Origin: Acidobacteriota bacterium
GTDB lineage: Bacteria > Acidobacteriota > Terriglobia > Terriglobales > Acidobacteriaceae
Direction: 5' to 3'
Assembly: GCA_021810625.1 (NCBI GenBank)
Contig: JAJZIJ010000012.1
Location: forward strand, 1 to 64,000
DNA: 64,000 bases
Shown: positions 1 through 64,000 of the stretch, piece by piece
How positions within the stretch are numbered: the stretch's first letter is position 1
How the letters are laid out: each line of letters starts with the position of its first letter
Position numbers and translations under genes: made by a program
Notes under the pieces: model-generated
What the model saw: the letters and a program-made list of their open reading frames with translations, nothing else
What the model was told of the DNA's origin: nothing
Database searches by the model: none

Positions 1-2419
1 CGTCCTTGATAATGCGGATTTTCCCTCTCATCACCACATCCCTGCCGACACCCAGCAGCTTCTTGAATTTCTTTTCGTCGCTGTTCCGGGCAAGGACTTC
101 TTCGGTAACGTCACGAGGCATAAAGAAAGCATCGCATCCGCTTGTGATGCCGCGACGCACATCGACGATGGAGCCAAGCGGCACCAAGCGGTTGCGGAAT
201 GTATCCATCACCTCGAAATACAAATCTGGCGCGCGCAGATAGCGTCCCCACTTGCCTGCCGCGTAGTCGTGTCGGGGCACGGCGGGGTCGAACGAACGTG
301 GTATCTCCCCGTCATCTTCGCCGTCTTCCTCATCGGTGGTGTCGGCCTCCAACGCCTTGTTCCTCAGCACCACGCCCGCGCGGACACCTTCGTTCCATAA
401 TTCCTCCTGCGTTCTGAGCAGGATGCGCCATCTGTCATTGTGGACGGGCGCGACAACGCGCTCAATCTCATCGCGGATCGCATCCACGGCACCCTGCCGC
501 GCCTGCTCCGCCTGCTCCGCCTCTTTGCCGACTTCGCTGGAGGCGAGGGGGCCGATGATTTCGCTCAACGGCTTCTCAAATCTGACAAAGCGGATGAGAT
601 TATTTTTTCGCTTCTCGGGGTCAGCGCATCGCTGGAGAATTGTGATGCAGGTCTTGACGCGGGCATCCGGGAACCAGCGCTCCGTCGCGCTTTCAAGGAT
701 GGCAATAATCCGAAAGTTCAGCAGTATCCAGCGCTGTAACGCGAAGCCGTAATCCACATCGAGCCACTGGCCGCTGGTGAGAAAGCCGAAGTATCCGCCC
801 TCTTTCAGGAAGCGTGTGGCGTGGGGCCAAAAGTAGCAGTGCAAGTCCGCCCGCCCGCTCAATTGCGTGTCTGGGAACGCATCAAGGACGCGCTGGGCAT
901 ATTTTGGCTTGTTGGCCTTGAGCACCTTTTCTTGGCGGACATAAGGGGGATTGCCCACGATCGCATCCAGAGGCGGAACGAGCACGGGCAGGCTCTGTTT
1001 GGCTTTGCCGAGCGGCAATTCACAGAAGGGCTTGTTCGGCAGTACGTCAAAGAAGTCAGAACGCGCGATGCGGGGATAATTGGCTTCGTCGTTAATTTCA
1101 CGCGCTGCCAGGTTGAGCGTCGCTAAATGGGCTGGGTAGAGCGCGATGTCTGTTCCATAAAGCTCGCTCAGCAAAATGGAGTGCGGCCTGTGGTCGTTCA
1201 TGGCGCGCTTGCGGTAATAGGCGCGCACAAGAAAGCTGCCGCTGCCGCAGGCTGGATCAAGCACGACATCCTCGGCTCCGCGAATGCAGAACGAGTTAAT
1301 CATATCCACTGGATCCGGCCCGGTGAAATGCTGGCCGAGCCGATAGCGCTCCTCTGGACTGACGAGCTTCTGGAAGATGAGGCCAACCACGTCGGCTGGC
1401 ACATCACGGAAGTCCACCGCGTCAATACCACGGAGAAAGCTGCGCCAGGCATCCACAGCACCCGCAGGCGCAAAGACCTGATCGTTTGCCCAATCAAGTT
1501 TTTCCGGGAAGAGGAGTGTCTCGTAATCTCCGCTTTCCTGGGCTGCGCGACGAAAGAGTTCGCCAATCCTCCTGGTGGCCTGATTGGCATTCTTGATGTT
1601 CGGCCCAAGCTCCAGTCGAGGCAGCTCCGTGAAGCGCGCGCGAAGAGCTTTGTAGAAGATGAAGCGGTTCGTCCAGATGTAGGCGAGCGTTCGCGCCGTG
1701 TTTTCGACCGCGTTCCGCCATTCGTCCGGCTGGTTGCGAAGAAACTGCCGACCTTGATCCCGCATCCAATCCTGCAACCGCGCATCGAAGCTCCTGTCTA
1801 TCTCGGCGTTCTCATGCAGGAATTGACGCAGCAAAGCCACGGGCCACTCAAGGTGGCTCTCCAGCGACCGGAGGAAAATTTCGTCGGGTGGAAGCGACCA
1901 ATCACGCTTCACCCCTGTCACAATGTCCGACAGGTCTGCGATTAGGTCTGGGAGGAAGCTCTTTTCGATGTAGTCCAGCGTCTCTTGCTTGGCGACATCC
2001 TGCGGCGAGCCGAGTTTGAGGCGAAGATGCCAAACCTTGATGCGTCGGTCGAGGAGTGGCCTGTCCTGCTTGTGCCGATCCCACAGGACGAAGGTATTGA
2101 CATCCCAGGTAAAGAAAAACTGCGCTCCCGCATGGTCGGCTTTCTCCTGAGCGTCCTGTATGAGGTCAGTGTCGAATGCGGAAATGCCGCCGGGCAGCTT
2201 GACTTCGCCCGTAAGCAAAATCTTGTTTTGGGCATCGTAGAAGCGGAAGTCTTTGCGCTTGGTCTTGCCGGAGGTGGAACCGATGCCTTCAATACGCGCT
2301 TCTACAAATGGGCATCGCTGCCCCAAATTGCCAAATATAGGCCGGACTGCCGCCGCTATCTTGGCGCAGAAGTCTACCTCATTGATTGTGTCTACCGCAG
2401 CCAAGGACTTCATTCTCAT
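1..2419 (-). CDS. Type IIG restriction-modification enzyme (nuclease-methyltransferase fusion), 3' end beyond left edge
   Basis: The minus frame is open from ATG at 2419 to the window edge (about 806 residues, C-terminus missing). Residues 57-74 have the spacing of a PD-(D/E)xK nuclease site: Asp57, then Glu72-Val-Lys74 in LTGEVKLPG. A helical region follows. A segment ending SPEERYRLGQHFT leads into an N6-adenine methyltransferase core with SAM motif I DPACGSG at 388-394 and catalytic NPPY at 490-493. Near the left edge, around residues 745-770, a stretch with VDVRRGITSG resembles a target-recognition domain. This order is that of Eco57I/BREX-PglX-like single-chain enzymes, which methylate adenine on one strand and cut nearby. 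Activity and specificity are inference. ATG 2413 is an alternative start; no strong ribosome site is visible. The gene faces away from tRNA-Ser and has no neighbour R or S gene in view. Confidence 0.88.
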   Translation of the reverse strand, partial: MRMKSLAAVDTINEVDFCAKIAAAVRPIFGNLGQRCPFVEARIEGIGSTSGKTKRKDFRFYDAQNKILLTGEVKLPGGISAFDTDLIQDAQEKADHAGAQFFFTWDVNTFVLWDRHKQDRPLLDRRIKVWHLRLKLGSPQDVAKQETLDYIEKSFLPDLIADLSDIVTGVKRDWSLPPDEIFLRSLESHLEWPVALLRQFLHENAEIDRSFDARLQDWMRDQGRQFLRNQPDEWRNAVENTARTLAYIWTNRFIFYKALRARFTELPRLELGPNIKNANQATRRIGELFRRAAQESGDYETLLFPEKLDWANDQVFAPAGAVDAWRSFLRGIDAVDFRDVPADVVGLIFQKLVSPEERYRLGQHFTGPDPVDMINSFCIRGAEDVVLDPACGSGSFLVRAYYRKRAMNDHRPHSILLSELYGTDIALYPAHLATLNLAAREINDEANYPRIARSDFFDVLPNKPFCELPLGKAKQSLPVLVPPLDAIVGNPPYVRQEKVLKANKPKYAQRVLDAFPDTQLSGRADLHCYFWPHATRFLKEGGYFGFLTSGQWLDVDYGFALQRWILLNFRIIAILESATERWFPDARVKTCITILQRCADPEKRKNNLIRFVRFEKPLSEIIGPLASSEVGKEAEQAEQARQGAVDAIRDEIERVVAPVHNDRWRILLRTQEELWNEGVRAGVVLRNKALEADTTDEEDGEDDGEIPRSFDPAVPRHDYAAGKWGRYLRAPDLYFEVMDTFRNRLVPLGSIVDVRRGITSGCDAFFMPRDVTEEVLARNSDEKKFKKLLGVGRDVVMRGKIRIIKD

Positions 2420-2652
2420 AAGTCTAACGGCGAGCGGAAAGAATTGCCGATTAAACTTACAGAAAAAACAAGACCACGACTCAACGCAGCGTGGCGACTT
2501 TTCACGGTGACAATTTCTCGCAACGAAAGTTTCTGCACGTTATGCCTGGATGCAATGGGATGTTACAGTGCCGCTTTGGACAGGGAGGCCAGCAATATAC
2601 CGGGATTCCTTGAGATTGCTTGGTGTTATGGGACAGCTTGGAAGGTAAATCA

Positions 2653-2745
2653 TGGCGGAGAGAGGGGGATTCGAACCCCCGGTAGAGCTTTTGACCCTAC
2701 AACGGTTTAGCAAACCGCCGCCTTCAGCCACTCGGCCATCTCTCC
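2653..2745 (-). tRNA. tRNA-Ser (anticodon GCT)
   Basis: On the minus strand a 7-bp acceptor GGAGAGA/TCTCTCC closes a class II tRNA. The anticodon loop reads TTGCTAA (anticodon GCT, serine AGC/AGU codons), there is a long variable arm, and the T loop is GGTTCGAATCC-like. CCA is encoded, ending at 2653. The 3' end faces the restriction-modification gene 233 bp away, a common geometry for islands that integrate at tRNA 3' ends; no integrase is in view. Confidence 0.95.
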
Positions 2746-2775
2746 GCGTGTTTGGATTATAGCGAAGAAACGAAC

Positions 2776-3396
2776 TTAAATCCCGCCCTGGCCGATATCC
2801 ATTGACGCGGGTATGGGGTTTCGTTCGTCAATATACTGCTCCACCACGGAAGACAGAAGATTTTTTGCCTGCAAAATAAATTCCACGGCATCGCGCCCGG
2901 CTCCATGTCCGCCCGCGTTGGCGGTAACAAAATGCGCGGCAGCCTTTACCTCGGCGCGCGCATTGGCCACGGCAATGGCCAGCCCGCAGACACGCATCAC
3001 GGGCAGGTCGATGATGTCGTCGCCGACGTAGGCCACCTGATCCAGCGTGATCTGTTCCTTGGCCAGAATCTCGCGGATGGCCTGCATCTTGTGCGCCTGG
3101 CCCATGTAGACGTACTCCATGCGCAGGTCGCGGGCGCGCAGGGCGACCGTTTCCGAGATGCGCTTGGTGATGATGCCGCACTTCATTCCGCCCAGTCGCG
3201 CCAGAGAGATGGCCGTGCCGTCGTGGGCGTGAAAGCCCTTGGCCTCCACCATGCTGGCGGAGGAATTGCCGGCTAGGGCGGGGAAGAGCCAGATGCCGCC
3301 GTCGGTGAGAACTCCATCCACGTCAAAGAGGATGACTTTGATTTTTTTTGCGCGATCCGACGCGGCGCGGGATATATCGGCAGAGGTTTCGGGCAT
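2776..3396 (-). CDS. kdsC: 3-deoxy-D-manno-octulosonate 8-phosphate phosphatase (HAD family)
   Basis: KdsC hydrolyses KDO-8-phosphate to KDO in the cytoplasm, for lipopolysaccharide inner core synthesis. With this start the protein has 206 residues. HAD motif I is FDVDGVLTDG (Asp25 nucleophile, Asp27), motif II is in GIITKR, and motif IV is VGDDIIDLPV. The C-terminal part has the GGHGAGRDAVEFIL signature of the KdsC subfamily. A capless HAD of this size fits the family, which is usually 170-190 residues; the extra length is a loose N-terminus. Start choice is uncertain: in-frame ATGs at 3429 and 3435 also exist, and the frame stays open to 3612 but then overlaps the divergent gene. No other KDO gene is adjacent. 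The gene ends 30 bp from tRNA-Ser. Confidence 0.85.
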   Translation of the reverse strand: MPETSADISRAASDRAKKIKVILFDVDGVLTDGGIWLFPALAGNSSASMVEAKGFHAHDGTAISLARLGGMKCGIITKRISETVALRARDLRMEYVYMGQAHKMQAIREILAKEQITLDQVAYVGDDIIDLPVMRVCGLAIAVANARAEVKAAAHFVTANAGGHGAGRDAVEFILQAKNLLSSVVEQYIDERNPIPASMDIGQGGI

Positions 3397-3505
3397 GTCA
3401 GCATGATATCGCGTCAGGATATCGCGCATCGGCATCGGGAATTTTGTCGCGCCCGACCCTGCTGCATCGTACAATAAAACCCATCGCAGCCAGCGATCCG
3501 GTGGG

Positions 3506-4174
3506 ATGACCTTGAAGCGTATTTTGACCCTTTTCACTCTCTTTGCCCTGTTTGTTGTGGGAGCGCGTTTGCACGCCCAATGGGCGCCAGCTCCCACCGC
3601 TCCTGCCCTCACACAGGTTCACGATCCCGCAGCGCTTAGGCCGCCGCCGGGCGCGCGGGTCGCCATCTATGAATTTGAAGATATGGAATGTCCCAATTGC
3701 GCGCGGGTCAATCCGCTGCTGAGGCGGGCTGCGGAGCAGTATCACATTCCCTGGATTCGTCACGATTTTCCGCTGCCTTACCACGTCTGGAGCTTCCAGG
3801 CTGCCGTGGATGCGCGCTGGTTCGACACCAAATCCAAGAAGATCGGCGATGAATTCCGGGACTCGGTTTTTGCCAATCAGTCCAGCATCCAAACCCAGGA
3901 GCAGTTGCGCGCATTCGCGGAAAATTTTGCCACGCAGCACAAACTTGTTCTCCCGTTCGTTGTTGATCCGATGGGCAAGCTGGCCGCCGCCGTAAAGGCG
4001 GATCGCGCGCTTGGAAAGCGTATTGGCATCGATCACACGCCGACCATCTGGATCGTGACCAACCGAACCAATGGCGTGCCGTATATAGAGGTTCCCGACA
4101 CGACGAAGCTCTACGCGATTATCGACCAGGCGCTGGCGGATACGGCGAACGAACCAGCGCAACATGCAAAATGA
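3506..4174 (+). CDS. DsbA-like thiol:disulfide oxidoreductase, exported
   Basis: The 222-residue protein starts with a signal peptide (basic MTLKR, hydrophobic LTLFTLFALFVVGA, cleavage near LHAQ at about residue 25). A thioredoxin fold follows, with active site CPNC at 62-65 preceded by FEDMECPNC and a cis-proline loop HTPT near residue 180. The insertion between them fits the DsbA/DSBA-like thioredoxin family (thioredoxin_4). It should act in the periplasm, forming or shuffling disulfides in exported proteins; donor or acceptor direction cannot be told from sequence. It is divergent from kdsC and lies 202 bp upstream of the PpiD-like foldase gene on the same strand, so two envelope protein-folding factors are adjacent. 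The 202-bp gap shows no further gene. Confidence 0.85.
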   Translation: MTLKRILTLFTLFALFVVGARLHAQWAPAPTAPALTQVHDPAALRPPPGARVAIYEFEDMECPNCARVNPLLRRAAEQYHIPWIRHDFPLPYHVWSFQAAVDARWFDTKSKKIGDEFRDSVFANQSSIQTQEQLRAFAENFATQHKLVLPFVVDPMGKLAAAVKADRALGKRIGIDHTPTIWIVTNRTNGVPYIEVPDTTKLYAIIDQALADTANEPAQHAK

Positions 4175-4376
4175 ATCGGCGCGCAATTTGAAATTTCCGG
4201 GCCATTTTTCTCCAAGGGGTTTGCAGGGTTGGGGACGGGTTGGAGCCTGTCCTCTTCCTGTGATTTATACTTTTGTTTAGCTCTGTCTGCCTGCGAGATG
4301 CTTCGGCAGTTTGCAGGCGAACAGGGAAATTCCAGGCCGCTGGGAGCGCGCCTGCTGTTAAGGTCATCGCTCATCT

Positions 4377-6377
4377 ATGATTCGTTTTCTGCAACAGGAC
4401 AGCCGCATCACGAAAGTGATCTTCGTCGGGTTCATCTCGATCACCGCCATTCTGATGGTCATCACGTTGGTGCCGGGCATCTTTCAGGATACGATGGACA
4501 GCTCCGACAACTATGCCACCATTCATAGTGAAGGTATCTTTGGTCGGGTTTTTGGCGCGTCCACGGATGTGCCGACCACGCAGGTGCAGCAATTGGCGCA
4601 GCGCATGATGCAGCAGCAGCATCTGCCGGACTTTGTGTTGCCCTACGTGATGCAGCGGGCGGGACAGGCTCTGGTACAGCGCGCGGTGATGTTGCGGGAG
4701 GCAGATCGGCTGGGGGTGACGGTTACAGATGAAGATTTGCGCAACGAACTGCGCTATGGCCCATTCTCCGTGGTGTTGTTCCCGAAGGGAAAGTTTATCG
4801 GCGAGACACAGTATGAAAATTTTGTGCAAAACCAGTTTGGGCTGTCGCGCGATGATTTTGAGACCCAACTGAAAGAAGAACTCGTGGTTGACCGACTCCA
4901 GGCGATGATGACAGGCTGGCAGACCGTCTCCGATGCGTCGGTGCGCGCTGATTATCTGAAGCAGGCGACCAGGGTGAAGTTTCAGTACGCAGTGCTTTCT
5001 GCGGAAGACCTGCGCAATCAGATCAACCCAACGGATGCGGAGTTGGAGGCGTTCTTTCAGAAGAATGCCGCGCGGTATGCGCAGGCGGTTCCAGAGACGC
5101 GCCAGTTGCAATACATAGCTTTCGGATGGAATCAAATACCCGGCGGCCCCACGCCAATCAGCGATGCTGCGGTGCAGCAGTATTACAGCGATCATCAGAA
5201 ACAGTTCCAGGTGCCGGAGGCGGTTCGTGTGCGGCACATTCTGGTGAAGGTTGCGCCCAATGCGGATGCAAAGACGGACGCTGCGGCCAAGAAGAAAGCA
5301 GAGGACATCCTGAAGCAGTTGCAGCATGGCGCGGATTTTGCGACGCTGGCGAAGCAGGACTCGGATGATCCGGGCAGCAAGCAGCAGGGGGGAGAACTCG
5401 GCTTCCTGCAACGCGGCACAACGGCCCCGGAGTTCGACAAGATGGCGTTCTCTCTTCCGCCGGGACAGATGTCTGGCGTGTTCAAGACTCAGTTTGGCTA
5501 TCACATTTTGCAGGTGGAGGAGAAGCAGGATGCCCATCTGAAACCACTGAGCGAGGTTCGTTCTGAGATACTGGCTGACCTGACGCAGCAGCAGCAGGGA
5601 CAGGCCGCACAAAACTACGCCATAAAATTGCAAGGCGAAGCGCAGCGGGAAGGTTTACAAAAGGCGGCACAGGACAACCATCTGGACGTGACGAGCACCA
5701 ATTATTTGTCCCAGGGAGGCGTGGTGCCGGGATTGGCCGATGGCTCCCAGATGCTGAAGCGCGCTTTTAGCATGAAGCCAGGAGACCCGCCGCAATCCGC
5801 ATCGACGGGCGAAGGGTTTGCCGTGTTTCAGGTGACGGGTGTACAACCAGCCCATGCGCCGACGTTTGCAGAATACAAAGCGCGCATTCTGGAAGATGAC
5901 CGCGACCAGCAGTTGCCGGACATTCTACGCCAAAAGACCCAGCAGTTGGCCGCCCTGGCGCAGAAGGACAACAGCCTGCAAAAGGCCGCTGCCGCGATGG
6001 GAGCCAAGCTGGAGACCAGCGATCTGGTCGATAGTACGGCGCAGGTGCCCGATCTGGGCGCGATGACTGGCGATGCCGCCGTGGCCTTTACCTTGGCTCC
6101 GGGGCAGATCAGCGCGCCGATTCTAAGCAGTCGCACGGGCGTGGTGCTCGACATCCTGCAGCGGCAGATTCCGCCGGAACAAGCGATTGCCCAGAACATG
6201 GCCGCCACGCGAGAGAACTTGTTGAAGGATCGGCGCGATGAAATCTTTGGAGTATTTGTTACCAGCCTGGAACAACGCTACAAGAAGCGCGGGCTGATTC
6301 GGATGAGTAAGAGGGCGCTGGCGGGAATGCAGACCGGGATACCCGGTATACCCGGACAGCCCGGCAGCCCCAGCTAG
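4377..6377 (+). CDS. PpiD/SurA-like membrane-anchored peptidyl-prolyl isomerase
   Basis: This 666-residue protein has PpiD architecture. A single N-terminal membrane anchor lies at about residues 13-35 (ITKVIFVGFISITAILMVI). A SurA-N-like helical domain follows to about 270. A parvulin (PpiC) rotamase domain covers about 280-390, with VRHILVKV at its start and GELGFLQRG and FGYHILQVEE later. A long C-terminal region holds a second, parvulin-like fold without clear active residues (FSMKPGD, FAVFQVTG). The family folds newly exported outer-membrane and periplasmic proteins from the outer face of the inner membrane. The C-terminus has a short Gly-Pro-rich tail (GIPGIPGQPG). The next gene, malQ, is 126 bp on, with an inverted repeat between. 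Confidence 0.88.
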   Translation: MIRFLQQDSRITKVIFVGFISITAILMVITLVPGIFQDTMDSSDNYATIHSEGIFGRVFGASTDVPTTQVQQLAQRMMQQQHLPDFVLPYVMQRAGQALVQRAVMLREADRLGVTVTDEDLRNELRYGPFSVVLFPKGKFIGETQYENFVQNQFGLSRDDFETQLKEELVVDRLQAMMTGWQTVSDASVRADYLKQATRVKFQYAVLSAEDLRNQINPTDAELEAFFQKNAARYAQAVPETRQLQYIAFGWNQIPGGPTPISDAAVQQYYSDHQKQFQVPEAVRVRHILVKVAPNADAKTDAAAKKKAEDILKQLQHGADFATLAKQDSDDPGSKQQGGELGFLQRGTTAPEFDKMAFSLPPGQMSGVFKTQFGYHILQVEEKQDAHLKPLSEVRSEILADLTQQQQGQAAQNYAIKLQGEAQREGLQKAAQDNHLDVTSTNYLSQGGVVPGLADGSQMLKRAFSMKPGDPPQSASTGEGFAVFQVTGVQPAHAPTFAEYKARILEDDRDQQLPDILRQKTQQLAALAQKDNSLQKAAAAMGAKLETSDLVDSTAQVPDLGAMTGDAAVAFTLAPGQISAPILSSRTGVVLDILQRQIPPEQAIAQNMAATRENLLKDRRDEIFGVFVTSLEQRYKKRGLIRMSKRALAGMQTGIPGIPGQPGSPS

Positions 6378-6395
6378 CGCAATCAAGATGCGCAT

Positions 6396-6432
6396 CGAGT
6401 GCCCGGACAATATCTCCGTTATCGGGCACTCG
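6396..6432. repeat. Inverted repeat between ppiD-like gene and malQ
   Basis: CGAGTGCCCG at 6396-6405 is repeated inverted as CGGGCACTCG at 6423-6432, with a 17-base spacer. No T-run follows on the plus strand, so it is either a weak terminator for the upstream gene or a control structure in the malQ leader (malQ starts 71 bases downstream). Confidence 0.6.
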
Positions 6433-6503
6433 AATGCACTTCGTTCCGAACGGCCATTCGGGACATTCAGGCACCTTATCGGCAGACGCAAGGAGTTAGA
6501 AAC

Positions 6504-8018
6504 ATGCTCACAGAACGCGCCTCCGGAATCATCCTGCATATTTCTTCGTTGCCATCGCATGGCGGCATCGGCAATCTCGGCCCTGCCGCGTATGCATTCG
6601 CAGATTTTATGGCCGCAGCAAAACAGCGGTACTGGCTGGTGCTTCCGCCGGGGCCAACAGGCTTTGGGAATTCTCCCTATTCGGGGCTGTCGGCCTTCGC
6701 GGGTAATCCGCTCTTTATCAGCCTGGAAACCCTTGCGGATCAGGGTTGGCTGGCGCGCGAGCGGTTGGCGGGATTGCCGGGCGCGGAGGGGGCGGTGGAT
6801 TTTGACCGCGTGATCTCCACCAAAATTGCCCTGCTGGAAGAGGCGGCGGGGAATTTTATGGATTATTGCAACAGCGACCAAGGCAACGGGGATTTACGCA
6901 ATCGCTTTGTGGAGTTCTGTCGCAGCCAGGCGCATTGGCTGGACGACTATGCGAGATTTAGCGTTCTGCGGCGCATGTTTGGTGGGGCCAGTTGGCACAC
7001 CTGGCCGGATGAAGTTCGCTGGCGCACCCATGAGGGGCTGGCACAATTGCATTCGCAGCAGGGCCGGGCGCTGGCCATCGAGCAGGCGCTGCAATTTTTC
7101 TTTGCCGAGCAATGGAATGCCCTGCGCTGGTATTGCGGGGAAAAAGGCATCCGAATGATTGGCGATGCCGCCATCTTTGTGAACCATGACAGCGCCGATG
7201 TCTGGACGCATCCGGAGATTTTTGAATTGGACGCGGAGGGAAATCCTGTGCGTGTTGCTGGCGTGCCCCCCGACTACTTTAGTGATACCGGGCAGCGCTG
7301 GGGCAACCCGCTCTATCGCTGGGATGTGCTGGAGCAACGCGATTTTGACTGGTGGGTGGCGCGCATCCGCAGGGCGCTGGAGTTGTGTGACATGCTGCGC
7401 CTGGATCACTTTCGCGGGTTCGAGGCCTGCTGGGCCATTCCGGCAGCAGAAGAGACGGCAGTGAAGGGAGCCTGGGTGAAGACTCCCGGCACACAATTGT
7501 TTGCAACCTTGGAGCGGGAACTGGGCAGGCTGCCGTTGATCGCCGAAGATCTGGGTCTGATTACGCCTGCGGTGGAGACATTGCGCCAACAATTTTATCT
7601 GCCGGGAATGCGGGTGCTGCAATTTGGGTTTGCGGATCGCGGGGGTCATCTTCACCTGCCCCATCAGTATGACGAGAACACAGTGGCTTTTACCGGCACG
7701 CATGACAACGATACGACGCTGGGTTGGTGGCAGAAGGCATCGGAAGTGGAACGGCAGGCCGTGACCGCCTATTTGCATCCGGGCGATGATGGTGTGGTCT
7801 GGGCGCTGATCCGCGCGGCGGCCACCTCCGTGGCGCGGCTGTGCCTGGTTCCCATGCACGACGTGCTGGGGCTGGACAGTGCGGCGCGCATGAATACGCC
7901 CTCCCAGCCGGAAGGCAACTGGACTTGGCGGTATGCGCCGGATGCGTTGTGCCCGGAGTTGGCCGGGAAGCTGGCTGCATTGGTGGAAGTGACGGATCGG
8001 GATATTCCGCCCGCGTAG
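6504..8018 (+). CDS. malQ: 4-alpha-glucanotransferase (amylomaltase)
   Basis: MalQ (GH77) transfers alpha-1,4-glucan segments between maltodextrins, releasing glucose, in cytoplasmic glycogen or maltodextrin metabolism. The 504-residue protein has the family N-terminus (SSLPSHGGIGNLG, then GPTGFGNSPY). It carries the catalytic nucleophile region DMLRLDHFRGF, the acid/base region PLIAEDLG, and the substrate loop GTHDNDTTLGWW. Length matches bacterial amylomaltases of about 500 residues. I chose ATG 6504 because AAGGAG lies 8-13 bases upstream; the frame is open further upstream but without similarity. No other glycogen gene is adjacent. A small gene follows 80 bp downstream. Confidence 0.93.
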   Translation: MLTERASGIILHISSLPSHGGIGNLGPAAYAFADFMAAAKQRYWLVLPPGPTGFGNSPYSGLSAFAGNPLFISLETLADQGWLARERLAGLPGAEGAVDFDRVISTKIALLEEAAGNFMDYCNSDQGNGDLRNRFVEFCRSQAHWLDDYARFSVLRRMFGGASWHTWPDEVRWRTHEGLAQLHSQQGRALAIEQALQFFFAEQWNALRWYCGEKGIRMIGDAAIFVNHDSADVWTHPEIFELDAEGNPVRVAGVPPDYFSDTGQRWGNPLYRWDVLEQRDFDWWVARIRRALELCDMLRLDHFRGFEACWAIPAAEETAVKGAWVKTPGTQLFATLERELGRLPLIAEDLGLITPAVETLRQQFYLPGMRVLQFGFADRGGHLHLPHQYDENTVAFTGTHDNDTTLGWWQKASEVERQAVTAYLHPGDDGVVWALIRAAATSVARLCLVPMHDVLGLDSAARMNTPSQPEGNWTWRYAPDALCPELAGKLAALVEVTDRDIPPA

Positions 8019-8098
8019 GTTCCCATGCCGCTGGCTTTACGGCAATGCCGTGGGCCGCGCACAATGAGATGAGCCGGGACAGCACACCTGGAGAAAAC

Positions 8099-8317
8099 AT
8101 GACGATCAAGATGGAAATCAAGGGAGAGAGAATGCCAATATCCGGGGAAGCCATTCGCATGATGAACTACGCCGATGACATTGCCACCACGCTGCGCCGC
8201 ATTTTGATGCTGGCGCCTTCGTTGACGACAGAAGAGCGCAAGCGCGTTCAGGATCACATGCACGGACTCACGCCGACCTTCGATCATGTGCTGGAAGTTC
8301 TGGGCGCGGGCAAATAG
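8099..8317 (+). CDS. Small hypothetical protein, 72 residues
   Basis: I do not recognise this protein. GGAGA five bases upstream of ATG 8099 supports translation. It is soluble, helical and charged (MNYADDIATTLRRIL, then TTEERKRVQDHMHGL), without a signal peptide, Cys cluster or known motif. It lies 80 bp after malQ and 6 bp before the dehydrogenase-like gene at 8324, so it is probably co-transcribed with the latter. The longer open frame starting at 7841 overlaps malQ and is not supported. Confidence 0.6.
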   Translation: MTIKMEIKGERMPISGEAIRMMNYADDIATTLRRILMLAPSLTTEERKRVQDHMHGLTPTFDHVLEVLGAGK

Positions 8318-8323
8318 CGCCGT

Positions 8324-9001
8324 ATGGAATTAGCAACGCAACCCATCGCCGTAAAGAAAATCGCAGTCATCGGCGCAGGGGCTGTGGGCTGGCAGTTGGT
8401 GGCGCGCGCGGCGCAGGCTGGATTTCTGGTGGTGCTGGAAGATGTTTTGCCCTCCAACCTGCGTCGCGCCGAAAACGGCATCCGCGAATCTCTGATGGCG
8501 ATGACGCAGTCCTCCAACGCAAATGCGGCCAGCGCAAACGCAATGGCGCTGGAGGCGGCGCTGGCGCGCATCACTTTTGTCTCGACGGTGGAGGACGCAG
8601 TGCGCGAGGCCGATCTGGCCCTCGATTGTCTGCCCGATGAACTGGAATCCAAGCTGGAGATTTTTAGCATGTTGGATCGCATGGCCCCGCCGCATACGAT
8701 TTTGTGTACGCCCACGCGGACGCTCAGCATTGCGGACATGGCCTCCTGCACCTATCGCGCCGAACGCTGCGTGGCCGCGCGGCCCGTGCAGGCAGAGGCA
8801 GGAGTGGGCGGGGACTCTCTGGCCGCAGCAGAAGAAATTTATCTGATGTACAGTCACTGGACGCTGCCCAATGTCTTGGAAGCCGTGTCTGTCGTTTGGC
8901 AGCGGCTGGGCAAATCTGTTCGCGTGGAATACGACGGCAGCTTTGCGCCAAAGACGACCCCCGATTCGCTCGCACCCCAATCCATCAAATGCCGGGATTA
9001 A
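8324..9001 (+). CDS. 3-hydroxyacyl-CoA dehydrogenase-type NAD(P)-binding protein (short)
   Basis: The N-terminus has a Rossmann NAD-binding motif, KKIAVIGAGAVGWQL (GxGxxG around residues 17-22). It is followed by the acidic end of beta-2 (VLEDV) and the ADLALDCLPDELESK stretch typical of 3-hydroxyacyl-CoA dehydrogenases of the FadB/Hbd family. At 225 residues it has the NAD domain only; the C-terminal helical substrate-binding domain (about 90 residues) is missing and no frameshifted remnant follows. Beta-oxidation activity is therefore doubtful. It may be a stand-alone oxidoreductase or regulator. It is 6 bp from the 72-residue gene upstream and convergent with the GH51 gene. Confidence 0.7.
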   Translation: MELATQPIAVKKIAVIGAGAVGWQLVARAAQAGFLVVLEDVLPSNLRRAENGIRESLMAMTQSSNANAASANAMALEAALARITFVSTVEDAVREADLALDCLPDELESKLEIFSMLDRMAPPHTILCTPTRTLSIADMASCTYRAERCVAARPVQAEAGVGGDSLAAAEEIYLMYSHWTLPNVLEAVSVVWQRLGKSVRVEYDGSFAPKTTPDSLAPQSIKCRD

Positions 9002-9038
9002 ACATGGGCGTAAATTGCAGGCGTCACGGGGGATATCC

Positions 9039-9080
9039 CGCGCTGATCGGCGAATATGTCCAGAGGAGCCGATCAGCGCG
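9039..9080. terminator. Perfect 13-bp inverted repeat between convergent genes
   Basis: CGCGCTGATCGGC (9039-9051) pairs with GCCGATCAGCGCG (9068-9080) across a 16-base loop, between the plus gene ending at 9001 and the minus GH51 gene ending at 9073. The right arm overlaps the last GH51 codons. There is no clear T-run, so bidirectional termination is likely by position but not certain. Confidence 0.6.
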
Positions 9081-11244
9081 TTGTCCGTGGGCGGGATGTG
9101 TTTTGGATTGGCATCATCGTTGACTTCGCCTTATGAAAAGTGAGCACGGTCACGCTTTCATGCGGAAACGTGTACACAATGTGTCCGAATGGAACGGTCA
9201 GAGTGCTGCTCGCAGGTGTGATATGTTCTGGATCGGCGGCATCGTTGACTTCATAGATGCTCCCAGACCGCAAGGTCTGCGCCTGCGCGGTTCCAGATGC
9301 GCGAAACCCGTGTAGGTCAATCTCGGTGGCAACATCTTTCCGCAGATGCCGATTTACGCAGAACAGCGTGAGCGTGTCTCCGGCGGCATTGAGCGTCGCG
9401 ACCGTATCGAGATAGGGCACGTTTGGAATCTCCGCGTGGCGCGTGATTCCGTTGTGAACGGAGTAGCTGCCACCTTGCGCATCCACAGCAACCATGCGGT
9501 TGACATCGGCTGTCGAGTACATGCGGAAGGCATAATACGCCGGGGCTGCATAGACCTGGCTGCGTCTTTTCACGATGCCTGCAAACTCTAGAATGCCGGT
9601 CATGTCGGCGATGGGAACAACATCGGCATTGCGCATCAACATGTTGAGAACCCCTGCCGCCTCAATCGCTCCACCCATGTTGGTGTCATTCGGGGAGTCG
9701 TTGTTTTGGTGGTGGCTGAGGAAGAGCCACTCCGTAAGAGCAACGTGCGCTTTGTTGGCGAAGGCAGGATACTGATTGATCTGCGTCTGCATGTCACGAA
9801 TGTTGCGACCCAGCACGACGGGCAGGGCGAAGCTCGCGGATGCCAGAAAATCCAGCGTCGGATATGGCGATGGCGCTGCATTCGTTGTCGCCACAAACTC
9901 TGTTGGATCGGGCAACTGCGTGCGATCAGTTGTCACCACAAAATGCGTGGAGATCGTGTTAAACGTACCTGCTGGGTTGGTCAACTGCCCAGCATTCCAC
10001 GGTTGATATCGATCCGCGTCCCCGCCAGTTGCAATCAGTTGCGCGCTTGGATCGACCTTCCGAACCGCCTCGCTGAAGGCGAGCGTTCTACCCGGCAGTT
10101 GGGCGAGCGTGGTCCAGCCGATGTTCCATTTTCCCCAGAGTTCATTCCCTAATTCCCACGTAAGACCGCCCTTGCCACCGTTGTAATGGTCGTCCACATA
10201 GCGAACCCAGTCGGCAGCCTCCTGCGGAGTGCCACTGCCCATATTCAGCGCGATCTGCGGCTTTGCGCCAATCAATTGGCAGAAGCGAAGAAATTCATCG
10301 GTGCCGAAGGTGTTGTATTCGGGAATGCCCCAGGAGATATTCAACATGCTGACGCGCTTGTCCTCCGGCCCGATGCCGTCGCGCCAGTGATATCCGGTAG
10401 TAAAGTTGCCCCCGAAGCGGACGAGCGGGGTCTTCATCGCCTTGGCCATTGCCACCACGTCTGGATCGAGACCATCAATGGCATCAGCAGGCAGCAGCGA
10501 AAGCTGGTCGAGATCGACCCGTTCGTTGCCATCCACCTGCACCACAAAATCCGCCGGGGCGAGCCTGTCCAGACTGCCCCTAGGAAGCGCGAGCGTGAAG
10601 GAGTATTTGCTCCAGGTGCCAGCCGTCGCATGAATCTCCGCCGAGGCAAGGACATTCTTTGAATTTCTGGGACGCAGCGAAACGGTTAGCAGGGTTGGGC
10701 CGCTCAGATGTTTGGCATACAGGCTTCCTGTGTAGCTCAGCGTGCGATGCACAGGCAAATAGACCTTCTGCTTGATGCCGGTCGGCTCGCCGGGAACGCC
10801 GATGATCTCCAGGGAGCGCCAGGAGTTTGCGGCATCGCCCCAATGGGGTTCATAGCGATTGCCCTGCTGGGCATCCAGCGGTTCCCAGGGCAGCGGCAGG
10901 CCCAGATTTGATGCCTGCGCCAGCGCAGGTTCATCGTGGATCATATCGGCGACTCTGGATGCGCTCCACAGACTCTCTTCCAGGCTGGGATTGACAAGGA
11001 TTTCCGCCCACAGCCCGTTGTAGGTGGAGTTGCGGATTGGCTCCAGAAAACTTCCGAAGATGGTGCGCGGAATCGGATGGCTGGCTGGCCGATCAGCGTG
11101 TACCTGGATGGTAACATGGGCTGGCGCTGGCGTGGCGACGGTGATCTGCGCCTCTGTGTTTGCGGCGAGCGCGACAGGCAGCACAAAAAGGATTAACTTG
11201 GGCAGAAAAGCGCGGCGGGCAGAGATGAACATAGAGATAAACAT
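9073..11244 (-). CDS. GH51-type alpha-L-arabinofuranosidase, secreted
   Basis: The 723-residue protein begins with a signal peptide (ARRAFLPKLILFVLPVALAA, cleavage near residue 32). The sequence fits clan GH-A family 51. Its N-terminal part (TIFGSFLEPI) is followed by a carbohydrate-binding-like beta domain (about 150-260) and a TIM barrel. The acid/base is Glu368 in WELGNELWG and the nucleophile is Glu505 in ALTEWLF. A C-terminal beta-sandwich with TLTLFCVNRH closes the protein, as usual in the family. It should release L-arabinose from arabinan or arabinoxylan in the periplasm or outside. ATG 11244 has GAGG about 13 bases upstream; ATG 11232 is an alternative. It is divergent from the CBM9-like operon, which suggests joint control. 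No transporter is nearby. Confidence 0.87.
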   Translation of the reverse strand: MFISMFISARRAFLPKLILFVLPVALAANTEAQITVATPAPAHVTIQVHADRPASHPIPRTIFGSFLEPIRNSTYNGLWAEILVNPSLEESLWSASRVADMIHDEPALAQASNLGLPLPWEPLDAQQGNRYEPHWGDAANSWRSLEIIGVPGEPTGIKQKVYLPVHRTLSYTGSLYAKHLSGPTLLTVSLRPRNSKNVLASAEIHATAGTWSKYSFTLALPRGSLDRLAPADFVVQVDGNERVDLDQLSLLPADAIDGLDPDVVAMAKAMKTPLVRFGGNFTTGYHWRDGIGPEDKRVSMLNISWGIPEYNTFGTDEFLRFCQLIGAKPQIALNMGSGTPQEAADWVRYVDDHYNGGKGGLTWELGNELWGKWNIGWTTLAQLPGRTLAFSEAVRKVDPSAQLIATGGDADRYQPWNAGQLTNPAGTFNTISTHFVVTTDRTQLPDPTEFVATTNAAPSPYPTLDFLASASFALPVVLGRNIRDMQTQINQYPAFANKAHVALTEWLFLSHHQNNDSPNDTNMGGAIEAAGVLNMLMRNADVVPIADMTGILEFAGIVKRRSQVYAAPAYYAFRMYSTADVNRMVAVDAQGGSYSVHNGITRHAEIPNVPYLDTVATLNAAGDTLTLFCVNRHLRKDVATEIDLHGFRASGTAQAQTLRSGSIYEVNDAADPEHITPASSTLTVPFGHIVYTFPHESVTVLTFHKAKSTMMPIQNTSRPRTTR

Positions 11245-11439
11245 TTTGATCGGAAACCTCGCAACAGAAAGAACAGTTTAATACTCTCATGGGTTCGTTT
11301 GTTTTCCAATGATTTTTTATTTACCATGTTTCATCATCGGTGTTCTTCCATAGAGAGTGCCCCGCGCTGCTCACATCGACCATGAATGGCGGTTCTTTCC
11401 CAAATGAAAATCTCATATCCGAGAACTTCACGAATACTG

Positions 11440-11479
11440 GCACAGAACAGAATGTACGCGCGTACATTCTGTTCTGTGC
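11440..11479. promoter_or_regulatory. 40-bp perfect palindrome over the start of the CBM9-like gene
   Basis: Bases 11440-11459 are the exact reverse complement of 11460-11479 (centre GTACGC/GCGTAC, outer arms with AGAACAG/CTGTTCT). The right end runs into TTTTGTCTTTTG, so on the plus strand it also looks like a strong terminator or attenuator. It contains ATG 11452, the likely start codon of the next gene. Confidence 0.8.
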
Positions 11480-12297
11480 TTTTGTCTTTTGTTGGAGCGG
11501 CCAGTCTGTCCATCGCTGGGCCGCTCCTTCATCCCGCAGCCCATGCCAGCAATATCGTGTTCGCAGCATCCACGGCTGGGACGAAAACCGCGGACACCGG
11601 AGCAAAGACACCTGCGGCGGCAAGCAATGTTTCCTCAAGGGTGGTTTTGACATCGGAATTTTCTAAAACGGATTTTGTTCCCGACGGCAATCTTAAAAAG
11701 AAAGTTTGGGCTTCGGCAAAGAAAGTGAGATTCGATCAAGGAGCCTTCCAGAAGATGGAGTATCCAGCGATTGAGACGGTCGTCGCCAGCCGATGGACGG
11801 AAAAGTATCTATACTTGGCTTATTGGTGTAAGTACAAAACCTTGAATACGTTTCATGGGGAAGATACACATGCGGAGCGGTGGGAGTTATGGACGCGCGA
11901 TGTTGTCGAGGCATTCATCAATCCACAGCCGGATCGACCGACGCACTACTACGAGTTTGAGGTGGCGCCGAACAACCAGTGGCTTGATCTGGAGATTGAT
12001 TTGACCAACACCAAGCAGCCTCATGACGCACAGTGGAATTCCGGGTTTGAACATGCGACGAAGGTTGATGCTGCGCGGCATATCTGGACGGTTGAGATGC
12101 GCATCCCCGTGCAATCTATGGACGTTCAGAGCATGGAGCCAAATACCGACTGGCGCATCAATCTGTATCGCGCAGATGGTTTTGGCAATGACCAACAGAG
12201 ACACTTGCTTAGTTGGAGTCCGCTTGCCATACAGAACGGCTCCTTTCATCAGCCAGATTCGTTTGGCATACTCAGATTTACTCGTTCCAAAAAATAA
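11452..12297 (+). CDS. Carbohydrate-binding family 9-like exported protein
   Basis: From ATG 11452 the protein has 281 residues with a signal peptide (SVLLSFVGAASLSIAG, cleavage near HPAAHA). The mature part is one beta-sandwich of the CBM9-like (DOMON-type) superfamily. Visible marks are the opening VWASAKKVRF, VVASRWTEKYLYLAYWC, DVVEAFINP, YYEFEVAPN, WTVEMRIPV and WRINLYRAD. Such proteins bind sugars outside the cytoplasm, often beside glycosidases and DUF5107 proteins. In-frame ATGs at 11386 and 11404 would add 22 or 16 residues; none of the three has a good ribosome site, and the palindrome covers the 11452 start. DUF5107-TPR follows 12 bp on, so an operon is near certain. Confidence 0.75.
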   Translation: MYARTFCSVLLSFVGAASLSIAGPLLHPAAHASNIVFAASTAGTKTADTGAKTPAAASNVSSRVVLTSEFSKTDFVPDGNLKKKVWASAKKVRFDQGAFQKMEYPAIETVVASRWTEKYLYLAYWCKYKTLNTFHGEDTHAERWELWTRDVVEAFINPQPDRPTHYYEFEVAPNNQWLDLEIDLTNTKQPHDAQWNSGFEHATKVDAARHIWTVEMRIPVQSMDVQSMEPNTDWRINLYRADGFGNDQQRHLLSWSPLAIQNGSFHQPDSFGILRFTRSKK

Positions 12298-12309
12298 GAA
12301 GGTGCTTTT

Positions 12310-15300
12310 ATGAAGGTTTTTTTCACAAGAAGAATCGTTGGCGTGTTACTTCCTGCGTTGTTCATCGGCGCTGCCGTTGCGAAGGCGCAAACTTCGTCGG
12401 TCACGGTGGAAGAAAAAACGATGGAAATTCCCACCTATCTTCTTGGGCAGGAAGATCCGAATCCGCCATTTCAACTTGTAGCTTCAAACGCGGTCTACCC
12501 ATATACCATGCTGGATGATCTTACAGATCATCGCGAGATGAAGACCTACAAGGCAATCATTCTGGAAAATCAATACCTGCGCGCCACCATATTGCCGGAG
12601 TTGGGAGCAAGGCTGTATTCGCTCTATGACAAAGTGAACAAGCGGGATGTCTTCTATCACAATGAATCAGTCAAATATGGATTGGTCGGTTTGCGTGGAG
12701 CATGGATATCCGGCGGAATCGAGTTTAATTTCCCCAATGGACATACAACGGACACGGTTTCTCCGGTGTCGTCCCGGTATCAGAAAAATGCCGATGGGAG
12801 CGCAACCGTACTTGTAGGAGATGTAGATCAAGTTTCCGAGATGTATTGGCAGGTGGCGCTTACTTTGCGTCCTGGGGCGGGTAGGCTGGAGCAGCATATA
12901 ACGCTCTTCAATCCAACGTCGGTGGAAAAACTCTATTGGTATTGGAATAACGCTGCCGTACCAGCTACGGAAGACATGCATTTTATCTATCCCATGCGCG
13001 AGGTAAACCCCGATTCGCTCACGGAGTTCTGGAACTTTCCCATTTGGAAAGGTATTGATTACAGCCAGTACAAAAACATTCGCGGGCCGACAGAATTGTT
13101 TGGCGTGCAGATACACCGCAATTTCTTTGGAGCCTATTACACTAAGTCGAACGATGGAGTGGTACATTTCGCGGATTATCGTGAGGATACCGGAAAAAAA
13201 TTGTGGAGTTGGGGCGTCGCGGGCAATGGAGCGATCTGGACAAAGCTTCTGACAGACAAGGATGGCCCGTATAACGAGATACAATCCGGGCGCTTCGAGA
13301 CGCAACTGAATCAGGACTTCATGCCGCCACAGGTTGTGGAATCGTGGAAAGAGTATTGGTATCCAGTTCAGCAACTCAATGGCGGATTCGTGGAAGCAAC
13401 CAAACAGTTTGCCATCAATGTAAAATTTTTGCCCACGACCCAACCCAAGGGGGAGATACAAGTTTTTGTAAGTCCAACGGAAGCGGTGAACCAGGCAAGC
13501 CTTGTTGTCCGTATGGATGGGAAAGAGATAAAGACCATCGGTGGATTGTCCTTTGAACCGCTTGTTACAAAAACATTTTCTATTCCTGTGGCGGATATCG
13601 AAGCTGCCAAAGGAAAGGCTGAGGTCGAAATCATTGGAGCTTCCGGCCACGCGCTGTTGCGTTGGAGCGCCGCCGAGCCTATTGATGGCAATCCCGATTT
13701 TGTTTCCAGGGTTGGCATTCACCCCGCCCCGGAAGTTTCCGATAAAGATCGTAGCGTCGAAGAACTTTTCCTGCAGGGCGTGCTGGAGGAGAAAGAAGGA
13801 AATTGGAAGAATGCTCAACAGCTATTCGATGAAACTCTGAAACGCGATCCAACTTACATTCCGGTTCTTTGCAAGCTGGCCACACAGCAGTACCGCGCTG
13901 CGAATTTTCCGCTGACAGAAAAATATATAGAGCGGGCAATTCAACAGGATGCTGCGGCTCCGCAAACGCAATACCTGGCTGGAATTATTTATAGAGCTGC
14001 AGGCAAAACGAATCGCGCTCAGGATGCATTCTGGACATCCATCCGTCTGGGGAGACCGTCGCCTCAGGCGCTGGTACAACTTGGAGAGATTGCGTTGGAG
14101 AGAAAGGACTATCCACGCGCAGAGCACTTGTTGCGCCAGGCGTTGAGTTACAGTCCGAAGGACGTGCTGATACAGAGTGACCTTGCAGCAGCATTACGGC
14201 TCAGCGGGAAATTACCCGAAGCCGCCAAGGTGGCTGGCGGCGCTGTTGATGCGATGTCGCTCTACCCTGTTGCGCTGGCGGAGCAGTGGAGAATCTCCGA
14301 GGCACAGGGTGCCGATTTAAGCGCAACCCAGCCGGCTAAAAAGATGTGGGCGCAGGCTGTTGGAAATCGGATGCAGAGTTACCTGGAAGCTGGTTCTTGG
14401 TACTGGAGACTCCATGACTGGGCCTCATCGGATTTCATTCTTCATGCCTCGTTGCAGAACTTCCCCTCCACGCAAATTTCTCCGATGGTCTACTACTATC
14501 TTGCTTCCAATGCGCGGCAGGAAGGTCTGACGCAACGTGCCGTGGAGTATGCAGCCAAGGCCCGCGCAGCGCGGTATGACAAGATTTTCCCCAATCGAAT
14601 TTCCGATGCAATCGTCCTGCAAGAAGCATTGCACAACGATCCAACGGATGCCCACGCACAATACTTTCTGGGTAATTTTTTGTTTCAGCATGGACGCTAT
14701 GAAGAAGCAGAAAAATTGTGGTTGCAGGCTCAGGCTTCCGGGTTTGAATACGCCGTGCTTGATCGCAATTTAGGTGTTGATGCATGGAAGGTGCAGAAGA
14801 ACCTAGGTGAGGCTGCCAAGTTCTATGCGAAGGCCATCCAGTTAGAGCCGCAACAATATCACTTTTACGTAGCACTAGATGAGATTTACGCGCAGGAAGG
14901 CGCAACGCAGGCGCGCGCGAAGCTCTTTGCAGGCGCTCCTTCCGAGGTGTTGGATCACGATCCTGCCCGCATCCGATACATCTTGCTTCTTATGCAAGAA
15001 GGACAATTCGACCAGGCATTGAGTTTGATGAAGGATCATTCCTTCAAGCCTTGGGAGAAAGGAGAAAACGTGCATGACATATTTGTCTTTGCAAACATCC
15101 AAGCGGGCCGTCAGGCTCTAACTGCAAAGAAGTTCAATCTGGCTCAGGAAGATTTTGAACGCGCGCTGGAATATCCGATCAACCTTGGAGTTGGAAAACG
15201 GGACAAGCCGAGAGATGCAGATGCCATTTACTGGCTGGGCGAGGCCATGAAGGAGCAGGGAAACCGGGAAGGGGCGGATCGCGAGTGGAAACAGATTGCA

Positions 15301-15561
15301 GGCAGAGTAAATGGAAGCGAATGGTCCAGGTATTATGCCGCGCTTGCCTTGGAGGGTCTTGGACAGAATAAAGAAGCTGCAGATGCCATGATGGCGCAGT
15401 TGGCTGCCGGGCCTGCGCCCGGACAAGCGAGTGCCGAAAATTACTATGTTGCAGGGTTGGCCGAACGTCACGGGAAACAAGAGCAGCAAGCGAATGCCTA
15501 TTTCCGCAAAGCGTTGGAGGTAGAGCCATCTTTCTGGCCAGCACAAATGGAACTCAAATAG
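12310..15561 (+). CDS. DUF5107 domain and TPR protein, exported
   Basis: This 1083-residue protein has a signal peptide (RRIVGVLLPALFIGAAVAKA). Its N-terminal half, about 30-430, resembles DUF5107, an all-beta fold close to aldose epimerases and galactose mutarotases: YKAIILENQYLRATILPELGARL, shortened here to the core ILPELGARLYSLYD, then GGIEFNFPNGH and YWYWNNAAVP. From about residue 475 to the end there are repeated TPR helices (FLQGVLEEKEGNW, YFLGNFLFQHGRYEEAE, AQEDFERALEYP), probably ten or more. The family is found with glycoside hydrolases and likely binds or isomerises sugars; the reaction is not established. AAGAAGG lies 8 bases upstream of the start. A gap of 132 bp separates it from the SIS gene. 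Confidence 0.83.
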   Translation: MKVFFTRRIVGVLLPALFIGAAVAKAQTSSVTVEEKTMEIPTYLLGQEDPNPPFQLVASNAVYPYTMLDDLTDHREMKTYKAIILENQYLRATILPELGARLYSLYDKVNKRDVFYHNESVKYGLVGLRGAWISGGIEFNFPNGHTTDTVSPVSSRYQKNADGSATVLVGDVDQVSEMYWQVALTLRPGAGRLEQHITLFNPTSVEKLYWYWNNAAVPATEDMHFIYPMREVNPDSLTEFWNFPIWKGIDYSQYKNIRGPTELFGVQIHRNFFGAYYTKSNDGVVHFADYREDTGKKLWSWGVAGNGAIWTKLLTDKDGPYNEIQSGRFETQLNQDFMPPQVVESWKEYWYPVQQLNGGFVEATKQFAINVKFLPTTQPKGEIQVFVSPTEAVNQASLVVRMDGKEIKTIGGLSFEPLVTKTFSIPVADIEAAKGKAEVEIIGASGHALLRWSAAEPIDGNPDFVSRVGIHPAPEVSDKDRSVEELFLQGVLEEKEGNWKNAQQLFDETLKRDPTYIPVLCKLATQQYRAANFPLTEKYIERAIQQDAAAPQTQYLAGIIYRAAGKTNRAQDAFWTSIRLGRPSPQALVQLGEIALERKDYPRAEHLLRQALSYSPKDVLIQSDLAAALRLSGKLPEAAKVAGGAVDAMSLYPVALAEQWRISEAQGADLSATQPAKKMWAQAVGNRMQSYLEAGSWYWRLHDWASSDFILHASLQNFPSTQISPMVYYYLASNARQEGLTQRAVEYAAKARAARYDKIFPNRISDAIVLQEALHNDPTDAHAQYFLGNFLFQHGRYEEAEKLWLQAQASGFEYAVLDRNLGVDAWKVQKNLGEAAKFYAKAIQLEPQQYHFYVALDEIYAQEGATQARAKLFAGAPSEVLDHDPARIRYILLLMQEGQFDQALSLMKDHSFKPWEKGENVHDIFVFANIQAGRQALTAKKFNLAQEDFERALEYPINLGVGKRDKPRDADAIYWLGEAMKEQGNREGADREWKQIAGRVNGSEWSRYYAALALEGLGQNKEAADAMMAQLAAGPAPGQASAENYYVAGLAERHGKQEQQANAYFRKALEVEPSFWPAQMELK

Positions 15562-15693
15562 TTGTGAATGTTTTTCTGGCGCGCAGATGTTGGAGTTTTA
15601 TTCCTCTGTGCGCCCAAGCTACATAGCATCCCATGTCCGACGTGAGTGTGTTTGGGATATGGGTTTACGTGAATTGGAAAAAGGAGCAAACAC

Positions 15694-16893
15694 TTGCAGG
15701 ATGCACTGACAGCGCTACTTGAACTACCCGGAAAAGAAAAAGAATCCAAAGGCCTCGTCTTTACGCCAGCGGAAATTCACCAGCAGCCGGATACGTGGAG
15801 AAACACGTTTCACAAACTCTCCCAGCAACACCCACAGATACTCAAATTTCTGGAACAAGCTGGCATTCAGCCCGGCTCGCCCAACCCTCCCACTGTTTTG
15901 TTGGTTGGGGCTGGAACTTCGGACTATATAGGAAGATCCCTTAGCCGCTTGATGAGCCAGAAATGGCAGTGCGAAGTTATCGCCATTCCGAGTACAGAAC
16001 TCATCACCAATATGGATGAGTTCATTTTGTCGGACAAGGAATACGTGTGGATATCCTTCTCGCGTTCCGGGGATAGCTCGGAAGGCGTTGCCGTTCTGCA
16101 ACAGGCTCTGGATCGTTATCCACGCCAGATTCGACATTTGATCGTCACCTGCAACCATGCGGGAGCTATGGTGCAGAAATTTTCGCAGCATTCCAACGTA
16201 ATGGCTATTCTGCTGGACGATGCCGTGAATGATCGCGGATTGGCGATGACCAGTTCATTTTCAAATCTCGTAGTAGCCGGACAGTATCTCGCCTACATTC
16301 ACACGCCCGAAACCTACAAGCCTTTATTGGATAGCATGATTGGCATGGGGCGACACTTACTTTCGATTGCTGCGGATCGGATATTCCAGCTTGCAAACAC
16401 CCCGATAGGAAAAGTTTGCTTCCTGGGTACAGGTTCTTTGCAGGCGGTTGCCGACGAGTCTGCACTCAAGGTGCTGGAACTGAACGCGGGTAAAATTCAC
16501 ACCATCGCGCAATCGCCATTGGGGTTGCGCCACGGGCCGCTCTCCTCCATTGACGCCACCACTTTGATCGTCGCCTACCTTTCCGGCGATGCCTATCGCA
16601 GGCAGTATGAAATCGACTTACTCGAAGAGCTGCACAGAAAACAGCTTGGTTCTGCGATGCTCCTTGTTGCGCCATCGGAAGATCGCAGATTGATATCGCT
16701 TACGCCGAACGTTCTGGTGTTACCACTCCAGGATGGATTTCCCGATGGGTGCCGTCCTCCAGTCGATGTTATTGTTGGGCAATTGCTCGGACTATTTTTT
16801 GCGGTGAAGAACGGCATTCGTGTAGATTCTCCAAGTGCCAACGCGGCCATTAGCCGTGTTGTTTCGCATGTAAAGATCTATCCTCGCTCGTAA
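15694..16893 (+). CDS. AgaS-like SIS-domain sugar isomerase/deaminase
   Basis: The 399-residue cytoplasmic protein has two SIS domains. The first has VGAGTSDYIGRSL (about 70-82), PSTELI and SFSRSGDSSEG. The second has FLGTGSLQAVADESALKVLEL and the SPLGLRHGP loop. This matches AgaS and GlmS-like isomerases acting on galactosamine-6-phosphate or tagatose-6-phosphate rather than small single-SIS proteins. Start is TTG 15694: AAGGAG lies 8-13 bases upstream and no in-frame ATG fits. A PfkB kinase follows 90 bp on, making a sugar-phosphate isomerase plus kinase pair. Substrate is inference; arabinose- or galactose-derived sugars are possible given the neighbouring GH51. Confidence 0.82.
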   Translation: MQDALTALLELPGKEKESKGLVFTPAEIHQQPDTWRNTFHKLSQQHPQILKFLEQAGIQPGSPNPPTVLLVGAGTSDYIGRSLSRLMSQKWQCEVIAIPSTELITNMDEFILSDKEYVWISFSRSGDSSEGVAVLQQALDRYPRQIRHLIVTCNHAGAMVQKFSQHSNVMAILLDDAVNDRGLAMTSSFSNLVVAGQYLAYIHTPETYKPLLDSMIGMGRHLLSIAADRIFQLANTPIGKVCFLGTGSLQAVADESALKVLELNAGKIHTIAQSPLGLRHGPLSSIDATTLIVAYLSGDAYRRQYEIDLLEELHRKQLGSAMLLVAPSEDRRLISLTPNVLVLPLQDGFPDGCRPPVDVIVGQLLGLFFAVKNGIRVDSPSANAAISRVVSHVKIYPRS

Positions 16894-16983
16894 ACAGAGG
16901 CATGGGGCAACAGGTAGCAGCAGCGTGTTACGCGCGCGTGAGATAGAAAGAAAAATATGAAGTTATAAAACTCGGAGGCATGT

Positions 16984-17928
16984 TTGAAGCCTGTTGGTAG
17001 CAGCAAGGTATTAGTGATCGGCGAACTGAATGTGGACTTGGTTGCATCCGGTCTACATTCCATGCCCAATCTCGGCCAGGAAGTTCTCGCCAGCGACTTT
17101 CGAGTTGCCCTGGGGAGCGCGTCGGCGATTTTCGCCTGTGGCGCGGCTCGACTTGGACATCCTGTTACTTTCCTCAGCAAGGTGGGCATAGACGATTTCG
17201 GTCGCTTCTGCATCCGAGCGCTGGAGGAAGTTGGAATTTCTACCGATCAGATTTTACGTTCTGCTACCAGTCCCACCGGAGTAACCATCGTTCTCAGCAC
17301 ACGGGAGGATCGAGCAATGGTCACTTGCCTTGGGGCAATTGCCGAGTTGAAATACGAGCAAGTTCCTGCCGCGATATTTGCAGGGCATCAGCATCTTCAT
17401 CTGACTTCATATTTTCTACAACATGGATTGCGACCAGATTTCATCTCGATCATGAGAGATGCCCGACGGCATGGATTGACCGTTTCGTTTGATCCAAACT
17501 CCGACCCATCGCAGGCATGGGAGCCGGAGATATGGAAGGTGTTCGCAGAGGCAGATGTTGTTTTCCTGAACGAGATGGAAGCACTGGAATTGACGCGAAA
17601 GGCGGATCTGCGAGGCGCGCTGGAGGTGCTCGGCGCAAAGACTTCCTGTGCGGTCATCAAGCAGGGCAAGAGCGGGACAACGGCCATCCGGGGGGCCAGC
17701 GTGATCCATGTGGACGGGTTTGAGGTGGAGGCTGTGGACTCGACCGGAGCTGGAGACTCGTTTGCGGCTGGCTTCATTCACGGGATGCTCCAAGGCAACG
17801 AACTGGAAGAATGCCTGCTTTTCGGCAACGGAGTCGGCGCGCTTTCAACGTTGCAGATTGGCGGCACGGGCGGACAGCCCGATTCCTCCACGCTGGAGGA
17901 TTTTTTGCGCGCGCGCCGCGGTCGTTAG
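16984..17928 (+). CDS. PfkB-family sugar kinase
   Basis: The 314-residue kinase has PfkB signature 1 in the N-terminal third (GSASAIFACGAARLG and LSKVGIDDFGRF) and signature 2, DSTGAGDSFAAGFI, near residue 250, with Asp of GAGD as catalytic base. It phosphorylates a sugar or sugar phosphate with ATP. Ribokinase, fructokinase and tagatose-6-phosphate kinase all fit; the AgaS-like partner upstream favours the last. It uses TTG 16984 with GGAGG 6-10 bases upstream. An ATG at 16980 is out of frame and ends after six codons. It is the last gene of the carbohydrate run; a radical SAM gene follows 72 bp on. Confidence 0.87.
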   Translation: MKPVGSSKVLVIGELNVDLVASGLHSMPNLGQEVLASDFRVALGSASAIFACGAARLGHPVTFLSKVGIDDFGRFCIRALEEVGISTDQILRSATSPTGVTIVLSTREDRAMVTCLGAIAELKYEQVPAAIFAGHQHLHLTSYFLQHGLRPDFISIMRDARRHGLTVSFDPNSDPSQAWEPEIWKVFAEADVVFLNEMEALELTRKADLRGALEVLGAKTSCAVIKQGKSGTTAIRGASVIHVDGFEVEAVDSTGAGDSFAAGFIHGMLQGNELEECLLFGNGVGALSTLQIGGTGGQPDSSTLEDFLRARRGR

Positions 17929-18000
17929 GGGTTCCATATTCTGCCGCCTGCGCCAAACCATCACGACCGTCGTGTTTGTGATTCAATATCAATAGGCCCC

Positions 18001-19041
18001 ATGAGCAATCCATCCCAAACAACTTTGCGGCATCGTTGGAAATCCGCCATTCGTAGAGTTCGCGAACTGGCGTCTATCGGCCATGCGCTGATTTCGACCA
18101 GCCATCCGTACATGGCGCACATTGTGCCCATGCGGCGCTGCAACCTCTCCTGCGCCTATTGCAACGAGTTCGATGAGGTCTCCAATCCGGTGCCATTGCC
18201 GGAGATGCTGGCGCGTATCGACCATCTGGCGCGGCTGGGAACCAGTGTGATTACCATCTCCGGGGGCGAACCGCTGCTGCATCCTGAACTCGATGCCATC
18301 ATCGCTCGCATCCGCCATCATGGTCGCATGGCGGGCATGATTACCAATGGCTATCTGCTGATGCCCGACCGCATCCAGCGGCTGAATCGCGCCGGGCTGG
18401 ATCACATGCAGATTTCCATCGACAACGTACAGCCGGACGACGTGTCGAAGAAGAGCCTCAAGGTGCTCGACAAGAAATTGCAGATGCTCGCCGAGCACGC
18501 CGATTTCCATGTCAATATCAACTCCGTGGTGGGCGGCGGCATTCAGCATCCAGAGGATGCGCTGACCATTGCGCGTCGCGCGCTGGAGCTTGGCTTCACC
18601 TCGACCATTGGCATCATCCACGATGGAAGTGGACAGCTCAAGCCGATCAACGAAAAAGAGTATTCCATCTTCGATCAAGTGCGAAATCTGAGCAAGCGGC
18701 ACTACTCGCGCTTCAATCACTTTCAGGAAGCCATCGCGCAGGGCAAGCCGAATGATTGGCGCTGCCGCGCTGGCGCGCGCTATCTATATATTTGCGAGAA
18801 CGGGCTGGTGCATTACTGCTCGCAACAACGCGGCTGGCCGGGTGTGCCGCTGGCTGAGTATCGCCGCGCCGATATCATCCGCGAGTTCAAGACAGAGAAG
18901 ACCTGCGCGCCGAACTGCACCATCTCCTGCGTGCATCAGGTATCGTATATCGACCACTGGCGCGCGCCGCAGACCTCGAAGACCTCTCCGGGCCTTCCCT
19001 CTGGCAATGCGCCAGACTTGGTCAACATCCAACTCTCGTAA
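18001..19041 (+). CDS. Radical SAM protein with C-terminal cysteine cluster
   Basis: The 346-residue protein has the radical SAM motif CNLSCAYC (Cys46, Cys50, Cys53), binding the [4Fe-4S] cluster that cleaves S-adenosylmethionine, followed by the SAM-binding ISGGEPLLHP. The C-terminal part carries further Cys residues (WRCRAGARY, ENGLVHYC, then KTCAPNCTISC) arranged like a SPASM or twitch auxiliary cluster. The N-terminal 40 residues are basic and helical. Substrate is unknown; HpnH-like hopanoid enzymes, heme-pathway and peptide-modifying enzymes share this layout. No hopanoid gene or small precursor peptide is adjacent. A hairpin repeat and a GT87 gene follow, so it may act in cell-surface lipid or glycan assembly. 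Confidence 0.78.
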   Translation: MSNPSQTTLRHRWKSAIRRVRELASIGHALISTSHPYMAHIVPMRRCNLSCAYCNEFDEVSNPVPLPEMLARIDHLARLGTSVITISGGEPLLHPELDAIIARIRHHGRMAGMITNGYLLMPDRIQRLNRAGLDHMQISIDNVQPDDVSKKSLKVLDKKLQMLAEHADFHVNINSVVGGGIQHPEDALTIARRALELGFTSTIGIIHDGSGQLKPINEKEYSIFDQVRNLSKRHYSRFNHFQEAIAQGKPNDWRCRAGARYLYICENGLVHYCSQQRGWPGVPLAEYRRADIIREFKTEKTCAPNCTISCVHQVSYIDHWRAPQTSKTSPGLPSGNAPDLVNIQLS

Positions 19042-19063
19042 ATAAAAATTTCGTAGAGAATCC

Positions 19064-19095
19064 GGGTGCCCCAGGTCTCGATTTTTAGACCTGGG
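19064..19095 (+). repeat. GGGTGCCCCA hairpin repeat, copy 1
   Basis: GGGTGCC is followed by CCCAGGTCT (19070-19078), loop CGATTTTT, and AGACCTGGG (19087-19095): a perfect 9-bp stem. It lies 22 bp after the radical SAM stop and may also end that transcript. It is nearly identical to the copy at 20361-20392 with a paired change in the stem. Confidence 0.85.
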
Positions 19096-19128
19096 AGTGC
19101 GCTTCACGTAGACTGCTGCGTAGACTCC

Positions 19129-20304
19129 ATGTGCTCTGAATCCAAATCCTCCGCGCAACACGATCCGCTGCTGCGCGTGCTGCTGTCGCTGCCTGTGTTG
19201 TGGGCGGGAACGCTGCTGGCGCTGCTTTCCGTGGCGGAGGCCATCCGCAACGCTGCGCTGCGCTCGCTTGATTTTCAATGGAGTCCGGCGCGGTTGCTGA
19301 CCCAGCATCTTGATCCGTGGGCAGTGTATTTGGCGGGCGATCCCGGCCATCGCATCCTGCTGAATCAGGTTCCCAACTATCTGCACGAACTCTATGTGTG
19401 GATGCTGCCCTTGGGGTATCTCCCCTACATGCCCGCCAAGCTGCTTTGGGCGGCGATCAACCTGTGTCTGGTGTTCGCGTGTTGCGCGTGTATCGCGCGC
19501 TTATATGAATTATCCGAACGCAAGGCGTGGCTGCTGACACTGCTGGTGTTGACCAGCACGCCCTTTCGCGTGGCAATTGGCAATGGCCAGATCACGGCTC
19601 TGGCGCTGGCGTGTCTGGCGCTGTGGGCTGTGGCGCAGTCTGCACGCGGGCGCGGGCTGCTGCTTGGCATGGCTTACGCGAAATATAGCGTGCCGCCGGT
19701 GCTGGCGATATTTTTGCTATTGCGGCGTCGCTGGCGGCTGCTGGCTTATTCGCTGCTGCCGCCGCTGGCTGGATTTTGTTTTATTTTTCTGTGGCTGCAC
19801 ACGCCAGCTTACACGTTGCTGCTGGAACCATTTCGCGCGTCGATGGACAATGTTTCTCCGGGGCTGGCCAACATCATGGCCGTCTGTGAAATTGCGCTGC
19901 GCCATCCTCCAATGTTTCGTCCTGTTCCCGATGCGTTCTATCTCTCTGCGCGAACGGCTGCGGTCATGTATGCGCCCAATGTCTGCGGCGTTCTGCTGGC
20001 TCTGGCGATGGCGGCGTATTTTTTTTGGCGCGGCGCGCATGTCGATGGTCGCATCCAGATCGCCTGCCTGACGGCGGCCAGCCTGCTCTGCTTCAAGCAT
20101 CAGATTTACGATTTTCTTCTGCTCATCTTTTGTCTGGCGCTGGCTTTGCAAGCCAAACCGAGCCGCGTGCGTACCGGGCTGCTGTTGGGAATTGGGTACT
20201 TCTGGTATGTTGAGCGACTGGTGCATATTCGCCGCTGGGAGTTCTGGCCGTCAGTGGTGACAGCGAACTTCGTACTGCTGCTGGTGCTGATCGCCGCTGT
20301 ATGA
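19129..20304 (+). CDS. GT87 (DUF2029) family membrane glycosyltransferase-like protein
   Basis: The 391-residue protein is very hydrophobic, with about ten membrane segments starting at residue 13 (LLRVLLSLPVLWAGTLLALL). It has the GT87/DUF2029 layout: a periplasmic loop after the first segment with DPWAVYLAG, then LPLGYLPYMPAKLLW, a run of helices, GLLLGMAYAKYSVPP, and C-terminal LLGIGYFWY. Characterised relatives are polyprenyl-phosphate-mannose-dependent mannosyltransferases that build lipid-linked or envelope glycans. I start at ATG 19129; the frame is open from 19066 but that part is the hairpin repeat. It is flanked by two copies of the repeat and convergent with the JAMM fusion gene. 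Confidence 0.75.
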   Translation: MCSESKSSAQHDPLLRVLLSLPVLWAGTLLALLSVAEAIRNAALRSLDFQWSPARLLTQHLDPWAVYLAGDPGHRILLNQVPNYLHELYVWMLPLGYLPYMPAKLLWAAINLCLVFACCACIARLYELSERKAWLLTLLVLTSTPFRVAIGNGQITALALACLALWAVAQSARGRGLLLGMAYAKYSVPPVLAIFLLLRRRWRLLAYSLLPPLAGFCFIFLWLHTPAYTLLLEPFRASMDNVSPGLANIMAVCEIALRHPPMFRPVPDAFYLSARTAAVMYAPNVCGVLLALAMAAYFFWRGAHVDGRIQIACLTAASLLCFKHQIYDFLLLIFCLALALQAKPSRVRTGLLLGIGYFWYVERLVHIRRWEFWPSVVTANFVLLLVLIAAV

Positions 20305-20360
20305 AGGCTGCGCGATGCTGTGCGTTGGAAGACGGAGTGGAAGATTTGATAGGTCTGCCG

Positions 20361-20392
20361 GGGTGCCCCAAGTCTCGATTTTTAGACTTGGG
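20361..20392 (+). repeat. GGGTGCCCCA hairpin repeat, copy 2
   Basis: GGGTGCC then CCCAAGTCT (20367-20375), loop CGATTTTT, AGACTTGGG (20384-20392). Compared with copy 1 one G-C pair of the stem is A-T on both sides, so pairing is kept. It lies between the convergent genes ending at 20304 and 20412. Confidence 0.85.
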
Positions 20393-20411
20393 CAGTAAAT
20401 ATATTTTGGCG

Positions 20412-22070
20412 CTAATACTTTGGCACGGATGGATCGACCGTCTCTGACCAGGCGGTAATGCCGCCGGAAAGATTGTGTAGTTTTTTGAATCCAGCTTGCG
20501 CGAGGAACTCCGCAGCTTTCTGGCTGCGCCCGCCAACCTTGCAATGGACAACAATCTCCCGCGCCCGATCCAGTTCGCCGATGCGCTGTGGCAGGTCGTT
20601 GAGTGGAATCAAGTGGCCTCCGATATGCGCGACGGCAAATTCATGCGGTTCGCGAACATCAAGAACAAGAATCTCTTCGCCTGCGTCGAGGCGGCGCTTC
20701 AACTCCGCTGGCGCGATTTGTGGAATGCCATTGACCATACAAGTATTTTTGCCTACGGGCGCGTTTTTTGCCAGCGTTGTGGAGATGTCGCAGAACTTTT
20801 CTTCGTTCATCAACCGAGTAATGCTGGGATGCAAGCCGCAGACCGGGCAGTCAGGATTTTTCTTCAGCTTAAATTCGCGAAAGCGCAGGGCCAGCGCATC
20901 CACCTGCAAAACTCGTCCGATCAGCGGCTCGCCCACACCAAGAATCAGCTTGAGCACCTCTGTCGCCTGAAGGATGCCGAGCAATCCGGGCAGTACGCCG
21001 AGTACGCCGCCTTCAGCGCAGGAGGGAAGCATATCCAGCGGCGGCGGTTCTGGATGCAGGCAGCGATAGCAAGGGCCAGCCTTGGTGGCGAAGACGCTGG
21101 CCTGACCTGCAAAGCGGTCAATCGACGCATAAACATTGGGCTTGCCGGAGAGCACGCAGGCATCATTGACCAGATAGCGCGTGGGGAAGTTGTCGGTGCC
21201 GTCGGCGATGATGTCGAAGTCGCGAAGGATTTCCAGCGCGTTCTGGTGGCTGAGGCGCGTTTCAAACTTCACGATCTTTACGTTGGGATTGAGGTCGCGC
21301 AGGCGCTCTTCGGCGGAGTCAAGCTTGGAGCGGCCAATGTCGCTGGCGTCATGAATGATCTGGCGATGCAGGTTGCTGGCCTCGACCACATCGAAATCGA
21401 CAAGGCCCAGCGTGCCCACGCCTGCCGCTGCAAGATACAGGGTGAGCGGCGCGCCCAGTCCTCCAACGCCGATACAGAGCACGCGCGCGGACTTCAATTT
21501 TTTCTGACCTTCCAAGCCGACCTCTGGCAGCAAAAGATGGCGCGAGTAACGAGTCATCTCCTCTGGCGAGAGATGCGGCAGGGATGCAGCATTTGTCGCT
21601 GCGGTAGCCATCTCTGCGCTTTGTTCGATTTCAATTCCTTCTTCTTCCAATCGCTTGTCTTTTGCGGTTTTCCCCGCGCCTGTGAGCAAAAAGGAATGGG
21701 TCTCGCAGGCCCGCGCCTGCGCGTTCTGCTGGCAGACGCGGGTAATCACGTAGGAGCAGCCGAACCAGTGCGCCTCAGCAAGATCGGTCTTGGATGCCTG
21801 CGCGGGATGATCCGGGTGCGAGTGATAAAAGCCGACAATGGTCAGGCCGCGCTGACGAGCTTCGCGCTGAATGCGGATCAGTTCCTGCGGCGCAATCTGG
21901 TAGCGATCATGTGCGGAGTCGGCGCGGATATTTTCGGCGCGCTCAAGGGCGAGGACGCGGTTCCCGCTGCTCTCCACGCGACCTAAGAGCACGCCACAGC
22001 ACTCGTTGGGATAGGTCTCCTCGCCGTGCTGGCGGAGCGCTTCATACTCGGTTTGGTGGATGTGAAGCAT
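20412..22070 (-). CDS. JAMM protease - E1-like adenylyltransferase - rhodanese fusion
   Basis: Three domains lie in one 552-residue chain. Residues 1-140 form a JAMM/MPN+ zinc protease: Glu23, then His83-x-His85-Pro with Ser93 and Asp96. Residues about 165-415 form a MoeB/ThiF-type E1 enzyme: nucleotide loop GVGGLG at 200-205, ADGTDNFPTRYL near 288-299, and zinc cysteines CYRC (333-336) and CPVC (407-410). Residues about 446-545 form a rhodanese with Cys509 in VVHCKVGGRS. By family knowledge, JAMM parts trim or release ubiquitin-like sulfur carriers, E1 parts adenylate their GlyGly tail, and rhodaneses supply persulfide sulfur, so this is a one-chain sulfur-transfer device for cysteine, thiamin or molybdopterin. 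No carrier gene lies next to it. Confidence 0.9.
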   Translation of the reverse strand: MLHIHQTEYEALRQHGEETYPNECCGVLLGRVESSGNRVLALERAENIRADSAHDRYQIAPQELIRIQREARQRGLTIVGFYHSHPDHPAQASKTDLAEAHWFGCSYVITRVCQQNAQARACETHSFLLTGAGKTAKDKRLEEEGIEIEQSAEMATAATNAASLPHLSPEEMTRYSRHLLLPEVGLEGQKKLKSARVLCIGVGGLGAPLTLYLAAAGVGTLGLVDFDVVEASNLHRQIIHDASDIGRSKLDSAEERLRDLNPNVKIVKFETRLSHQNALEILRDFDIIADGTDNFPTRYLVNDACVLSGKPNVYASIDRFAGQASVFATKAGPCYRCLHPEPPPLDMLPSCAEGGVLGVLPGLLGILQATEVLKLILGVGEPLIGRVLQVDALALRFREFKLKKNPDCPVCGLHPSITRLMNEEKFCDISTTLAKNAPVGKNTCMVNGIPQIAPAELKRRLDAGEEILVLDVREPHEFAVAHIGGHLIPLNDLPQRIGELDRAREIVVHCKVGGRSQKAAEFLAQAGFKKLHNLSGGITAWSETVDPSVPKY

Positions 22071-22193
22071 GGCTGCCCGTGTAAAAATGCCGGCAGTCCG
22101 ACATGAAAACGGCGGCCTGCACAGCTATACTGCAAGTGTAGCGTCGAGTGAGTTGCGCGTGCATCGGATGGCGCAAGGGGAGATACGGCAGAC

Positions 22194-22619
22194 ATGGCAA
22201 AAAAACAGAAGCAGAAAACATTTCAGGACGCGCTGGCGTATCTCCGCTCCCATGCCTTCGACGTGCAACCTGTGGCAGGAATCGCCAATCGCGTGCAAGT
22301 GTGCAAACACGGCTGCGGCGCGATTCTGGATCGCGGCATCAATGGCGAGACGGTGTATGTAACCCGGCCCGGCTGCATGGTTGGCGGCGAGATTGCCGTG
22401 ATCGTCGATCACGGGTATCAGAAATTTTTGCAGACCCGCCGTGGGGAGATACCCGCGACAGCGGATCATCTACACGCGCTGCACAAATTTGCGGAAGAAA
22501 TGTATGAGGCTGCCGGAACCGTCAGCCTGTATAACGAGTCACTGGGCACGGTGAGTGATTTGTATTTATATGATCGGCTGAAGGGGCGCGAAGCTGCGCC
22601 GCCGTCCGCTGGCCACTGA
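22194..22619 (+). CDS. Conserved-looking hypothetical protein, 141 residues
   Basis: I do not recognise this protein. Start ATG 22194 has AAGGGGAG about 12 bases upstream. It is soluble, with a basic N-terminus (MAKKQKQKTFQDAL), a Cys-x3-Cys pair in CKHGCGAIL, a compact beta-rich centre with VYVTRPGCMVGGEIAVIVDHGYQ, and a helical end. The four Cys and several His could bind metal, but no family pattern is clear. It is divergent from the JAMM fusion (123 bp between starts). It does not end in GlyGly, so it is not an obvious sulfur carrier for that enzyme. Confidence 0.68.
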   Translation: MAKKQKQKTFQDALAYLRSHAFDVQPVAGIANRVQVCKHGCGAILDRGINGETVYVTRPGCMVGGEIAVIVDHGYQKFLQTRRGEIPATADHLHALHKFAEEMYEAAGTVSLYNESLGTVSDLYLYDRLKGREAAPPSAGH

Positions 22620-22725
22620 AATAGCGAAGGGCTGCCACCAGGCTGGGGCTACCACGGATGTTCGACACGAATTTTCCAGATACGGTACGGAGGTATCTGG
22701 CATCTTATGTGAGTTAGAGGTTCCG

Positions 22726-23364
22726 ATGCGCATGCGCCTGTTTTCCGCGATGTTGCTGGCTCCGCTTCTTATGCTGTTGCCGATTTCGACCGGCAGCGCC
22801 CTTGCACAATATGTTTCCAAAAATGGCGATGCGTGGCCGAGGACGTACATGTCCCCGACGCGCAGTCGTGATGCTTATGCCATCTACTCCCTTCTGCTGC
22901 CGGCGGAGTTTCCAGGCACGGAGCTGGCACACAGCCCGTTATGGCTGGTTGCGGATACAACCGTGGTTGGACATGAGGAAGTGAGCGATCCTTACAAAGG
23001 GCTGACGGTTCCCCTCGCCCAGCAAAAAGCCTTTGCCGCCGTTTTGCAAGATTATGAGCAGCACAAGCATACCTATGTCCGACTGGAGAAGAAGTTTCTT
23101 GTAGGGACACCGTATCTGTTGTTGGACAGGGCAGATCGCGAGGAGTTTAAGAAGGCGTGGCAGGTATCCCGCAATGCGCAGACGGACCTGCTGCCAGCCA
23201 GGTACAAGGGCGCGATGGGATTGATTTCTTTCAGCTACGTTTATTTCAACTTTGAGCACACCTTGGCAATGGTCTATCTCTCCCATTGGTGCGGCGTGAA
23301 CTGCGGAGGGGCGCGCTGGATTGCGCTCCAGAAAAATGATGGCGGATGGCGCGAGTTGCCCTGA
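22726..23364 (+). CDS. Exported hypothetical protein
   Basis: The 212-residue protein has a clear signal peptide (MRMRLFSAMLLAPLLMLLPI, cleavage near SALAQ). The mature part has mixed alpha/beta character, with WLVADTTVVG, a run of charged helix DYEQHKHTYVRLEKKF, and C-terminal SFSYVYFNFEHTLAMVYLSHWC. There is a Cys pair near the end (HWCGVNCGG) that could form a disulfide after export. No known domain is visible to me. It stands between the 141-residue hypothetical gene and ychF, with about 105 and 123 bp gaps, so it may have its own promoter. Confidence 0.65.
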   Translation: MRMRLFSAMLLAPLLMLLPISTGSALAQYVSKNGDAWPRTYMSPTRSRDAYAIYSLLLPAEFPGTELAHSPLWLVADTTVVGHEEVSDPYKGLTVPLAQQKAFAAVLQDYEQHKHTYVRLEKKFLVGTPYLLLDRADREEFKKAWQVSRNAQTDLLPARYKGAMGLISFSYVYFNFEHTLAMVYLSHWCGVNCGGARWIALQKNDGGWRELP

Positions 23365-23487
23365 AAAGAGCGGCATGGTCATGCAGGCTTGCCGAGACGC
23401 CCGGATGGGTCGTGATGTCATAAGGCGCTCGTTCCGCGTATCATCGGAGATTGGCATTTCCTTTACCCTCATCTCAACAGGACACGC

Positions 23488-24573
23488 ATGAAGACTGGAA
23501 TCATTGGCCTGCCGCAGGCAGGCAAGACCTCGCTGTTTCGCATACTAACCAAGGCCAAGTTTGAGGATCGCGGTTATTCCAACCCCAAGGAAGTGCATGT
23601 GGGCGTGGCTCGCGTGCCCGATGAGCGGCTGGACAAGCTGGCCGCGCTCTACAAACCGAAGAAAACCGTCTACGCGACGGTGGAATACGCAGATGTGGCC
23701 GCCATTGGGCAGGAGTCCCTGAAGGAGGCCAGCCTTTTGACCAGCCTACGCAACGTGGATGCGTTGATTCATGTGCTGCGCGCTTTTGACGATCCCTCTG
23801 TTCCTCTCGATGGGCCGATTGACCCGCTGCGCGAGATTCAGAATGTGGAATTTGATCTGATGGTGAACGATTTGACGCAGATCGAAAAACGTCTGGAGCG
23901 TCTGGAAAAAGATTTGAAGAAAGGCCGCGCGACCGACCTCGAAAAGGAACAAGCGCTGCTGCTGCGCGCCAAGGAGTCGCTCGAAGCCGAGCAACCGTTG
24001 CGTGTGCTGGAGATGTCCGCCGAGGAGCGAAAGCTGATTCGCGGATACATGTTTCTGAGCCAGAAGCCGGTGCTCTATGTGTTGAATATCTCGGAAAGCG
24101 CGACGCTGGGAGCGGACTTGGAAGCCGCCGCTGCAAAATATAAATTGAGTGATACTGCGTTGCGTCCGGGAACCGGAGTCAGCGCCATCTGCGGCAAGGT
24201 GGAGGCGGAATTGGCCGAGATGTCCGACGAGGACGCAAAGGAGTTTCTCGGCAGTTATGGTTTAGTTGAAAGCGGCCTGCGTCGCCTGATCCGTAAGAGC
24301 TTTGAGCTGCAAGGGCTGATGACTTTTTTCACCGTCGGCGAAGACGAATGTCGCGCCTGGACGATTCCGGTGAACACACGCGCGCAGCAGGCGGCGGGCG
24401 CGATTCATACGGATATCGAGAAGCATTTTATCCGCGCCGAGACGATTCACTGGGATACGCTGCTGGCTGCTGGCTCCGAGGCTGCCGCGCGCGCGCAAGG
24501 CACGCTTCGACTGGAAGGCAAGGACTATATTGTGCAGGATGGCGACGTGATGCACATCCGGCATAGCGGATAA
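23488..24573 (+). CDS. ychF: Obg-like ATPase YchF
   Basis: YchF is a conserved ribosome-associated P-loop ATPase linked to oxidative stress response and translation. The 361-residue length fits the family. Walker A is GLPQAGKTS at 7-15. The G3 region has the shape VEYADVAAIG in place of a classical DxxG. A coiled helical insertion lies at about 125-185 (RLERLEKDLKKGRATDLEKE). The G4 region reads LYVLNISES. A C-terminal TGS domain, about 275-360, has FTVGEDECRAWTI and GKDYIVQDGDVMHIR. It is the most secure housekeeping gene in this part. The ZIP transporter gene follows 23 bp downstream. Confidence 0.93.
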   Translation: MKTGIIGLPQAGKTSLFRILTKAKFEDRGYSNPKEVHVGVARVPDERLDKLAALYKPKKTVYATVEYADVAAIGQESLKEASLLTSLRNVDALIHVLRAFDDPSVPLDGPIDPLREIQNVEFDLMVNDLTQIEKRLERLEKDLKKGRATDLEKEQALLLRAKESLEAEQPLRVLEMSAEERKLIRGYMFLSQKPVLYVLNISESATLGADLEAAAAKYKLSDTALRPGTGVSAICGKVEAELAEMSDEDAKEFLGSYGLVESGLRRLIRKSFELQGLMTFFTVGEDECRAWTIPVNTRAQQAAGAIHTDIEKHFIRAETIHWDTLLAAGSEAAARAQGTLRLEGKDYIVQDGDVMHIRHSG

Positions 24574-24596
24574 CGTGGCATGGTGGGTGGGCAACG

Positions 24597-25316
24597 ATGG
24601 CTCCTTTGGGGTTGGTTCTGTTTCTCGGTCTGGTGGCGGCGCTGGCCAATCTGGGCGGCGGTCTGCTGCTGCTCAAAAGCGGCGCGCAGCGGTATCTGCA
24701 CGCTTTTGTGGCCTTTGGCTCCGGATTTCTGATCGCGGTGGCGATTGTGGAGATGCTGCCAGAGAGTTTCCACCTGGCTCCCATCACTGCGCCACTTTGG
24801 ATTTTGGCAGGCTTTTGCGGCGTGCATATTCTGGAGCACACGCTGGTTGCGCATTTTCATTTTGGAGAAGAGACGCACCCACATGAGTTTCTCCATGCGG
24901 GAACCGCCTATTCGTTGACGCTTGGCCTGGCCGCACACACGTTTTTTGATGGCATCGCCATTGCCAGCGGATTTGCTTTTTCCGGCAAACTGGGCTGGCT
25001 CATCTTTGTTGGCGTTCTCCTGCATAAGCTGCCGGAGGGATTCACCGTCGCCAGCGTCATGCTGGCTGGCGGACAGGGAAAGCGTCTGGCGGTTTTTGCC
25101 GCTGCCGCGCTTGGCGCGTCAACCCTGGCAGGCGTTATCGCCATTCGCATTGTGCCGTCCCTGGCGCATTATGGCCTGCCAGTCTCCGCAGGCGTGGCGC
25201 TCTACGTGGCGGCCACGGATTTGCTGCCAGAGGTGAACCGCGAGCGCGGTCTCCATTACCGCCTGCTATTTTTATTGGGGGTTGCGGTGATGATTCTGCT
25301 GAGCGCACTGCAATGA
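24597..25316 (+). CDS. ZIP-family metal transporter
   Basis: The 239-residue protein has eight hydrophobic segments and the ZIP signature. Segment IV holds LTLGLAAHTFFDGIAIASGFAFSG, with His, Asp and Gly positions as in ZIP channels; segment V holds HKLPEGFTVASV, with the HxxPEG motif of metal-binding helix V. A His-rich loop HILEHTLVAHFHFGEETHPHEF lies between segments III and IV and probably binds metal on the cytoplasmic side. It likely imports zinc or related divalent ions across the inner membrane. It lies 23 bp after ychF. Confidence 0.86.
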   Translation: MAPLGLVLFLGLVAALANLGGGLLLLKSGAQRYLHAFVAFGSGFLIAVAIVEMLPESFHLAPITAPLWILAGFCGVHILEHTLVAHFHFGEETHPHEFLHAGTAYSLTLGLAAHTFFDGIAIASGFAFSGKLGWLIFVGVLLHKLPEGFTVASVMLAGGQGKRLAVFAAAALGASTLAGVIAIRIVPSLAHYGLPVSAGVALYVAATDLLPEVNRERGLHYRLLFLLGVAVMILLSALQ

Positions 25317-25477
25317 GCGCACAGGGAAAGAATCAAGAAAGTACACGATTTTCTTCCCAAGAAACAACTCCTGCTGCGGATTCCGCATCCATCCCAAGTG
25401 GTAAAAGTGAAGATATGGAAGGCGTTCTACTTTCCAGACAGGTTCCCCGTTCTTGCTGTAAGAAAGAGTACCCATAA

Positions 25478-25690
25478 ATGAAAATCTCCGGTCTTATTCT
25501 CGTTGTTCTAGGAATGTTGGCTCTCATCTATCAGGGATTTACCTATACACACGAGAAGCAGTTTCTGAAGGTGGGGCCAATCGAAGCGCGGGAAAGAGAG
25601 ACCAGGACGGTTCCCATTTCCCCCATTCTGGGTGTCATCGCTATTGTTGGCGGGGGGTTGTTGATTTACGGGGGCGCGCGGCAGCGCTAA
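25478..25690 (+). CDS. Small two-helix membrane protein (DUF3185-like)
   Basis: The 70-residue protein has a membrane helix at each end (LILVVLGMLALIYQGF and ILGVIAIVGGGLLIYGG) with a charged middle loop (KVGPIEARERETRTVPISP). This is the layout of DUF3185 proteins, which have no known role. The gap upstream (161 bp after the ZIP gene) is large enough for its own promoter. The family assignment is from pattern only. Confidence 0.65.
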   Translation: MKISGLILVVLGMLALIYQGFTYTHEKQFLKVGPIEARERETRTVPISPILGVIAIVGGGLLIYGGARQR

Positions 25691-25789
25691 TCTTTTGAAG
25701 GCTGGCTGCGGTTTACTATTTTTCTATGGATTGCCGCGATATCCCGCGCTCTTTCGGCGGGAAGAAGGGTTCCAATCGGCACACAATAT

Positions 25790-26176
25790 ATGTATGAACG
25801 AATTCTTCTGGTCGATGACAACCCCATTCAAGCCGTAACGCGCAAGGCCATTCTGGAGCGCGTTGGCCTCTCTGTTCAAACATTCACCTCTGCCAGGGAT
25901 GCGCTGCTTTTTTTGCAGGCGGACGTAGAGAAGTCGATAGGACTGGTCATCGTGGATCACATCATGCCGGAGCTTTCCGGAACGGCGTTTGTTCGCCAAC
26001 TGCGGGAGTGGAACCCCCAGATTCCCGTGGTCGTTCTCAGCGGGTTGGATGAGGCTGAAGCGGAATATCAGGACTACGACGTCATCTTTCGTCCCAAGCC
26101 CATTGCGCCCGATGAGCTACAGGCACTGACGGTTCGCCTGTTGAATGCGCCTGTGCCCCCCCGGACAACAACATAA
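25790..26176 (+). CDS. Stand-alone response regulator receiver protein
   Basis: The 128-residue protein is a single receiver domain. It has the acidic pair in ILLVDDNP, phosphorylation site Asp in LVIVDHIMPELSG near residue 56, Ser in VVVLSGLDE and Lys in FRPKPIAPDE. There is no output domain. Such CheY-like proteins are phosphorylated by a histidine kinase and act by binding partners. No kinase gene is adjacent. It ends 64 bp before ccmF on the same strand. Confidence 0.87.
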   Translation: MYERILLVDDNPIQAVTRKAILERVGLSVQTFTSARDALLFLQADVEKSIGLVIVDHIMPELSGTAFVRQLREWNPQIPVVVLSGLDEAEAEYQDYDVIFRPKPIAPDELQALTVRLLNAPVPPRTTT

Positions 26177-26240
26177 TCTTCTCCCTGCGCAAGCGTATTG
26201 TCCCGGCGTTGGATTGCAGCGCGGGTCTGGCTCTGCGACA

Positions 26241-28325
26241 ATGAACAGTTGTCTTCCTATGCCTACCTTTGGTAGTTTCGCGCTCCTCCTCGCTCTGGTC
26301 CTCTGCGCTTACAATTTCATTGCCGGCGCCATCGCGCTGCGCCAGATGGCGGTTGGTCACGGCGCGCAGCATGCGCCGGAGCGTCTGGCGGAGACGGCGC
26401 GTCGGGCAGGCATCGCCAGTTTTATTGCCGTGACGGCGGCGGCCTTTGCGCTGGTCTGGTGCTCCTTTACCAACGATTTTTCCGTCGCCTACATTCTGCA
26501 TCACTCCAACCGCGCGCTGCCGGGAGCATATAAATTCTCCGCGCTCTGGTCGGGACAGGAAGGCTCGCTGCTGCTGTGGGCGTGGCTGCTGGCGGCCTAC
26601 GGATTTGTGCTGCGCCTGCGGCACAAGGTTGATGTCAAACTGACGGCCTACGCTTCGACGATCCTGGCAGGCATTCAGGTCTTTTTTGTTTTGCTGTTGA
26701 ACTTTGCCGCGCCGCCCTTTGCTCTGGTGCAGGGCGCGGCGCCCGCCGATGGCTTCGGACTGAATCCGCTGCTGCAATATCCAGAGATGGTGATTCATCC
26801 GCCGATGCTGTACCTGGGCTACGTGGGCTTTAGCGTGCCGTTTGCCTTTGCGCTGGGCGCGTTGATGATGCGCTATCCCGGCGAAAAATGGATTCACATT
26901 ACGCGTCGATGGACGATGGTAACGTGGCTTTTTCTGACCTGCGGAATTTTTCTCGGCGCGCACTGGGCCTACTCCGTGCTGGGCTGGGGCGGCTATTGGG
27001 GTTGGGATCCGGTCGAGAACGCTTCGCTGATGCCGTGGCTGACGGGAACCGCCTTTCTGCACTCCGTGATGATGCAGGAAAAGCGCGGCATGATGAAGAC
27101 CTGGAATGTCTGGCTGATCTTCACCACGTTTCTGTTGACGATGCTGGGCACCGATCTCACGCGCTCCGGTTTGGTCAGTTCCGTCCACGCCTTCGCGCAA
27201 TCCTCTATCGGAGATTGGTTCCACGCATTCATGTTCCTCGTTCTCGCGGTCTGTCTGTATACCTATTTTCGGCAGCGCGATCATTTGCAGGTGGAGCATC
27301 ATTTGGAATCGCTGGTCTCCCGCGAATCCAGTTTTCTCTTCAATAATCTGGTGCTGCTGGCGGCCTGTTTTACGATTTTGTGGGGAACACTCTTTCCGAT
27401 TATTTCGGAGTACGTGCAGGGTTCCAAAGTTACCGTCGGCGCGCCATTTTACAATCGCGTCGCGCTGCCGATTGGCCTGTTTCTTTTATTTTTGACCGGC
27501 ATTGGGCCGGTTCTGGCGTGGCGCAGCACCTCATTCAAAAGCATTCGCCGCAATTTTATTCTGCCGACGATTGTTGGCGTGGTAACGGCGGTGGCGCTGA
27601 TGCTTCTCGGCATCCACCCGTGGCAGGATCAGGGAACCTTTTACTCGCTGGTCGCATTCTCCCTGGCGGCGATGGTCACGACGGCAATCTTCTCCGAGTT
27701 TCTGCGCGGCGCGCGCGTCATTCAGCGGCACACGGGAAAAAACATCGTGGCCTCCATGCTGCAACTGACGCATCGCAACACGCGCCGCTATGGCGGATAC
27801 ATCGTGCATCTGGGCGTGGTCATCATCGTGATTGGAATTGCCGGAGGCGCATTCAATCAGTCGAAGGAACAGGAGATGGGCTATCACGACACGATGACTC
27901 TTGGCCCATATCGTCTTGTCTGTCAGAGCTACACGCAGGATTCCAACGCGAATTATGACAGCGAGTATGCGCTGCTCGATGTTTACAAGGGAAATCAGTT
28001 TATCGGCAGGATGGCCCCGGAGCGCCGTTTCTACCACGCCAGCGAGCAGACCTCGACGATGGTGGCCAACCACTCCACGCTGGAGCGCGATCTGTATGTG
28101 GTCTACGAAGGGCGCAGCCAGGAGACCGACAAGCCCATCATCAAAGTCTTCATCAATCCGCTGGTGGCATGGATATGGATTGGCGTGATGGTGATTGTCT
28201 TTGGAACACTCGTTGCGCTGACGCCGAATTTGGAGGCTGCGATGGTGGCGCGGCGCGGACATTCTCCCGGTGTCATTGCAGCGGACAGTAAGGCCTCTCA
28301 CGCTGCGGGCGGGGGCCAGGGATGA
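26241..28325 (+). CDS. ccmF: Cytochrome c maturation heme lyase subunit CcmF
   Basis: CcmF attaches heme covalently to apocytochrome c on the outer face of the inner membrane (System I). The 694-residue protein has many membrane helices and the hallmark tryptophan-rich WWD-type segment WGGYWGWDPVENASLMPWL. His-containing loops such as NPLLQYPEMVIHPPMLYLGY are also typical. The C-terminal periplasmic domain (about 560-660) and final helix WIWIGVMVIVFGTLVAL complete it. I start at ATG 26241; ATG 26259 is also possible. ccmH follows with a 4-base overlap. Confidence 0.92.
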   Translation: MNSCLPMPTFGSFALLLALVLCAYNFIAGAIALRQMAVGHGAQHAPERLAETARRAGIASFIAVTAAAFALVWCSFTNDFSVAYILHHSNRALPGAYKFSALWSGQEGSLLLWAWLLAAYGFVLRLRHKVDVKLTAYASTILAGIQVFFVLLLNFAAPPFALVQGAAPADGFGLNPLLQYPEMVIHPPMLYLGYVGFSVPFAFALGALMMRYPGEKWIHITRRWTMVTWLFLTCGIFLGAHWAYSVLGWGGYWGWDPVENASLMPWLTGTAFLHSVMMQEKRGMMKTWNVWLIFTTFLLTMLGTDLTRSGLVSSVHAFAQSSIGDWFHAFMFLVLAVCLYTYFRQRDHLQVEHHLESLVSRESSFLFNNLVLLAACFTILWGTLFPIISEYVQGSKVTVGAPFYNRVALPIGLFLLFLTGIGPVLAWRSTSFKSIRRNFILPTIVGVVTAVALMLLGIHPWQDQGTFYSLVAFSLAAMVTTAIFSEFLRGARVIQRHTGKNIVASMLQLTHRNTRRYGGYIVHLGVVIIVIGIAGGAFNQSKEQEMGYHDTMTLGPYRLVCQSYTQDSNANYDSEYALLDVYKGNQFIGRMAPERRFYHASEQTSTMVANHSTLERDLYVVYEGRSQETDKPIIKVFINPLVAWIWIGVMVIVFGTLVALTPNLEAAMVARRGHSPGVIAADSKASHAAGGGQG

Positions 28326-28813
28326 GCCTCCTGCGCAGAACGTTCGATGGCGAGCTGGCGCGCATCTGGGGACAGATTGCGCTGGCCTGCCTGTTGCTGA
28401 TTGTGACCGTTGGCGCGGGCGATACCTCAGCGCGCTTCAACGATCTGGGCCACCGGATGATGTGTACCTGCGGCTGCAATCAAATTTTGCTCGAATGTAA
28501 TCACGTTGGCTGCACGGTCTCCACGCAGATGCGCGGCGAGTTGCAGGCTAGCCTGGATCGTGGCGATAACAATAATCTTGTCTTGCAGGGATTTGTGCAG
28601 AAGTACGGGCCAACCGTTCTGGCCGCGCCGCCGCAGAGCGGCTTCGATCTTGTTGCATGGATTACGCCCGGAATCATTTTCGTTCTGGCGACGCTGGCAA
28701 CGGCGCTGCTGGCGCGGCGTTGGAGACACAGCGCGGTTGCTCCAGAGGCAATGGCCGAAGGGCCGCACATGGACGATCTGCGAGAGCGCATTCGCAAGGA
28801 GACAGAAATATGA
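28322..28813 (+). CDS. ccmH: Cytochrome c maturation thiol protein CcmH/NrfF-like
   Basis: CcmH reduces the CxxCH heme-binding cysteines of apocytochromes before heme attachment. This 163-residue protein has an N-terminal hydrophobic segment (LALACLLLIVTV-like region, about 17-31), then the redox motif CTCGC with Cys48, Cys50 and Cys52 and downstream Cys58 and Cys64. It ends in a second membrane helix (ITPGIIFVLATLATALLARR). The motif is CxCxC rather than the LRCxxC of proteobacterial CcmH. It overlaps ccmF by ATGA and the next gene by ATGA, so the three are translationally coupled. Confidence 0.85.
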   Translation: MSLLRRTFDGELARIWGQIALACLLLIVTVGAGDTSARFNDLGHRMMCTCGCNQILLECNHVGCTVSTQMRGELQASLDRGDNNNLVLQGFVQKYGPTVLAAPPQSGFDLVAWITPGIIFVLATLATALLARRWRHSAVAPEAMAEGPHMDDLRERIRKETEI

Positions 28814-29100
28814 CCCTCGCCGCCTGTGCCGCGCTTTTGATTGGCATCTTCGCCTACGTTTTTTACGTTCCCCGCGCAGCGGAGGAGCAGCACCAGAAGA
28901 CGCGGCTGGAGTTTCTCCGCGAGCGCAAGGATGTGGTGTATGAGAACCTGCGCGATCTGAATTTTGAGTACAGCGCTGGCAAGTATCTGGAAGAGGAGTA
29001 TCTGGCACAGCGCGCCCTGATGGAAAATGAAGCGGCAGAGATTCTGGCTGAAATGGAAATTCTTGAGACCATGAATAACACGAATTCCCCCATCGTCTGA
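28810..29100 (+). CDS. Small CcmI-like membrane protein, 96 residues
   Basis: The protein has an N-terminal membrane helix (LAACAALLIGIFAYVFYV) followed by a charged coiled-coil-like region (EFLRERKDVVYENLRDLNFEY and YLEEEYLAQRALMENEAAEIL). This matches the N-terminal part of CcmI/CycH, the apocytochrome chaperone, without its TPR domain. The start overlaps the ccmH stop by four bases. A role as a reduced CcmI in heme ligation is an inference from position and shape. Confidence 0.72.
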   Translation: MTLAACAALLIGIFAYVFYVPRAAEEQHQKTRLEFLRERKDVVYENLRDLNFEYSAGKYLEEEYLAQRALMENEAAEILAEMEILETMNNTNSPIV

Positions 29101-29112
29101 AACGGCTTATAC

Positions 29113-30516
29113 ATGGAAAATATAAAACGATCCAAACCGAGAAGGTTCATATCTGCAATGTATTTCCCGAAGATGTTCCCGCTCTCCTCCACCAGGGCGC
29201 ATAGATTGCGCTGGGTGGCCGCGCCCGTATTTTTTCTGGCTGCAACAACGACGATGCTGGCTGCTTCCATCACGGGAACTGTAACGGATCGCACCACCAA
29301 CAAGCCCTCCGCCGGGGATACGGTAACGCTGATCCGCCTGTCGCAGGGGATGCAGGAGTCCACGCACACGACAACGGATCATGACGGGCATTTCACGCTG
29401 GACGTTCCCGATGCGGACACCATGCATTTGGTGCGTGTGACGCATCAACAGGCCAATTACTTTCAGCCGGTGCCTCCGGGAACGAACAATGCGGACGTGG
29501 ATGTATACGATGTCGCAGCGAAGGTTGCGGGCATCAACATGGAAGCTGACGTGATGCGCATTGACACCGACAGCAGCGGTCTGCGCGTGATCGACAGCTT
29601 CTTTATTAAAAATGTCTCCACGCCGCCGCGCACGCAGATGAGCGCCCACCCTTTCGAGTTTTATCTGCCCGTTGGCGCGCAGATCATTGGCTCCGCCGCG
29701 TTGGGGCCGGGTGGGATGCCGGTGCAGTCTGCGCCGATGCCGCTGAGCGATCCCGGCCACTATACCTTCGTGTTTCCCTTGCGCCCAGGCGAGACGCGCT
29801 TTCAGGTGAGCTATCACCTGCCGTACTCTGGCGCACAGTCTTTTGCGCCCAAGTTTACGATGGAAACGGACAACTTCGCCATCATGTTGCCAAAGAGTAT
29901 GCGGTTTGTTCCCTCGGCGATGGCGGCCTTCCGATCCGTGAATGAAGATGTGAACGCGCAAACGTTTCTGGCCAGGAATCTAAACCCAGGCGCAAAGCTG
30001 GAGTTTAAGGTCTCCGGCACGGGGCAGCTTCCACAGGAAACAGCGCAGGATAGCCAGAGCCAGAGCGGTGGGCCGCAAACGGAGGCCGGGCCGGGGCCAA
30101 TGGCTCCCGATCAGGGCGGTGCAGCTTCGGCATCCACAGACACGCGCCCTGGCGGAGGATTGGGAACACCCATCGACACGCCCGATCCACTGACAAAATA
30201 TAAGTGGTGGATTCTTGGTGGAATTGGCATCCTGCTGGCGGCGGGCGCGGGCATTCTGCTGCGGCAGCCGATCCCGCAATCAGCGGGCAGCGCGGTGGGA
30301 ACAGCGGCTCGCGCTGGGAGTGTTGGCGCAAATACCGCGAAAGGTTCCGTGGTGCTATTGGCGTTGAAGGAAGAACTGTTTGCGCTGGAAACAGAACGAC
30401 TGGATGGCCGCCTGACGCCAGAGGAGTATGACCGCCAGAAGGCTGCGCTGGAGATTGTTTTGAAGCGCGCACTGGAGCGCCAAAACGTTGGCAGTGGAGC
30501 AAGACCGTCGGCGTAA
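29113..30516 (+). CDS. Exported membrane-anchored protein with carboxypeptidase-regulatory-like domain
   Basis: The 467-residue protein follows the cytochrome c maturation genes after 12 bp. A basic start and a hydrophobic stretch (APVFFLAATTTMLAASITG, about 37-55) act as signal or anchor. Residues about 55-130 form a carboxypeptidase-regulatory-like beta-sandwich (GTVTDRTTNKPSAGDTV, then DHDGHFTLDVPD). A beta-rich domain follows to about 305, then a Ser/Gly/Pro-rich linker, a membrane helix at about 362-378 (WWILGGIGILLAAGAGILL) and a cytoplasmic helical tail with EERLDG-like LETERLDGRLTPEEYDRQ, similar to SHOCT-type ends. A role in cytochrome c biogenesis is suggested only by position. ATG 29158 is an alternative start. 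Confidence 0.72.
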   Translation: MENIKRSKPRRFISAMYFPKMFPLSSTRAHRLRWVAAPVFFLAATTTMLAASITGTVTDRTTNKPSAGDTVTLIRLSQGMQESTHTTTDHDGHFTLDVPDADTMHLVRVTHQQANYFQPVPPGTNNADVDVYDVAAKVAGINMEADVMRIDTDSSGLRVIDSFFIKNVSTPPRTQMSAHPFEFYLPVGAQIIGSAALGPGGMPVQSAPMPLSDPGHYTFVFPLRPGETRFQVSYHLPYSGAQSFAPKFTMETDNFAIMLPKSMRFVPSAMAAFRSVNEDVNAQTFLARNLNPGAKLEFKVSGTGQLPQETAQDSQSQSGGPQTEAGPGPMAPDQGGAASASTDTRPGGGLGTPIDTPDPLTKYKWWILGGIGILLAAGAGILLRQPIPQSAGSAVGTAARAGSVGANTAKGSVVLLALKEELFALETERLDGRLTPEEYDRQKAALEIVLKRALERQNVGSGARPSA

Positions 30517-30596
30517 TATGAGCCTGCGGGGAGCTGCAACGTTGAGGGAGACACGCGGCTCCGATCTCGCTGAGCATTTTGGAGCCGGATGGCCTG

Positions 30597-31070
30597 CTAT
30601 TGGGCAGGTTTTCCCTGGGCAGGCGCGCTCTTCTGCGAAAAGGAGCGACAGTAGAGAACCAGATTCCATGTCTCATCGGTTGTTGCCCGGTCGCCTTCCG
30701 CTGGCATCTGCATTTTTCCGTTTTGGATGATATCGAAAAGCTCTTTGTCCGAGTTGTCTTTCAATGTGGCGGGATTGGTGAAGTCGGGCATTTTCAGTGC
30801 CATGTCTTTGGCCAGATCGCCTTTGCCGTCTCCAGCTTCTCCGTGGCAGGAGGAACAATCGTAGCCATAGATGACTTTGGCGCGTGCAATGGATTCCGGC
30901 GTTGGGGTTATAGGACTGCCTCCGGGCGTTTGTGCAGGAGAAGCAGAATGTTGGGTTGCGGAGGGGGCTGTCTGGGACGGGGACTGGCTCGATTGCGCCA
31001 TTGCCGTACGGGCGCAGAACACGAGCGCGACCAAGAGCGCGACTAATAAGATGAGACGGATGCGAGTCAT
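30597..31070 (-). CDS. Small exported c-type cytochrome
   Basis: The 157-residue protein has a signal peptide (MTRIRLILLVALLVALVFCA, cleavage near AMAQ), then a Ser/Gln/Pro-rich linker, and one heme-binding site CSSCH (Cys72, Cys75, His76). Candidate axial methionines lie in KMPDF and KMQMPAEGD. It is a class I single-heme cytochrome, likely carrying electrons in the periplasm. AAAGGAGG seven bases before ATG 31070 decides this start over upstream in-frame ATGs. It is convergent with the gene ending at 30516 and lies beside the genes that would mature it. Confidence 0.88.
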   Translation of the reverse strand: MTRIRLILLVALLVALVFCARTAMAQSSQSPSQTAPSATQHSASPAQTPGGSPITPTPESIARAKVIYGYDCSSCHGEAGDGKGDLAKDMALKMPDFTNPATLKDNSDKELFDIIQNGKMQMPAEGDRATTDETWNLVLYCRSFSQKSAPAQGKPAQ

Positions 31071-31240
31071 AGCGCCTCCTTTGACACGGAGCCTAGGAAA
31101 CAGAGGATCATAGCACTTTCTGTAGTCGCCGGATGTGATGCGGGACACAGGATTCGGCACGATAAAGAATCCCGCGCGCGGGTGAATGCATCCACATCAA
31201 GAGGGGTTCGGCTCAAGATAAATCGAGAAGGGGATATTCA

Positions 31241-32227
31241 ATGGAACAACGTAAACTTGGCAAGCTGGGGCCGGAGATTTCCGCCCTGGGTCTGGGTTGC
31301 ATGGGCATGTCGGAATTCTACGGAGAACCGAATGACGCGGAATCCATTGCGACCATCCATCGCGCGCTTGATCTGGGAATCAATTTTCTGGACACGGCGG
31401 ACATGTATGGCCACGGAAAAAATGAGGAACTGGTCGGGAAGGCCATTCACGGCAGGCGCGATCAGTTTTTTGTGGCGACGAAGTTCGGCGTTGTGCGGAG
31501 CGGAGACCCCAGCCAGCGTGGCATCAATGGCCGTCCAGAGTATGTACGCAGCGCATGTGATGCCTCTTTGAAGCGGCTGGGAGTGGAGACCATCGACCTT
31601 TATTACCAGCATCGCGTCGATGTGGATGTGCCGATTGAGGAGACGGTTGGTGCCATGTCGCAACTGGTACAGGCGGGCAAGGTGCGCTTTCTTGGACTCT
31701 CCGAGGCAGCGCCAGCAACCATTCGCCGCGCTCATGCCGTGCATCCCATCGCCGCGTTGCAAACGGAGTATTCGCTGTGGAGTCGTGAGCCGGAGGAAGA
31801 AATTCTTCCGACCGCGCGCGAGCTGGGCATTGCGTTTGTAGCGTACAGTCCGCTGGGGCGCGGATTTTTAAGCGGGAAAATTCAGAAGCTGGAAGAACTG
31901 GCGGATGACGATTATCGCAAACACCATCCTCGATATCAGGGCGCGGCTTTTGCAAAAAACATGAAGCTGGTGGAGCGCGTTCAGCAGTTGGCGCAGAAGA
32001 AGGGATGCACCGCATCGCAACTGGCGCTGGCTTGGGTATTGGCGCAGGGCAAGGACGTCCTACCCATCCCCGGAACCAAACGCCGCAAATATCTGGAGGA
32101 GAATGCTGCTGCCGTTCGTGTTGGCTTGACGGCCAGGGAAGCAGCCGAGATCGCCGCCGCCGTTCCCGATCAGGAAGTTGTTGGAGAACGCTACACCTCA
32201 GACATGATGAAGCTGGTCAACCACTAA
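31241..32227 (+). CDS. Aldo/keto reductase
   Basis: The 328-residue NADPH-dependent oxidoreductase has the catalytic tetrad of the family: Asp51 in [10 protein letters not shown], Tyr56, Lys81 in VATKFG and His124 in YYQHRVD. The (beta/alpha)8 barrel ends with the coenzyme-binding segment [14 protein letters not shown]. It belongs with the YajO/YghZ/AKR13-like group ([12 protein letters not shown]). It reduces aldehydes or ketones; the substrate is not predictable. AAGGGGAT lies about 11 bases upstream of ATG 31241. It stands alone, convergent with the CYTH gene. Confidence 0.9.
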
Positions 32228-32243
32228 AAACGCGTGTTGTAAT

Positions 32244-32272
32244 CGGGAACGGATTTCAGAGAACCGTTCCCG
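32244..32272. terminator. Inverted repeat between convergent genes
   Basis: CGGGAACGG (32244-32252) pairs with CCGTTCCCG (32264-32272) around an 11-base loop, between the stops at 32227 (plus) and 32256 (minus). It lies partly inside the last CYTH codons. It probably terminates plus-strand transcription; there is no T-run. Confidence 0.55.
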
Positions 32273-32855
32273 CTGCAACCTCAGCGAAGGTCATGTTCGC
32301 GGCGGAGTTTTTTGATGCCTGCTTCCAATCGAAGAATAGCCGGGCATAGTTCGCGGTAATATACCTCTCCGGTTCGATCCCCAATTGCGCCGCCGTTGCG
32401 TCGATCCACTCTGACGAGCCTTCGAGTTCCGCAAAGATGCCAATGGGCGTTTCATCCAGCACCAGATGGCTGATTCCGTCGCTGTATTCGGCGCGCCATT
32501 TTTCGTAGACAAAGGCAACCTCATAGCCGAGACTTAGAAAAATTTTGGCCAGCGCTTCACCATCGGCGACCGTTGTTTCCGTCTCCATGCGCTGTTTATG
32601 CGGCATGTTGGCCGCGCCGGAGAGTGGAGCCTTGTGCGTCACGATCCACTTGTCGCCATATTGTCGGATGCGCAGTGTTTGGCCGCTGGCGCGCAGCGCT
32701 CTCTCTGGCGTGTCGAAGAGCCGATTGTGCTCGAAGGTGCGCGACGTGCGTAGATGCAAGCCAAGCGCGGATAGGCGCGCGCATAGCTGGGCAGCATCCG
32801 CGACGCGAAATTTAATTTCCACTTCCAGCCTGGTCGTTGATGTCTCCGTCGCCAT
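32256..32855 (-). CDS. CYTH-domain protein (class IV adenylate cyclase or triphosphatase)
   Basis: The 199-residue protein opens with the CYTH signature ExExK (LEVEIKFRV, from about residue 10). Alternating basic and acidic strands of the triphosphate tunnel follow: LRASGQTLRIRQYGDKWIVTHK, then KQRMETET, YEKWRAEY and HLVLDETPIG, ending in FAELEG and YARLFFDWK. CYTH enzymes bind triphosphates with divalent metals; members are CyaB-type adenylate cyclases, thiamine triphosphatases or inorganic triphosphatases. Sequence alone does not separate these. I chose ATG 32855 because the domain starts there. It is divergent from tsaC with only about 53 bp between starts. Confidence 0.8.
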   Translation of the reverse strand: MATETSTTRLEVEIKFRVADAAQLCARLSALGLHLRTSRTFEHNRLFDTPERALRASGQTLRIRQYGDKWIVTHKAPLSGAANMPHKQRMETETTVADGEALAKIFLSLGYEVAFVYEKWRAEYSDGISHLVLDETPIGIFAELEGSSEWIDATAAQLGIEPERYITANYARLFFDWKQASKNSAANMTFAEVAAGTVL

Positions 32856-32908
32856 GCCTCCAGTTTCGCACGATCCAGCCCGGCAGTAGGATGAGAGCAG
32901 CACACATC

Positions 32909-33991
32909 ATGACGTTCAAAGACACACTTCGACGCGCCGTTGCCGCAGAGCAACTGCACACAGCAGCGAACAGAGCGGCCATTGCGAAGGCAGCGGAAAT
33001 TTTGCGTGTGGGCGGGACGGTCGCGTTTCCCACCGAGACGGTTTATGGGCTGGGAGCCAACGCGCTGGATGCTGCGGCCATCGCGAAGATTTTTGCGGCC
33101 AAGCAGCGTCCGGCATGGGATCCGCTGATTGTTCACGTCACCGATGCGGCAATGCTGGCGCGTGTGGTCGCTAAGGTTTCTCCGGCAGCGCAGCGATTGA
33201 TGGATGCCTTCTGGCCCGGCCCGTTGACGCTACTCTTACCCAGAAATCCATCCCTCCCGCTGGAAGTAACCGCAGGCAGGGAGTTGGTCGGTGTGCGGAT
33301 GCCAGCGCATCCCGTGGCGCAGGCGTTGATTGCTGCGTGTGATCTTCCCATTGCCGCGCCGAGCGCCAATCGTTTTGGCCACACCAGCCCGACGACCGCC
33401 GCGCATGTGCTGGACGATCTGGATGGGTGCATCGACATGGTGCTGGATGGTGGGCCAACGGCGCATGGCGTGGAATCGACGGTGCTGGAAGTCCGCAACA
33501 GCGGCGCAGTGGTTTATCGTCCCGGCGCGATTTCCATCGAAGCATTGCAGGCGCTGGTCGGCCCGGTGGAGATGTATCTGCCGCAGGCTGCTACCGCCTC
33601 GTCGAAATCGTTGCCGGAGTCTCTGCCCTCGCCAGGGATGGACATCCGTCACTACGCGCCGCGAGCGCGGCTGGTTCTTGTGGATACAGCGGCGATGCAG
33701 CAGGTGGAGATGAAGCGCGCCTGGGTGGATGCCGTGCAGCAGATGCAGAACCTAAATGTCTGTTGCGGCGTGCTGCTGCCGGAGCGCTGGCCTTTGCCGG
33801 ATGGATTTTCCGGGCCGCGTTTCGATTGGGGCCGCTGGTCGAATCCAGAAGAGTTGGCCCAGCGGCTCTACGCCGGGTTGCGCGCGCTGGATGCAATGGG
33901 CGCAGCCGTCATCGTATGTCCGGTGCCCGCTGCCAGCGGTATTGGCGCGGCCATTCGAGATCGCATGTTCAAAGCGGCGCGGGAAGAATAA
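32909..33991 (+). CDS. tsaC: L-threonylcarbamoyladenylate synthase, long (Sua5) form
   Basis: This enzyme makes threonylcarbamoyl-AMP from threonine, bicarbonate and ATP for the t6A37 modification of ANN-decoding tRNAs. The 360-residue protein has the YrdC domain at about 15-200 (GGTVAFPTETVYGLGANAL, then KQRPAWDPLIVHV, FWPGPLTLLLP, GVRMPAHPVA and APSANRFGHTSPT). A linker with MDIRHYAPRARL leads to a C-terminal Sua5 domain, so it is the Sua5/YwlC type rather than the short TsaC. In-frame ATG 32891 is an alternative start. Confidence 0.92.
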   Translation: MTFKDTLRRAVAAEQLHTAANRAAIAKAAEILRVGGTVAFPTETVYGLGANALDAAAIAKIFAAKQRPAWDPLIVHVTDAAMLARVVAKVSPAAQRLMDAFWPGPLTLLLPRNPSLPLEVTAGRELVGVRMPAHPVAQALIAACDLPIAAPSANRFGHTSPTTAAHVLDDLDGCIDMVLDGGPTAHGVESTVLEVRNSGAVVYRPGAISIEALQALVGPVEMYLPQAATASSKSLPESLPSPGMDIRHYAPRARLVLVDTAAMQQVEMKRAWVDAVQQMQNLNVCCGVLLPERWPLPDGFSGPRFDWGRWSNPEELAQRLYAGLRALDAMGAAVIVCPVPAASGIGAAIRDRMFKAAREE

Positions 33992-34006
33992 AGAGCCGCC
34001 GGGCCG

Positions 34007-34432
34007 CTATTGCATGATCGAGCGCGCGGTCTTCTCGTCCGCCTTGTAGAGATACTTGATGCCGGATTTGTAAATCATCATGTGATGGCGGTGACTGTTT
34101 CGCAGCTTGATGGCGTAGTGGTCATACCATTCCAGCGTGCCCTCAAGATGCTCCCCGTCTTGCAGCACGACCACCATACGGGTCTGCGCTTGTATCTGCT
34201 TTTGGAAGTAAAAAGCCTCTGCATGGGAATCTTCGGAGTACGCTGCGGAACGGCTGACGCGCGTGCTTAGCGCCTCGCTGTTGCTGTGGGGGAAGTGGTT
34301 GCGATGCTCGACCAGCGTCCTGGCGGAGAGCGTGGGGCGAATCAATTTTCGTTGACCCATTGGAGCGGCTGCGGCATCTTTGGCAGTCGCCGGGGACGTG
34401 GACTTCGGAAGGGGCGGTTTGGAATCGGCCAT
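34007..34432 (-). CDS. hfq: Hfq-like Sm-fold protein with long N-terminal extension
   Basis: Residues about 73-132 align by eye with Hfq. AFYFQKQIQAQ is Q-rich helix 1, RMVVVLQDGEHLEGTLEWYDHYAIKLRN is the Sm1 region with the conserved Gly and Asp (short cores LEGTLEWYD and YAIKLRN), and MMIYKSGIKYLY is Sm2. Canonical Hfq has YKHA at Sm2, and the His is important at the proximal RNA-binding pore; here it is Tyr111-Lys-Ser-Gly. The first 70 residues are low-complexity, Ser/Ala/Pro-rich and basic, unlike canonical Hfq, which starts at the helix. It likely forms an RNA-binding ring; the extension may tether or regulate RNA. It is convergent with tsaC. Confidence 0.78.
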   Translation of the reverse strand: MADSKPPLPKSTSPATAKDAAAAPMGQRKLIRPTLSARTLVEHRNHFPHSNSEALSTRVSRSAAYSEDSHAEAFYFQKQIQAQTRMVVVLQDGEHLEGTLEWYDHYAIKLRNSHRHHMMIYKSGIKYLYKADEKTARSIMQ

Positions 34433-34602
34433 AAATGTTCTCTGCTGTATGAAAAATGCACCCGTCTATGTTTCCACCATAAGGCTTGCATAAGTTCCGG
34501 CAGATACAGCGTGGCGGGCGTGCAGCGTGTTGATCTCGTTACTATAGATGCTAGCTGAGCGGCAAAGGCTTTCCAAGAAAAAAAGCGACGCGGAGAGAAT
34601 AC

Positions 34603-35703
34603 TTACGCGCCTTTTCCCATCTGGGCCGCCAGGGAGTCCAAAGACAGGGAGCGGAGCAGATTGCGGCGCATCCCGGATTCCACTTGCCCGATGGCCTGCG
34701 CGGCCCGCTCAATCCATTCAAAACGAACTCCGGCAGCCAAGGAGAGAAGTTCGGACTCAACATCGCTGTTCCGCGCGCCTCCGGGCGCGCCTGCGTGCAA
34801 CAGCAGCAGGTCTTCCAGCAGGCTGGTGAGCGCGCGCAGCAATTCCTGCGTTTTCTGTTGGCCTTCGCCGCCAGCGCGATAGCTTTCTGTGACGCGAAAG
34901 AGCGCGGAGTGATCCGGCTCGGCCAGCGCGGTGTGGAGCAGCAATAGCGCATCTTTCCGCGTGGCTATGTAGGCATCCAGATCAAAGGACAGAGCGCGCC
35001 CTACGGCTCCCTCGGCCAGACGCGCTACCAGAGCGCGCTGTTTTGGCTTCCATGTGGGTCGCTCAGCGGCAAGAATTTCCTCCAGTTGCGGCAGCGGTAC
35101 GGGATGCAGCCGCAACACGCTGGCGCGGGAGCGAATTGTCGGCAGTAAATCGGCTGGATTTTCCGAGAGCAGAAAAATGTGCGCGTAGGGGGGCGGTTCT
35201 TCGAGTACCTTCAGCAGCGAGTTGGCCGCCTCATTCATAAACGCTGACTTTGAGAAAATATATATTTTGCGTCGTCCTTCAGAGGGCAGCCGCTGAACGT
35301 TTTGGATGAGCAAGCGCACCTGCCCCACCTTGACTAAAAGCTGCGGTGGATCTGGCGGAAGGATCAACACGTCAGGATGCGGCTGGATCAGGATGCGCGT
35401 CTCTTTGCGGTCGGTTTCGCGCAACTGATCGCGGGCTTCAACGGCCTCGGCGACGCGCGCGTTTAGATCATGGGCCTCTGCGATGCGCGCGCAGTTGGCG
35501 CAGACATTGCAGGCATCGGGCAGTCCGTTTTCGCGTTGCGGTTGCAGGCAGTGGATGGTCTGCGTCAGCGCCAGCGCCAGCGAGTATTTCCCCGCGCCGC
35601 GTCCTCCGGCAAGAATCAGCGCATGGGGCAGCCGATCCGAAGCCAGCATCTCTTGCAATTGCCGAACCGTCTCCGAATTGCCAAGAAAGCTGCGGAAGTT
35701 CAC
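34603..35703 (-). CDS. holB: DNA polymerase III delta' subunit
   Basis: HolB is the stator of the clamp loader that places the beta clamp on DNA. The 366-residue AAA+ protein has LPHALILAGGRGAGKYS (P-loop at about 33-41), an early zinc module with Cys65, Cys68 and Cys71 in CNVCANC, sensor and arginine-finger regions ANSLLKVLEEPP and TIRSRASVL, and a helical C-terminal collar domain. A GRGAGKYS P-loop is kept, whereas E. coli delta' has lost it, so ATP binding is possible. tmk, a common partner, is not adjacent. It lies 52 bp downstream of the rhamnose isomerase gene on the same strand. Confidence 0.88.
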   Translation of the reverse strand: MNFRSFLGNSETVRQLQEMLASDRLPHALILAGGRGAGKYSLALALTQTIHCLQPQRENGLPDACNVCANCARIAEAHDLNARVAEAVEARDQLRETDRKETRILIQPHPDVLILPPDPPQLLVKVGQVRLLIQNVQRLPSEGRRKIYIFSKSAFMNEAANSLLKVLEEPPPYAHIFLLSENPADLLPTIRSRASVLRLHPVPLPQLEEILAAERPTWKPKQRALVARLAEGAVGRALSFDLDAYIATRKDALLLLHTALAEPDHSALFRVTESYRAGGEGQQKTQELLRALTSLLEDLLLLHAGAPGGARNSDVESELLSLAAGVRFEWIERAAQAIGQVESGMRRNLLRSLSLDSLAAQMGKGA

Positions 35704-35755
35704 AGAATGAGCGTAGCAGAATCGAGGATGTAAAAACTGTGGATGTTATGGGGCA

Positions 35756-36964
35756 TCAGGTATAGCTGGAAGGAACGTATGCGTTTCTTTTGCCGCGTTC
35801 CCTGGCGATGCGTTCCATATAGCCGCTGTCGCGCAGCGCTTGCAATGGGTCTTCGGGCAGGCCGTGGGCTTGTCTCCAGGCGCGCAGAATGGGGCGCACA
35901 TCCGTCCAAAAGGCGGAGCGCAGACACTCCTCGGCTTCGACCAGACGACACTCCTGTTGCAGGGTTGTGAGCAGCGCGTGATCGACAAGACATGCCCTGG
36001 CGTACAACTCCTGCGCGGTCAGGACGGTCTGGATCATGGCCTCGATCTTGTTCTTCATGTTGTGGCTTTGGTCAATCACGTAGGCCGGAGCGATTGCTGT
36101 GGGGTGCTCCCATTGATAAGCCCGAATCTCGTGAAAGATGCGAAAGACCTGGTACGGATCAATCGAGCCAAGCGTCAGATCGTCGTCAGCGTAGCGACGG
36201 TCGTTGAAGTGCAATCCGCCGAGCGCCTTTTGATGCTGCAACCAGGCAAGAATCTGTTCGATATTCTGCGCCTGGTAATGGTGGCCAGTATCGACCAGCA
36301 CCAGAGCCTGCGGGCCAGCCGCGCGCGCGAACAGAAGCGCCATGCCCCAATCGGCGATATCGGTGTGGTAAAAAGCTGGCTCAAAGGGCTTGTACTCGAT
36401 CAGCATTCGCTGGCCGGGAGCAAGAGCGGCGTGGGCCTGCGCAAGGCATTCCGTAAAGTGGTCGATGCGGCGGCGTATGTTTTGCGTGCCGGGATAGTTG
36501 GAGCCATCAGCAAACCACAGGGAAAGATCAACATTGTTCAGATCGCGCGCGATGGCGATGGATTCCAGAACATGGTCGAGCGCATGTTTGCGAATCGCCG
36601 CGTCTGGATTGCCGAAGGAGCCATACTTGTAGCGTTGATCCTCAAATAAATTTGGATTGATGGCTCCGGCGCGAATGCCATAATGCTTGCTCAGTTCTTG
36701 CACGCGGGCGACATCGTTTGCGCCATTGGGGAAATCCCACAGAACGTGCATGGCCATGCTGGGGCTGGCACCGGTGAGTTGATGCACCTGAGCGGCATCC
36801 GAGAATTTTTCTTCCAGCGTATGCGCTGCGGCAGGCTGGAGATATTTGCCGAAGCGCGTTCCCGTGTTGGCAAATCCCCAGGAGGGAACTTCGATGGCAA
36901 AGTGGTCGAGATGTTTCCAGATGCGCTCGTGGTTCAAAGTGGATTGCGTGGAAGTGTTCTTCAT
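35756..36964 (-). CDS. rhaI: L-rhamnose isomerase (RhaI type)
   Basis: RhaI converts L-rhamnose to L-rhamnulose. The 402-residue TIM barrel resembles the Pseudomonas stutzeri-type enzyme rather than E. coli RhaA: VPSWGFANTGTRFG near the N-terminus, MLIEYKPFEPAFYHTD with a metal-binding Glu, LVDTGHHYQAQNIEQ, then GGLHFNDRRYADDDL with metal-binding His and Asp. Two metals are bound between these residues in the family. AAAGGA lies about 9 bases upstream of ATG 36964, which overlaps the rhaB stop (ATGA). It is the last rhamnose gene of the run; holB follows. Confidence 0.9.
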   Translation of the reverse strand: MKNTSTQSTLNHERIWKHLDHFAIEVPSWGFANTGTRFGKYLQPAAAHTLEEKFSDAAQVHQLTGASPSMAMHVLWDFPNGANDVARVQELSKHYGIRAGAINPNLFEDQRYKYGSFGNPDAAIRKHALDHVLESIAIARDLNNVDLSLWFADGSNYPGTQNIRRRIDHFTECLAQAHAALAPGQRMLIEYKPFEPAFYHTDIADWGMALLFARAAGPQALVLVDTGHHYQAQNIEQILAWLQHQKALGGLHFNDRRYADDDLTLGSIDPYQVFRIFHEIRAYQWEHPTAIAPAYVIDQSHNMKNKIEAMIQTVLTAQELYARACLVDHALLTTLQQECRLVEAEECLRSAFWTDVRPILRAWRQAHGLPEDPLQALRDSGYMERIARERGKRNAYVPSSYT

Positions 36965-38496
36965 GGGCGGAGTTCCTTTGCAGGTTGTGCGGCGATTTTT
37001 GAGGGATCGCTGGGGTTTTCGTGTTGGAGCAGCGACGAATGGGCCAGCATGTTGGCCCAATGCGCGACCGCAGTGTGTCGGATTGCTTGCGCGCCCGCCG
37101 CGCCCTCGCCGCTATTTTCCAGCGCGGCCAATTGCACGGCAAAATTGCCAAGCGTCGCGCTCTCGACAGAGCCGCATCGAATTTTAAGTCCTGTGGCCTG
37201 CTCCGTCAGTTTATTGAGCAAAACATTTTTACTGCCACCGCCGACGATGTAGAGGCTCTGAAAATGTTTCCCCGTCAGAGACTCTGCCTGATGCAGAACG
37301 GTCGCGTAGCGCGTAGCAAGGCTGTGCAGAATCATCCAGGTCATCGCGGGAGGGGATTGCAGTAGTTCCGCCGGGATGCGGCCATATCGCTGCGTGAGTT
37401 GTGCAACGATGCGTTCGGACATCTTTCCGGGCGCAAGCAGGTCGGGATCATCCACGTCGAGCAACAGATGGCCGAATAATTCTTGCGGGGAAGAAAGTTT
37501 TCCTGCCGCGTTTATCAATGTTTCGGCAGTCCATTCCGCGCCGGTCGCGTTCCAGCTTTCGATGCACTGCTGGAGCAGCCACAGCCCATTGACATTACGC
37601 AAAAAGCATATCTTGCCGCCAACGCCGCCAACGTTTGTGAAATTCAGGCGCGCAGCTTCCGGCCCTGTGCAGGGCTTGTCCAGCAACGTGCCAACCAACG
37701 ACCAGGTGCCGGAACTGATATAGGCCCAGTTGTCGCCCTGCGCTGGAATGCCAGCAATCGCCGAGGCCGTATCGTGACAGGCTGGAGCGATGAGCGCGGC
37801 ATTGCGGAGCGCGGGCAACTGGCTGAGCGGGCCTTGCAAGCGGCCAACGATGGAGCCGGAGGGGACAATCTCCGGGGCTGCGGATGGATCAAGTCCTGTT
37901 GTGGTAAAAATCTCATCGGCCCATTGGAGCGTTCCGGACGCGACCATCGCGGTGTGGGTCGCGTTGGTGTACTCCGCGACAGGTCGTGCGCCCCACCGAT
38001 AGAGCATATACTCCGGCAGATTGAGCCAGCGCAGATGCTTCGGAATCCCTGCCATGCTGTCCGCGTGGAGTTGATACAGCGTGTTGAGCGAAAGCACCTG
38101 AATTCCCGTGAGCGTGTACAGGCGTTCAGGAGAGATGCGCTGATGCACCGCATCCATTGCGACAGCCGCGCGTGGGTCGCGATAGCAGAAGGGATCGGCC
38201 ATCGCTTTGCCTTCTGCATCGAGACGGACATAATCGACGGCCCATCCCGTAACGCCGATGGCAGCAATTCCTTCGACCGCGATTGCTGCACAGCGGCGCA
38301 GACCTTCGTCGGCTGCCGCGCAGATGGAAGATAAATCCCAGCGCATCTGGCCATCGCGCAGCACAGGAGCATTCGGAATGCGATGAACCATCTGTATGCG
38401 CGGCCCCTCTGCTGTCCATCGCAGCAACGAGACGCGGCAACTCTGCGCGCCCAGATCGACGGCAACCAGAGCGCGGCGATCTACAGGAGCGCTCAC
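36961..38496 (-). CDS. rhaB: L-rhamnulokinase
   Basis: RhaB phosphorylates L-rhamnulose to rhamnulose-1-phosphate with ATP. The 511-residue FGGY-family kinase has the N-terminal VAVDLGAQSCRVSL phosphate-binding segment, catalytic Asp in GVTGWAVDYVRLD, APACHDTASAIAGIP, and the second-domain ATP segment ISSGTWSLVG. Near the C-terminus, SLYIVGGGSKNVLLNKL matches the FGGY ATP-binding GGG. It is coupled on both sides by four-base overlaps with rhaDE (upstream) and rhaI (downstream). Confidence 0.92.
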   Translation of the reverse strand: MSAPVDRRALVAVDLGAQSCRVSLLRWTAEGPRIQMVHRIPNAPVLRDGQMRWDLSSICAAADEGLRRCAAIAVEGIAAIGVTGWAVDYVRLDAEGKAMADPFCYRDPRAAVAMDAVHQRISPERLYTLTGIQVLSLNTLYQLHADSMAGIPKHLRWLNLPEYMLYRWGARPVAEYTNATHTAMVASGTLQWADEIFTTTGLDPSAAPEIVPSGSIVGRLQGPLSQLPALRNAALIAPACHDTASAIAGIPAQGDNWAYISSGTWSLVGTLLDKPCTGPEAARLNFTNVGGVGGKICFLRNVNGLWLLQQCIESWNATGAEWTAETLINAAGKLSSPQELFGHLLLDVDDPDLLAPGKMSERIVAQLTQRYGRIPAELLQSPPAMTWMILHSLATRYATVLHQAESLTGKHFQSLYIVGGGSKNVLLNKLTEQATGLKIRCGSVESATLGNFAVQLAALENSGEGAAGAQAIRHTAVAHWANMLAHSSLLQHENPSDPSKIAAQPAKELRP

Positions 38497-40712
38497 CGCA
38501 GAAACGCCTCTGTCAGGCCGCCATCGACGGGAAAGATGTGGCCTGTGGTGCAGCGCGTCTCCGGCCCGGCGAGAAAAAGAATGGCGCGCGCGCAGTCTAC
38601 AGGATCAATCGGTTGGTGCGTCAACGTGCGCTGCGCGTAAAATTCGGCGAGTCGATTGCGCAGGTCGTCATCACTTGCAGCGGTATCGAATGCGATGTTG
38701 TATTTCGTCAGCGATGCCATCACGCGCTCGCGTGGAAACATTGTCGAGCCGCGAATGACCGTCGCCGGGCTGATGCCATTGACGCGAACCAACGGAGCCA
38801 TCGAGACGGCCAGCTCACGAATGAGATGGCTGACGGCGGCCTTGCTCACGTCATAAGCCTCGCTGCCGCGCTTGGCGACAACGGCGTTGGCGGAACTGGT
38901 GAGTACGAGGCTTGCATCCAGACCCTGCTCGCGAAAGATGCGCCCGGCCTCCTCTGCCAGAAAATAATTGGCTGTTACGTTGATTTCCAGCGTCTTGCCC
39001 CACTGCGCCGCAGAAGTGGTGTTATCGGCGGATGCGGGGAAAAGCGCAGCCGTGTTGATGAGAAGATCGAGACCGCCGCACAGCGAAACAACGAGGCCCA
39101 ACGCCGTATGAATCGAATCTTTTTGCGTGATGTCGATGGCCACCGCATGGGCAGCATCGCGGCCATAGAGCGCGCGCAGATCGTGCGCGACGGCTTCAGC
39201 CGCGGCAAGATTGCGATCCGCAACGGCAACGAAGGCTCCGTGACCAGCGGCCAGGATGGCGACTTCACGACCAATACCGCTGCCTCCACCGACTACCATC
39301 GCGATGCGACGGCTGAGCGGCTTCTCCGCTGGCTGGCGACGAATCTTGGCCTCTTCGAGCGCCCAGTATTCGATGCGGAATGCCTCGCTGGGCGGCAGCG
39401 CCACGTAATTGGCGTGGCACTGGAAAGCGGAGGACGGCGCAGCGGGGCCAGCCTGCGGATACTCTTTGACGGGCTTATTGATAGGCTTGGCATTGGGCGC
39501 AGTATCAGCCAGTGCGGATGCGCCCTCCATCACATGAATCGCGTTGAGGTAGAACTCTCCGGCGAGACGAGCCTCCGTCTTACTTTTGCCGAAGCTGAAC
39601 ATGCCGATGCCGGGGATCAGCACGATGGCCGGATTGGGGTCGCGCATGGCGGGAGAATCCGCCACGGCGTGCGCCTGATAATAGGTCGCATAATCGCGGG
39701 CGTACTGGGCCAGTTCCTTGTCGAGAATGGCTCGCAGTTCCGCAGGGGAACCTGCCGGATTCCAATGCACATACAGCGGTCGAATCTTGGTGCGAATGAA
39801 ATGATCGGGACAACTGGTGCCCAGCCACGCCAGGCTTTCCGCTTCCTGCGCGTTCGCAAAACGCAACACCTCCGGCAGCGCGGAGTAATTGCCAACCACG
39901 CGCTTCGATTTTGACAGGCGTCCGCGCAGGTACGGAAGCAAATCCGTGGCGATGGCCTCGCGGTTCTCATGGGTCGAATGCTTTGCTCCGCCAAAGATGC
40001 GAGGGCCAAGATTGTCTACAAATCCCTGGATGAACTGGCCCAGTTGGTCGATTAGTTCGATGGTGTTGCGATAACAGATTTCCGATGTCTCGCCCCAGGA
40101 GAACAACCCGTGGCCGCCGAGCACGATGCCATCGCATTGCGGATTCGCGGCGACAGCGTTCTTCAACATCATGCCGAGTTCAAACCCAGGCCGCTGCCAG
40201 GGAATCCACACCAGATGATGACCGAAGCGGCGATTGAACTCCTGCATACGAACTTCGCCATTGGCTGCGGCTGCGAGCGCAATCCCCCAATCCGGGTGGA
40301 GATGGTCAACATGTCTGGCTGGTAAAAATGCGTGCAGGGAAGTATCAATCGACGCAGCGACCGAATTCTGGCCGAAGGCGCAGAGCGGATACATGCCGAC
40401 CATGTCATCCTCATGCGCAACGCCGCGATACACCTTGGTCAAACCATGCAGCTTGTCGAGATACAGGGTTGCAAACCCACGGGTCGAGATCGTTCCCAGA
40501 TCGCCGCCGCTGCCCTTGACCCACAGCACCTGTTGCGTGCTGCCATCAAGCGGATCCGGCTGCGTGAGCTTGGCGCTGGTATTGCCGCCGCCATAGTTGG
40601 TGATACGCAGGTCGGAACCCAGCAGATTCGAGCGATAACGGAGCAGCTCGGCTTCATTGAGCGTCGCGGCAACAGATTTGTCCCAGCGGTCTTCCAGATA
40701 GCACAATGCCAT
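38493..40712 (-). CDS. rhaDE: Bifunctional rhamnulose-1-phosphate aldolase / lactaldehyde dehydrogenase
   Basis: This is a class II aldolase/adducin domain fused to a short-chain dehydrogenase, known as RhaDE or RhaEW in Bacillus and other groups. The aldolase (about 1-400) has ITNYGGGNTSAKL and the zinc-binding HxH in RHVDHLHPDWG with HGLFSWGE. The dehydrogenase (about 435-735) has the nucleotide loop GGGSGIGRE and catalytic YxxxK in SEAYDVSKAAV. It splits rhamnulose-1-phosphate to dihydroxyacetone phosphate and L-lactaldehyde, and oxidises the latter. I use ATG 40712, which has AAGGAA seven to twelve bases upstream; ATG 40724 adds four residues. It begins about 135 bp after the nuoN stop, so transcription from the nuo operon could read into it unless ended there. 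Confidence 0.9.
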   Translation of the reverse strand: MALCYLEDRWDKSVAATLNEAELLRYRSNLLGSDLRITNYGGGNTSAKLTQPDPLDGSTQQVLWVKGSGGDLGTISTRGFATLYLDKLHGLTKVYRGVAHEDDMVGMYPLCAFGQNSVAASIDTSLHAFLPARHVDHLHPDWGIALAAAANGEVRMQEFNRRFGHHLVWIPWQRPGFELGMMLKNAVAANPQCDGIVLGGHGLFSWGETSEICYRNTIELIDQLGQFIQGFVDNLGPRIFGGAKHSTHENREAIATDLLPYLRGRLSKSKRVVGNYSALPEVLRFANAQEAESLAWLGTSCPDHFIRTKIRPLYVHWNPAGSPAELRAILDKELAQYARDYATYYQAHAVADSPAMRDPNPAIVLIPGIGMFSFGKSKTEARLAGEFYLNAIHVMEGASALADTAPNAKPINKPVKEYPQAGPAAPSSAFQCHANYVALPPSEAFRIEYWALEEAKIRRQPAEKPLSRRIAMVVGGGSGIGREVAILAAGHGAFVAVADRNLAAAEAVAHDLRALYGRDAAHAVAIDITQKDSIHTALGLVVSLCGGLDLLINTAALFPASADNTTSAAQWGKTLEINVTANYFLAEEAGRIFREQGLDASLVLTSSANAVVAKRGSEAYDVSKAAVSHLIRELAVSMAPLVRVNGISPATVIRGSTMFPRERVMASLTKYNIAFDTAASDDDLRNRLAEFYAQRTLTHQPIDPVDCARAILFLAGPETRCTTGHIFPVDGGLTEAFLR

Positions 40713-40846
40713 TGTTTCCTTCATTCTTAGCAGAGGGTAAGTTCGCAGATAATACCCACAGTCACCAGACAGTGGATATGCATCTCTTGGCGACTGGAGC
40801 AGCAATCGCAGTATCCATCATACAATGGCATGGCTCAGGGGCCAGA

Positions 40847-42370
40847 TCAGAGTCCAGCAACGCGAACAGCCTCCAATATCCATCGCAGGAGTAGATGCGG
40901 AGCGCAACCAAGCAGCACGACAGCCCCTGCCAGCAGCACGATAACAAGCCGACTCAATCTTGGAGATTGGATTTTCTCCACATCGGCGGCGGGGCTGGCA
41001 ACGTAAACCCTTTTGAGCACTTGCAGATAGTAGTAGAGCGACACCGCGCTCATGGCGATGGCGAGAACGACGAGCCAGAGCAAGCCAAGAGATGAGGACG
41101 CGGCCAACACGGAAGCGAATAGATAAAACTTCCCAAAGAAGCCAGCCAGGGGTGGAATTCCCGCCAGCGAGAGAAGAAAAATGAACAGGCAAAAAGAGAG
41201 CACGGGCGCTCGTCGGCTGAGTCCGTCAAAGTTGGAAAGTTGATCGCTGCCGGTTTGTTTTTCTACAACCGCAACAACGCCAAATGCTCCAAGGGTTGCC
41301 AGCGCATACGTCACCACATAGTAGAGGAGCGCGGCAAAGCTCTGCTGCGTATGCGCCACCATTGCGAGCAGCATATATCCCGCGTGTGCAATGGCGGAGT
41401 ATGCCAGCAAACGCCGCGCGCTGCGCTGCACGATGGCCACAAGATTTCCCAGCAACATGGAGAGAGCCGCAACAATAGCCAGCGCTGGCACCCAGCCAGG
41501 AACAATGCGCGACCAGGCGGCGCTGCCTTCCGCGCCTGCAAAGCCCACCACCAGGATCTGAAAGAAAATGAAAAAGCTGGCGACCTTGGAACCAGACGCG
41601 ATGAACGCCGCGCTGGGCGCGGGTGCGCCTTCGTACACATCCGGCGCCCAGAAGTGGAATGGGGCCGCAGCCACCTTAAATCCAAAGCCAATCACCGTGG
41701 TCACGATGGCGATGGCCAGCAGCGGATTGAGCTGCGAACCGTGGATATGCGAACCACCGAGATGGAAAGCGTGAATCGCGCTGGCAATCTCCGCAAGGCT
41801 GGTCGAATGGGAGAAGCCATAGAGCAGGCTGAATCCAAACAGCAGGAATGCCGCCGACATTCCGCCAAAGAGAAAATACTTCAGCGCGGCTTCCGAGGAT
41901 CGTGCGCTGCGCTTGTCCAAAGCGGTAAGGATGTAGAGCGACAAACTCAACAGTTCAAGAGAAATAAAAATGACGAGCAAGTCTTGCGATCCCACCAGAA
42001 ACATCATGCCCACCGTTGCGATCAGGAGGAGCAGAACAAACTCGCCAACGTGTTCCGTAAACGTCGAATCCACGGAAATCCCCAAGGTGAGGATGGTCAG
42101 GACGAGCAGCGCGATTTGAACCAGATGCGTCAGCGGGTTGGCAACCAGCGTTCCGTTGAGAAAGTTTGCCTGCTCCGGGGCCAGCAATAGCCGGAGAATT
42201 GCGCCCGCGCAACCAGCGGAGGCAATCGCGGCGGCAACGGCGAATCGGATTCGCGTCCGACAGGTTCGCAGGAACAAAATATCCATCGCCAACACGAGCA
42301 GCGCCGCACAAACAACGATGACCTCCGGCAGCGCGAGTTGCAACAAGGGTGCATGGAAAATCGCGATCAT
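40847..42370 (-). CDS. nuoN: NADH-quinone oxidoreductase subunit N
   Basis: NuoN is one of the antiporter-like proton channel subunits of complex I. The 507-residue protein has about fourteen membrane helices and the conserved features FISLELLSLSLYIL, the helix with Lys in KYFLFGGMSAAFLLFG, the discontinuous region GFGFKVAAAPFHFWAPDVYEGAP, and LLAYSAIAHAGYMLL. It ends the nuo operon; its start overlaps the stop of the second nuoM by four bases. Confidence 0.94.
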   Translation of the reverse strand: MIAIFHAPLLQLALPEVIVVCAALLVLAMDILFLRTCRTRIRFAVAAAIASAGCAGAILRLLLAPEQANFLNGTLVANPLTHLVQIALLVLTILTLGISVDSTFTEHVGEFVLLLLIATVGMMFLVGSQDLLVIFISLELLSLSLYILTALDKRSARSSEAALKYFLFGGMSAAFLLFGFSLLYGFSHSTSLAEIASAIHAFHLGGSHIHGSQLNPLLAIAIVTTVIGFGFKVAAAPFHFWAPDVYEGAPAPSAAFIASGSKVASFFIFFQILVVGFAGAEGSAAWSRIVPGWVPALAIVAALSMLLGNLVAIVQRSARRLLAYSAIAHAGYMLLAMVAHTQQSFAALLYYVVTYALATLGAFGVVAVVEKQTGSDQLSNFDGLSRRAPVLSFCLFIFLLSLAGIPPLAGFFGKFYLFASVLAASSSLGLLWLVVLAIAMSAVSLYYYLQVLKRVYVASPAADVEKIQSPRLSRLVIVLLAGAVVLLGCAPHLLLRWILEAVRVAGL

Positions 42371-43881
42371 TGCCAGCTCCCTTTGCGCAGACCGTCAAAC
42401 AGCGGCGAATGCAGCGCGGGAAGAATCACATTCAGGAGCATCTGGGGATAGAGTCCAACGGCCACGCTTGCGCCGATCAAGAGAATTGCGCCCAGCCGTT
42501 CTGGAATTGAAATTGGGGGCAGGGGTGGCTGCATGGAGGTTGGTTCAACTCCTGCTTCTGCAAAAAACGCCTGTTGCATGGCGCGCCAGATGTACGCAAC
42601 CCCGGCCACGATTCCGATTCCAACGCAGACGGCAAAGAGCGGAAATGCGCGCCACGCGCCGATCAGGATCATCAATTCCGCCACAAATCCGCTGAATCCC
42701 GGCAGCCCCATGCTGGCCATTCCGGCTACGACAAAAGTAACGGCGGCAAAGGGAATGGCTTTGTTCAGGTTCATCGGGCCGAGCGTCGCCAGATCGCGGG
42801 TGTGCGCGCGGTCGTACACCATGCGCCCAACAACGGCGAAGAGCAACCCGGCCAGAACTCCATGAGAGAACATCTGCACCACCGCGCCAGCCAGTCCAAG
42901 TTGATTCAGCGTCATCAGGCCAAGCAGAATAAATCCCATGTGGCTGATGCTCGAATAGCCGATCACAAATTTGAAATCCTTCTGCACCAGAGCAACCAGC
43001 GCTCCATACACAATTCCAATAACCGCGAGCAGGGCGAAGACATCGCGCCATGAACCCAGGCCAAGCACATGGAAGCCCCACGGCCCCAGCCCCAGCGGAA
43101 ACAGTGTCATGGCCACGCGCAGGCAGCCGTATGCCCCCAGCTTCATCACCACGCCAGCCAGCAGCATGGAGGCCGCCGTGGGCGCGGCGACGTGCCCGGT
43201 CGGTGCCCAGGTATGAAACGGCCACATGCCTGCAAGAATCGCGAAGCCAACAAAGACCAGCGGAAACGCCCACATCTGGAAGTGGAGCGGAAATGGAAAC
43301 CGCGCCAGATCCTCCAGCGCCATGCTTTTTGCTCCGGCCACGATATATGCCGCGAGCAATCCAACCAGCACCATCGCGCTGCCAATGAAGGAGTAGAGCG
43401 CCAGCTTCATCGCGCCATATTCGCGCCGCGTCGATCCCCAAATGGCGATCAGGAAATACTTGGGGATGATGACAATTTCATAAAAAACGAAGAGGAGAAA
43501 AAGATCGTAGCTCAAAAACACGCCATACACGGCACCGATGAGCAGCAGGTAAAACGCGAAAAATTCCTGTACGCGACGTTCAATGTTCCAGGAAAAAAGA
43601 ATCCCTGCAATCGCGATGATTCCCGTCAGCAACAGCAGGATCAGGCTGATTCCATCCGCCGCAAGGTGATATTCGATGCCAAGCGATGGAATCCAGGATT
43701 TTTGCGTGACGGTCAGCAACGCTCCTGTCCGATGCTGCACGAAGGCCGTGAGCGTGATGGCAAAAGTCACGATTGTCGTCAGCAGCGCAAGGCTGCGCGC
43801 CAGGGTCGCGCTGCCCTTCGGCAGCAGCAGCAGCGCCAGCGCTCCGAGAAATGAAATGTAGATCGTCCACGCAAGCATCAT
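42367..43881 (-). CDS. nuoM: NADH-quinone oxidoreductase subunit M, second copy
   Basis: A full-length NuoM of 504 residues. Marks are the helix LFLLFVFYEIVIIPKYFLIAIWG (conserved Glu in VFYEIVIIP), a Lys in MKLALYSFIGSAMVLVG, PFHTWAPTGHVAAPTAASM with the discontinuous helix, and KDFKFVIGYSSISHMGFILLG. It differs clearly from the copy at 43907-45475, so it is an old paralogue and not a recent tandem copy. Nothing in it is broken. It is coupled to nuoN by a four-base overlap and lies 25 bp after the first copy. Confidence 0.92.
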   Translation of the reverse strand: MMLAWTIYISFLGALALLLLPKGSATLARSLALLTTIVTFAITLTAFVQHRTGALLTVTQKSWIPSLGIEYHLAADGISLILLLLTGIIAIAGILFSWNIERRVQEFFAFYLLLIGAVYGVFLSYDLFLLFVFYEIVIIPKYFLIAIWGSTRREYGAMKLALYSFIGSAMVLVGLLAAYIVAGAKSMALEDLARFPFPLHFQMWAFPLVFVGFAILAGMWPFHTWAPTGHVAAPTAASMLLAGVVMKLGAYGCLRVAMTLFPLGLGPWGFHVLGLGSWRDVFALLAVIGIVYGALVALVQKDFKFVIGYSSISHMGFILLGLMTLNQLGLAGAVVQMFSHGVLAGLLFAVVGRMVYDRAHTRDLATLGPMNLNKAIPFAAVTFVVAGMASMGLPGFSGFVAELMILIGAWRAFPLFAVCVGIGIVAGVAYIWRAMQQAFFAEAGVEPTSMQPPLPPISIPERLGAILLIGASVAVGLYPQMLLNVILPALHSPLFDGLRKGSWQ

Positions 43882-43906
43882 CAGAATGCCAAGCCCATCG
43901 TTTCCA

Positions 43907-45475
43907 TTAAAACTTTAGTTGTTGCACCATCTGCATCACCGTGGAATTGACGACCGCGAGCACCCACTGGGGATAGAGTCCCAGCGCGAACATCAATCCA
44001 ATCGCAGGTGCCAGCGCCAGTCGCTCGCCAGTTGTTAGATCGGGCATCGCTGCCCATGTTGTGTTGAGCGCTCCAGAAAAGACGCGCTGTAGGATTCCGA
44101 GAATAAAAATTGCTGTCGCCAACAGCCCAAAGACGGAGAGCGCCGCGGCCCATGTCGCGAGAGGGAAGGAGCCTTTGAAGATTAGAAACTCCCCAACAAA
44201 CCCATTCAACCCCGGCAGGCCCAGCGACGAAAACAACGCGATGCCCATCAGTCCGGCAAAAACAGGCATCACTTTACGCAGGCCGCCAAAATCATTCAGT
44301 CCGCGCAGGCCGCCGCTGCGTTTCTCCAGCATGGCCACGAACCAGAACAGCGTTGCGGCGGTCAGGCCATGATTGAACATTTGCAGCAAGACGCCATTCA
44401 TCGCCGCATACTTCTCCGCCGTCAGCGCCACATCGCCGCCAGTGAATTTCAAAACCGCAAAAATACCCAGCAGGCAATAGCCAAGATGGTTGATGGAAGA
44501 ATAGGCAAAGATGCGCTTCAAATCCTTTTGCACAAGCGCGGCGTATGCGGAGAGGACAATTGTTGCCACCGCGAGCCATAAAAGCGGCGTAAGAACCTGC
44601 TGCATTTCTGCGCCGAAAATGGGAAGCAGAATGCGAAGAAATCCGTAGAGGCCCATCTTCGACATCGCGCCGGTCAGCAGAATCGTCGTGCCCGTTGGCG
44701 CTTCGGAGTAGGCCGAAGGCAGCCAGGTGTGGAACGGAACCAGCGGCACTTTGACGGCAAATCCAAGAAAAGCTCCGGCAAAGATCATCAGCGCCACATG
44801 CTCTGGCGTGAACCGATGCCAGCCCAGATTGCGAACGACCGCAGGCATCAACTGCCCGTTCTGCGCCAACCCTGCAAGGTCGATGAAATCAAATTTCCCC
44901 GTTGCCAGAAAGATGGCAAGAAATGCCAGCAACAAGGCAATGCTGCCAACCATCGTATAGACCAGAAACTGCGTGGCCGCTGAAGTGCGACGCGGGCCGC
45001 CCCAGAGTTTGATGAGGAAGAATGCGGGAATCAGGCTCAGTTCCCAAAAAATAAACCAGTGAAAGAAGTTCAACGCCGTGAAGGTTCCGAAGAGACATGC
45101 CTGAAGCAGAAGTACAAGAGAAAAATATAGGGGCACCCGCTCCTGAATCTGCCACGATGCAAGCATCCCGATGGGAACAACGATGGAGGTGAGCAGCAGC
45201 ATCAGGAGTCCAAGCCCGTCGATTCCGACGCGATACTCCACGCCCAGCGCAGGAATCCAAGGGTAGCGCTCTTGAAATTGCAGCGCTCCAGAGGCGGAGT
45301 TGAAGTGGTGCCACAAAAACAGAGTCAACCCCAGCGCAAGAAAACTGAAGGCCAGCGCCAGACCGCGCGCAAGATTTTTGTTTCGTTCGCCAACGCCCCC
45401 GCCAATGCCAAGCACCACGAGCGCGCCTGCAATGGGCACAGAGGTCAGAACGGTGATCCACGGAAATGCAATCAT
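43907..45475 (-). CDS. nuoM: NADH-quinone oxidoreductase subunit M, first copy
   Basis: A full-length NuoM of 522 residues. Key marks are FFHWFIFWELSLIPAFFLIKLWGG (conserved Glu in FWELSLIP), TQFLVYTMVGSIALLLAFL, FAVKVPLVPFHTWLPSAYSEAP and KDLKRIFAYSSINHLGYCLLG. A loop with ALTAEKYAAMNGVLLQMFNHG precedes the later helices. The start ATG 45475 overlaps the nuoL stop by four bases; the frame is open further upstream but inside nuoL. Presence of this plus the second copy gives four antiporter-like subunits (L, M, M, N) instead of three. Confidence 0.93.
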   Translation of the reverse strand: MIAFPWITVLTSVPIAGALVVLGIGGGVGERNKNLARGLALAFSFLALGLTLFLWHHFNSASGALQFQERYPWIPALGVEYRVGIDGLGLLMLLLTSIVVPIGMLASWQIQERVPLYFSLVLLLQACLFGTFTALNFFHWFIFWELSLIPAFFLIKLWGGPRRTSAATQFLVYTMVGSIALLLAFLAIFLATGKFDFIDLAGLAQNGQLMPAVVRNLGWHRFTPEHVALMIFAGAFLGFAVKVPLVPFHTWLPSAYSEAPTGTTILLTGAMSKMGLYGFLRILLPIFGAEMQQVLTPLLWLAVATIVLSAYAALVQKDLKRIFAYSSINHLGYCLLGIFAVLKFTGGDVALTAEKYAAMNGVLLQMFNHGLTAATLFWFVAMLEKRSGGLRGLNDFGGLRKVMPVFAGLMGIALFSSLGLPGLNGFVGEFLIFKGSFPLATWAAALSVFGLLATAIFILGILQRVFSGALNTTWAAMPDLTTGERLALAPAIGLMFALGLYPQWVLAVVNSTVMQMVQQLKF

Positions 45476-47589
45476 CCCCTGGCCCCCCAGAGCAGAAATA
45501 CGGCAAGCGCGATGAGCGCAAAGCCAATTCTCCGCAGATAACTTTGTACCTGGCCTCCCTGAAGAAGCGCCAAAATCTGACCACCGCGCGAAACGCTCTG
45601 GCACCCTTCATCAAAGCCGGCATTCACGATGCGCGTATCAACAAAGTCATCCGCCCATGCCAGACCGAGCGCCAGATGCGAGACTGTTTGCACCGCTCCA
45701 TTCCAGACCCATCGGTCGAGCCAGTCGCAAACACTGGCCCATCCGGCATTCAGGCGAAGGAGAGTCGCGGCATAGAGTTCATCCACGTAAAAGCTATGGT
45801 TCAGCACGGCAAAGATGCGCGGCTGAAGCTGCTCCACCGCATCGGGCATCGCATCGGGCATCGCGCCTGCCTTTTGGGAGTCTTCCATCGGCTTGCGCCC
45901 GTAGAACCACCAGCCCAGGCCGAGGCCAAGAAAAACGAGGAGCGAGGAGGAGAGCATGACCGTAAGCAAATAGACATTTGCGAAAGCGGAAAAATGCAGC
46001 GCTGTCGGTTGCCCGTCGAGAAACGCCTGCAACCACGGCCATGCAGGCGTACCGATCAATCCAAGGAGCATGGCAAAAGAGGCAAGAATCAGCAGCGGAA
46101 TCGTCATGACGGCAGCGCTCTCGCGCGGCGTGGTGGAGGCATGAGGCGAAGCGTGGCTTGCGCCCGCCAGGCGCGACGAGCCACCAAACACGTAGTAGAC
46201 CTGCCGCGTCATATAGAAGGCTGTCAGCAACGCGCCGAAGGCTCCCAAATGAAACGGAACCTGAGAGACGCTCCACGTATGTGCCGCGTGCAGAATTGCG
46301 TCCTTGCTCCAGAAGCCGGAGAAGAACAGCGGAAATCCACATAGCGCGAGCATTCCCACCGCATACGTCGCAAAGGTAATGGGCATGAGCTTTCGCAGTC
46401 CACCCATGCGTCGAATATCCTGCTCGCCGGAGCAGCCATGAATCACCGACCCCGCGCCCAGAAACAGCAGCGCCTTGAAAAATGCGTGCGTAAGCAGATG
46501 GAACATGCCCACGGCTACGCCACCAACGCCGAGGCCCATCATCATGTAGCCAAGTTGCGAAATGGTGGAGTAGGCAAGGATGCGCTTGATGTCATAGTGC
46601 GCGACCGCGATGATCGCGCCAAAGACGGCGGTGATCGCGCCCACCCAGGTGACAACTTGCAGCGCCACGGTTGGATGGAGTGGGAGGGCCATTCCCGTAT
46701 GCGCGCTCATCAACGACGCGCTCATCAGCGGATAAATGCGCGCAATCAAAAACACTCCCGCTGCAACCATCGTCGCCGCATGGATCAGCGCGCTCACTGG
46801 CGTCGGCCCCTCCATCGCATCCGGCAGCCAGACATGCAGCGGAACCTGTCCCGACTTGCCAGCAGCGCCGCAAAAAATCAGCAGCGCGATACCCGTGGAA
46901 GCTGTCAGTCCCAGGATTGTTGTTTGTGCAACCAGGCTGGCGAGCGCCGTGTGTTCCAGGCATCCAGCGCCGTTATCGTAAAAAAGCAGCGTGCCCGTTT
47001 GCGCGTATAGCCAGGCCATGCCCAGAAAAAATGCCAGGTCGCCAATGCGCGTAACGATGAAGGCTTTTTTCGCTGCTGCCGCCGCCCTAGGATTGTGATA
47101 CCAGAAGCCGATGAGCAGATAGGAAGTGAGGCCGACCAGCTCCCAACACATGAAGAGCAGCAGCAGACTGTTGGCAATGACCACGCCCAGCATGGCTCCG
47201 GCAAAGAGCGCGAGAAAACAGAAGAAGCGCGTGAAGTTCTCATCGTGCGCCATGTAGCCAATGCTGTAGATGAAGATCAGCAGGCCAACAAACGTCACCA
47301 TCAACAGCATGACCGCCGTCAGCGGGTTGAGCATCCAGCCGAGCCGCAACCATTCATTGCCAAACTGAAACCAGCGAAAGTTGACGACCTGCAATTCCGC
47401 TTCCCCGCGATGGCTGAGCCAAAGTACATGCGCAAACGCGCAAAGGGAGAGCAGAAACGAGAGGGTCATGGAGCCGATGGCAAGCGAAGCCGCGAAGACG
47501 CGATTGCGCTGTTTTGCCAGGGCGATGATCCCCGCCGCCAGAATGGGCAGCGCGGGCACCAGCCAAAGATTTTGGACAATCCCAGTCAT
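45472..47589 (-). CDS. nuoL: NADH-quinone oxidoreductase subunit L
   Basis: NuoL is the distal antiporter-like subunit carrying the long lateral helix. At 705 residues it is some 90 longer than the E. coli protein. Marks: ELVGLTSYLLIGFWYH, AGKSGQVPLHVWLPDAMEGPTPVSALIHAATMV, KRILAYSTISQLGYMMMGLG and the C-terminal YVDELYAATLLRLN with the final QVQSYLRR helix. A short duplicated DAMPDAMPDA lies in the loop before the C-terminal part. Its lateral helix must cover M, M and N if both NuoM copies join one complex; this cannot be measured by eye. It lies 113 bp after the nuoK stop. Confidence 0.94.
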   Translation of the reverse strand: MTGIVQNLWLVPALPILAAGIIALAKQRNRVFAASLAIGSMTLSFLLSLCAFAHVLWLSHRGEAELQVVNFRWFQFGNEWLRLGWMLNPLTAVMLLMVTFVGLLIFIYSIGYMAHDENFTRFFCFLALFAGAMLGVVIANSLLLLFMCWELVGLTSYLLIGFWYHNPRAAAAAKKAFIVTRIGDLAFFLGMAWLYAQTGTLLFYDNGAGCLEHTALASLVAQTTILGLTASTGIALLIFCGAAGKSGQVPLHVWLPDAMEGPTPVSALIHAATMVAAGVFLIARIYPLMSASLMSAHTGMALPLHPTVALQVVTWVGAITAVFGAIIAVAHYDIKRILAYSTISQLGYMMMGLGVGGVAVGMFHLLTHAFFKALLFLGAGSVIHGCSGEQDIRRMGGLRKLMPITFATYAVGMLALCGFPLFFSGFWSKDAILHAAHTWSVSQVPFHLGAFGALLTAFYMTRQVYYVFGGSSRLAGASHASPHASTTPRESAAVMTIPLLILASFAMLLGLIGTPAWPWLQAFLDGQPTALHFSAFANVYLLTVMLSSSLLVFLGLGLGWWFYGRKPMEDSQKAGAMPDAMPDAVEQLQPRIFAVLNHSFYVDELYAATLLRLNAGWASVCDWLDRWVWNGAVQTVSHLALGLAWADDFVDTRIVNAGFDEGCQSVSRGGQILALLQGGQVQSYLRRIGFALIALAVFLLWGARG

Positions 47590-47702
47590 TGCGTCTCAAC
47601 AGAGGGTTGGAAGATCGTGGAAAAAGCTGCAAGCTCCAATCGCAGCAGCAGGGCATCGGGCAATGGGTAACGCTCCATCAGAAAACTCTGTCCATGCGTC
47701 GC

Positions 47703-48014
47703 TCAACCTTTCAGGGCGTTCATCTGGTTTACATCGGTCGTCTTAAAATGTCGGTGCGCCGCAAGAATAATGCCCAGCCCAACGGCGGCCTCTGCTGCGG
47801 CAATGCTGATGGAAAAAATTGCGAACAGGACTCCCGTCAAAGCTGCGGGATTTGGCCCGTAGCGCCAGAAGGCAAGGAAGTTCAGATTCGCCGCGTTGAG
47901 CATCAGTTCAATGCCAATCAAAACAAGAATGGCGTTGCGCCGCGTCAACGCGCCCGCCAGTCCGATGGAAAACAGCAGCGCGGACACGAGCAGATAATCG
48001 GTCAGCGAACTCAT
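47703..48014 (-). CDS. nuoK: NADH-quinone oxidoreductase subunit K
   Basis: The 103-residue protein has three membrane helices with the conserved glutamates of NuoK: GIELMLNAANLNFLAF (first Glu) and IAAAEAAVGLGI (second Glu), which form part of the proton path next to NuoJ and NuoN. The start at 48014 overlaps the nuoJ stop by four bases. Length is normal for the family. Confidence 0.93.
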   Translation of the reverse strand: MSSLTDYLLVSALLFSIGLAGALTRRNAILVLIGIELMLNAANLNFLAFWRYGPNPAALTGVLFAIFSISIAAAEAAVGLGIILAAHRHFKTTDVNQMNALKG

Positions 48015-48538
48015 GGCATCTCCTGTTGTTCCTGCATCGCGACAAGCACCGCGCCGATAAGGGCTGCGGTTAGCAGCAGACCCATGATCTCCAGCGGCAA
48101 AACAAATCTGTGCATCAGCGCGTTGCCGATGGCGCGAACCCCGGCATCGGCTTGCGACGGCAATGCTTGCGGTGGCAATGTTTTCGGTAATGCCGCGCTG
48201 GAGTGAATCGCCCACGCCAGCACTGCAAACACCGCACTGGCAATCATGCCGCCCGCTATCCAGCCCGGCATCCGGGAGGGAGTGAAGACTGGCTGCGCCA
48301 CGGCTCCCGCGCGCTGCGTCATCATAATGGCAAACATGGCAAGAATGGCCACCGCGCCCACGTAGACAAGAATCTGCGTAAAGCCGACGAATTGCGCGCC
48401 GAGTTGCAGGTACAGCGCGGCCAGGCCGGCAAAGCCCAGCGTCAGCGCCAGGACGCAATGCACAAGATTGCGCAGGCTCATCGCAGCCACAGTTCCGGCA
48501 ATCGTCAGCGCGGCGAGAATGAAGAAGGATACTGTCAT
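48011..48538 (-). CDS. nuoJ: NADH-quinone oxidoreductase subunit J
   Basis: The 175-residue protein has five membrane helices, including the conserved pi-bulge helix region QFVGFTQILVYVGAVAILAMFAIMM (core ILVYVGAVAILAMF). The loop between helices 4 and 5 is Ala/Pro/Gln-rich. ATG 48538 is taken as start because the hydrophobic N-terminus begins there; an ATG at 48559 would add seven residues. The 119 bp between nuoH and nuoJ contain a 36-codon open frame of doubtful reality. Confidence 0.92.
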   Translation of the reverse strand: MTVSFFILAALTIAGTVAAMSLRNLVHCVLALTLGFAGLAALYLQLGAQFVGFTQILVYVGAVAILAMFAIMMTQRAGAVAQPVFTPSRMPGWIAGGMIASAVFAVLAWAIHSSAALPKTLPPQALPSQADAGVRAIGNALMHRFVLPLEIMGLLLTAALIGAVLVAMQEQQEMP

Positions 48539-48657
48539 CTTAAATTTCGGTCTCCGCAAGCTCGCGCGTGACGGCTAGCCGACTGTCAGAAACAAAAAGC
48601 GGATACATGTAAGTTTCTACAATACAGCCGCCGGACGATGTGACCCGCATCACGAAT

Positions 48658-49833
48658 TTACTCGGCAAAACGGTAGCTCCGTATTCCAGATTTTTTTTCT
48701 TGCTGCAACCCACGGCCCAACAGCAGGAACGGCGCAACGACCAGCGCGATGCACGCCAGCCAGCGCGCATATCCCGCAGGCATAAAGTGCCAGACCCCGG
48801 CGGCAAAAATGTTGAGCAGCGTCATCGGCAACATGAATTTCCATGCAAAGCTCATCAACTGATCCATGCGTAAACGCGGAAGCGTGCCGCGAATCCAGAT
48901 GAATCCGGCAATCAGCGTCAGCAGCTTCGCAAAGAACCAAACATACGATGGAATCCAGGTCAGAAAAGAAAATGGCGCGGCCCATCCGCCAAGAAACAGC
49001 GTAATCGCCATGCCACTGGTGGCAAACATGCCCAGGTATTCCCCCAGAAAAAAGAGCGCGAATTTGAAGCCGGAGTATTCGATGTAGTAGCCCGCAATAA
49101 TTTCTGATTCCCCTTCTGGCAGATCGAAGGGCGAGCGATTGGATTCCGCTGTTGCCGCAATCATAAAGAGTACAAACCCGGCGAATCCCCACGGCGTAAA
49201 TACGAACCAGTGCGGCCAGATTCCGGTATAGCCGACCTGCGCGTTGACAATGGCCACGGTGGAAAGCGAGCCTGCCGCCATGATGACCACAACCGATGCC
49301 AGCACCAGCGGCACCTCATAGCTAATCATTTGCGCGATGGCGCGCATTGCGCCCAGCAGGGAGTATTTGCTCCGGCTGGCCCAGCCTGCCATAAAGACCG
49401 CGAGTTCCACCATTGAGCCGACAGCGAAAAAAAACAGCACGCCAGCATTCAGATTGGCAACCACCATATTGCGGCCTATGGGCAAAACCGCATACGCCAA
49501 AAATGCCGCCGCCACCAGCAACAACGGCGCGAGAAAATGCGCCACGCGGTCTGCGGTAGCAGGAACAACATCTTCCTTGGTCAGCGATTTTATGCCATCA
49601 GCAATCGGTTGAAAGAAGCCACACGGCCCCACGCGGTTTGGCCCGTAACGATTCTGGATTCGTCCCAGACCTTTGCGCTCCAGCACTGTGGTGATGGCAA
49701 ACAACAGAGGGAACACCACGAGGATGGGCACGACAGAAAGCAGCGCCGAAAAGATCGGCTGCACGCCTGCGGGCGCAAATCCCAGGAGCCAGTGCTTGCA
49801 AATCACAAATATCTGATCGACGGTTGCAGGCAT
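48658..49833 (-). CDS. nuoH: NADH-quinone oxidoreductase subunit H
   Basis: NuoH connects the quinone site to the proton channels. The protein, 391 residues from ATG 49833, has eight membrane helices and the signatures ERKGLGRIQNRYGPNRVGP, QPIADGIKSLTKED, AESNRSPFDLPEGESEIIAGY and FFLGEYLGM, with the acidic residues of the E-channel kept. A GTG start at 49839 overlapping the nuoI stop is equally possible (GGGAG upstream). In this operon nuoH follows nuoI, the reverse of the usual order. Confidence 0.93.
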   Translation of the reverse strand: MPATVDQIFVICKHWLLGFAPAGVQPIFSALLSVVPILVVFPLLFAITTVLERKGLGRIQNRYGPNRVGPCGFFQPIADGIKSLTKEDVVPATADRVAHFLAPLLLVAAAFLAYAVLPIGRNMVVANLNAGVLFFFAVGSMVELAVFMAGWASRSKYSLLGAMRAIAQMISYEVPLVLASVVVIMAAGSLSTVAIVNAQVGYTGIWPHWFVFTPWGFAGFVLFMIAATAESNRSPFDLPEGESEIIAGYYIEYSGFKFALFFLGEYLGMFATSGMAITLFLGGWAAPFSFLTWIPSYVWFFAKLLTLIAGFIWIRGTLPRLRMDQLMSFAWKFMLPMTLLNIFAAGVWHFMPAGYARWLACIALVVAPFLLLGRGLQQEKKSGIRSYRFAE

Positions 49834-49835
49834 CG

Positions 49836-50468
49836 TCACGCGCCGCTCCCTTCTGTGGTTTCACTGGTCTCGCGGAGGGGTTGCGCTGGAGGAGTCGCAA
49901 CCGTGGCCGTTTTTGCCTCCGCAGCCAGTTTTGCTTTTGCTTCCAGCTTGGCCCGTTCCTCGGCCAGTTGCGCATCCACCGCAGCCGCTTCCGTGGGATG
50001 GATTTTCCCGTAATATGCGTTGGACTTGGCCAACCGCTCTTTGTCCCACAGCAAACCGCCGAAGCGGTCGTTTGTGCTGAGTTCAAACTCAACATCCATC
50101 TTGATGGCGTCAAAAGGGCAGACCTCGACGCAAATCTGGCAACTCATGCAGACAGAAACGTCGATGTTGAAAACCACAGGGTAAAACTGCGGTTTTCCGG
50201 TGGCATCCGGCTTTTTGTCTTTGCTTTTTTCGATGAAGATGCACTTGGGCGGGCATTCCTTCTCGCAGATCAGGCAGGAAACGCAGCGCATCCCCTGCTG
50301 CCAGTCTTCGCCATCGTAGACGAGGAAGGGGAAGCTGCGCGCCGCTTCAATGTGCGGCAGGCGTTCCTCTGGAAATTGAACCGTGGTCAGTCGATCTTTG
50401 CTGACGTAGCTGCCCAGAAAATTTCGGGCTGTCTCCGCCAGACCTTTCAAAATGCCTTCACCCAACAC
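49836..50468 (-). CDS. nuoI: NADH-quinone oxidoreductase subunit I
   Basis: NuoI holds the two [4Fe-4S] clusters N6a and N6b leading to N2. The eight cysteines are all present: Cys62, 65, 68 and 72, and Cys107, 110, 113 and 117. The start is GTG 50468 with AGAGG about 11 bases upstream. After the ferredoxin core the protein has an unusual tail of about 60 residues rich in Ala, Glu and Lys, predicted as a helix (AEERAKLEAKAKLAAEAK), then a Thr/Pro-rich end. In a complex lacking NuoEFG this subunit would be the likely entry point for electrons from ferredoxin. Confidence 0.93.
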   Translation of the reverse strand: MLGEGILKGLAETARNFLGSYVSKDRLTTVQFPEERLPHIEAARSFPFLVYDGEDWQQGMRCVSCLICEKECPPKCIFIEKSKDKKPDATGKPQFYPVVFNIDVSVCMSCQICVEVCPFDAIKMDVEFELSTNDRFGGLLWDKERLAKSNAYYGKIHPTEAAAVDAQLAEERAKLEAKAKLAAEAKTATVATPPAQPLRETSETTEGSGA

Positions 50469-50527
50469 AGATGCAACCTCTACCGAAAGATGATTTCAAT
50501 CGTTCCGCCGCTTGCCGCGACCCGTCC

Positions 50528-51688
50528 TTATCGATCCACTTCGCCCAACACAATATCAATGCTGCCCAGCGTTATCACGACATCGGCCACGTTCTGGCCC
50601 AGACACATCTCCTCCAGCACCGTCAGGTTGATGAGGCTGGGCGGACGCACGCGATAGCGATACGGATTGGGTGATCCATCGCTGATTAAATAAAAACCCA
50701 GCTCGCCTTTGGGAGACTCGATCCGTCCGTAAGCCTCTCCAGCCTTTGGACGGAAGCCGCGAATCTTTGTTTTTGGATCCTGGATCGGCCCCGGCGAAAT
50801 CTCTCGCATGGCCTGCTGCAAAATCCTGATCGACTCGCGCATCTCCAGCACGCGAATCATGTAGCGGTCATATACATCGCCGTGCTCGCCCAGTGGCACC
50901 TTAAATGCGAAGCGATCATAGATGCCATATTTGTCCACTTTGCGAATGTCGTAATTGATCCCGGAGGCCCGCAGCATCGGCCCTGTGATTCCGGCATTGA
51001 CGGCCAGTTCTCTGGGCAACACGCCAACGCCCTGCGTGCGCGCCATCAAAATTTCATTCTCTGTCAGCAGCCGTTCGTATTCATCCAGAAACCGTGGGAA
51101 GGCTTCCATGACTTTTTGCGCCTGCTGGAGCCAGTCCGCAGATGCATCCACGCGGCAGCCGCCAAAGCGCATGTAGTTGCACATCATGCGCGCGCCGGTC
51201 AGCGACTCGAAGAGATCAAGAATTTTTTCGCGTTCGCGGAAGGCGTACATCAGCGGCGTTCCGCTTGCGCCCATGTCCTGCATCAAAAACCCGATCAGGC
51301 AGGCGTGATTTTGCAGCCGGGTCAGTTCGCCAGTAATCACGCGGAGATACTCGGCGCGCTCTGGCACCTGAATGCCAGCCAGCTTTTCGACGGCAAGCGC
51401 ATAAGCCCAGTTGTTGGTGATGGAGCAGAGATAGTCCAACCGGTCGGTGTAGGGCATCGAACCGAGATAGCTCTCGTTTTCCGCAATTTTTTCGTGGTTG
51501 CGATGCAGGTAGCCGAAGACGGGTTTCAGCTTGACGACGCGCTCGCCGTCGAGCACGACGTTCATGCGAAAGACGCCGTGCGTCGAGGGATGCTGCGGCC
51601 CCATCGAAACTTCCAGAAACTGATCCTCGCCGCCATCGGTCGATGGTTTCGGCGTGATATGCGCGGTGGGGTAGGTTGTGGTTGCCAT
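50528..51688 (-). CDS. nuoD: NADH-quinone oxidoreductase subunit D
   Basis: NuoD (49-kDa subunit) forms the quinone pocket with NuoB. The 386-residue protein has [14 protein letters not shown] with the quinone-contacting His, [24 protein letters not shown] with the conserved Tyr and Asp, and C-terminal [12 protein letters not shown]. The NiFe-binding cysteines of related hydrogenases are absent, as expected. ATG 51688 overlaps the nuoC stop as TGATG; a GTG at 51694 is possible. Confidence 0.94.
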
Positions 51689-52317
51689 CAACACCCCACT
51701 CCGTTCTGGTGTTGCTTCGCTTTTTGCAGCACTTCGTCGTGCGCCGTTGGCTCGTATTCGTAATCGTTGGGTTCGACGTAATCTCTGCGCATCGGATGAT
51801 CCTCAAATTCGTCCCACATCAAAATGCGCCGCAGGTCGGGATGTCCGTCGAAGTGAATGCCAAAGAGGTCAAAGATTTCGCGCTCCTGAAACTCCGCGCT
51901 GCGCCAGACCGGCGTGAGCGATGGAAGATGCGCTCGATTCTCCCGGTCTTCCGTGCGCAGGCGAAGAACAAACGGCCCATGTTTCTTCTCCACGGAGTAG
52001 AGATGGTAGACCGCCTCCAGATATCCAAGAGACTGTGTTTTTCGGGTCTCTTCGACCTCCTGCTCCACGCCATCCAGAATCTTTTTTACCTTGATTTTTT
52101 CGGAAATCTCCTTGCTCGGCCAATCGACACCGGTGACATTGGAGCAGAAATCAAATCGGAGATGCGCGGCATCGCGCAGAAAGCGAGCCACGGCGACGGC
52201 ACGGGCGGCATCGACCAACAGCGAGTGCTGCTCCGACGGGCTGGCGTTGGGAATGATCTCCAATCGACAGCCGGAGACACTCGCTTCGATCTCGGATTTA
52301 ATTGTTTCCAGATTCAT
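51688..52317 (-). CDS. nuoC: NADH-quinone oxidoreductase subunit C
   Basis: NuoC (30-kDa subunit) is a peripheral-arm scaffold. The 209-residue protein keeps the family core [61 protein letters not shown] (core [16 protein letters not shown]) and the final [15 protein letters not shown] 52317 is chosen because the protein begins there with a normal N-terminal helix; it overlaps the nuoB end by 20 bases. It is a separate gene, not fused to nuoD. Confidence 0.93.
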
Positions 52318-52939
52318 CCTTGCCTGCCAATGAAATATGAACCAGGGGCGGGTGCCATATTTCAGGGTTTTGTGACGGCTCCAGGTCATGCGCGCCAAAT
52401 TGCGGCACGGGAAACTCGCTGGGCGTGTCGAGATTCAAGTGGCGCGGCCTGTCGGCCCCGGTTAAATGTTGCTCGTCGATCTTTTTCTGCAATGCCATCA
52501 GCGCATCAATCAGCGCTTCAGGCCGGGGCGGGCAGCCCGGAATATAGATATCCACGGGAATGTAGCGATCAATCCCTTTCAGCACGTTGTAGCCCTGCTT
52601 AAACGGCCCGCCGGAGATGGCGCAGGCTCCCATTGAGATGACGTACTTTGGCTCCGGCATCTGGTTGTAGAGCCGAATTACTTGCGGGGCCATTTTTTTT
52701 GTGACGGTGCCCGCGACAATCATCAAGTCCGCTTGTCGCGGCGAGGGGCGAAAGACCTCTGCGCCGAATCGCGCCATATCGTACCGCGCCATTGTTGTGG
52801 CAATCATTTCGATGGCGCAGCAGGCCAGGCCGAAATTCAGCGGCCAAAGAGAGTTTTTGCGGCCCCAATTGTAGAGTTCCTGTAGTGTCGTGGTAAAAAT
52901 CCCTTGCTTGCGCAATGCGATTTTCAACGGCTCATCCAT
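52298..52939 (-). CDS. nuoB: NADH-quinone oxidoreductase subunit B
   Basis: NuoB binds cluster N2, the last cluster before quinone. The 213-residue protein has the adjacent cysteines in [11 protein letters not shown] (Cys40, Cys41), the third in [10 protein letters not shown] and the fourth in [13 protein letters not shown]. The C-terminal part (about 160-213) is a longer Pro/Asp-rich tail than usual. ATG 52939 follows an in-frame GTG at 52942. Confidence 0.94.
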
Positions 52940-52960
52940 CACAAAAACCCTTCTGTGCGG

Positions 52961-53332
52961 CTAGCTCCAGGCCAGCACGTTTTTTTGGAAGGCCCAGACC
53001 AGCCCTTCCACCAGCAAAAGAAAAAAGACCAGCATGGCCAGACATTCCCCCACGCCGAATCCGGTAAAGGACACCGCGAAGGGCAACAGGAAGACTGCTT
53101 CCACATCGAAAACCAGAAAGACGATGGCGTACAGGTAGTAGCCCGGCTTCAATGGAATCCAGGCATCGCCTGTCGCTTCCAGTCCGCACTCATAGATGGC
53201 ATTTTTGCTCTGGCCGGGTTTGTGCGGAGAAAACATCCTTGCCCATAGCCACGCCAGCGCCAGCGGCGCAAGAGCAAAGGCCGTGGCTGCAAGCAGCAGA
53301 ACGATGACAGGAAGGTAAGAATCGTTGCCCAT
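52961..53332 (-). CDS. nuoA: NADH-quinone oxidoreductase subunit A
   Basis: The 123-residue protein has three membrane helices and the NuoA signature: NAIYECGLEATGDAW with the conserved Glu-Cys-Gly, then YYLYAIVFLVFDVEAVFLLPF with conserved Asp and Glu. It is the first gene of the nuo operon, which runs A-B-C-D-I-H-J-K-L-M-M-N without nuoE, nuoF or nuoG between D and I. The start at 53332 faces the shared control region with nifJ. The longer open frame running to 53971 crosses that region and is not used. Confidence 0.94.
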   Translation of the reverse strand: MGNDSYLPVIVLLLAATAFALAPLALAWLWARMFSPHKPGQSKNAIYECGLEATGDAWIPLKPGYYLYAIVFLVFDVEAVFLLPFAVSFTGFGVGECLAMLVFFLLLVEGLVWAFQKNVLAWS

Positions 53333-53392
53333 AACACCCAAACACTCTACCGTACCAGATTCGCGCCGGAGCGCGAGCCATACGCCTCCATT

Positions 53393-53398
53393 ATTATG
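53393..53398 (-). promoter_or_regulatory. Candidate -10 box for the nuo operon
   Basis: On the minus strand CATAAT matches TATAAT at five of six bases. It predicts a start near 53386, about 54 bases before nuoA, and puts the centre of the CRP-type site at -41.5. No good -35 box precedes it, as expected for a class II activated promoter. Confidence 0.5.
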
Positions 53399-53419
53399 CC
53401 GCTTCGCTGTACAAAGTGG

Positions 53420-53435
53420 TGTGATCTGGCTCACA
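53420..53435. promoter_or_regulatory. CRP/FNR-family operator between nuoA and nifJ
   Basis: TGTGATCTGGCTCACA has both perfect CRP half-sites, TGTGA and TCACA, with the standard 6-base spacer. It lies between the divergent nuoA (start 53332) and nifJ (start 53498). It fits class II spacing towards nuoA, and a weaker -10 candidate CAGAAT at 53458-53463 gives about -42.5 towards nifJ. The half-sites favour a CRP-like over an FNR-like (TTGAT) factor. Confidence 0.72.
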
Positions 53436-53497
53436 TCTGGAGAGCGTGGCGGCGAGGCAGAATGGTGGATGGGACGAGGTGAGCGGAGAGGAAGTAC

Positions 53498-56400
53498 ATG
53501 AAGGAACAGAAAATTGTGATTCTTGATGGCAACGAAGCAGCCGCTTCTGTGGCGTATCGGCTCGCGGAAGTCATTACGATCTACCCGATCACGCCTGCCT
53601 CCACAATGGGCGAGTGGGCCGATCAGTGGAAAGAGGAAGGACGCAAAAACATCTGGGGTTCGGTGCCCTTTGTTGCTGAGTTGCAGAGCGAAGGCGGAGC
53701 CGCCGGAGCCATGCATGGCGCGCTTCAGGCTGGAGCGTTCAGCACCACCTTCACCGCCTCGCAGGGGCTGCTGCTCATGATCCCCAACATGTACAAGATT
53801 GCGGGGGAATTGACTTCCAACGTCATCCATGTGACCGCGCGCACCATCGCCGCCCATGCGCTTTCCATCTTCGGCGACCATTCGGATGTGATGGCCTGCC
53901 GCGCCACAGGCTACGCCATGCTTGCCTCCAGTTCCGTGCAGGAGGCGGGCGATCTGGCGCTCATTGCCCACATTGCCACGCTGGAGTCACGGATTCCGTT
54001 CATGCACTTTTTTGACGGCTTTCGCACCTCGCATGAGATCAACAAGGCCGTTGCCATCTCCGATGACGTGATTCTGGCGCTGCTGGAGGAGAAATATCTG
54101 GCCGCCCATCGCGAACGCGCGCTCAGTTCGGATCGGCCCATCCTTCGCGGCACGGCGCAGAATCCCGATGTATTTTTTCAGGCCCGCGAGGCCAGCAATC
54201 CTTTTTACCTGGCCTGCCCCACTATTGTGCAGGATGCGATGAATCGCTTCGCCGCGCAGACCGGACGGGCCTATCATCTGTTCGATTATGTCGGCGCTCC
54301 CGATGCAGATCGCGTGCTTATTCTGATGGGATCGGGCGCTGGCGCGGTGGAAGAAACCATCGACCATCTGAACGCGCAGGGGGAAAAGCTGGGCCTGCTC
54401 AAGGTTCGCTTGTATCGCCCCTTTGCTGCCGAGGCATTTCTTGCCGCGTTGCCAAAGACGGTGCAGTCCATCGCGGTGCTGGATCGCACCAAGGAGCCGG
54501 GCGCGCTCGGCGAGCCGCTCTATCAGGATGTCGTTACCGCCTTCAGCGAGGCCTTTTCCAGTGGGGATGCGCCCTTCGCGCAGCAGCCACGCATTATTGG
54601 TGGACGCTACGGCCTCTCTTCCAAGGAGTTCACCCCGGCGATGGTCAAGGGGGTCTTTGACGAACTAAAGAAGCCGCGCATGAAGAACCACTTCACCATC
54701 GGCATTCAGGACGATGTTACCCACACCAGTTTGGACTACGATCCTGAGTTCTCCACCGAGGATCCGCGCACGGTGCGCGCGCTTTTCTACGGCCTTGGCT
54801 CGGATGGAACCGTCGGAGCCAATAAAAATTCCATCAAAATTATTGGCGCGGAGACATCGAACTACGCGCAGGGCTTCTTCGTGTATGACTCGAAGAAGTC
54901 TGGCTCGGTGACAACCTCGCATCTGCGCTTTGGCCCAAATCCGATCCGCTCGACCTATCTCATCAGCAAGGCGAATTTTGTAGCCTGCCACCAGTTTTCC
55001 TTTTTGGAGCGCATGGATGTTCTGACCGCAGCGGCTCCGGGGGCTGTCTTTCTGCTGAACTCCCCTTACGGCCCGGACGAGGTATGGGATCACCTGCCGC
55101 GCGCGGCGCAGGAGAGCATCCTCAAAAAGAAACTTCAGTTCTACGTCATTGACGGCTATACCGTGGCGCGTGAAGCCGGAATGGGCAGCCGCATCAACAC
55201 GGTCATGCAGACCTGCTTCTTCGCCATCAGCGGCGTGCTTCCGCGTGACGAAGCCATCGCGCAAATCAAGAAGGCCATCCAGAAGACCTACGGCAAGCGC
55301 GGCGATGCCGTGGTGCAACAGAACTATGCCGCCGTCGATGCCGCTCTTGCCCATCTGCATCCAGTAAAGTTGCCGGAAAAAGTCTCTTCGTCTTTTGACG
55401 TTCTGCCGATCTTTCCCGCCGCAGCGCCTGCCTTTGTGCATAGCGTTCTGGGCGTCATGGCCGCAGGGCATGGAGATACCTTGCCCGTCAGCGCGCTACC
55501 CCCCGGCGGAACCTTCCCCACTGGCACGGCGCAGTGGGAGAAGCGCAATATCGCCCAAATCATTCCGGTCTGGGACGAAGAACTTTGCATTCAGTGCGGC
55601 AAGTGCGTGCTGGCCTGTCCCCACGCGGTTATTCGCGCCAAAGTGTATGACCAGTCGCTGCTGCCCAGCGCCCCGCCCACTTTCAAAAGCGCCAAGCCCA
55701 AGTGGCGCGGCATGGAGCAGGAACTCTACACATTGCAGGTGGCGCCGGAGGATTGCACCGGGTGCCGTCTTTGTGTTGAGGTCTGTCCCGTCAAGAGCAA
55801 GAGTGAAGCGCGGCACAAGGCCATCAACATGGAGGCGCAGGCTCCGCTGCGCGCGGCGGAAGCAGAAAACTGGAAATTCTTTGAAGCGCTGCCCTCCGTG
55901 GCTCGAAATCGACTCTCCCACGGGCAGGTCAAGGATATTCAACTCCTCGATCCGCTCTTTGAGTTCTCTGGAGCCTGCGCTGGCTGCGGCGAGACGCCGT
56001 ACATCAAGCTGCTCACGCAACTCTTTGGCGATCGCCTCTACATCGCCAATGCCACGGGCTGCTCTTCCATCTACGGAGGCAATCTGCCGACTACGCCCTA
56101 TACGGTGAACAAGAGCGGGCGCGGCCCCACCTGGGCAAACTCCCTTTTTGAGGACAATGCCGAGTTTGGTCTGGGTATGCGGCTGGCGCTGGATCAGCAG
56201 AAGGTCTACGCGGAGCAGCTTTTGCAACGCCTTGCCTCCACGGTTGGCGACGATCTTGTTGCCGCAGTTCTGACTTCCGTCCAGTCCACGGAAGATGAGA
56301 TTGAGGCGCAGCGCGCGCGGGTCAAGCTGGTTCGGGAAAAATTAGCTGGGGCAAACTCCGTGGAGGCCCGCAGCCTGCTGACCATTGCCGACTCTCTGGT

Positions 56401-57130
56401 TCGCAAGAGCGTCTGGCTGGTGGGCGGCGATGGCTGGGCCTACGATATCGGCTTTGGCGGCCTCGATCATGTGCTTGGCTCCGGCCAGAACGTCAAGGTG
56501 TTGGTGCTCGATACGGAGACCTATTCCAACACCGGCGGTCAGATGTCCAAGGCCACGCCGCGCGGCGCGGTGGCCAAGTTTGCCGCAGGCGGCAAGCCTA
56601 ACGGCAAAAAAGACCTTGCGATGGAAGCTGTCAGCTATGGCTCGGTCTACGTGGCTCGCGTGGCGATGGGAGGCAGCGACGCGCAGACCGTCAAAGCATT
56701 TCAGGAGGCCGAAGCCTATCACGGCCCGGCGTTGATTCTTGCCTACAGCCCCTGCATTGCCCACGGATACGACCTTGCCTATGGCATGGAGCAACAGAAA
56801 AATGCGGTTCTCTCCGGCCACTGGCCGTTGATGCGCTACAACCCGGAACTGCGCGAGCAGGGCAAGAATCCCTTCCTGCTCGACTCCAGAGCGCCCTCCA
56901 TTCCGCTCAAGGAATACAGCTATCACGAGGCCCGATACACGATGCTCGCGCGCAGCCATCCTGACGTGGCAAAGAAGTTGCTTCAAGAGGCGCAGGACGA
57001 TGTCGAGCGCGAATGGCGGGTCTACTCCGGTCGCGCCGCCATGCCGGGACGCGCAGCCACGCCAAACATCGCTCCGTCGGAACCAGAAGGCGAGGTTGCG
57101 CCTCTGGGCAAGGTGGAGGAGGAGGCATGA
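53498..57130 (+). CDS. nifJ: Pyruvate:ferredoxin (flavodoxin) oxidoreductase, single-chain
   Basis: The enzyme oxidises pyruvate to acetyl-CoA and CO2, reducing ferredoxin or flavodoxin, and may run in reverse. The 1210-residue chain has all domains: I with YPITPASTMGEW, III (gamma-like) with VTTSHLRFGPNPIRSTYL, and domain V with two [4Fe-4S] sites, CIQCGKCVLACP from Cys697 and CTGCRLCVEVCP from Cys753. The TPP domain has CAGCGETPYIKL with a proximal cluster, GDGWAYDIGFGG (Asp978) and DTETYSNTGGQ. A variable Pro/Glu-rich tail ends it. AGAGGAAG precedes ATG 53498. It overlaps the next gene by ATGA. Confidence 0.95.
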   Translation: MKEQKIVILDGNEAAASVAYRLAEVITIYPITPASTMGEWADQWKEEGRKNIWGSVPFVAELQSEGGAAGAMHGALQAGAFSTTFTASQGLLLMIPNMYKIAGELTSNVIHVTARTIAAHALSIFGDHSDVMACRATGYAMLASSSVQEAGDLALIAHIATLESRIPFMHFFDGFRTSHEINKAVAISDDVILALLEEKYLAAHRERALSSDRPILRGTAQNPDVFFQAREASNPFYLACPTIVQDAMNRFAAQTGRAYHLFDYVGAPDADRVLILMGSGAGAVEETIDHLNAQGEKLGLLKVRLYRPFAAEAFLAALPKTVQSIAVLDRTKEPGALGEPLYQDVVTAFSEAFSSGDAPFAQQPRIIGGRYGLSSKEFTPAMVKGVFDELKKPRMKNHFTIGIQDDVTHTSLDYDPEFSTEDPRTVRALFYGLGSDGTVGANKNSIKIIGAETSNYAQGFFVYDSKKSGSVTTSHLRFGPNPIRSTYLISKANFVACHQFSFLERMDVLTAAAPGAVFLLNSPYGPDEVWDHLPRAAQESILKKKLQFYVIDGYTVAREAGMGSRINTVMQTCFFAISGVLPRDEAIAQIKKAIQKTYGKRGDAVVQQNYAAVDAALAHLHPVKLPEKVSSSFDVLPIFPAAAPAFVHSVLGVMAAGHGDTLPVSALPPGGTFPTGTAQWEKRNIAQIIPVWDEELCIQCGKCVLACPHAVIRAKVYDQSLLPSAPPTFKSAKPKWRGMEQELYTLQVAPEDCTGCRLCVEVCPVKSKSEARHKAINMEAQAPLRAAEAENWKFFEALPSVARNRLSHGQVKDIQLLDPLFEFSGACAGCGETPYIKLLTQLFGDRLYIANATGCSSIYGGNLPTTPYTVNKSGRGPTWANSLFEDNAEFGLGMRLALDQQKVYAEQLLQRLASTVGDDLVAAVLTSVQSTEDEIEAQRARVKLVREKLAGANSVEARSLLTIADSLVRKSVWLVGGDGWAYDIGFGGLDHVLGSGQNVKVLVLDTETYSNTGGQMSKATPRGAVAKFAAGGKPNGKKDLAMEAVSYGSVYVARVAMGGSDAQTVKAFQEAEAYHGPALILAYSPCIAHGYDLAYGMEQQKNAVLSGHWPLMRYNPELREQGKNPFLLDSRAPSIPLKEYSYHEARYTMLARSHPDVAKKLLQEAQDDVEREWRVYSGRAAMPGRAATPNIAPSEPEGEVAPLGKVEEEA

Positions 57131-58152
57131 TCGACCTGTGTACCGACTATCTTGGCCTGCAGTTGAAGAGTCCCCTGGTCGTTTCCTCCTCGCCGCTCAG
57201 TGAGTCGGTCGAGAACATTCTGCGTCTGGAAGAAGCCGGGGCCGCTGCCGTGGTGCTGGCGTCGATCTTTGAGGAGCAGCTTGCGCTGGAGAGCAAGGCT
57301 CTGGATCATGACCTTTCTCGCGGCACGGAATCCTTCGCGGAGTCGCTCAGCTACTTTCCTGCATACGACGATTATCTCCAGGGACAGGATGCCTATCTCA
57401 ACCGTCTGCATCGCGCCAAAAGTCGCGCCAGCATCCCGATCATCGCCAGCCTGAATGGGGCCTCGGCAGGCGGATGGGTACGCTTCGCCAAAGAGATCGA
57501 ACAGGCAGGCGCAGATGCGCTGGAGTTGAACACCTACTCGCTGGCCACGGGGTTTCTAAAAACCAGCGCCATGATTGAAGAAGGAATCGTCGATCTGGTG
57601 TATCGCGTCAAGCAGAGTACGAGCATTCCCGTTGCCGTCAAATTGTCGCCGCAATACACCAGCATTCCGCATCTGGCTCGGCAACTGGATGATGCCGGAG
57701 CCGACGCGCTGGTTCTCTTCAATCGCTTTTATCAGCCGGATTTTGACATTGAAAATCTCAACGTCATTCCCAGGCTCACGCTCAGCCGCCCGGAAGAACT
57801 GCTTCTCCGGCTGCATTGGGTCGCCGTTCTTTACGGGCATTTGCGCGCGGAACTGGCCGTTACCGGGGGAGTTCATAGCGCGGAAGATGTTCTCAAGTCC
57901 ATTATGGCGGGCGCTCAGGTGGCCATGGCGGCCTCGGCGCTGCTGAAGCATGGCACCTCGCACCTGACAACCATGCAGATCGATCTGACGCGCTGGATGG
58001 AGGAACACGAATACCAATCCATTCGCCAGATGCGCGGCAGCTTGAGCCGCCGTTCGGTTCCCGATTCTTCCGCATTCGAGCGCGGCAACTACATCCGCAC
58101 CTTGAGTAGCTACACCTTGCGGCAGAAAGATGCGCTGCCCCGGCCCGGCTGA
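57127..58152 (+). CDS. Dihydroorotate dehydrogenase-like flavoprotein
   Basis: The 341-residue protein resembles the TIM-barrel dihydroorotate dehydrogenase and PreA family: LQLKSPLVVSSSPLSESVENI, IIASLNGASAGGWVRFAKEIEQAGADALELN, VAVKLSPQYTSIPHLARQL and the FMN phosphate site AVTGGVHSAEDVLKSIMAGA. The usual pyrimidine substrate residues are not all present, so the product of pyrD is not implied. Its start overlaps the nifJ stop by four bases, so it is made with NifJ and may pass electrons to or from ferredoxin. The substrate is unknown. Confidence 0.82.
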   Translation: MIDLCTDYLGLQLKSPLVVSSSPLSESVENILRLEEAGAAAVVLASIFEEQLALESKALDHDLSRGTESFAESLSYFPAYDDYLQGQDAYLNRLHRAKSRASIPIIASLNGASAGGWVRFAKEIEQAGADALELNTYSLATGFLKTSAMIEEGIVDLVYRVKQSTSIPVAVKLSPQYTSIPHLARQLDDAGADALVLFNRFYQPDFDIENLNVIPRLTLSRPEELLLRLHWVAVLYGHLRAELAVTGGVHSAEDVLKSIMAGAQVAMAASALLKHGTSHLTTMQIDLTRWMEEHEYQSIRQMRGSLSRRSVPDSSAFERGNYIRTLSSYTLRQKDALPRPG

Positions 58153-58314
58153 CGATCTGGCGTTTCTGAGCCAAACGCAGCATGGGGAGCCGACGGTTGG
58201 CATCTCTGGACTACAATGGAATGTGGCAAAAATGTTTGAATCTCCGGGGACGCTCCCCAAATAACATATCGACGCACGGCAACACATCTACATACGGAAG
58301 GGATGCATTCTTAA

Positions 58315-60168
58315 ATGACCACCAGCGGTCTTGTGGCGCAGGGCCAGACAACGTCGAGCCTTGTTCGTGGGGGAAAGCAGATTGTCAATGACTTTTCCAT
58401 CCAAATTGCAACTGTCAACGGCTCTGGATCGCAATCGGCGAACAGTGTCCTGCTTCGCAGCATCTTCCGCATGGGCGTGCCTGTATCGGGCAAGAATCTC
58501 TTTCCATCCAACATTGCGGGGCTTCCCACCTGGTACACCATTCGCGTCAGCAAGCATGGATGGGTCGCGCGAAAAACGGACATTGATGTTCTGATCGCCA
58601 TGAACCCGGAGACCGCGCAGCAGGATGTGCTCTCCCTGGGCGCGGGCGCGGCTGTCATTTATGACGAATCCTTCAAGCTCAACGAGCTGCGCACGGATTT
58701 GACCTTTTATCCCGTGCCCTTTGACCAACTGACGGCCTCCACCGGCGCCGATGCCAAGATTCGCAAGCTGGTCAAGAACATGGTCTATGTGGGCGTTGCG
58801 GCCCAGTTGCTCTCCATTGACATGGAGTGGATCGAAAAGTCGGTTCGCAAGCAGTTTGCCAAGAAGGTCAAAGCCGCTGAGTTAAACCTGAGCGCTGTCC
58901 GCGCTGGCTTCGAGTATGCTGCAAGTTCTCTGACTCAGCAGAATCCCTATCTTGTCGAGCCGATGAATGCCACGCAAGGCAAAATCATCATCGACGGCAA
59001 CGCCGCCGCCGCAATGGGAGCCATGTTCGCCGGAGTCACCGTCGTGACTTGGTATCCCATCACGCCGTCCTCTTCTGTCGTCGAACAGCTCATCGACTAC
59101 ATGAAAAAGTACCGCATCGAGCAGGACGGCAAGGCCAGCTTCGCCATCGTGCAGGCGGAGGATGAACTCGCCGCCATCGGCATGGTGATCGGCGCAGGAT
59201 GGGCCGGTGCCCGCTCCATGACCGCAACCTCCGGGCCAGGAATTTCGCTGATGGCGGAGTTCGCCGGACTCGCCTACTTTACCGAAATCCCCGGCGTTAT
59301 CTTTGATGTTCAGCGCACTGGCCCCTCCACCGGAATGCCCACCCGCACCTCGCAGGGTGACATTACCTTTATCGCGGGACTATCCCACGGCGACACCAAA
59401 CACGTCATGCTGATCCCCGCATCGGTCAAAGAGTGTTACGAGTTTGGCATTGCGGCCTTCGATATCGCGGAGCAGATGCAGACACTGGTTTTTGTGCTCT
59501 CGGATCTCGATCTCGGCATGAACAACTGGATGTCCGAGCCATTTGAGTATCCAGAGAAGCCAATCCAGCGCGGCAAGGTTCTCAATGCCAAGCAACTGGA
59601 GGAACTCGGCGGCTTTGCCCGCTACAAAGATGTGGATGGCGATGCGATTCCGTATCGCACGTTGCCGGGAACCGATCATCCCGCTGCCGCCTACTTTACG
59701 CGCGGCTCCGGCCACAATGAAAAAGCTTTGTACTCCGAGCGTCCCGACGAGTACGAAAACAACATGCTGCGTCTGGCGCGGAAGTTTGAGACCGCAAAGA
59801 CGCTCGTTCCGAAGCCAATCCTCGAAGGCACGGGCAAGCAGAAGGTCGGCATCATCGCCTTTGGCACCAGCCACTGGGCGGTAATCGAGAGCCGCGATCA
59901 ACTGGAGCGCGAGTCTCATCTGGGCACCGACTATCTTCGCGTCCGCGCCTATCCCTTTACGCAGGAGATTCACGATTTCGTCGCCAGTCATGAGCGAGTT
60001 TATGTCGTCGAGCAGAATCGTGATGCCCAGATGCTCCACCTGTTGAAGGTCGATCTTGACCCGGTGCAGATCGTCAAACTGCGCTCCGTGCTGCACTTCA
60101 ACGGACTGCCCATCGACGCGCGCACCCTCACCACTGCAATCGCCTCGCAGGAAGGAGCAGGCAAATAA
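58315..60168 (+). CDS. korA: 2-oxoacid:ferredoxin oxidoreductase, alpha subunit with fused gamma domain
   Basis: The 617-residue subunit joins an N-terminal gamma domain (about 27-200; TVNGSGSQSANSVLLRSIFR) to the alpha domain (about 225-610; WYPITPSSSVVEQL, IVQAEDELAAIGMVIGAGWAG, and SGPGISLMAE). The C-terminal part has GIIAFGTSHWAV and RVYVVEQNRDAQM. With KorB it oxidises 2-oxoglutarate or another 2-oxoacid to the acyl-CoA, reducing ferredoxin. It has its own 162-bp upstream gap, which holds no gene. Confidence 0.92.
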   Translation: MTTSGLVAQGQTTSSLVRGGKQIVNDFSIQIATVNGSGSQSANSVLLRSIFRMGVPVSGKNLFPSNIAGLPTWYTIRVSKHGWVARKTDIDVLIAMNPETAQQDVLSLGAGAAVIYDESFKLNELRTDLTFYPVPFDQLTASTGADAKIRKLVKNMVYVGVAAQLLSIDMEWIEKSVRKQFAKKVKAAELNLSAVRAGFEYAASSLTQQNPYLVEPMNATQGKIIIDGNAAAAMGAMFAGVTVVTWYPITPSSSVVEQLIDYMKKYRIEQDGKASFAIVQAEDELAAIGMVIGAGWAGARSMTATSGPGISLMAEFAGLAYFTEIPGVIFDVQRTGPSTGMPTRTSQGDITFIAGLSHGDTKHVMLIPASVKECYEFGIAAFDIAEQMQTLVFVLSDLDLGMNNWMSEPFEYPEKPIQRGKVLNAKQLEELGGFARYKDVDGDAIPYRTLPGTDHPAAAYFTRGSGHNEKALYSERPDEYENNMLRLARKFETAKTLVPKPILEGTGKQKVGIIAFGTSHWAVIESRDQLERESHLGTDYLRVRAYPFTQEIHDFVASHERVYVVEQNRDAQMLHLLKVDLDPVQIVKLRSVLHFNGLPIDARTLTTAIASQEGAGK

Positions 60169-60170
60169 TC

Positions 60171-61217
60171 ATGTCCACGCCCTCTGTATCGCCCAAGCCC
60201 GTCAAGACCAATCGCATCGGTCTCCAGATTCTGGATTATCGCGGCGGCAAGACCACGCTCTGCGCCGGTTGCGGCCACAATGCCATCTCCGAGCGCATCA
60301 CTGAGGCGTTCTATGAAATGGGAATTCAGCCGGAGCGCGTGATGAAGATGAGCGGCATCGGCTGCTCCTCCAAGTCTCCGGCGTATTTCATGTCCCGCTC
60401 CTTCAGCTTCAACACTGTGCATGGACGAATGCCCTCGGTCGCCACCGGCGCGCTGCTGGCCAACAAGACCATGCGCTCCATCGGCGTCAGCGGCGATGGT
60501 GACACCGCTTCCATTGGCATGGGCCAGTTCATCCATCTGCTGCGCCGCAATGTTCCGATGATTTACATCATCGAGGACAATGGCGTGTATGGACTCACCA
60601 AAGGCCAGTTCTCCGCGACTGCCGACATTGGCTCGAAGTTGAAGACAGGCGTCATCAATGATCTGCCCGCCATCGACACCTGCGCGCTGGCCATTCAGAT
60701 TGGCGCAACCTTTGTCGGGCGCTCCTTCTCTGGCGACAAGAAGCAACTCTCCGCCATGTTAAAGGCAGCGGTCGCGCATCAGGGAACCGTCATGCTGGAC
60801 GTGATCTCCCCCTGCGTCACCTTCAACGACCACGAGGGATCGACCAAGAGCTACAAGTACATGCAGGAGCACGAAGAGGCCATCGGCGAGGTTGGCTTTG
60901 TTCCGCATTTTGAGGACATTGCCGTCGAGTACGATCCCAACACCACCGTCGATGTTCGCCTGCACGATGGCTCGCATCTGCGCCTCCGCAAGCTGCATGA
61001 AGGCTACGATCCCACAGACAAGGTTCAGGCCACAAAGATGCTGATGGAGTCGCACGCCAAAGGCGAAGTGCTCACCGGGGTCTTTTACGTGGACACGCAG
61101 AAGCCGGATTTCGCTTCGCTCCTCAACATGGTGGATGAGCCGCTGGCAACATTATCCCAGGAGCGCGTCCGTCCCCGCCGCGAAGTCCTGGCGGAGATCA
61201 TGGAAGCGCACAGCTAA
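60171..61217 (+). CDS. korB: 2-oxoacid:ferredoxin oxidoreductase, beta subunit
   Basis: The 348-residue TPP-binding subunit starts two bases after korA. It has the cluster-binding CAGCGHNAISERI (Cys31, Cys34), a third Cys in SGIGCSSK, the TPP motif GVSGDGDTASIGMGQF and the downstream IIEDNGVYGLTKGQ. The VISPCVTFNDH stretch contributes the last cluster cysteine. KorB without a dedicated ferredoxin domain passes electrons to free ferredoxin. A strong terminator 29 bases after the stop ends this arm. Confidence 0.93.
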   Translation: MSTPSVSPKPVKTNRIGLQILDYRGGKTTLCAGCGHNAISERITEAFYEMGIQPERVMKMSGIGCSSKSPAYFMSRSFSFNTVHGRMPSVATGALLANKTMRSIGVSGDGDTASIGMGQFIHLLRRNVPMIYIIEDNGVYGLTKGQFSATADIGSKLKTGVINDLPAIDTCALAIQIGATFVGRSFSGDKKQLSAMLKAAVAHQGTVMLDVISPCVTFNDHEGSTKSYKYMQEHEEAIGEVGFVPHFEDIAVEYDPNTTVDVRLHDGSHLRLRKLHEGYDPTDKVQATKMLMESHAKGEVLTGVFYVDTQKPDFASLLNMVDEPLATLSQERVRPRREVLAEIMEAHS

Positions 61218-61245
61218 CAGATCGTCGGAAAACTTGGTAGACAAG

Positions 61246-61287
61246 ATCGGGCCGTCACTTGGATACAGTGACGGCCCGATTTCTTTT
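61246..61287 (+). terminator. Rho-independent terminator after korB
   Basis: A perfect 14-bp stem, ATCGGGCCGTCACT (61246-61259) with AGTGACGGCCCGAT (61267-61280), 7-base loop, followed by TTCTTTT. It lies 29 bases after the korB stop. Confidence 0.92.
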
Positions 61288-61321
61288 AGAGCGTTTTCAG
61301 TTCGAATGGCAACAAAACTTC

Positions 61322-61362
61322 GGGTGCCCCATTCTGGCTGCGTTCTTTGCGGCCAGGGTGGG
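61322..61362 (+). repeat. GGGTGCCCCA hairpin repeat, copy 3
   Basis: GGGTGCC leads into CCCATTCTGGC (61328-61338), paired with GCCAGGGTGGG (61352-61362) across 13 bases. All eleven positions pair if two G-U pairs are allowed, which favours a structure acting as RNA. Confidence 0.75.
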
Positions 61363-61449
61363 AGAGCGGGTCTCTTTGGGCCACACTGTCCACGCCCTGA
61401 CCGAAAATGCTTTAGGGAAGCTCTGATCAAGTTCCCCGGCTGTCCCTCA

Positions 61450-61601
61450 GGGGCTAAAGCCCGCTCTCATTTCAGATACTTACGGCGGGACTAAAGTCCC
61501 GCCCAGATTGCTGACAAAGGTGTAAGGCGGAAAAAGACTGCCCCTCGGGGGCTGAAGCCCACTTGGTTTTATAGGACTTATGTACGGGCTGAAGCCCGTA
61601 C
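61450..61601. repeat. Cluster of four GGGCTGAAGCCC-type hairpins
   Basis: Four units share a 4-base loop TAAA or TGAA: 61451-61462 (GGGC/GCCC), 61484-61503 (GGCGGGAC/GTCCCGCC), 61549-61560 (GGGC/GCCC) and 61582-61601 (GTACGGGC/GCCCGTAC). Stem sequences differ but pairing is kept. Spacing is 33, 65 and 33 bases. Confidence 0.75.
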
Positions 61602-61662
61602 CTTTCAAAACGTGGCAACATCCTCGAACAATAGTGGGTTTTTCAGCAGCCTGAAGCCAAAT

Positions 61663-61685
61663 AAGGACACCTACCAGGTGTCCTT
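61663..61685. terminator. Hairpin, possible terminator
   Basis: AAGGACACCT (61663-61672) and AGGTGTCCTT (61676-61685) form a perfect 10-bp stem with a 3-base loop. Only weak T-rich sequence follows on either strand and no gene ends nearby, so its role is open. Confidence 0.5.
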
Positions 61686-61948
61686 CTTGGCTTGCACCCT
61701 GCAATTTCTTCTACGGCAGGAACGACCCTTTTTCGCCATGTACGAATAAAAGAGGCTCTGTGTCGTTTGTCACGGAGAATTTTCAGAAGTCTGTGCTACA
61801 AAGGGTGCATCTTCCCTGTGTAAGCCGAGTTAAAGCGGGAAGCTGCGAGTGGGATGTTCCTCTATGCGCGCTCACGATGCCATGCTGGCGTTCGTTTCCG
61901 GCGAGGTTGTTGTTTGCAGTGCATTTCTAGTTCTTCGGAGGCTCTCCC

Positions 61949-64000
61949 ATGTCTACATCTACATTCATGTCGCGCATTTTCGCGCTCGTTTCTGTCGTTC
62001 GTAGGCAGAGCTTTCCCACGCAAGCCAAAAGAAGGCTTGAATGGGGCACCCTGTCATCCCGACCGAGGGTCGCCGCAGCGACCAGAGTGGAGGGACCTGC
62101 GTTTTCTGTTTTGTCATTCGCATCCGCCCTGCTGCTGGCGGTCTTTATGCTGGCGGCGGCGAGCGCCCACGCCCAGACCACCTACACGGTGACCAACACG
62201 AATAGCAGCGGAACTGGCTCGCTCGCCGCTGCGGTTGCGTCGGTGAATGCGGATACAGGCACGCCCGGCGACACGATTGATTTTGCCTCCGGGGTGACGG
62301 GCACCATCACGCTGGCCAGCACGCTGACGCTTAGTCAGAATGTGACCATCACCGGGCCGGGCGCGAATCTTCTGACCGTTTCGGGCGGCGGAGTCTATCA
62401 GGTCTTCACCATCTCCTCTGGCGTTACGGTGAGCATCTCCGGGCTGACCATCGCCAACGGCAACAGCGGCGGCCTCGGCGGCGGCGGCATTTGCAACAAC
62501 GGTGGCACATTGACGGTGAGCAACAGCGCCTTCTCCGGCAACACGACCAACGGCAACGGCACCCCCGGCGGCGGCATTGTCAACTACGGCACATTGACGG
62601 TGAGCAACAGCACCTTCTCCGGCAACTCGGCTGCCAATGGCGGCGGCATTTACAACGGCTACGGCAGCACGGTGACGGTAAATAACAGCACCTTCTCCGG
62701 CAACTCGGTTGGCAACTGGGGCGGCGGCATTGCCAACAGCTCCGGTGGCACGATGACGGTGAGCAACAGCACCTTCTCCGGCAACTCGGCCAGCAGCGGC
62801 GGCGGCGGCGGCATTTTCAACAGCGGCACATTGAAGGTGAGCAACAGCACCTTCTCCGGCAACACGGCTGACTTCGGCGGCGGCATTTACGTTAGCTATG
62901 GTTCCGTAACTCTCACCAATAGCATCGTGGCGGGCAACACGGACTCCAACTCTGCGGGCGACGACTGCGATAGCTGTGGCACGCAGAGCACTTACAACCT
63001 CATCAGCACGCCGTCGAATATCATCAATCCGGCGCTTGGCCCACTGCAATACAACGGCGGCCCCACGGAAACGATGATGCCGCAGCTAAACAGTCCGGCC
63101 ATCAACGCGGGACTCAGCAGCACGCTCTCCACCGATCAGCGCGGAGATCCCCGACCCACGGGCAGCGGCGTGGTGAGTGATCTGGGAGCGGTGCAGGTCG
63201 AAGATATGATCGTGACCACCACGGCGGACAGTACGAACTCCGGGACAAGTTGCGACGGCACTGCCACCTGCTCCTTGCGCGATGCGCTCACCCTGGCCAA
63301 CAGCTATGGTTCCGGGGATATCTCCTTTGCCTCCAGCATTACGAATGCACCTAGTGCCATTACGCTGACCAGCGCGCTGCCTGCCATTACTGGCAACGTC
63401 AACATCACCGGGCCGGGCGCGAATCTGCTGACCGTATCCGGTAACAAGCTCTATCGAGTCTTCCTCATCAACTCCGGCGTTACGGTGAGCATCTCTGGGC
63501 TGACCATCGCCAACGGCGGCGGCATTAACAACGGCGGCGGCGGCATTAACAACGGCGGCACATTGACAGTGAGCAACAGCGCCTTCTTCGGCAACTCGGC
63601 CAGCGGCACCCGCGGTGCCTACGGCGGCGGCATTGCCAACGGTGGCACGTTGACGGTGAGCAACAGCACCTTCTCCGGCAACTCGGCCAGCGGCGGCTCC
63701 GGCCCCGGCTCCGGCGGCGGCATTGACAACGGTGGCACGTTGATGGTGAGCAACAGCACCTTTTCCGGCAACTCGGCCAGCGGCGGCGGCGGCATTTACA
63801 ACGGCGGCGGCACGGTGACGGTGAGCAACAGCACCTTTTCCGGCAATTCGGCTGGCTCCGGCGGCGGCATTTACAACGGCGGCACGACGACGATTACCAA
63901 CAGCATTGTGGCGGGCAACACGGATACTACTTCAGGACAAGCAGGCAACGACTGTTACCAGTGCGGCGGGCAGAATGCCAGCAATCTCATCAGCACGTCG
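61949..64000 (+). CDS. Secreted right-handed beta-helix repeat protein, 3' end beyond right edge
   Basis: The frame is open from ATG 61949 (GGAGG eight to twelve bases upstream) to the window end, at least 683 residues. A hydrophobic segment FSVLSFASALLLAVFMLAAASAHAQ (core ALLLAVFMLAAASAHAQ) at about 50-75 is a signal peptide, oddly preceded by 50 residues encoded by a hairpin repeat. The mature protein has two blocks. Each opens with TITGPGANLLTVSG-like and VSISGLTIANG segments, continues with repeats around NSTFSGNSA and GGGIYNGG, and ends with NSIVAGNTD and a Cys-rich D-C-x2-C-G stretch. The second block begins with a CSLRDAL motif. Polymorphic outer membrane (PMP-like) and CSLREA-domain surface proteins share this form. 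Likely an adhesin or surface protein. Confidence 0.85.
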   Translation, partial: MSTSTFMSRIFALVSVVRRQSFPTQAKRRLEWGTLSSRPRVAAATRVEGPAFSVLSFASALLLAVFMLAAASAHAQTTYTVTNTNSSGTGSLAAAVASVNADTGTPGDTIDFASGVTGTITLASTLTLSQNVTITGPGANLLTVSGGGVYQVFTISSGVTVSISGLTIANGNSGGLGGGGICNNGGTLTVSNSAFSGNTTNGNGTPGGGIVNYGTLTVSNSTFSGNSAANGGGIYNGYGSTVTVNNSTFSGNSVGNWGGGIANSSGGTMTVSNSTFSGNSASSGGGGGIFNSGTLKVSNSTFSGNTADFGGGIYVSYGSVTLTNSIVAGNTDSNSAGDDCDSCGTQSTYNLISTPSNIINPALGPLQYNGGPTETMMPQLNSPAINAGLSSTLSTDQRGDPRPTGSGVVSDLGAVQVEDMIVTTTADSTNSGTSCDGTATCSLRDALTLANSYGSGDISFASSITNAPSAITLTSALPAITGNVNITGPGANLLTVSGNKLYRVFLINSGVTVSISGLTIANGGGINNGGGGINNGGTLTVSNSAFFGNSASGTRGAYGGGIANGGTLTVSNSTFSGNSASGGSGPGSGGGIDNGGTLMVSNSTFSGNSASGGGGIYNGGGTVTVSNSTFSGNSAGSGGGIYNGGTTTITNSIVAGNTDTTSGQAGNDCYQCGGQNASNLISTS
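62015..62051 (-). repeat. GGGTGCCCCA hairpin repeat, copy 4, inside a coding region
   Basis: On the minus strand GGGTGCC leads into CCCATTCAAGCC (62045-62034), 7-base loop, GGCTTGCGTGGG (62026-62015). Ten of twelve stem positions pair. It lies in frame in the N-terminal codons of the beta-helix gene. The next 50 bases (62051-62100) look like a second kind of intergenic repeat. Confidence 0.68.
62511..63850 (+). repeat. Coding repeats of the beta-helix protein
   Basis: At least nine near-identical units centred on AGCAACAGCACCTTCTC (encoding SNSTFSGNS) recur in frame at roughly 62513, 62603, 62681, 62762, 62840, 63571, 63658, 63748 and 63826. A larger duplication of 1056 bases (352 codons) is marked by ACCGGGCCGGGCGCGAAT at 62351 and 63407. 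Confidence 0.8.

Follow-up and report, generated by a model that had tools for sequence, protein, structure and literature searches.

Between the divergently transcribed nuoA and nifJ genes of an Acidobacteriaceae genome lies a palindrome of the type bound by Crp/Fnr-family proteins. The question it raises is whether one bound dimer could act on the promoters at both sides and, if so, which protein would bind there and in answer to what signal. A sequence-only reading of the window, by which we mean the whole 64,000-nucleotide stretch analysed, had proposed a perfect CRP-type palindrome placed to activate both operons. Here we examine that proposal by comparison across the family.

A predicted operator between divergent nuo and nifJ operons

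The palindrome, TGTGATCTGGCTCACA, lies between the start of nuoA (53332, minus strand) and that of nifJ (53498, plus strand), with the sequence and coordinates originally reported for it (Table 1). The description as perfect applies to the two 5-base arms; the 6-base centre is not palindromic. Within the source genome, motif counts cannot tell signal from chance. With up to one mismatch the motif occurs three times in the 64-kb window against 1.43 expected, which is no enrichment, and 29 times in the whole 2.45-Mb genome against 15 for a reversed control, and the perfect motif occurs twice in the genome, as does its control. We accept the operator in this genome because its conservation and position, rather than its motif count, exceed chance.

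Table 1. Predicted regulatory elements and genes around the nuoA-nifJ intergenic region
Feature	Coordinates	Strand	Basis and remarks
Crp/Fnr-family operator TGTGATCTGGCTCACA, common to both operons	53420..53435		predicted from sequence and conservation; centre 53427.5
Distal nuoA -10, CATAAT	53398..53393	-	predicted; predicted +1 53386; operator centre at -41.5
Proximal nuoA extended -10, CTGGTACGGT	53358..53349	-	predicted; predicted +1 about 53342; operator at -85.5
nifJ -10, CAGAAT	53458-53463	+	predicted; predicted +1 53470; operator centre at -42.5
Likely nifJ ribosome-binding site, AGAGGAAG	53487..53494	+	read from sequence
nuoA, first complex I operon gene	52961..53332	-	ORF and Pfam
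nuoB C D I H J K L M M N	40847..52942	-	Pfam for L and both M; others from translations
nifJ, pyruvate:ferredoxin (flavodoxin) oxidoreductase (PFOR)	53498..57130	+	ORF and Pfam
Dihydroorotate-dehydrogenase-like protein, overlapping the nifJ end	57127..58152	+	ORF and Pfam
korA-like 2-oxoacid:ferredoxin oxidoreductase alpha	58315..60168	+	ORF and Pfam
korB-like 2-oxoacid:ferredoxin oxidoreductase beta	60171..61217	+	ORF and Pfam

The complex I operon (40847-53332) is without nuoE, F and G and contains two NuoM-like genes (43907-45604 and 42367-43881). This gene set matches the described 11-subunit and 2M forms of complex I (PMC11238625; PMC6606698), which share with it the missing NADH module and, in the 2M type, two NuoM, and for which PFOR/ferredoxin has likewise been put forward as partner; the complex encoded here looks like a 2M, ferredoxin-type enzyme. 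It differs from those described in having the PFOR/KOR genes next to it in divergent orientation, with one operator in common. Which molecule passes electrons directly to complex I forms that lack an NADH module is regarded as unsettled (PMC11238625). A second nuo operon of the genome, on contig 11, includes nuoE, F and G and encodes the 14-subunit form; no such operator was found there in 20 kb. Separately, the end of the window (61949-64000) and a region of a different contig (L279:10003-12138) each encode a long, secreted protein rich in GGGxxN/TLTVSNSTFSGN repeats, and the two are very similar to each other in the N-terminal region.

Conservation of the operator across the family

A close orthologue of this nuoA was present in 129 of the 398 family genomes searched, and 96 nuoA upstream regions were oriented for comparison. 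In 34 of these, spread over 6 genera, nifJ is divergent from nuoA; in some relatives the divergent neighbour is korA instead. Every one of the 34 divergent nuoA-nifJ intergenic regions contains the operator with no more than one of the ten arm positions mismatched, and dinucleotide shuffles of the same loci contained a mean of 0.27 operators and never more than 2. As sequences within a genus are related, the genus is the fair unit, and by this measure the operator was found in 6 of 6 genera at a chance of <1% per locus.

In the aligned intergenic regions, arm identity was 95-96% in the g1+g78 and g80 groups and 87% in g34, the latter from three sequences only, and identity at positions outside the operator was 37-57%. 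The conserved blocks in g80 are the palindrome itself, GARAATGG on the nifJ side and TCTGRTAANGT on the nuoA side. A sister species of the same genus (G001, a MAG, locus L268) retains the operator as TGTGATCTAGCTCACA, and at the position of CAGAAT it has CAAAAT, a better match to a -10 box; its contig stops just past the operator, so that the comparison covers the nifJ side. Motif strength varies by lineage, most of g78 having a TGTGC arm. Judged by these alignments, the operator is evolutionarily conserved and real.

The nuoA-nifJ intergenic region is longer in g33 (264-359 bp) and holds two operators, one near each promoter, in 10 of 10 genomes (L010, L082, L085, L086, L093, L095, L096, L101, L111 and L114). 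Because each promoter has a separate operator in g33, both operons appear to be targets, and this arrangement is the strongest sign that they are.

Spacing between the operator and the two promoters

A sigma-70-type -10 matrix, which is approximate and modelled on E. coli promoters, was scored at every offset from the palindrome and averaged by genus; on this scale a 22-base gap (centre at -42.5) was the best offset in both directions, and a 21-base gap (-41.5) was second-best in the nuo direction. The -10 score was 1.74 in the nifJ direction against a null maximum of -0.52, and 1.0 in the nuo direction against a null maximum of -0.01. When the shared-operator loci were taken alone, the nifJ direction was still above the null maximum of 0.87, and the nuo peak of 0.97 exceeded the 95% null value (-0.66) and fell below the null maximum (1.40). 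Across genera the operator is centred about -41.5 from the predicted starts in both directions, the starts being placed from the -10 boxes. The proposal that one CRP-type operator is class II-placed for both arms is thus supported, by its presence in 34/34 loci and by the best offset both ways.

The boxes CATAAT and CAGAAT are themselves weak matches. For nifJ, the earlier assignment of CAGAAT, with a predicted start at 53470 and the operator near -42.5, is arithmetically correct. So is that of CATAAT for nuo (start 53386, operator at -41.5), which overlooked a nearer and more widely conserved extended -10 element, CTGGTACGGT. Our own model of nuo transcription from CATAAT only was revised once this element emerged, and nuo here probably has two promoters, of which CATAAT would be the distal one. 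The extended element, CTGnTAnnnT, occurs in 63 of the 96 orthologous nuoA upstream regions (2.2 expected). In g80 and g34 it sits at class II distance from the operator. In g1 and g78 the two are set apart by additional DNA, and CATAAT or TAAAAT is found at -41.5 instead; the TAAAAT of G195 and G137 has the same spacing as CATAAT and places the operator at exactly -41.5.

It might be argued that the operator serves the nifJ promoter only, that nuo runs from CTGGTACGGT and that CATAAT is a chance match. The nearer nuo element is indeed conserved whether the operator is present or not, and three g78 genomes retain the operator near nifJ alone. We nevertheless consider this unlikely, since in g80 and g34 the extended -10 is itself at class II distance, a second operator is retained for nuo in g33, and TAAAAT recurs at exactly -41.5 in two genomes.

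The motif and a wider set of sites

In nine g78/g80 relatives the perfect motif occurred 3-17 times, against 0-1 for the reversed control, and took the form TGTGAY-N4-RTCACA; in 74 perfect sites the base following TGTGA was C/T in 88% and A in 5%. By gene names taken from translations, these sites adjoin, among others, acetate kinase, phosphate acetyltransferase-like, citrate synthase, fumarase and malic enzyme genes, genes for NiFe-hydrogenase subunits, nuoE, nuoJ and sucA, and genes for multihaem cytochromes, protoporphyrinogen oxidase and universal stress proteins. In the source genome, a scan for the motif of the kind suggested earlier showed weaker sites before alternative complex III-like cytochrome, protoporphyrinogen oxidase, universal stress protein and haem protein genes; the count of perfect motifs there is at control level.

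Two one-mismatch sites lie 56 bp apart upstream of the multihaem alternative complex III-like cytochrome gene (L039:1501-1572; G000:C22:15590-15661, G000 being the source genome). Others, at L047:1501-1516, L222:1204-1219 and L222:2969-2984, precede the protoporphyrinogen oxidase, universal stress protein and haem protein genes of the source genome, and the one before protoporphyrinogen oxidase is kept in G302.

No acidobacterial Crp/Fnr regulon was found in the literature searched. The operator type is known and the regulon seems undescribed; what is new is the apparent regulon and its setting, not the kind of operator.

Candidate regulators

The proposal could not stand in a genome without a Crp/Fnr-family protein; this one encodes three, L001, L002 and L003. 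The recognition helix of L003 (at G000:C25), RESVTR, has equivalents of CRP R180/E181/R185. The protein has cysteines at positions 13, 16, 25 and 64, of which C13 and C16 are present in 29/30 and C25 and C64 in 30/30 aligned relatives, the only sequence to lack any of them being truncated by the edge of its contig. A perfect TGTGA-N6-TCACA, a putative autoregulatory site, stands about 70 bp before the genes of four L003 orthologues in g78, and no operator was found upstream of the source genome's own L003 gene. L003-type proteins occur in 61 of 62 genomes, including genomes without the nuo operator, and their presence or absence does not discriminate. AlphaFold modelling of the regulator from four sequences gave a mean pLDDT of 49, was confident in the DNA-binding half alone and is uninformative on the cysteines. 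From its recognition residues and conserved cysteines, L003 is the most likely binder and probably acts as a redox- or oxygen-responsive sensor, not as a cAMP-CRP.

Like FNR, L003 has four conserved cysteines, here putative Fe-S ligands, with three near the N-terminus, and it would act on energy and anaerobic genes. The cysteine spacing differs and the fourth lies elsewhere. FNR-type proteins have a recognition helix without Arg180 and TTGAT half-sites, whereas the recognition residues and motif here (RESVTR, TGTGAY) are CRP-type.

A CRP responding to cAMP was considered as the reader and is unlikely: the canonical cAMP-contact residues (equivalents of E72/R82 of E. coli CRP) are absent from L003 and L001, the R82 equivalent is absent from L002 as judged by eye, and a search for class III adenylate cyclases only (PF00211) had no match in the genome. 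For the same reasons cAMP is probably not the signal.

The recognition helix of L002 is without the CRP-type Glu/Arg pair. That of L001, REVVTR, has the same three recognition residues (R/E/R) as L003, and a palindrome conserved upstream of L001 orthologues, AGTGACTTAARTCACT, shares the GTGAY-N4-RTCAC core while being distinct from the nuo-nifJ operator. L001, putatively a regulator of the nitrosative-stress type, could on these grounds bind in place of the four-cysteine protein. We think it improbable that it does, since its operator prefers an outer A/T and a TTAA centre, features missing from the nuo-nifJ operators, and since close L001 orthologues are encoded by G266 and G035, which have no nuo operator. 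The L001 gene (L001:1135-2795, G000:C43) is divergent from a RIC/ScdA-like di-iron repair gene, as read from translation.

Discussion

We put the probability that this palindrome is a shared activating Crp/Fnr operator for nifJ/kor and nuo, most likely read by L003, at roughly 0.7 (0.72). On this model, one Crp/Fnr-family dimer on a single operator would overlap the -35 region of each of two divergent promoters and could recruit RNA polymerase as class II activators do, standing at -42.5 for the nifJ/kor side, at -41.5 for the distal nuo promoter and at -85.5 for the nearer one. The likely binder would be the four-cysteine, redox/oxygen-responsive L003 and not cAMP-CRP, and its action would co-regulate the ferredoxin-reducing enzymes PFOR and KOR with the 11-subunit-type complex I that has no NADH module. 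The absence of the operator from the 20 kb examined at the genome's canonical 14-subunit nuo operon speaks in favour of this explanation.

Around a single dimer, the stretches of DNA needed by the two polymerases would overlap, and Crp/Fnr proteins are capable of repression. The operator might accordingly be a repressor site, or a switch between mutually exclusive polymerases, instead of a co-activator; we rate this a little lower still than the L001 and nifJ-only readings, as -41.5/-42.5 is an activator position and repression would be expected from overlap with the -10 or the start. Rex, the NADH/NAD+ regulator, has operators (TTGTGAANNNNTTCACAA; PMC6391272) that also read TGTGA-N6-TCACA and governs similar genes; we rejected it as reader, a role that is very improbable, on the misfit at the base after TGTGA and on finding no Rex N-terminal domain above cut-off in 8 genomes, the source genome included. 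That the palindrome is a functionless chance occurrence is just as hard to credit: the perfect-motif count in the source genome equals its control, but presence at 34/34 loci with footprint-like conservation refutes a chance origin at the family level by sequence comparison.

Single sites acting in two directions have precedents. El-Robh and Busby 2002 (Biochem J 368:835) reportedly describe a model system with a single CRP site between divergent promoters. E. coli has 11 divergent pairs with a single CRP site between them, among them gltA-sdhCDAB and araBAD-araC (PMC3105977). The present locus shares with these one TGTGA-N6-TCACA site for both directions and differs in its genes and phylum, in a signal that is probably not cAMP, in class II spacing on both sides and in being predicted from sequence. 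Cmr of M. tuberculosis, a redox-responsive, cAMP-independent Crp/Fnr protein, likewise controls divergent promoters from one site at cmr-rv1676 (PMC5499769), as we infer for the regulator here, but Cmr has other targets and also acts as a repressor of its own upstream promoter. HcpR (PMC545781) offers the closely similar motif TTGTGA-N6-TCACAA, an Arg180-type reader and energy genes; it is defined by hcp/frdX, however, and the outer T/A pair is dispensable here.

A broader reading, which we hold tentatively and at slightly less than even odds, is that the Acidobacteriaceae have an undescribed energy regulon under a four-cysteine, probably Fe-S, Crp/Fnr protein of CRP specificity, in which a bidirectional class II operator couples PFOR/KOR to an 11-subunit (2M-like) complex I with ferredoxin as the partner. 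The analysis names a candidate regulator, L003, to delete, and the divergent promoters with one or two sites, found across several genera, form a natural series for testing how one dimer serves two polymerases. A common operator that ties PFOR/KOR to this complex I, and is absent from the 14-subunit operon, would provide independent evidence for ferredoxin as its partner.
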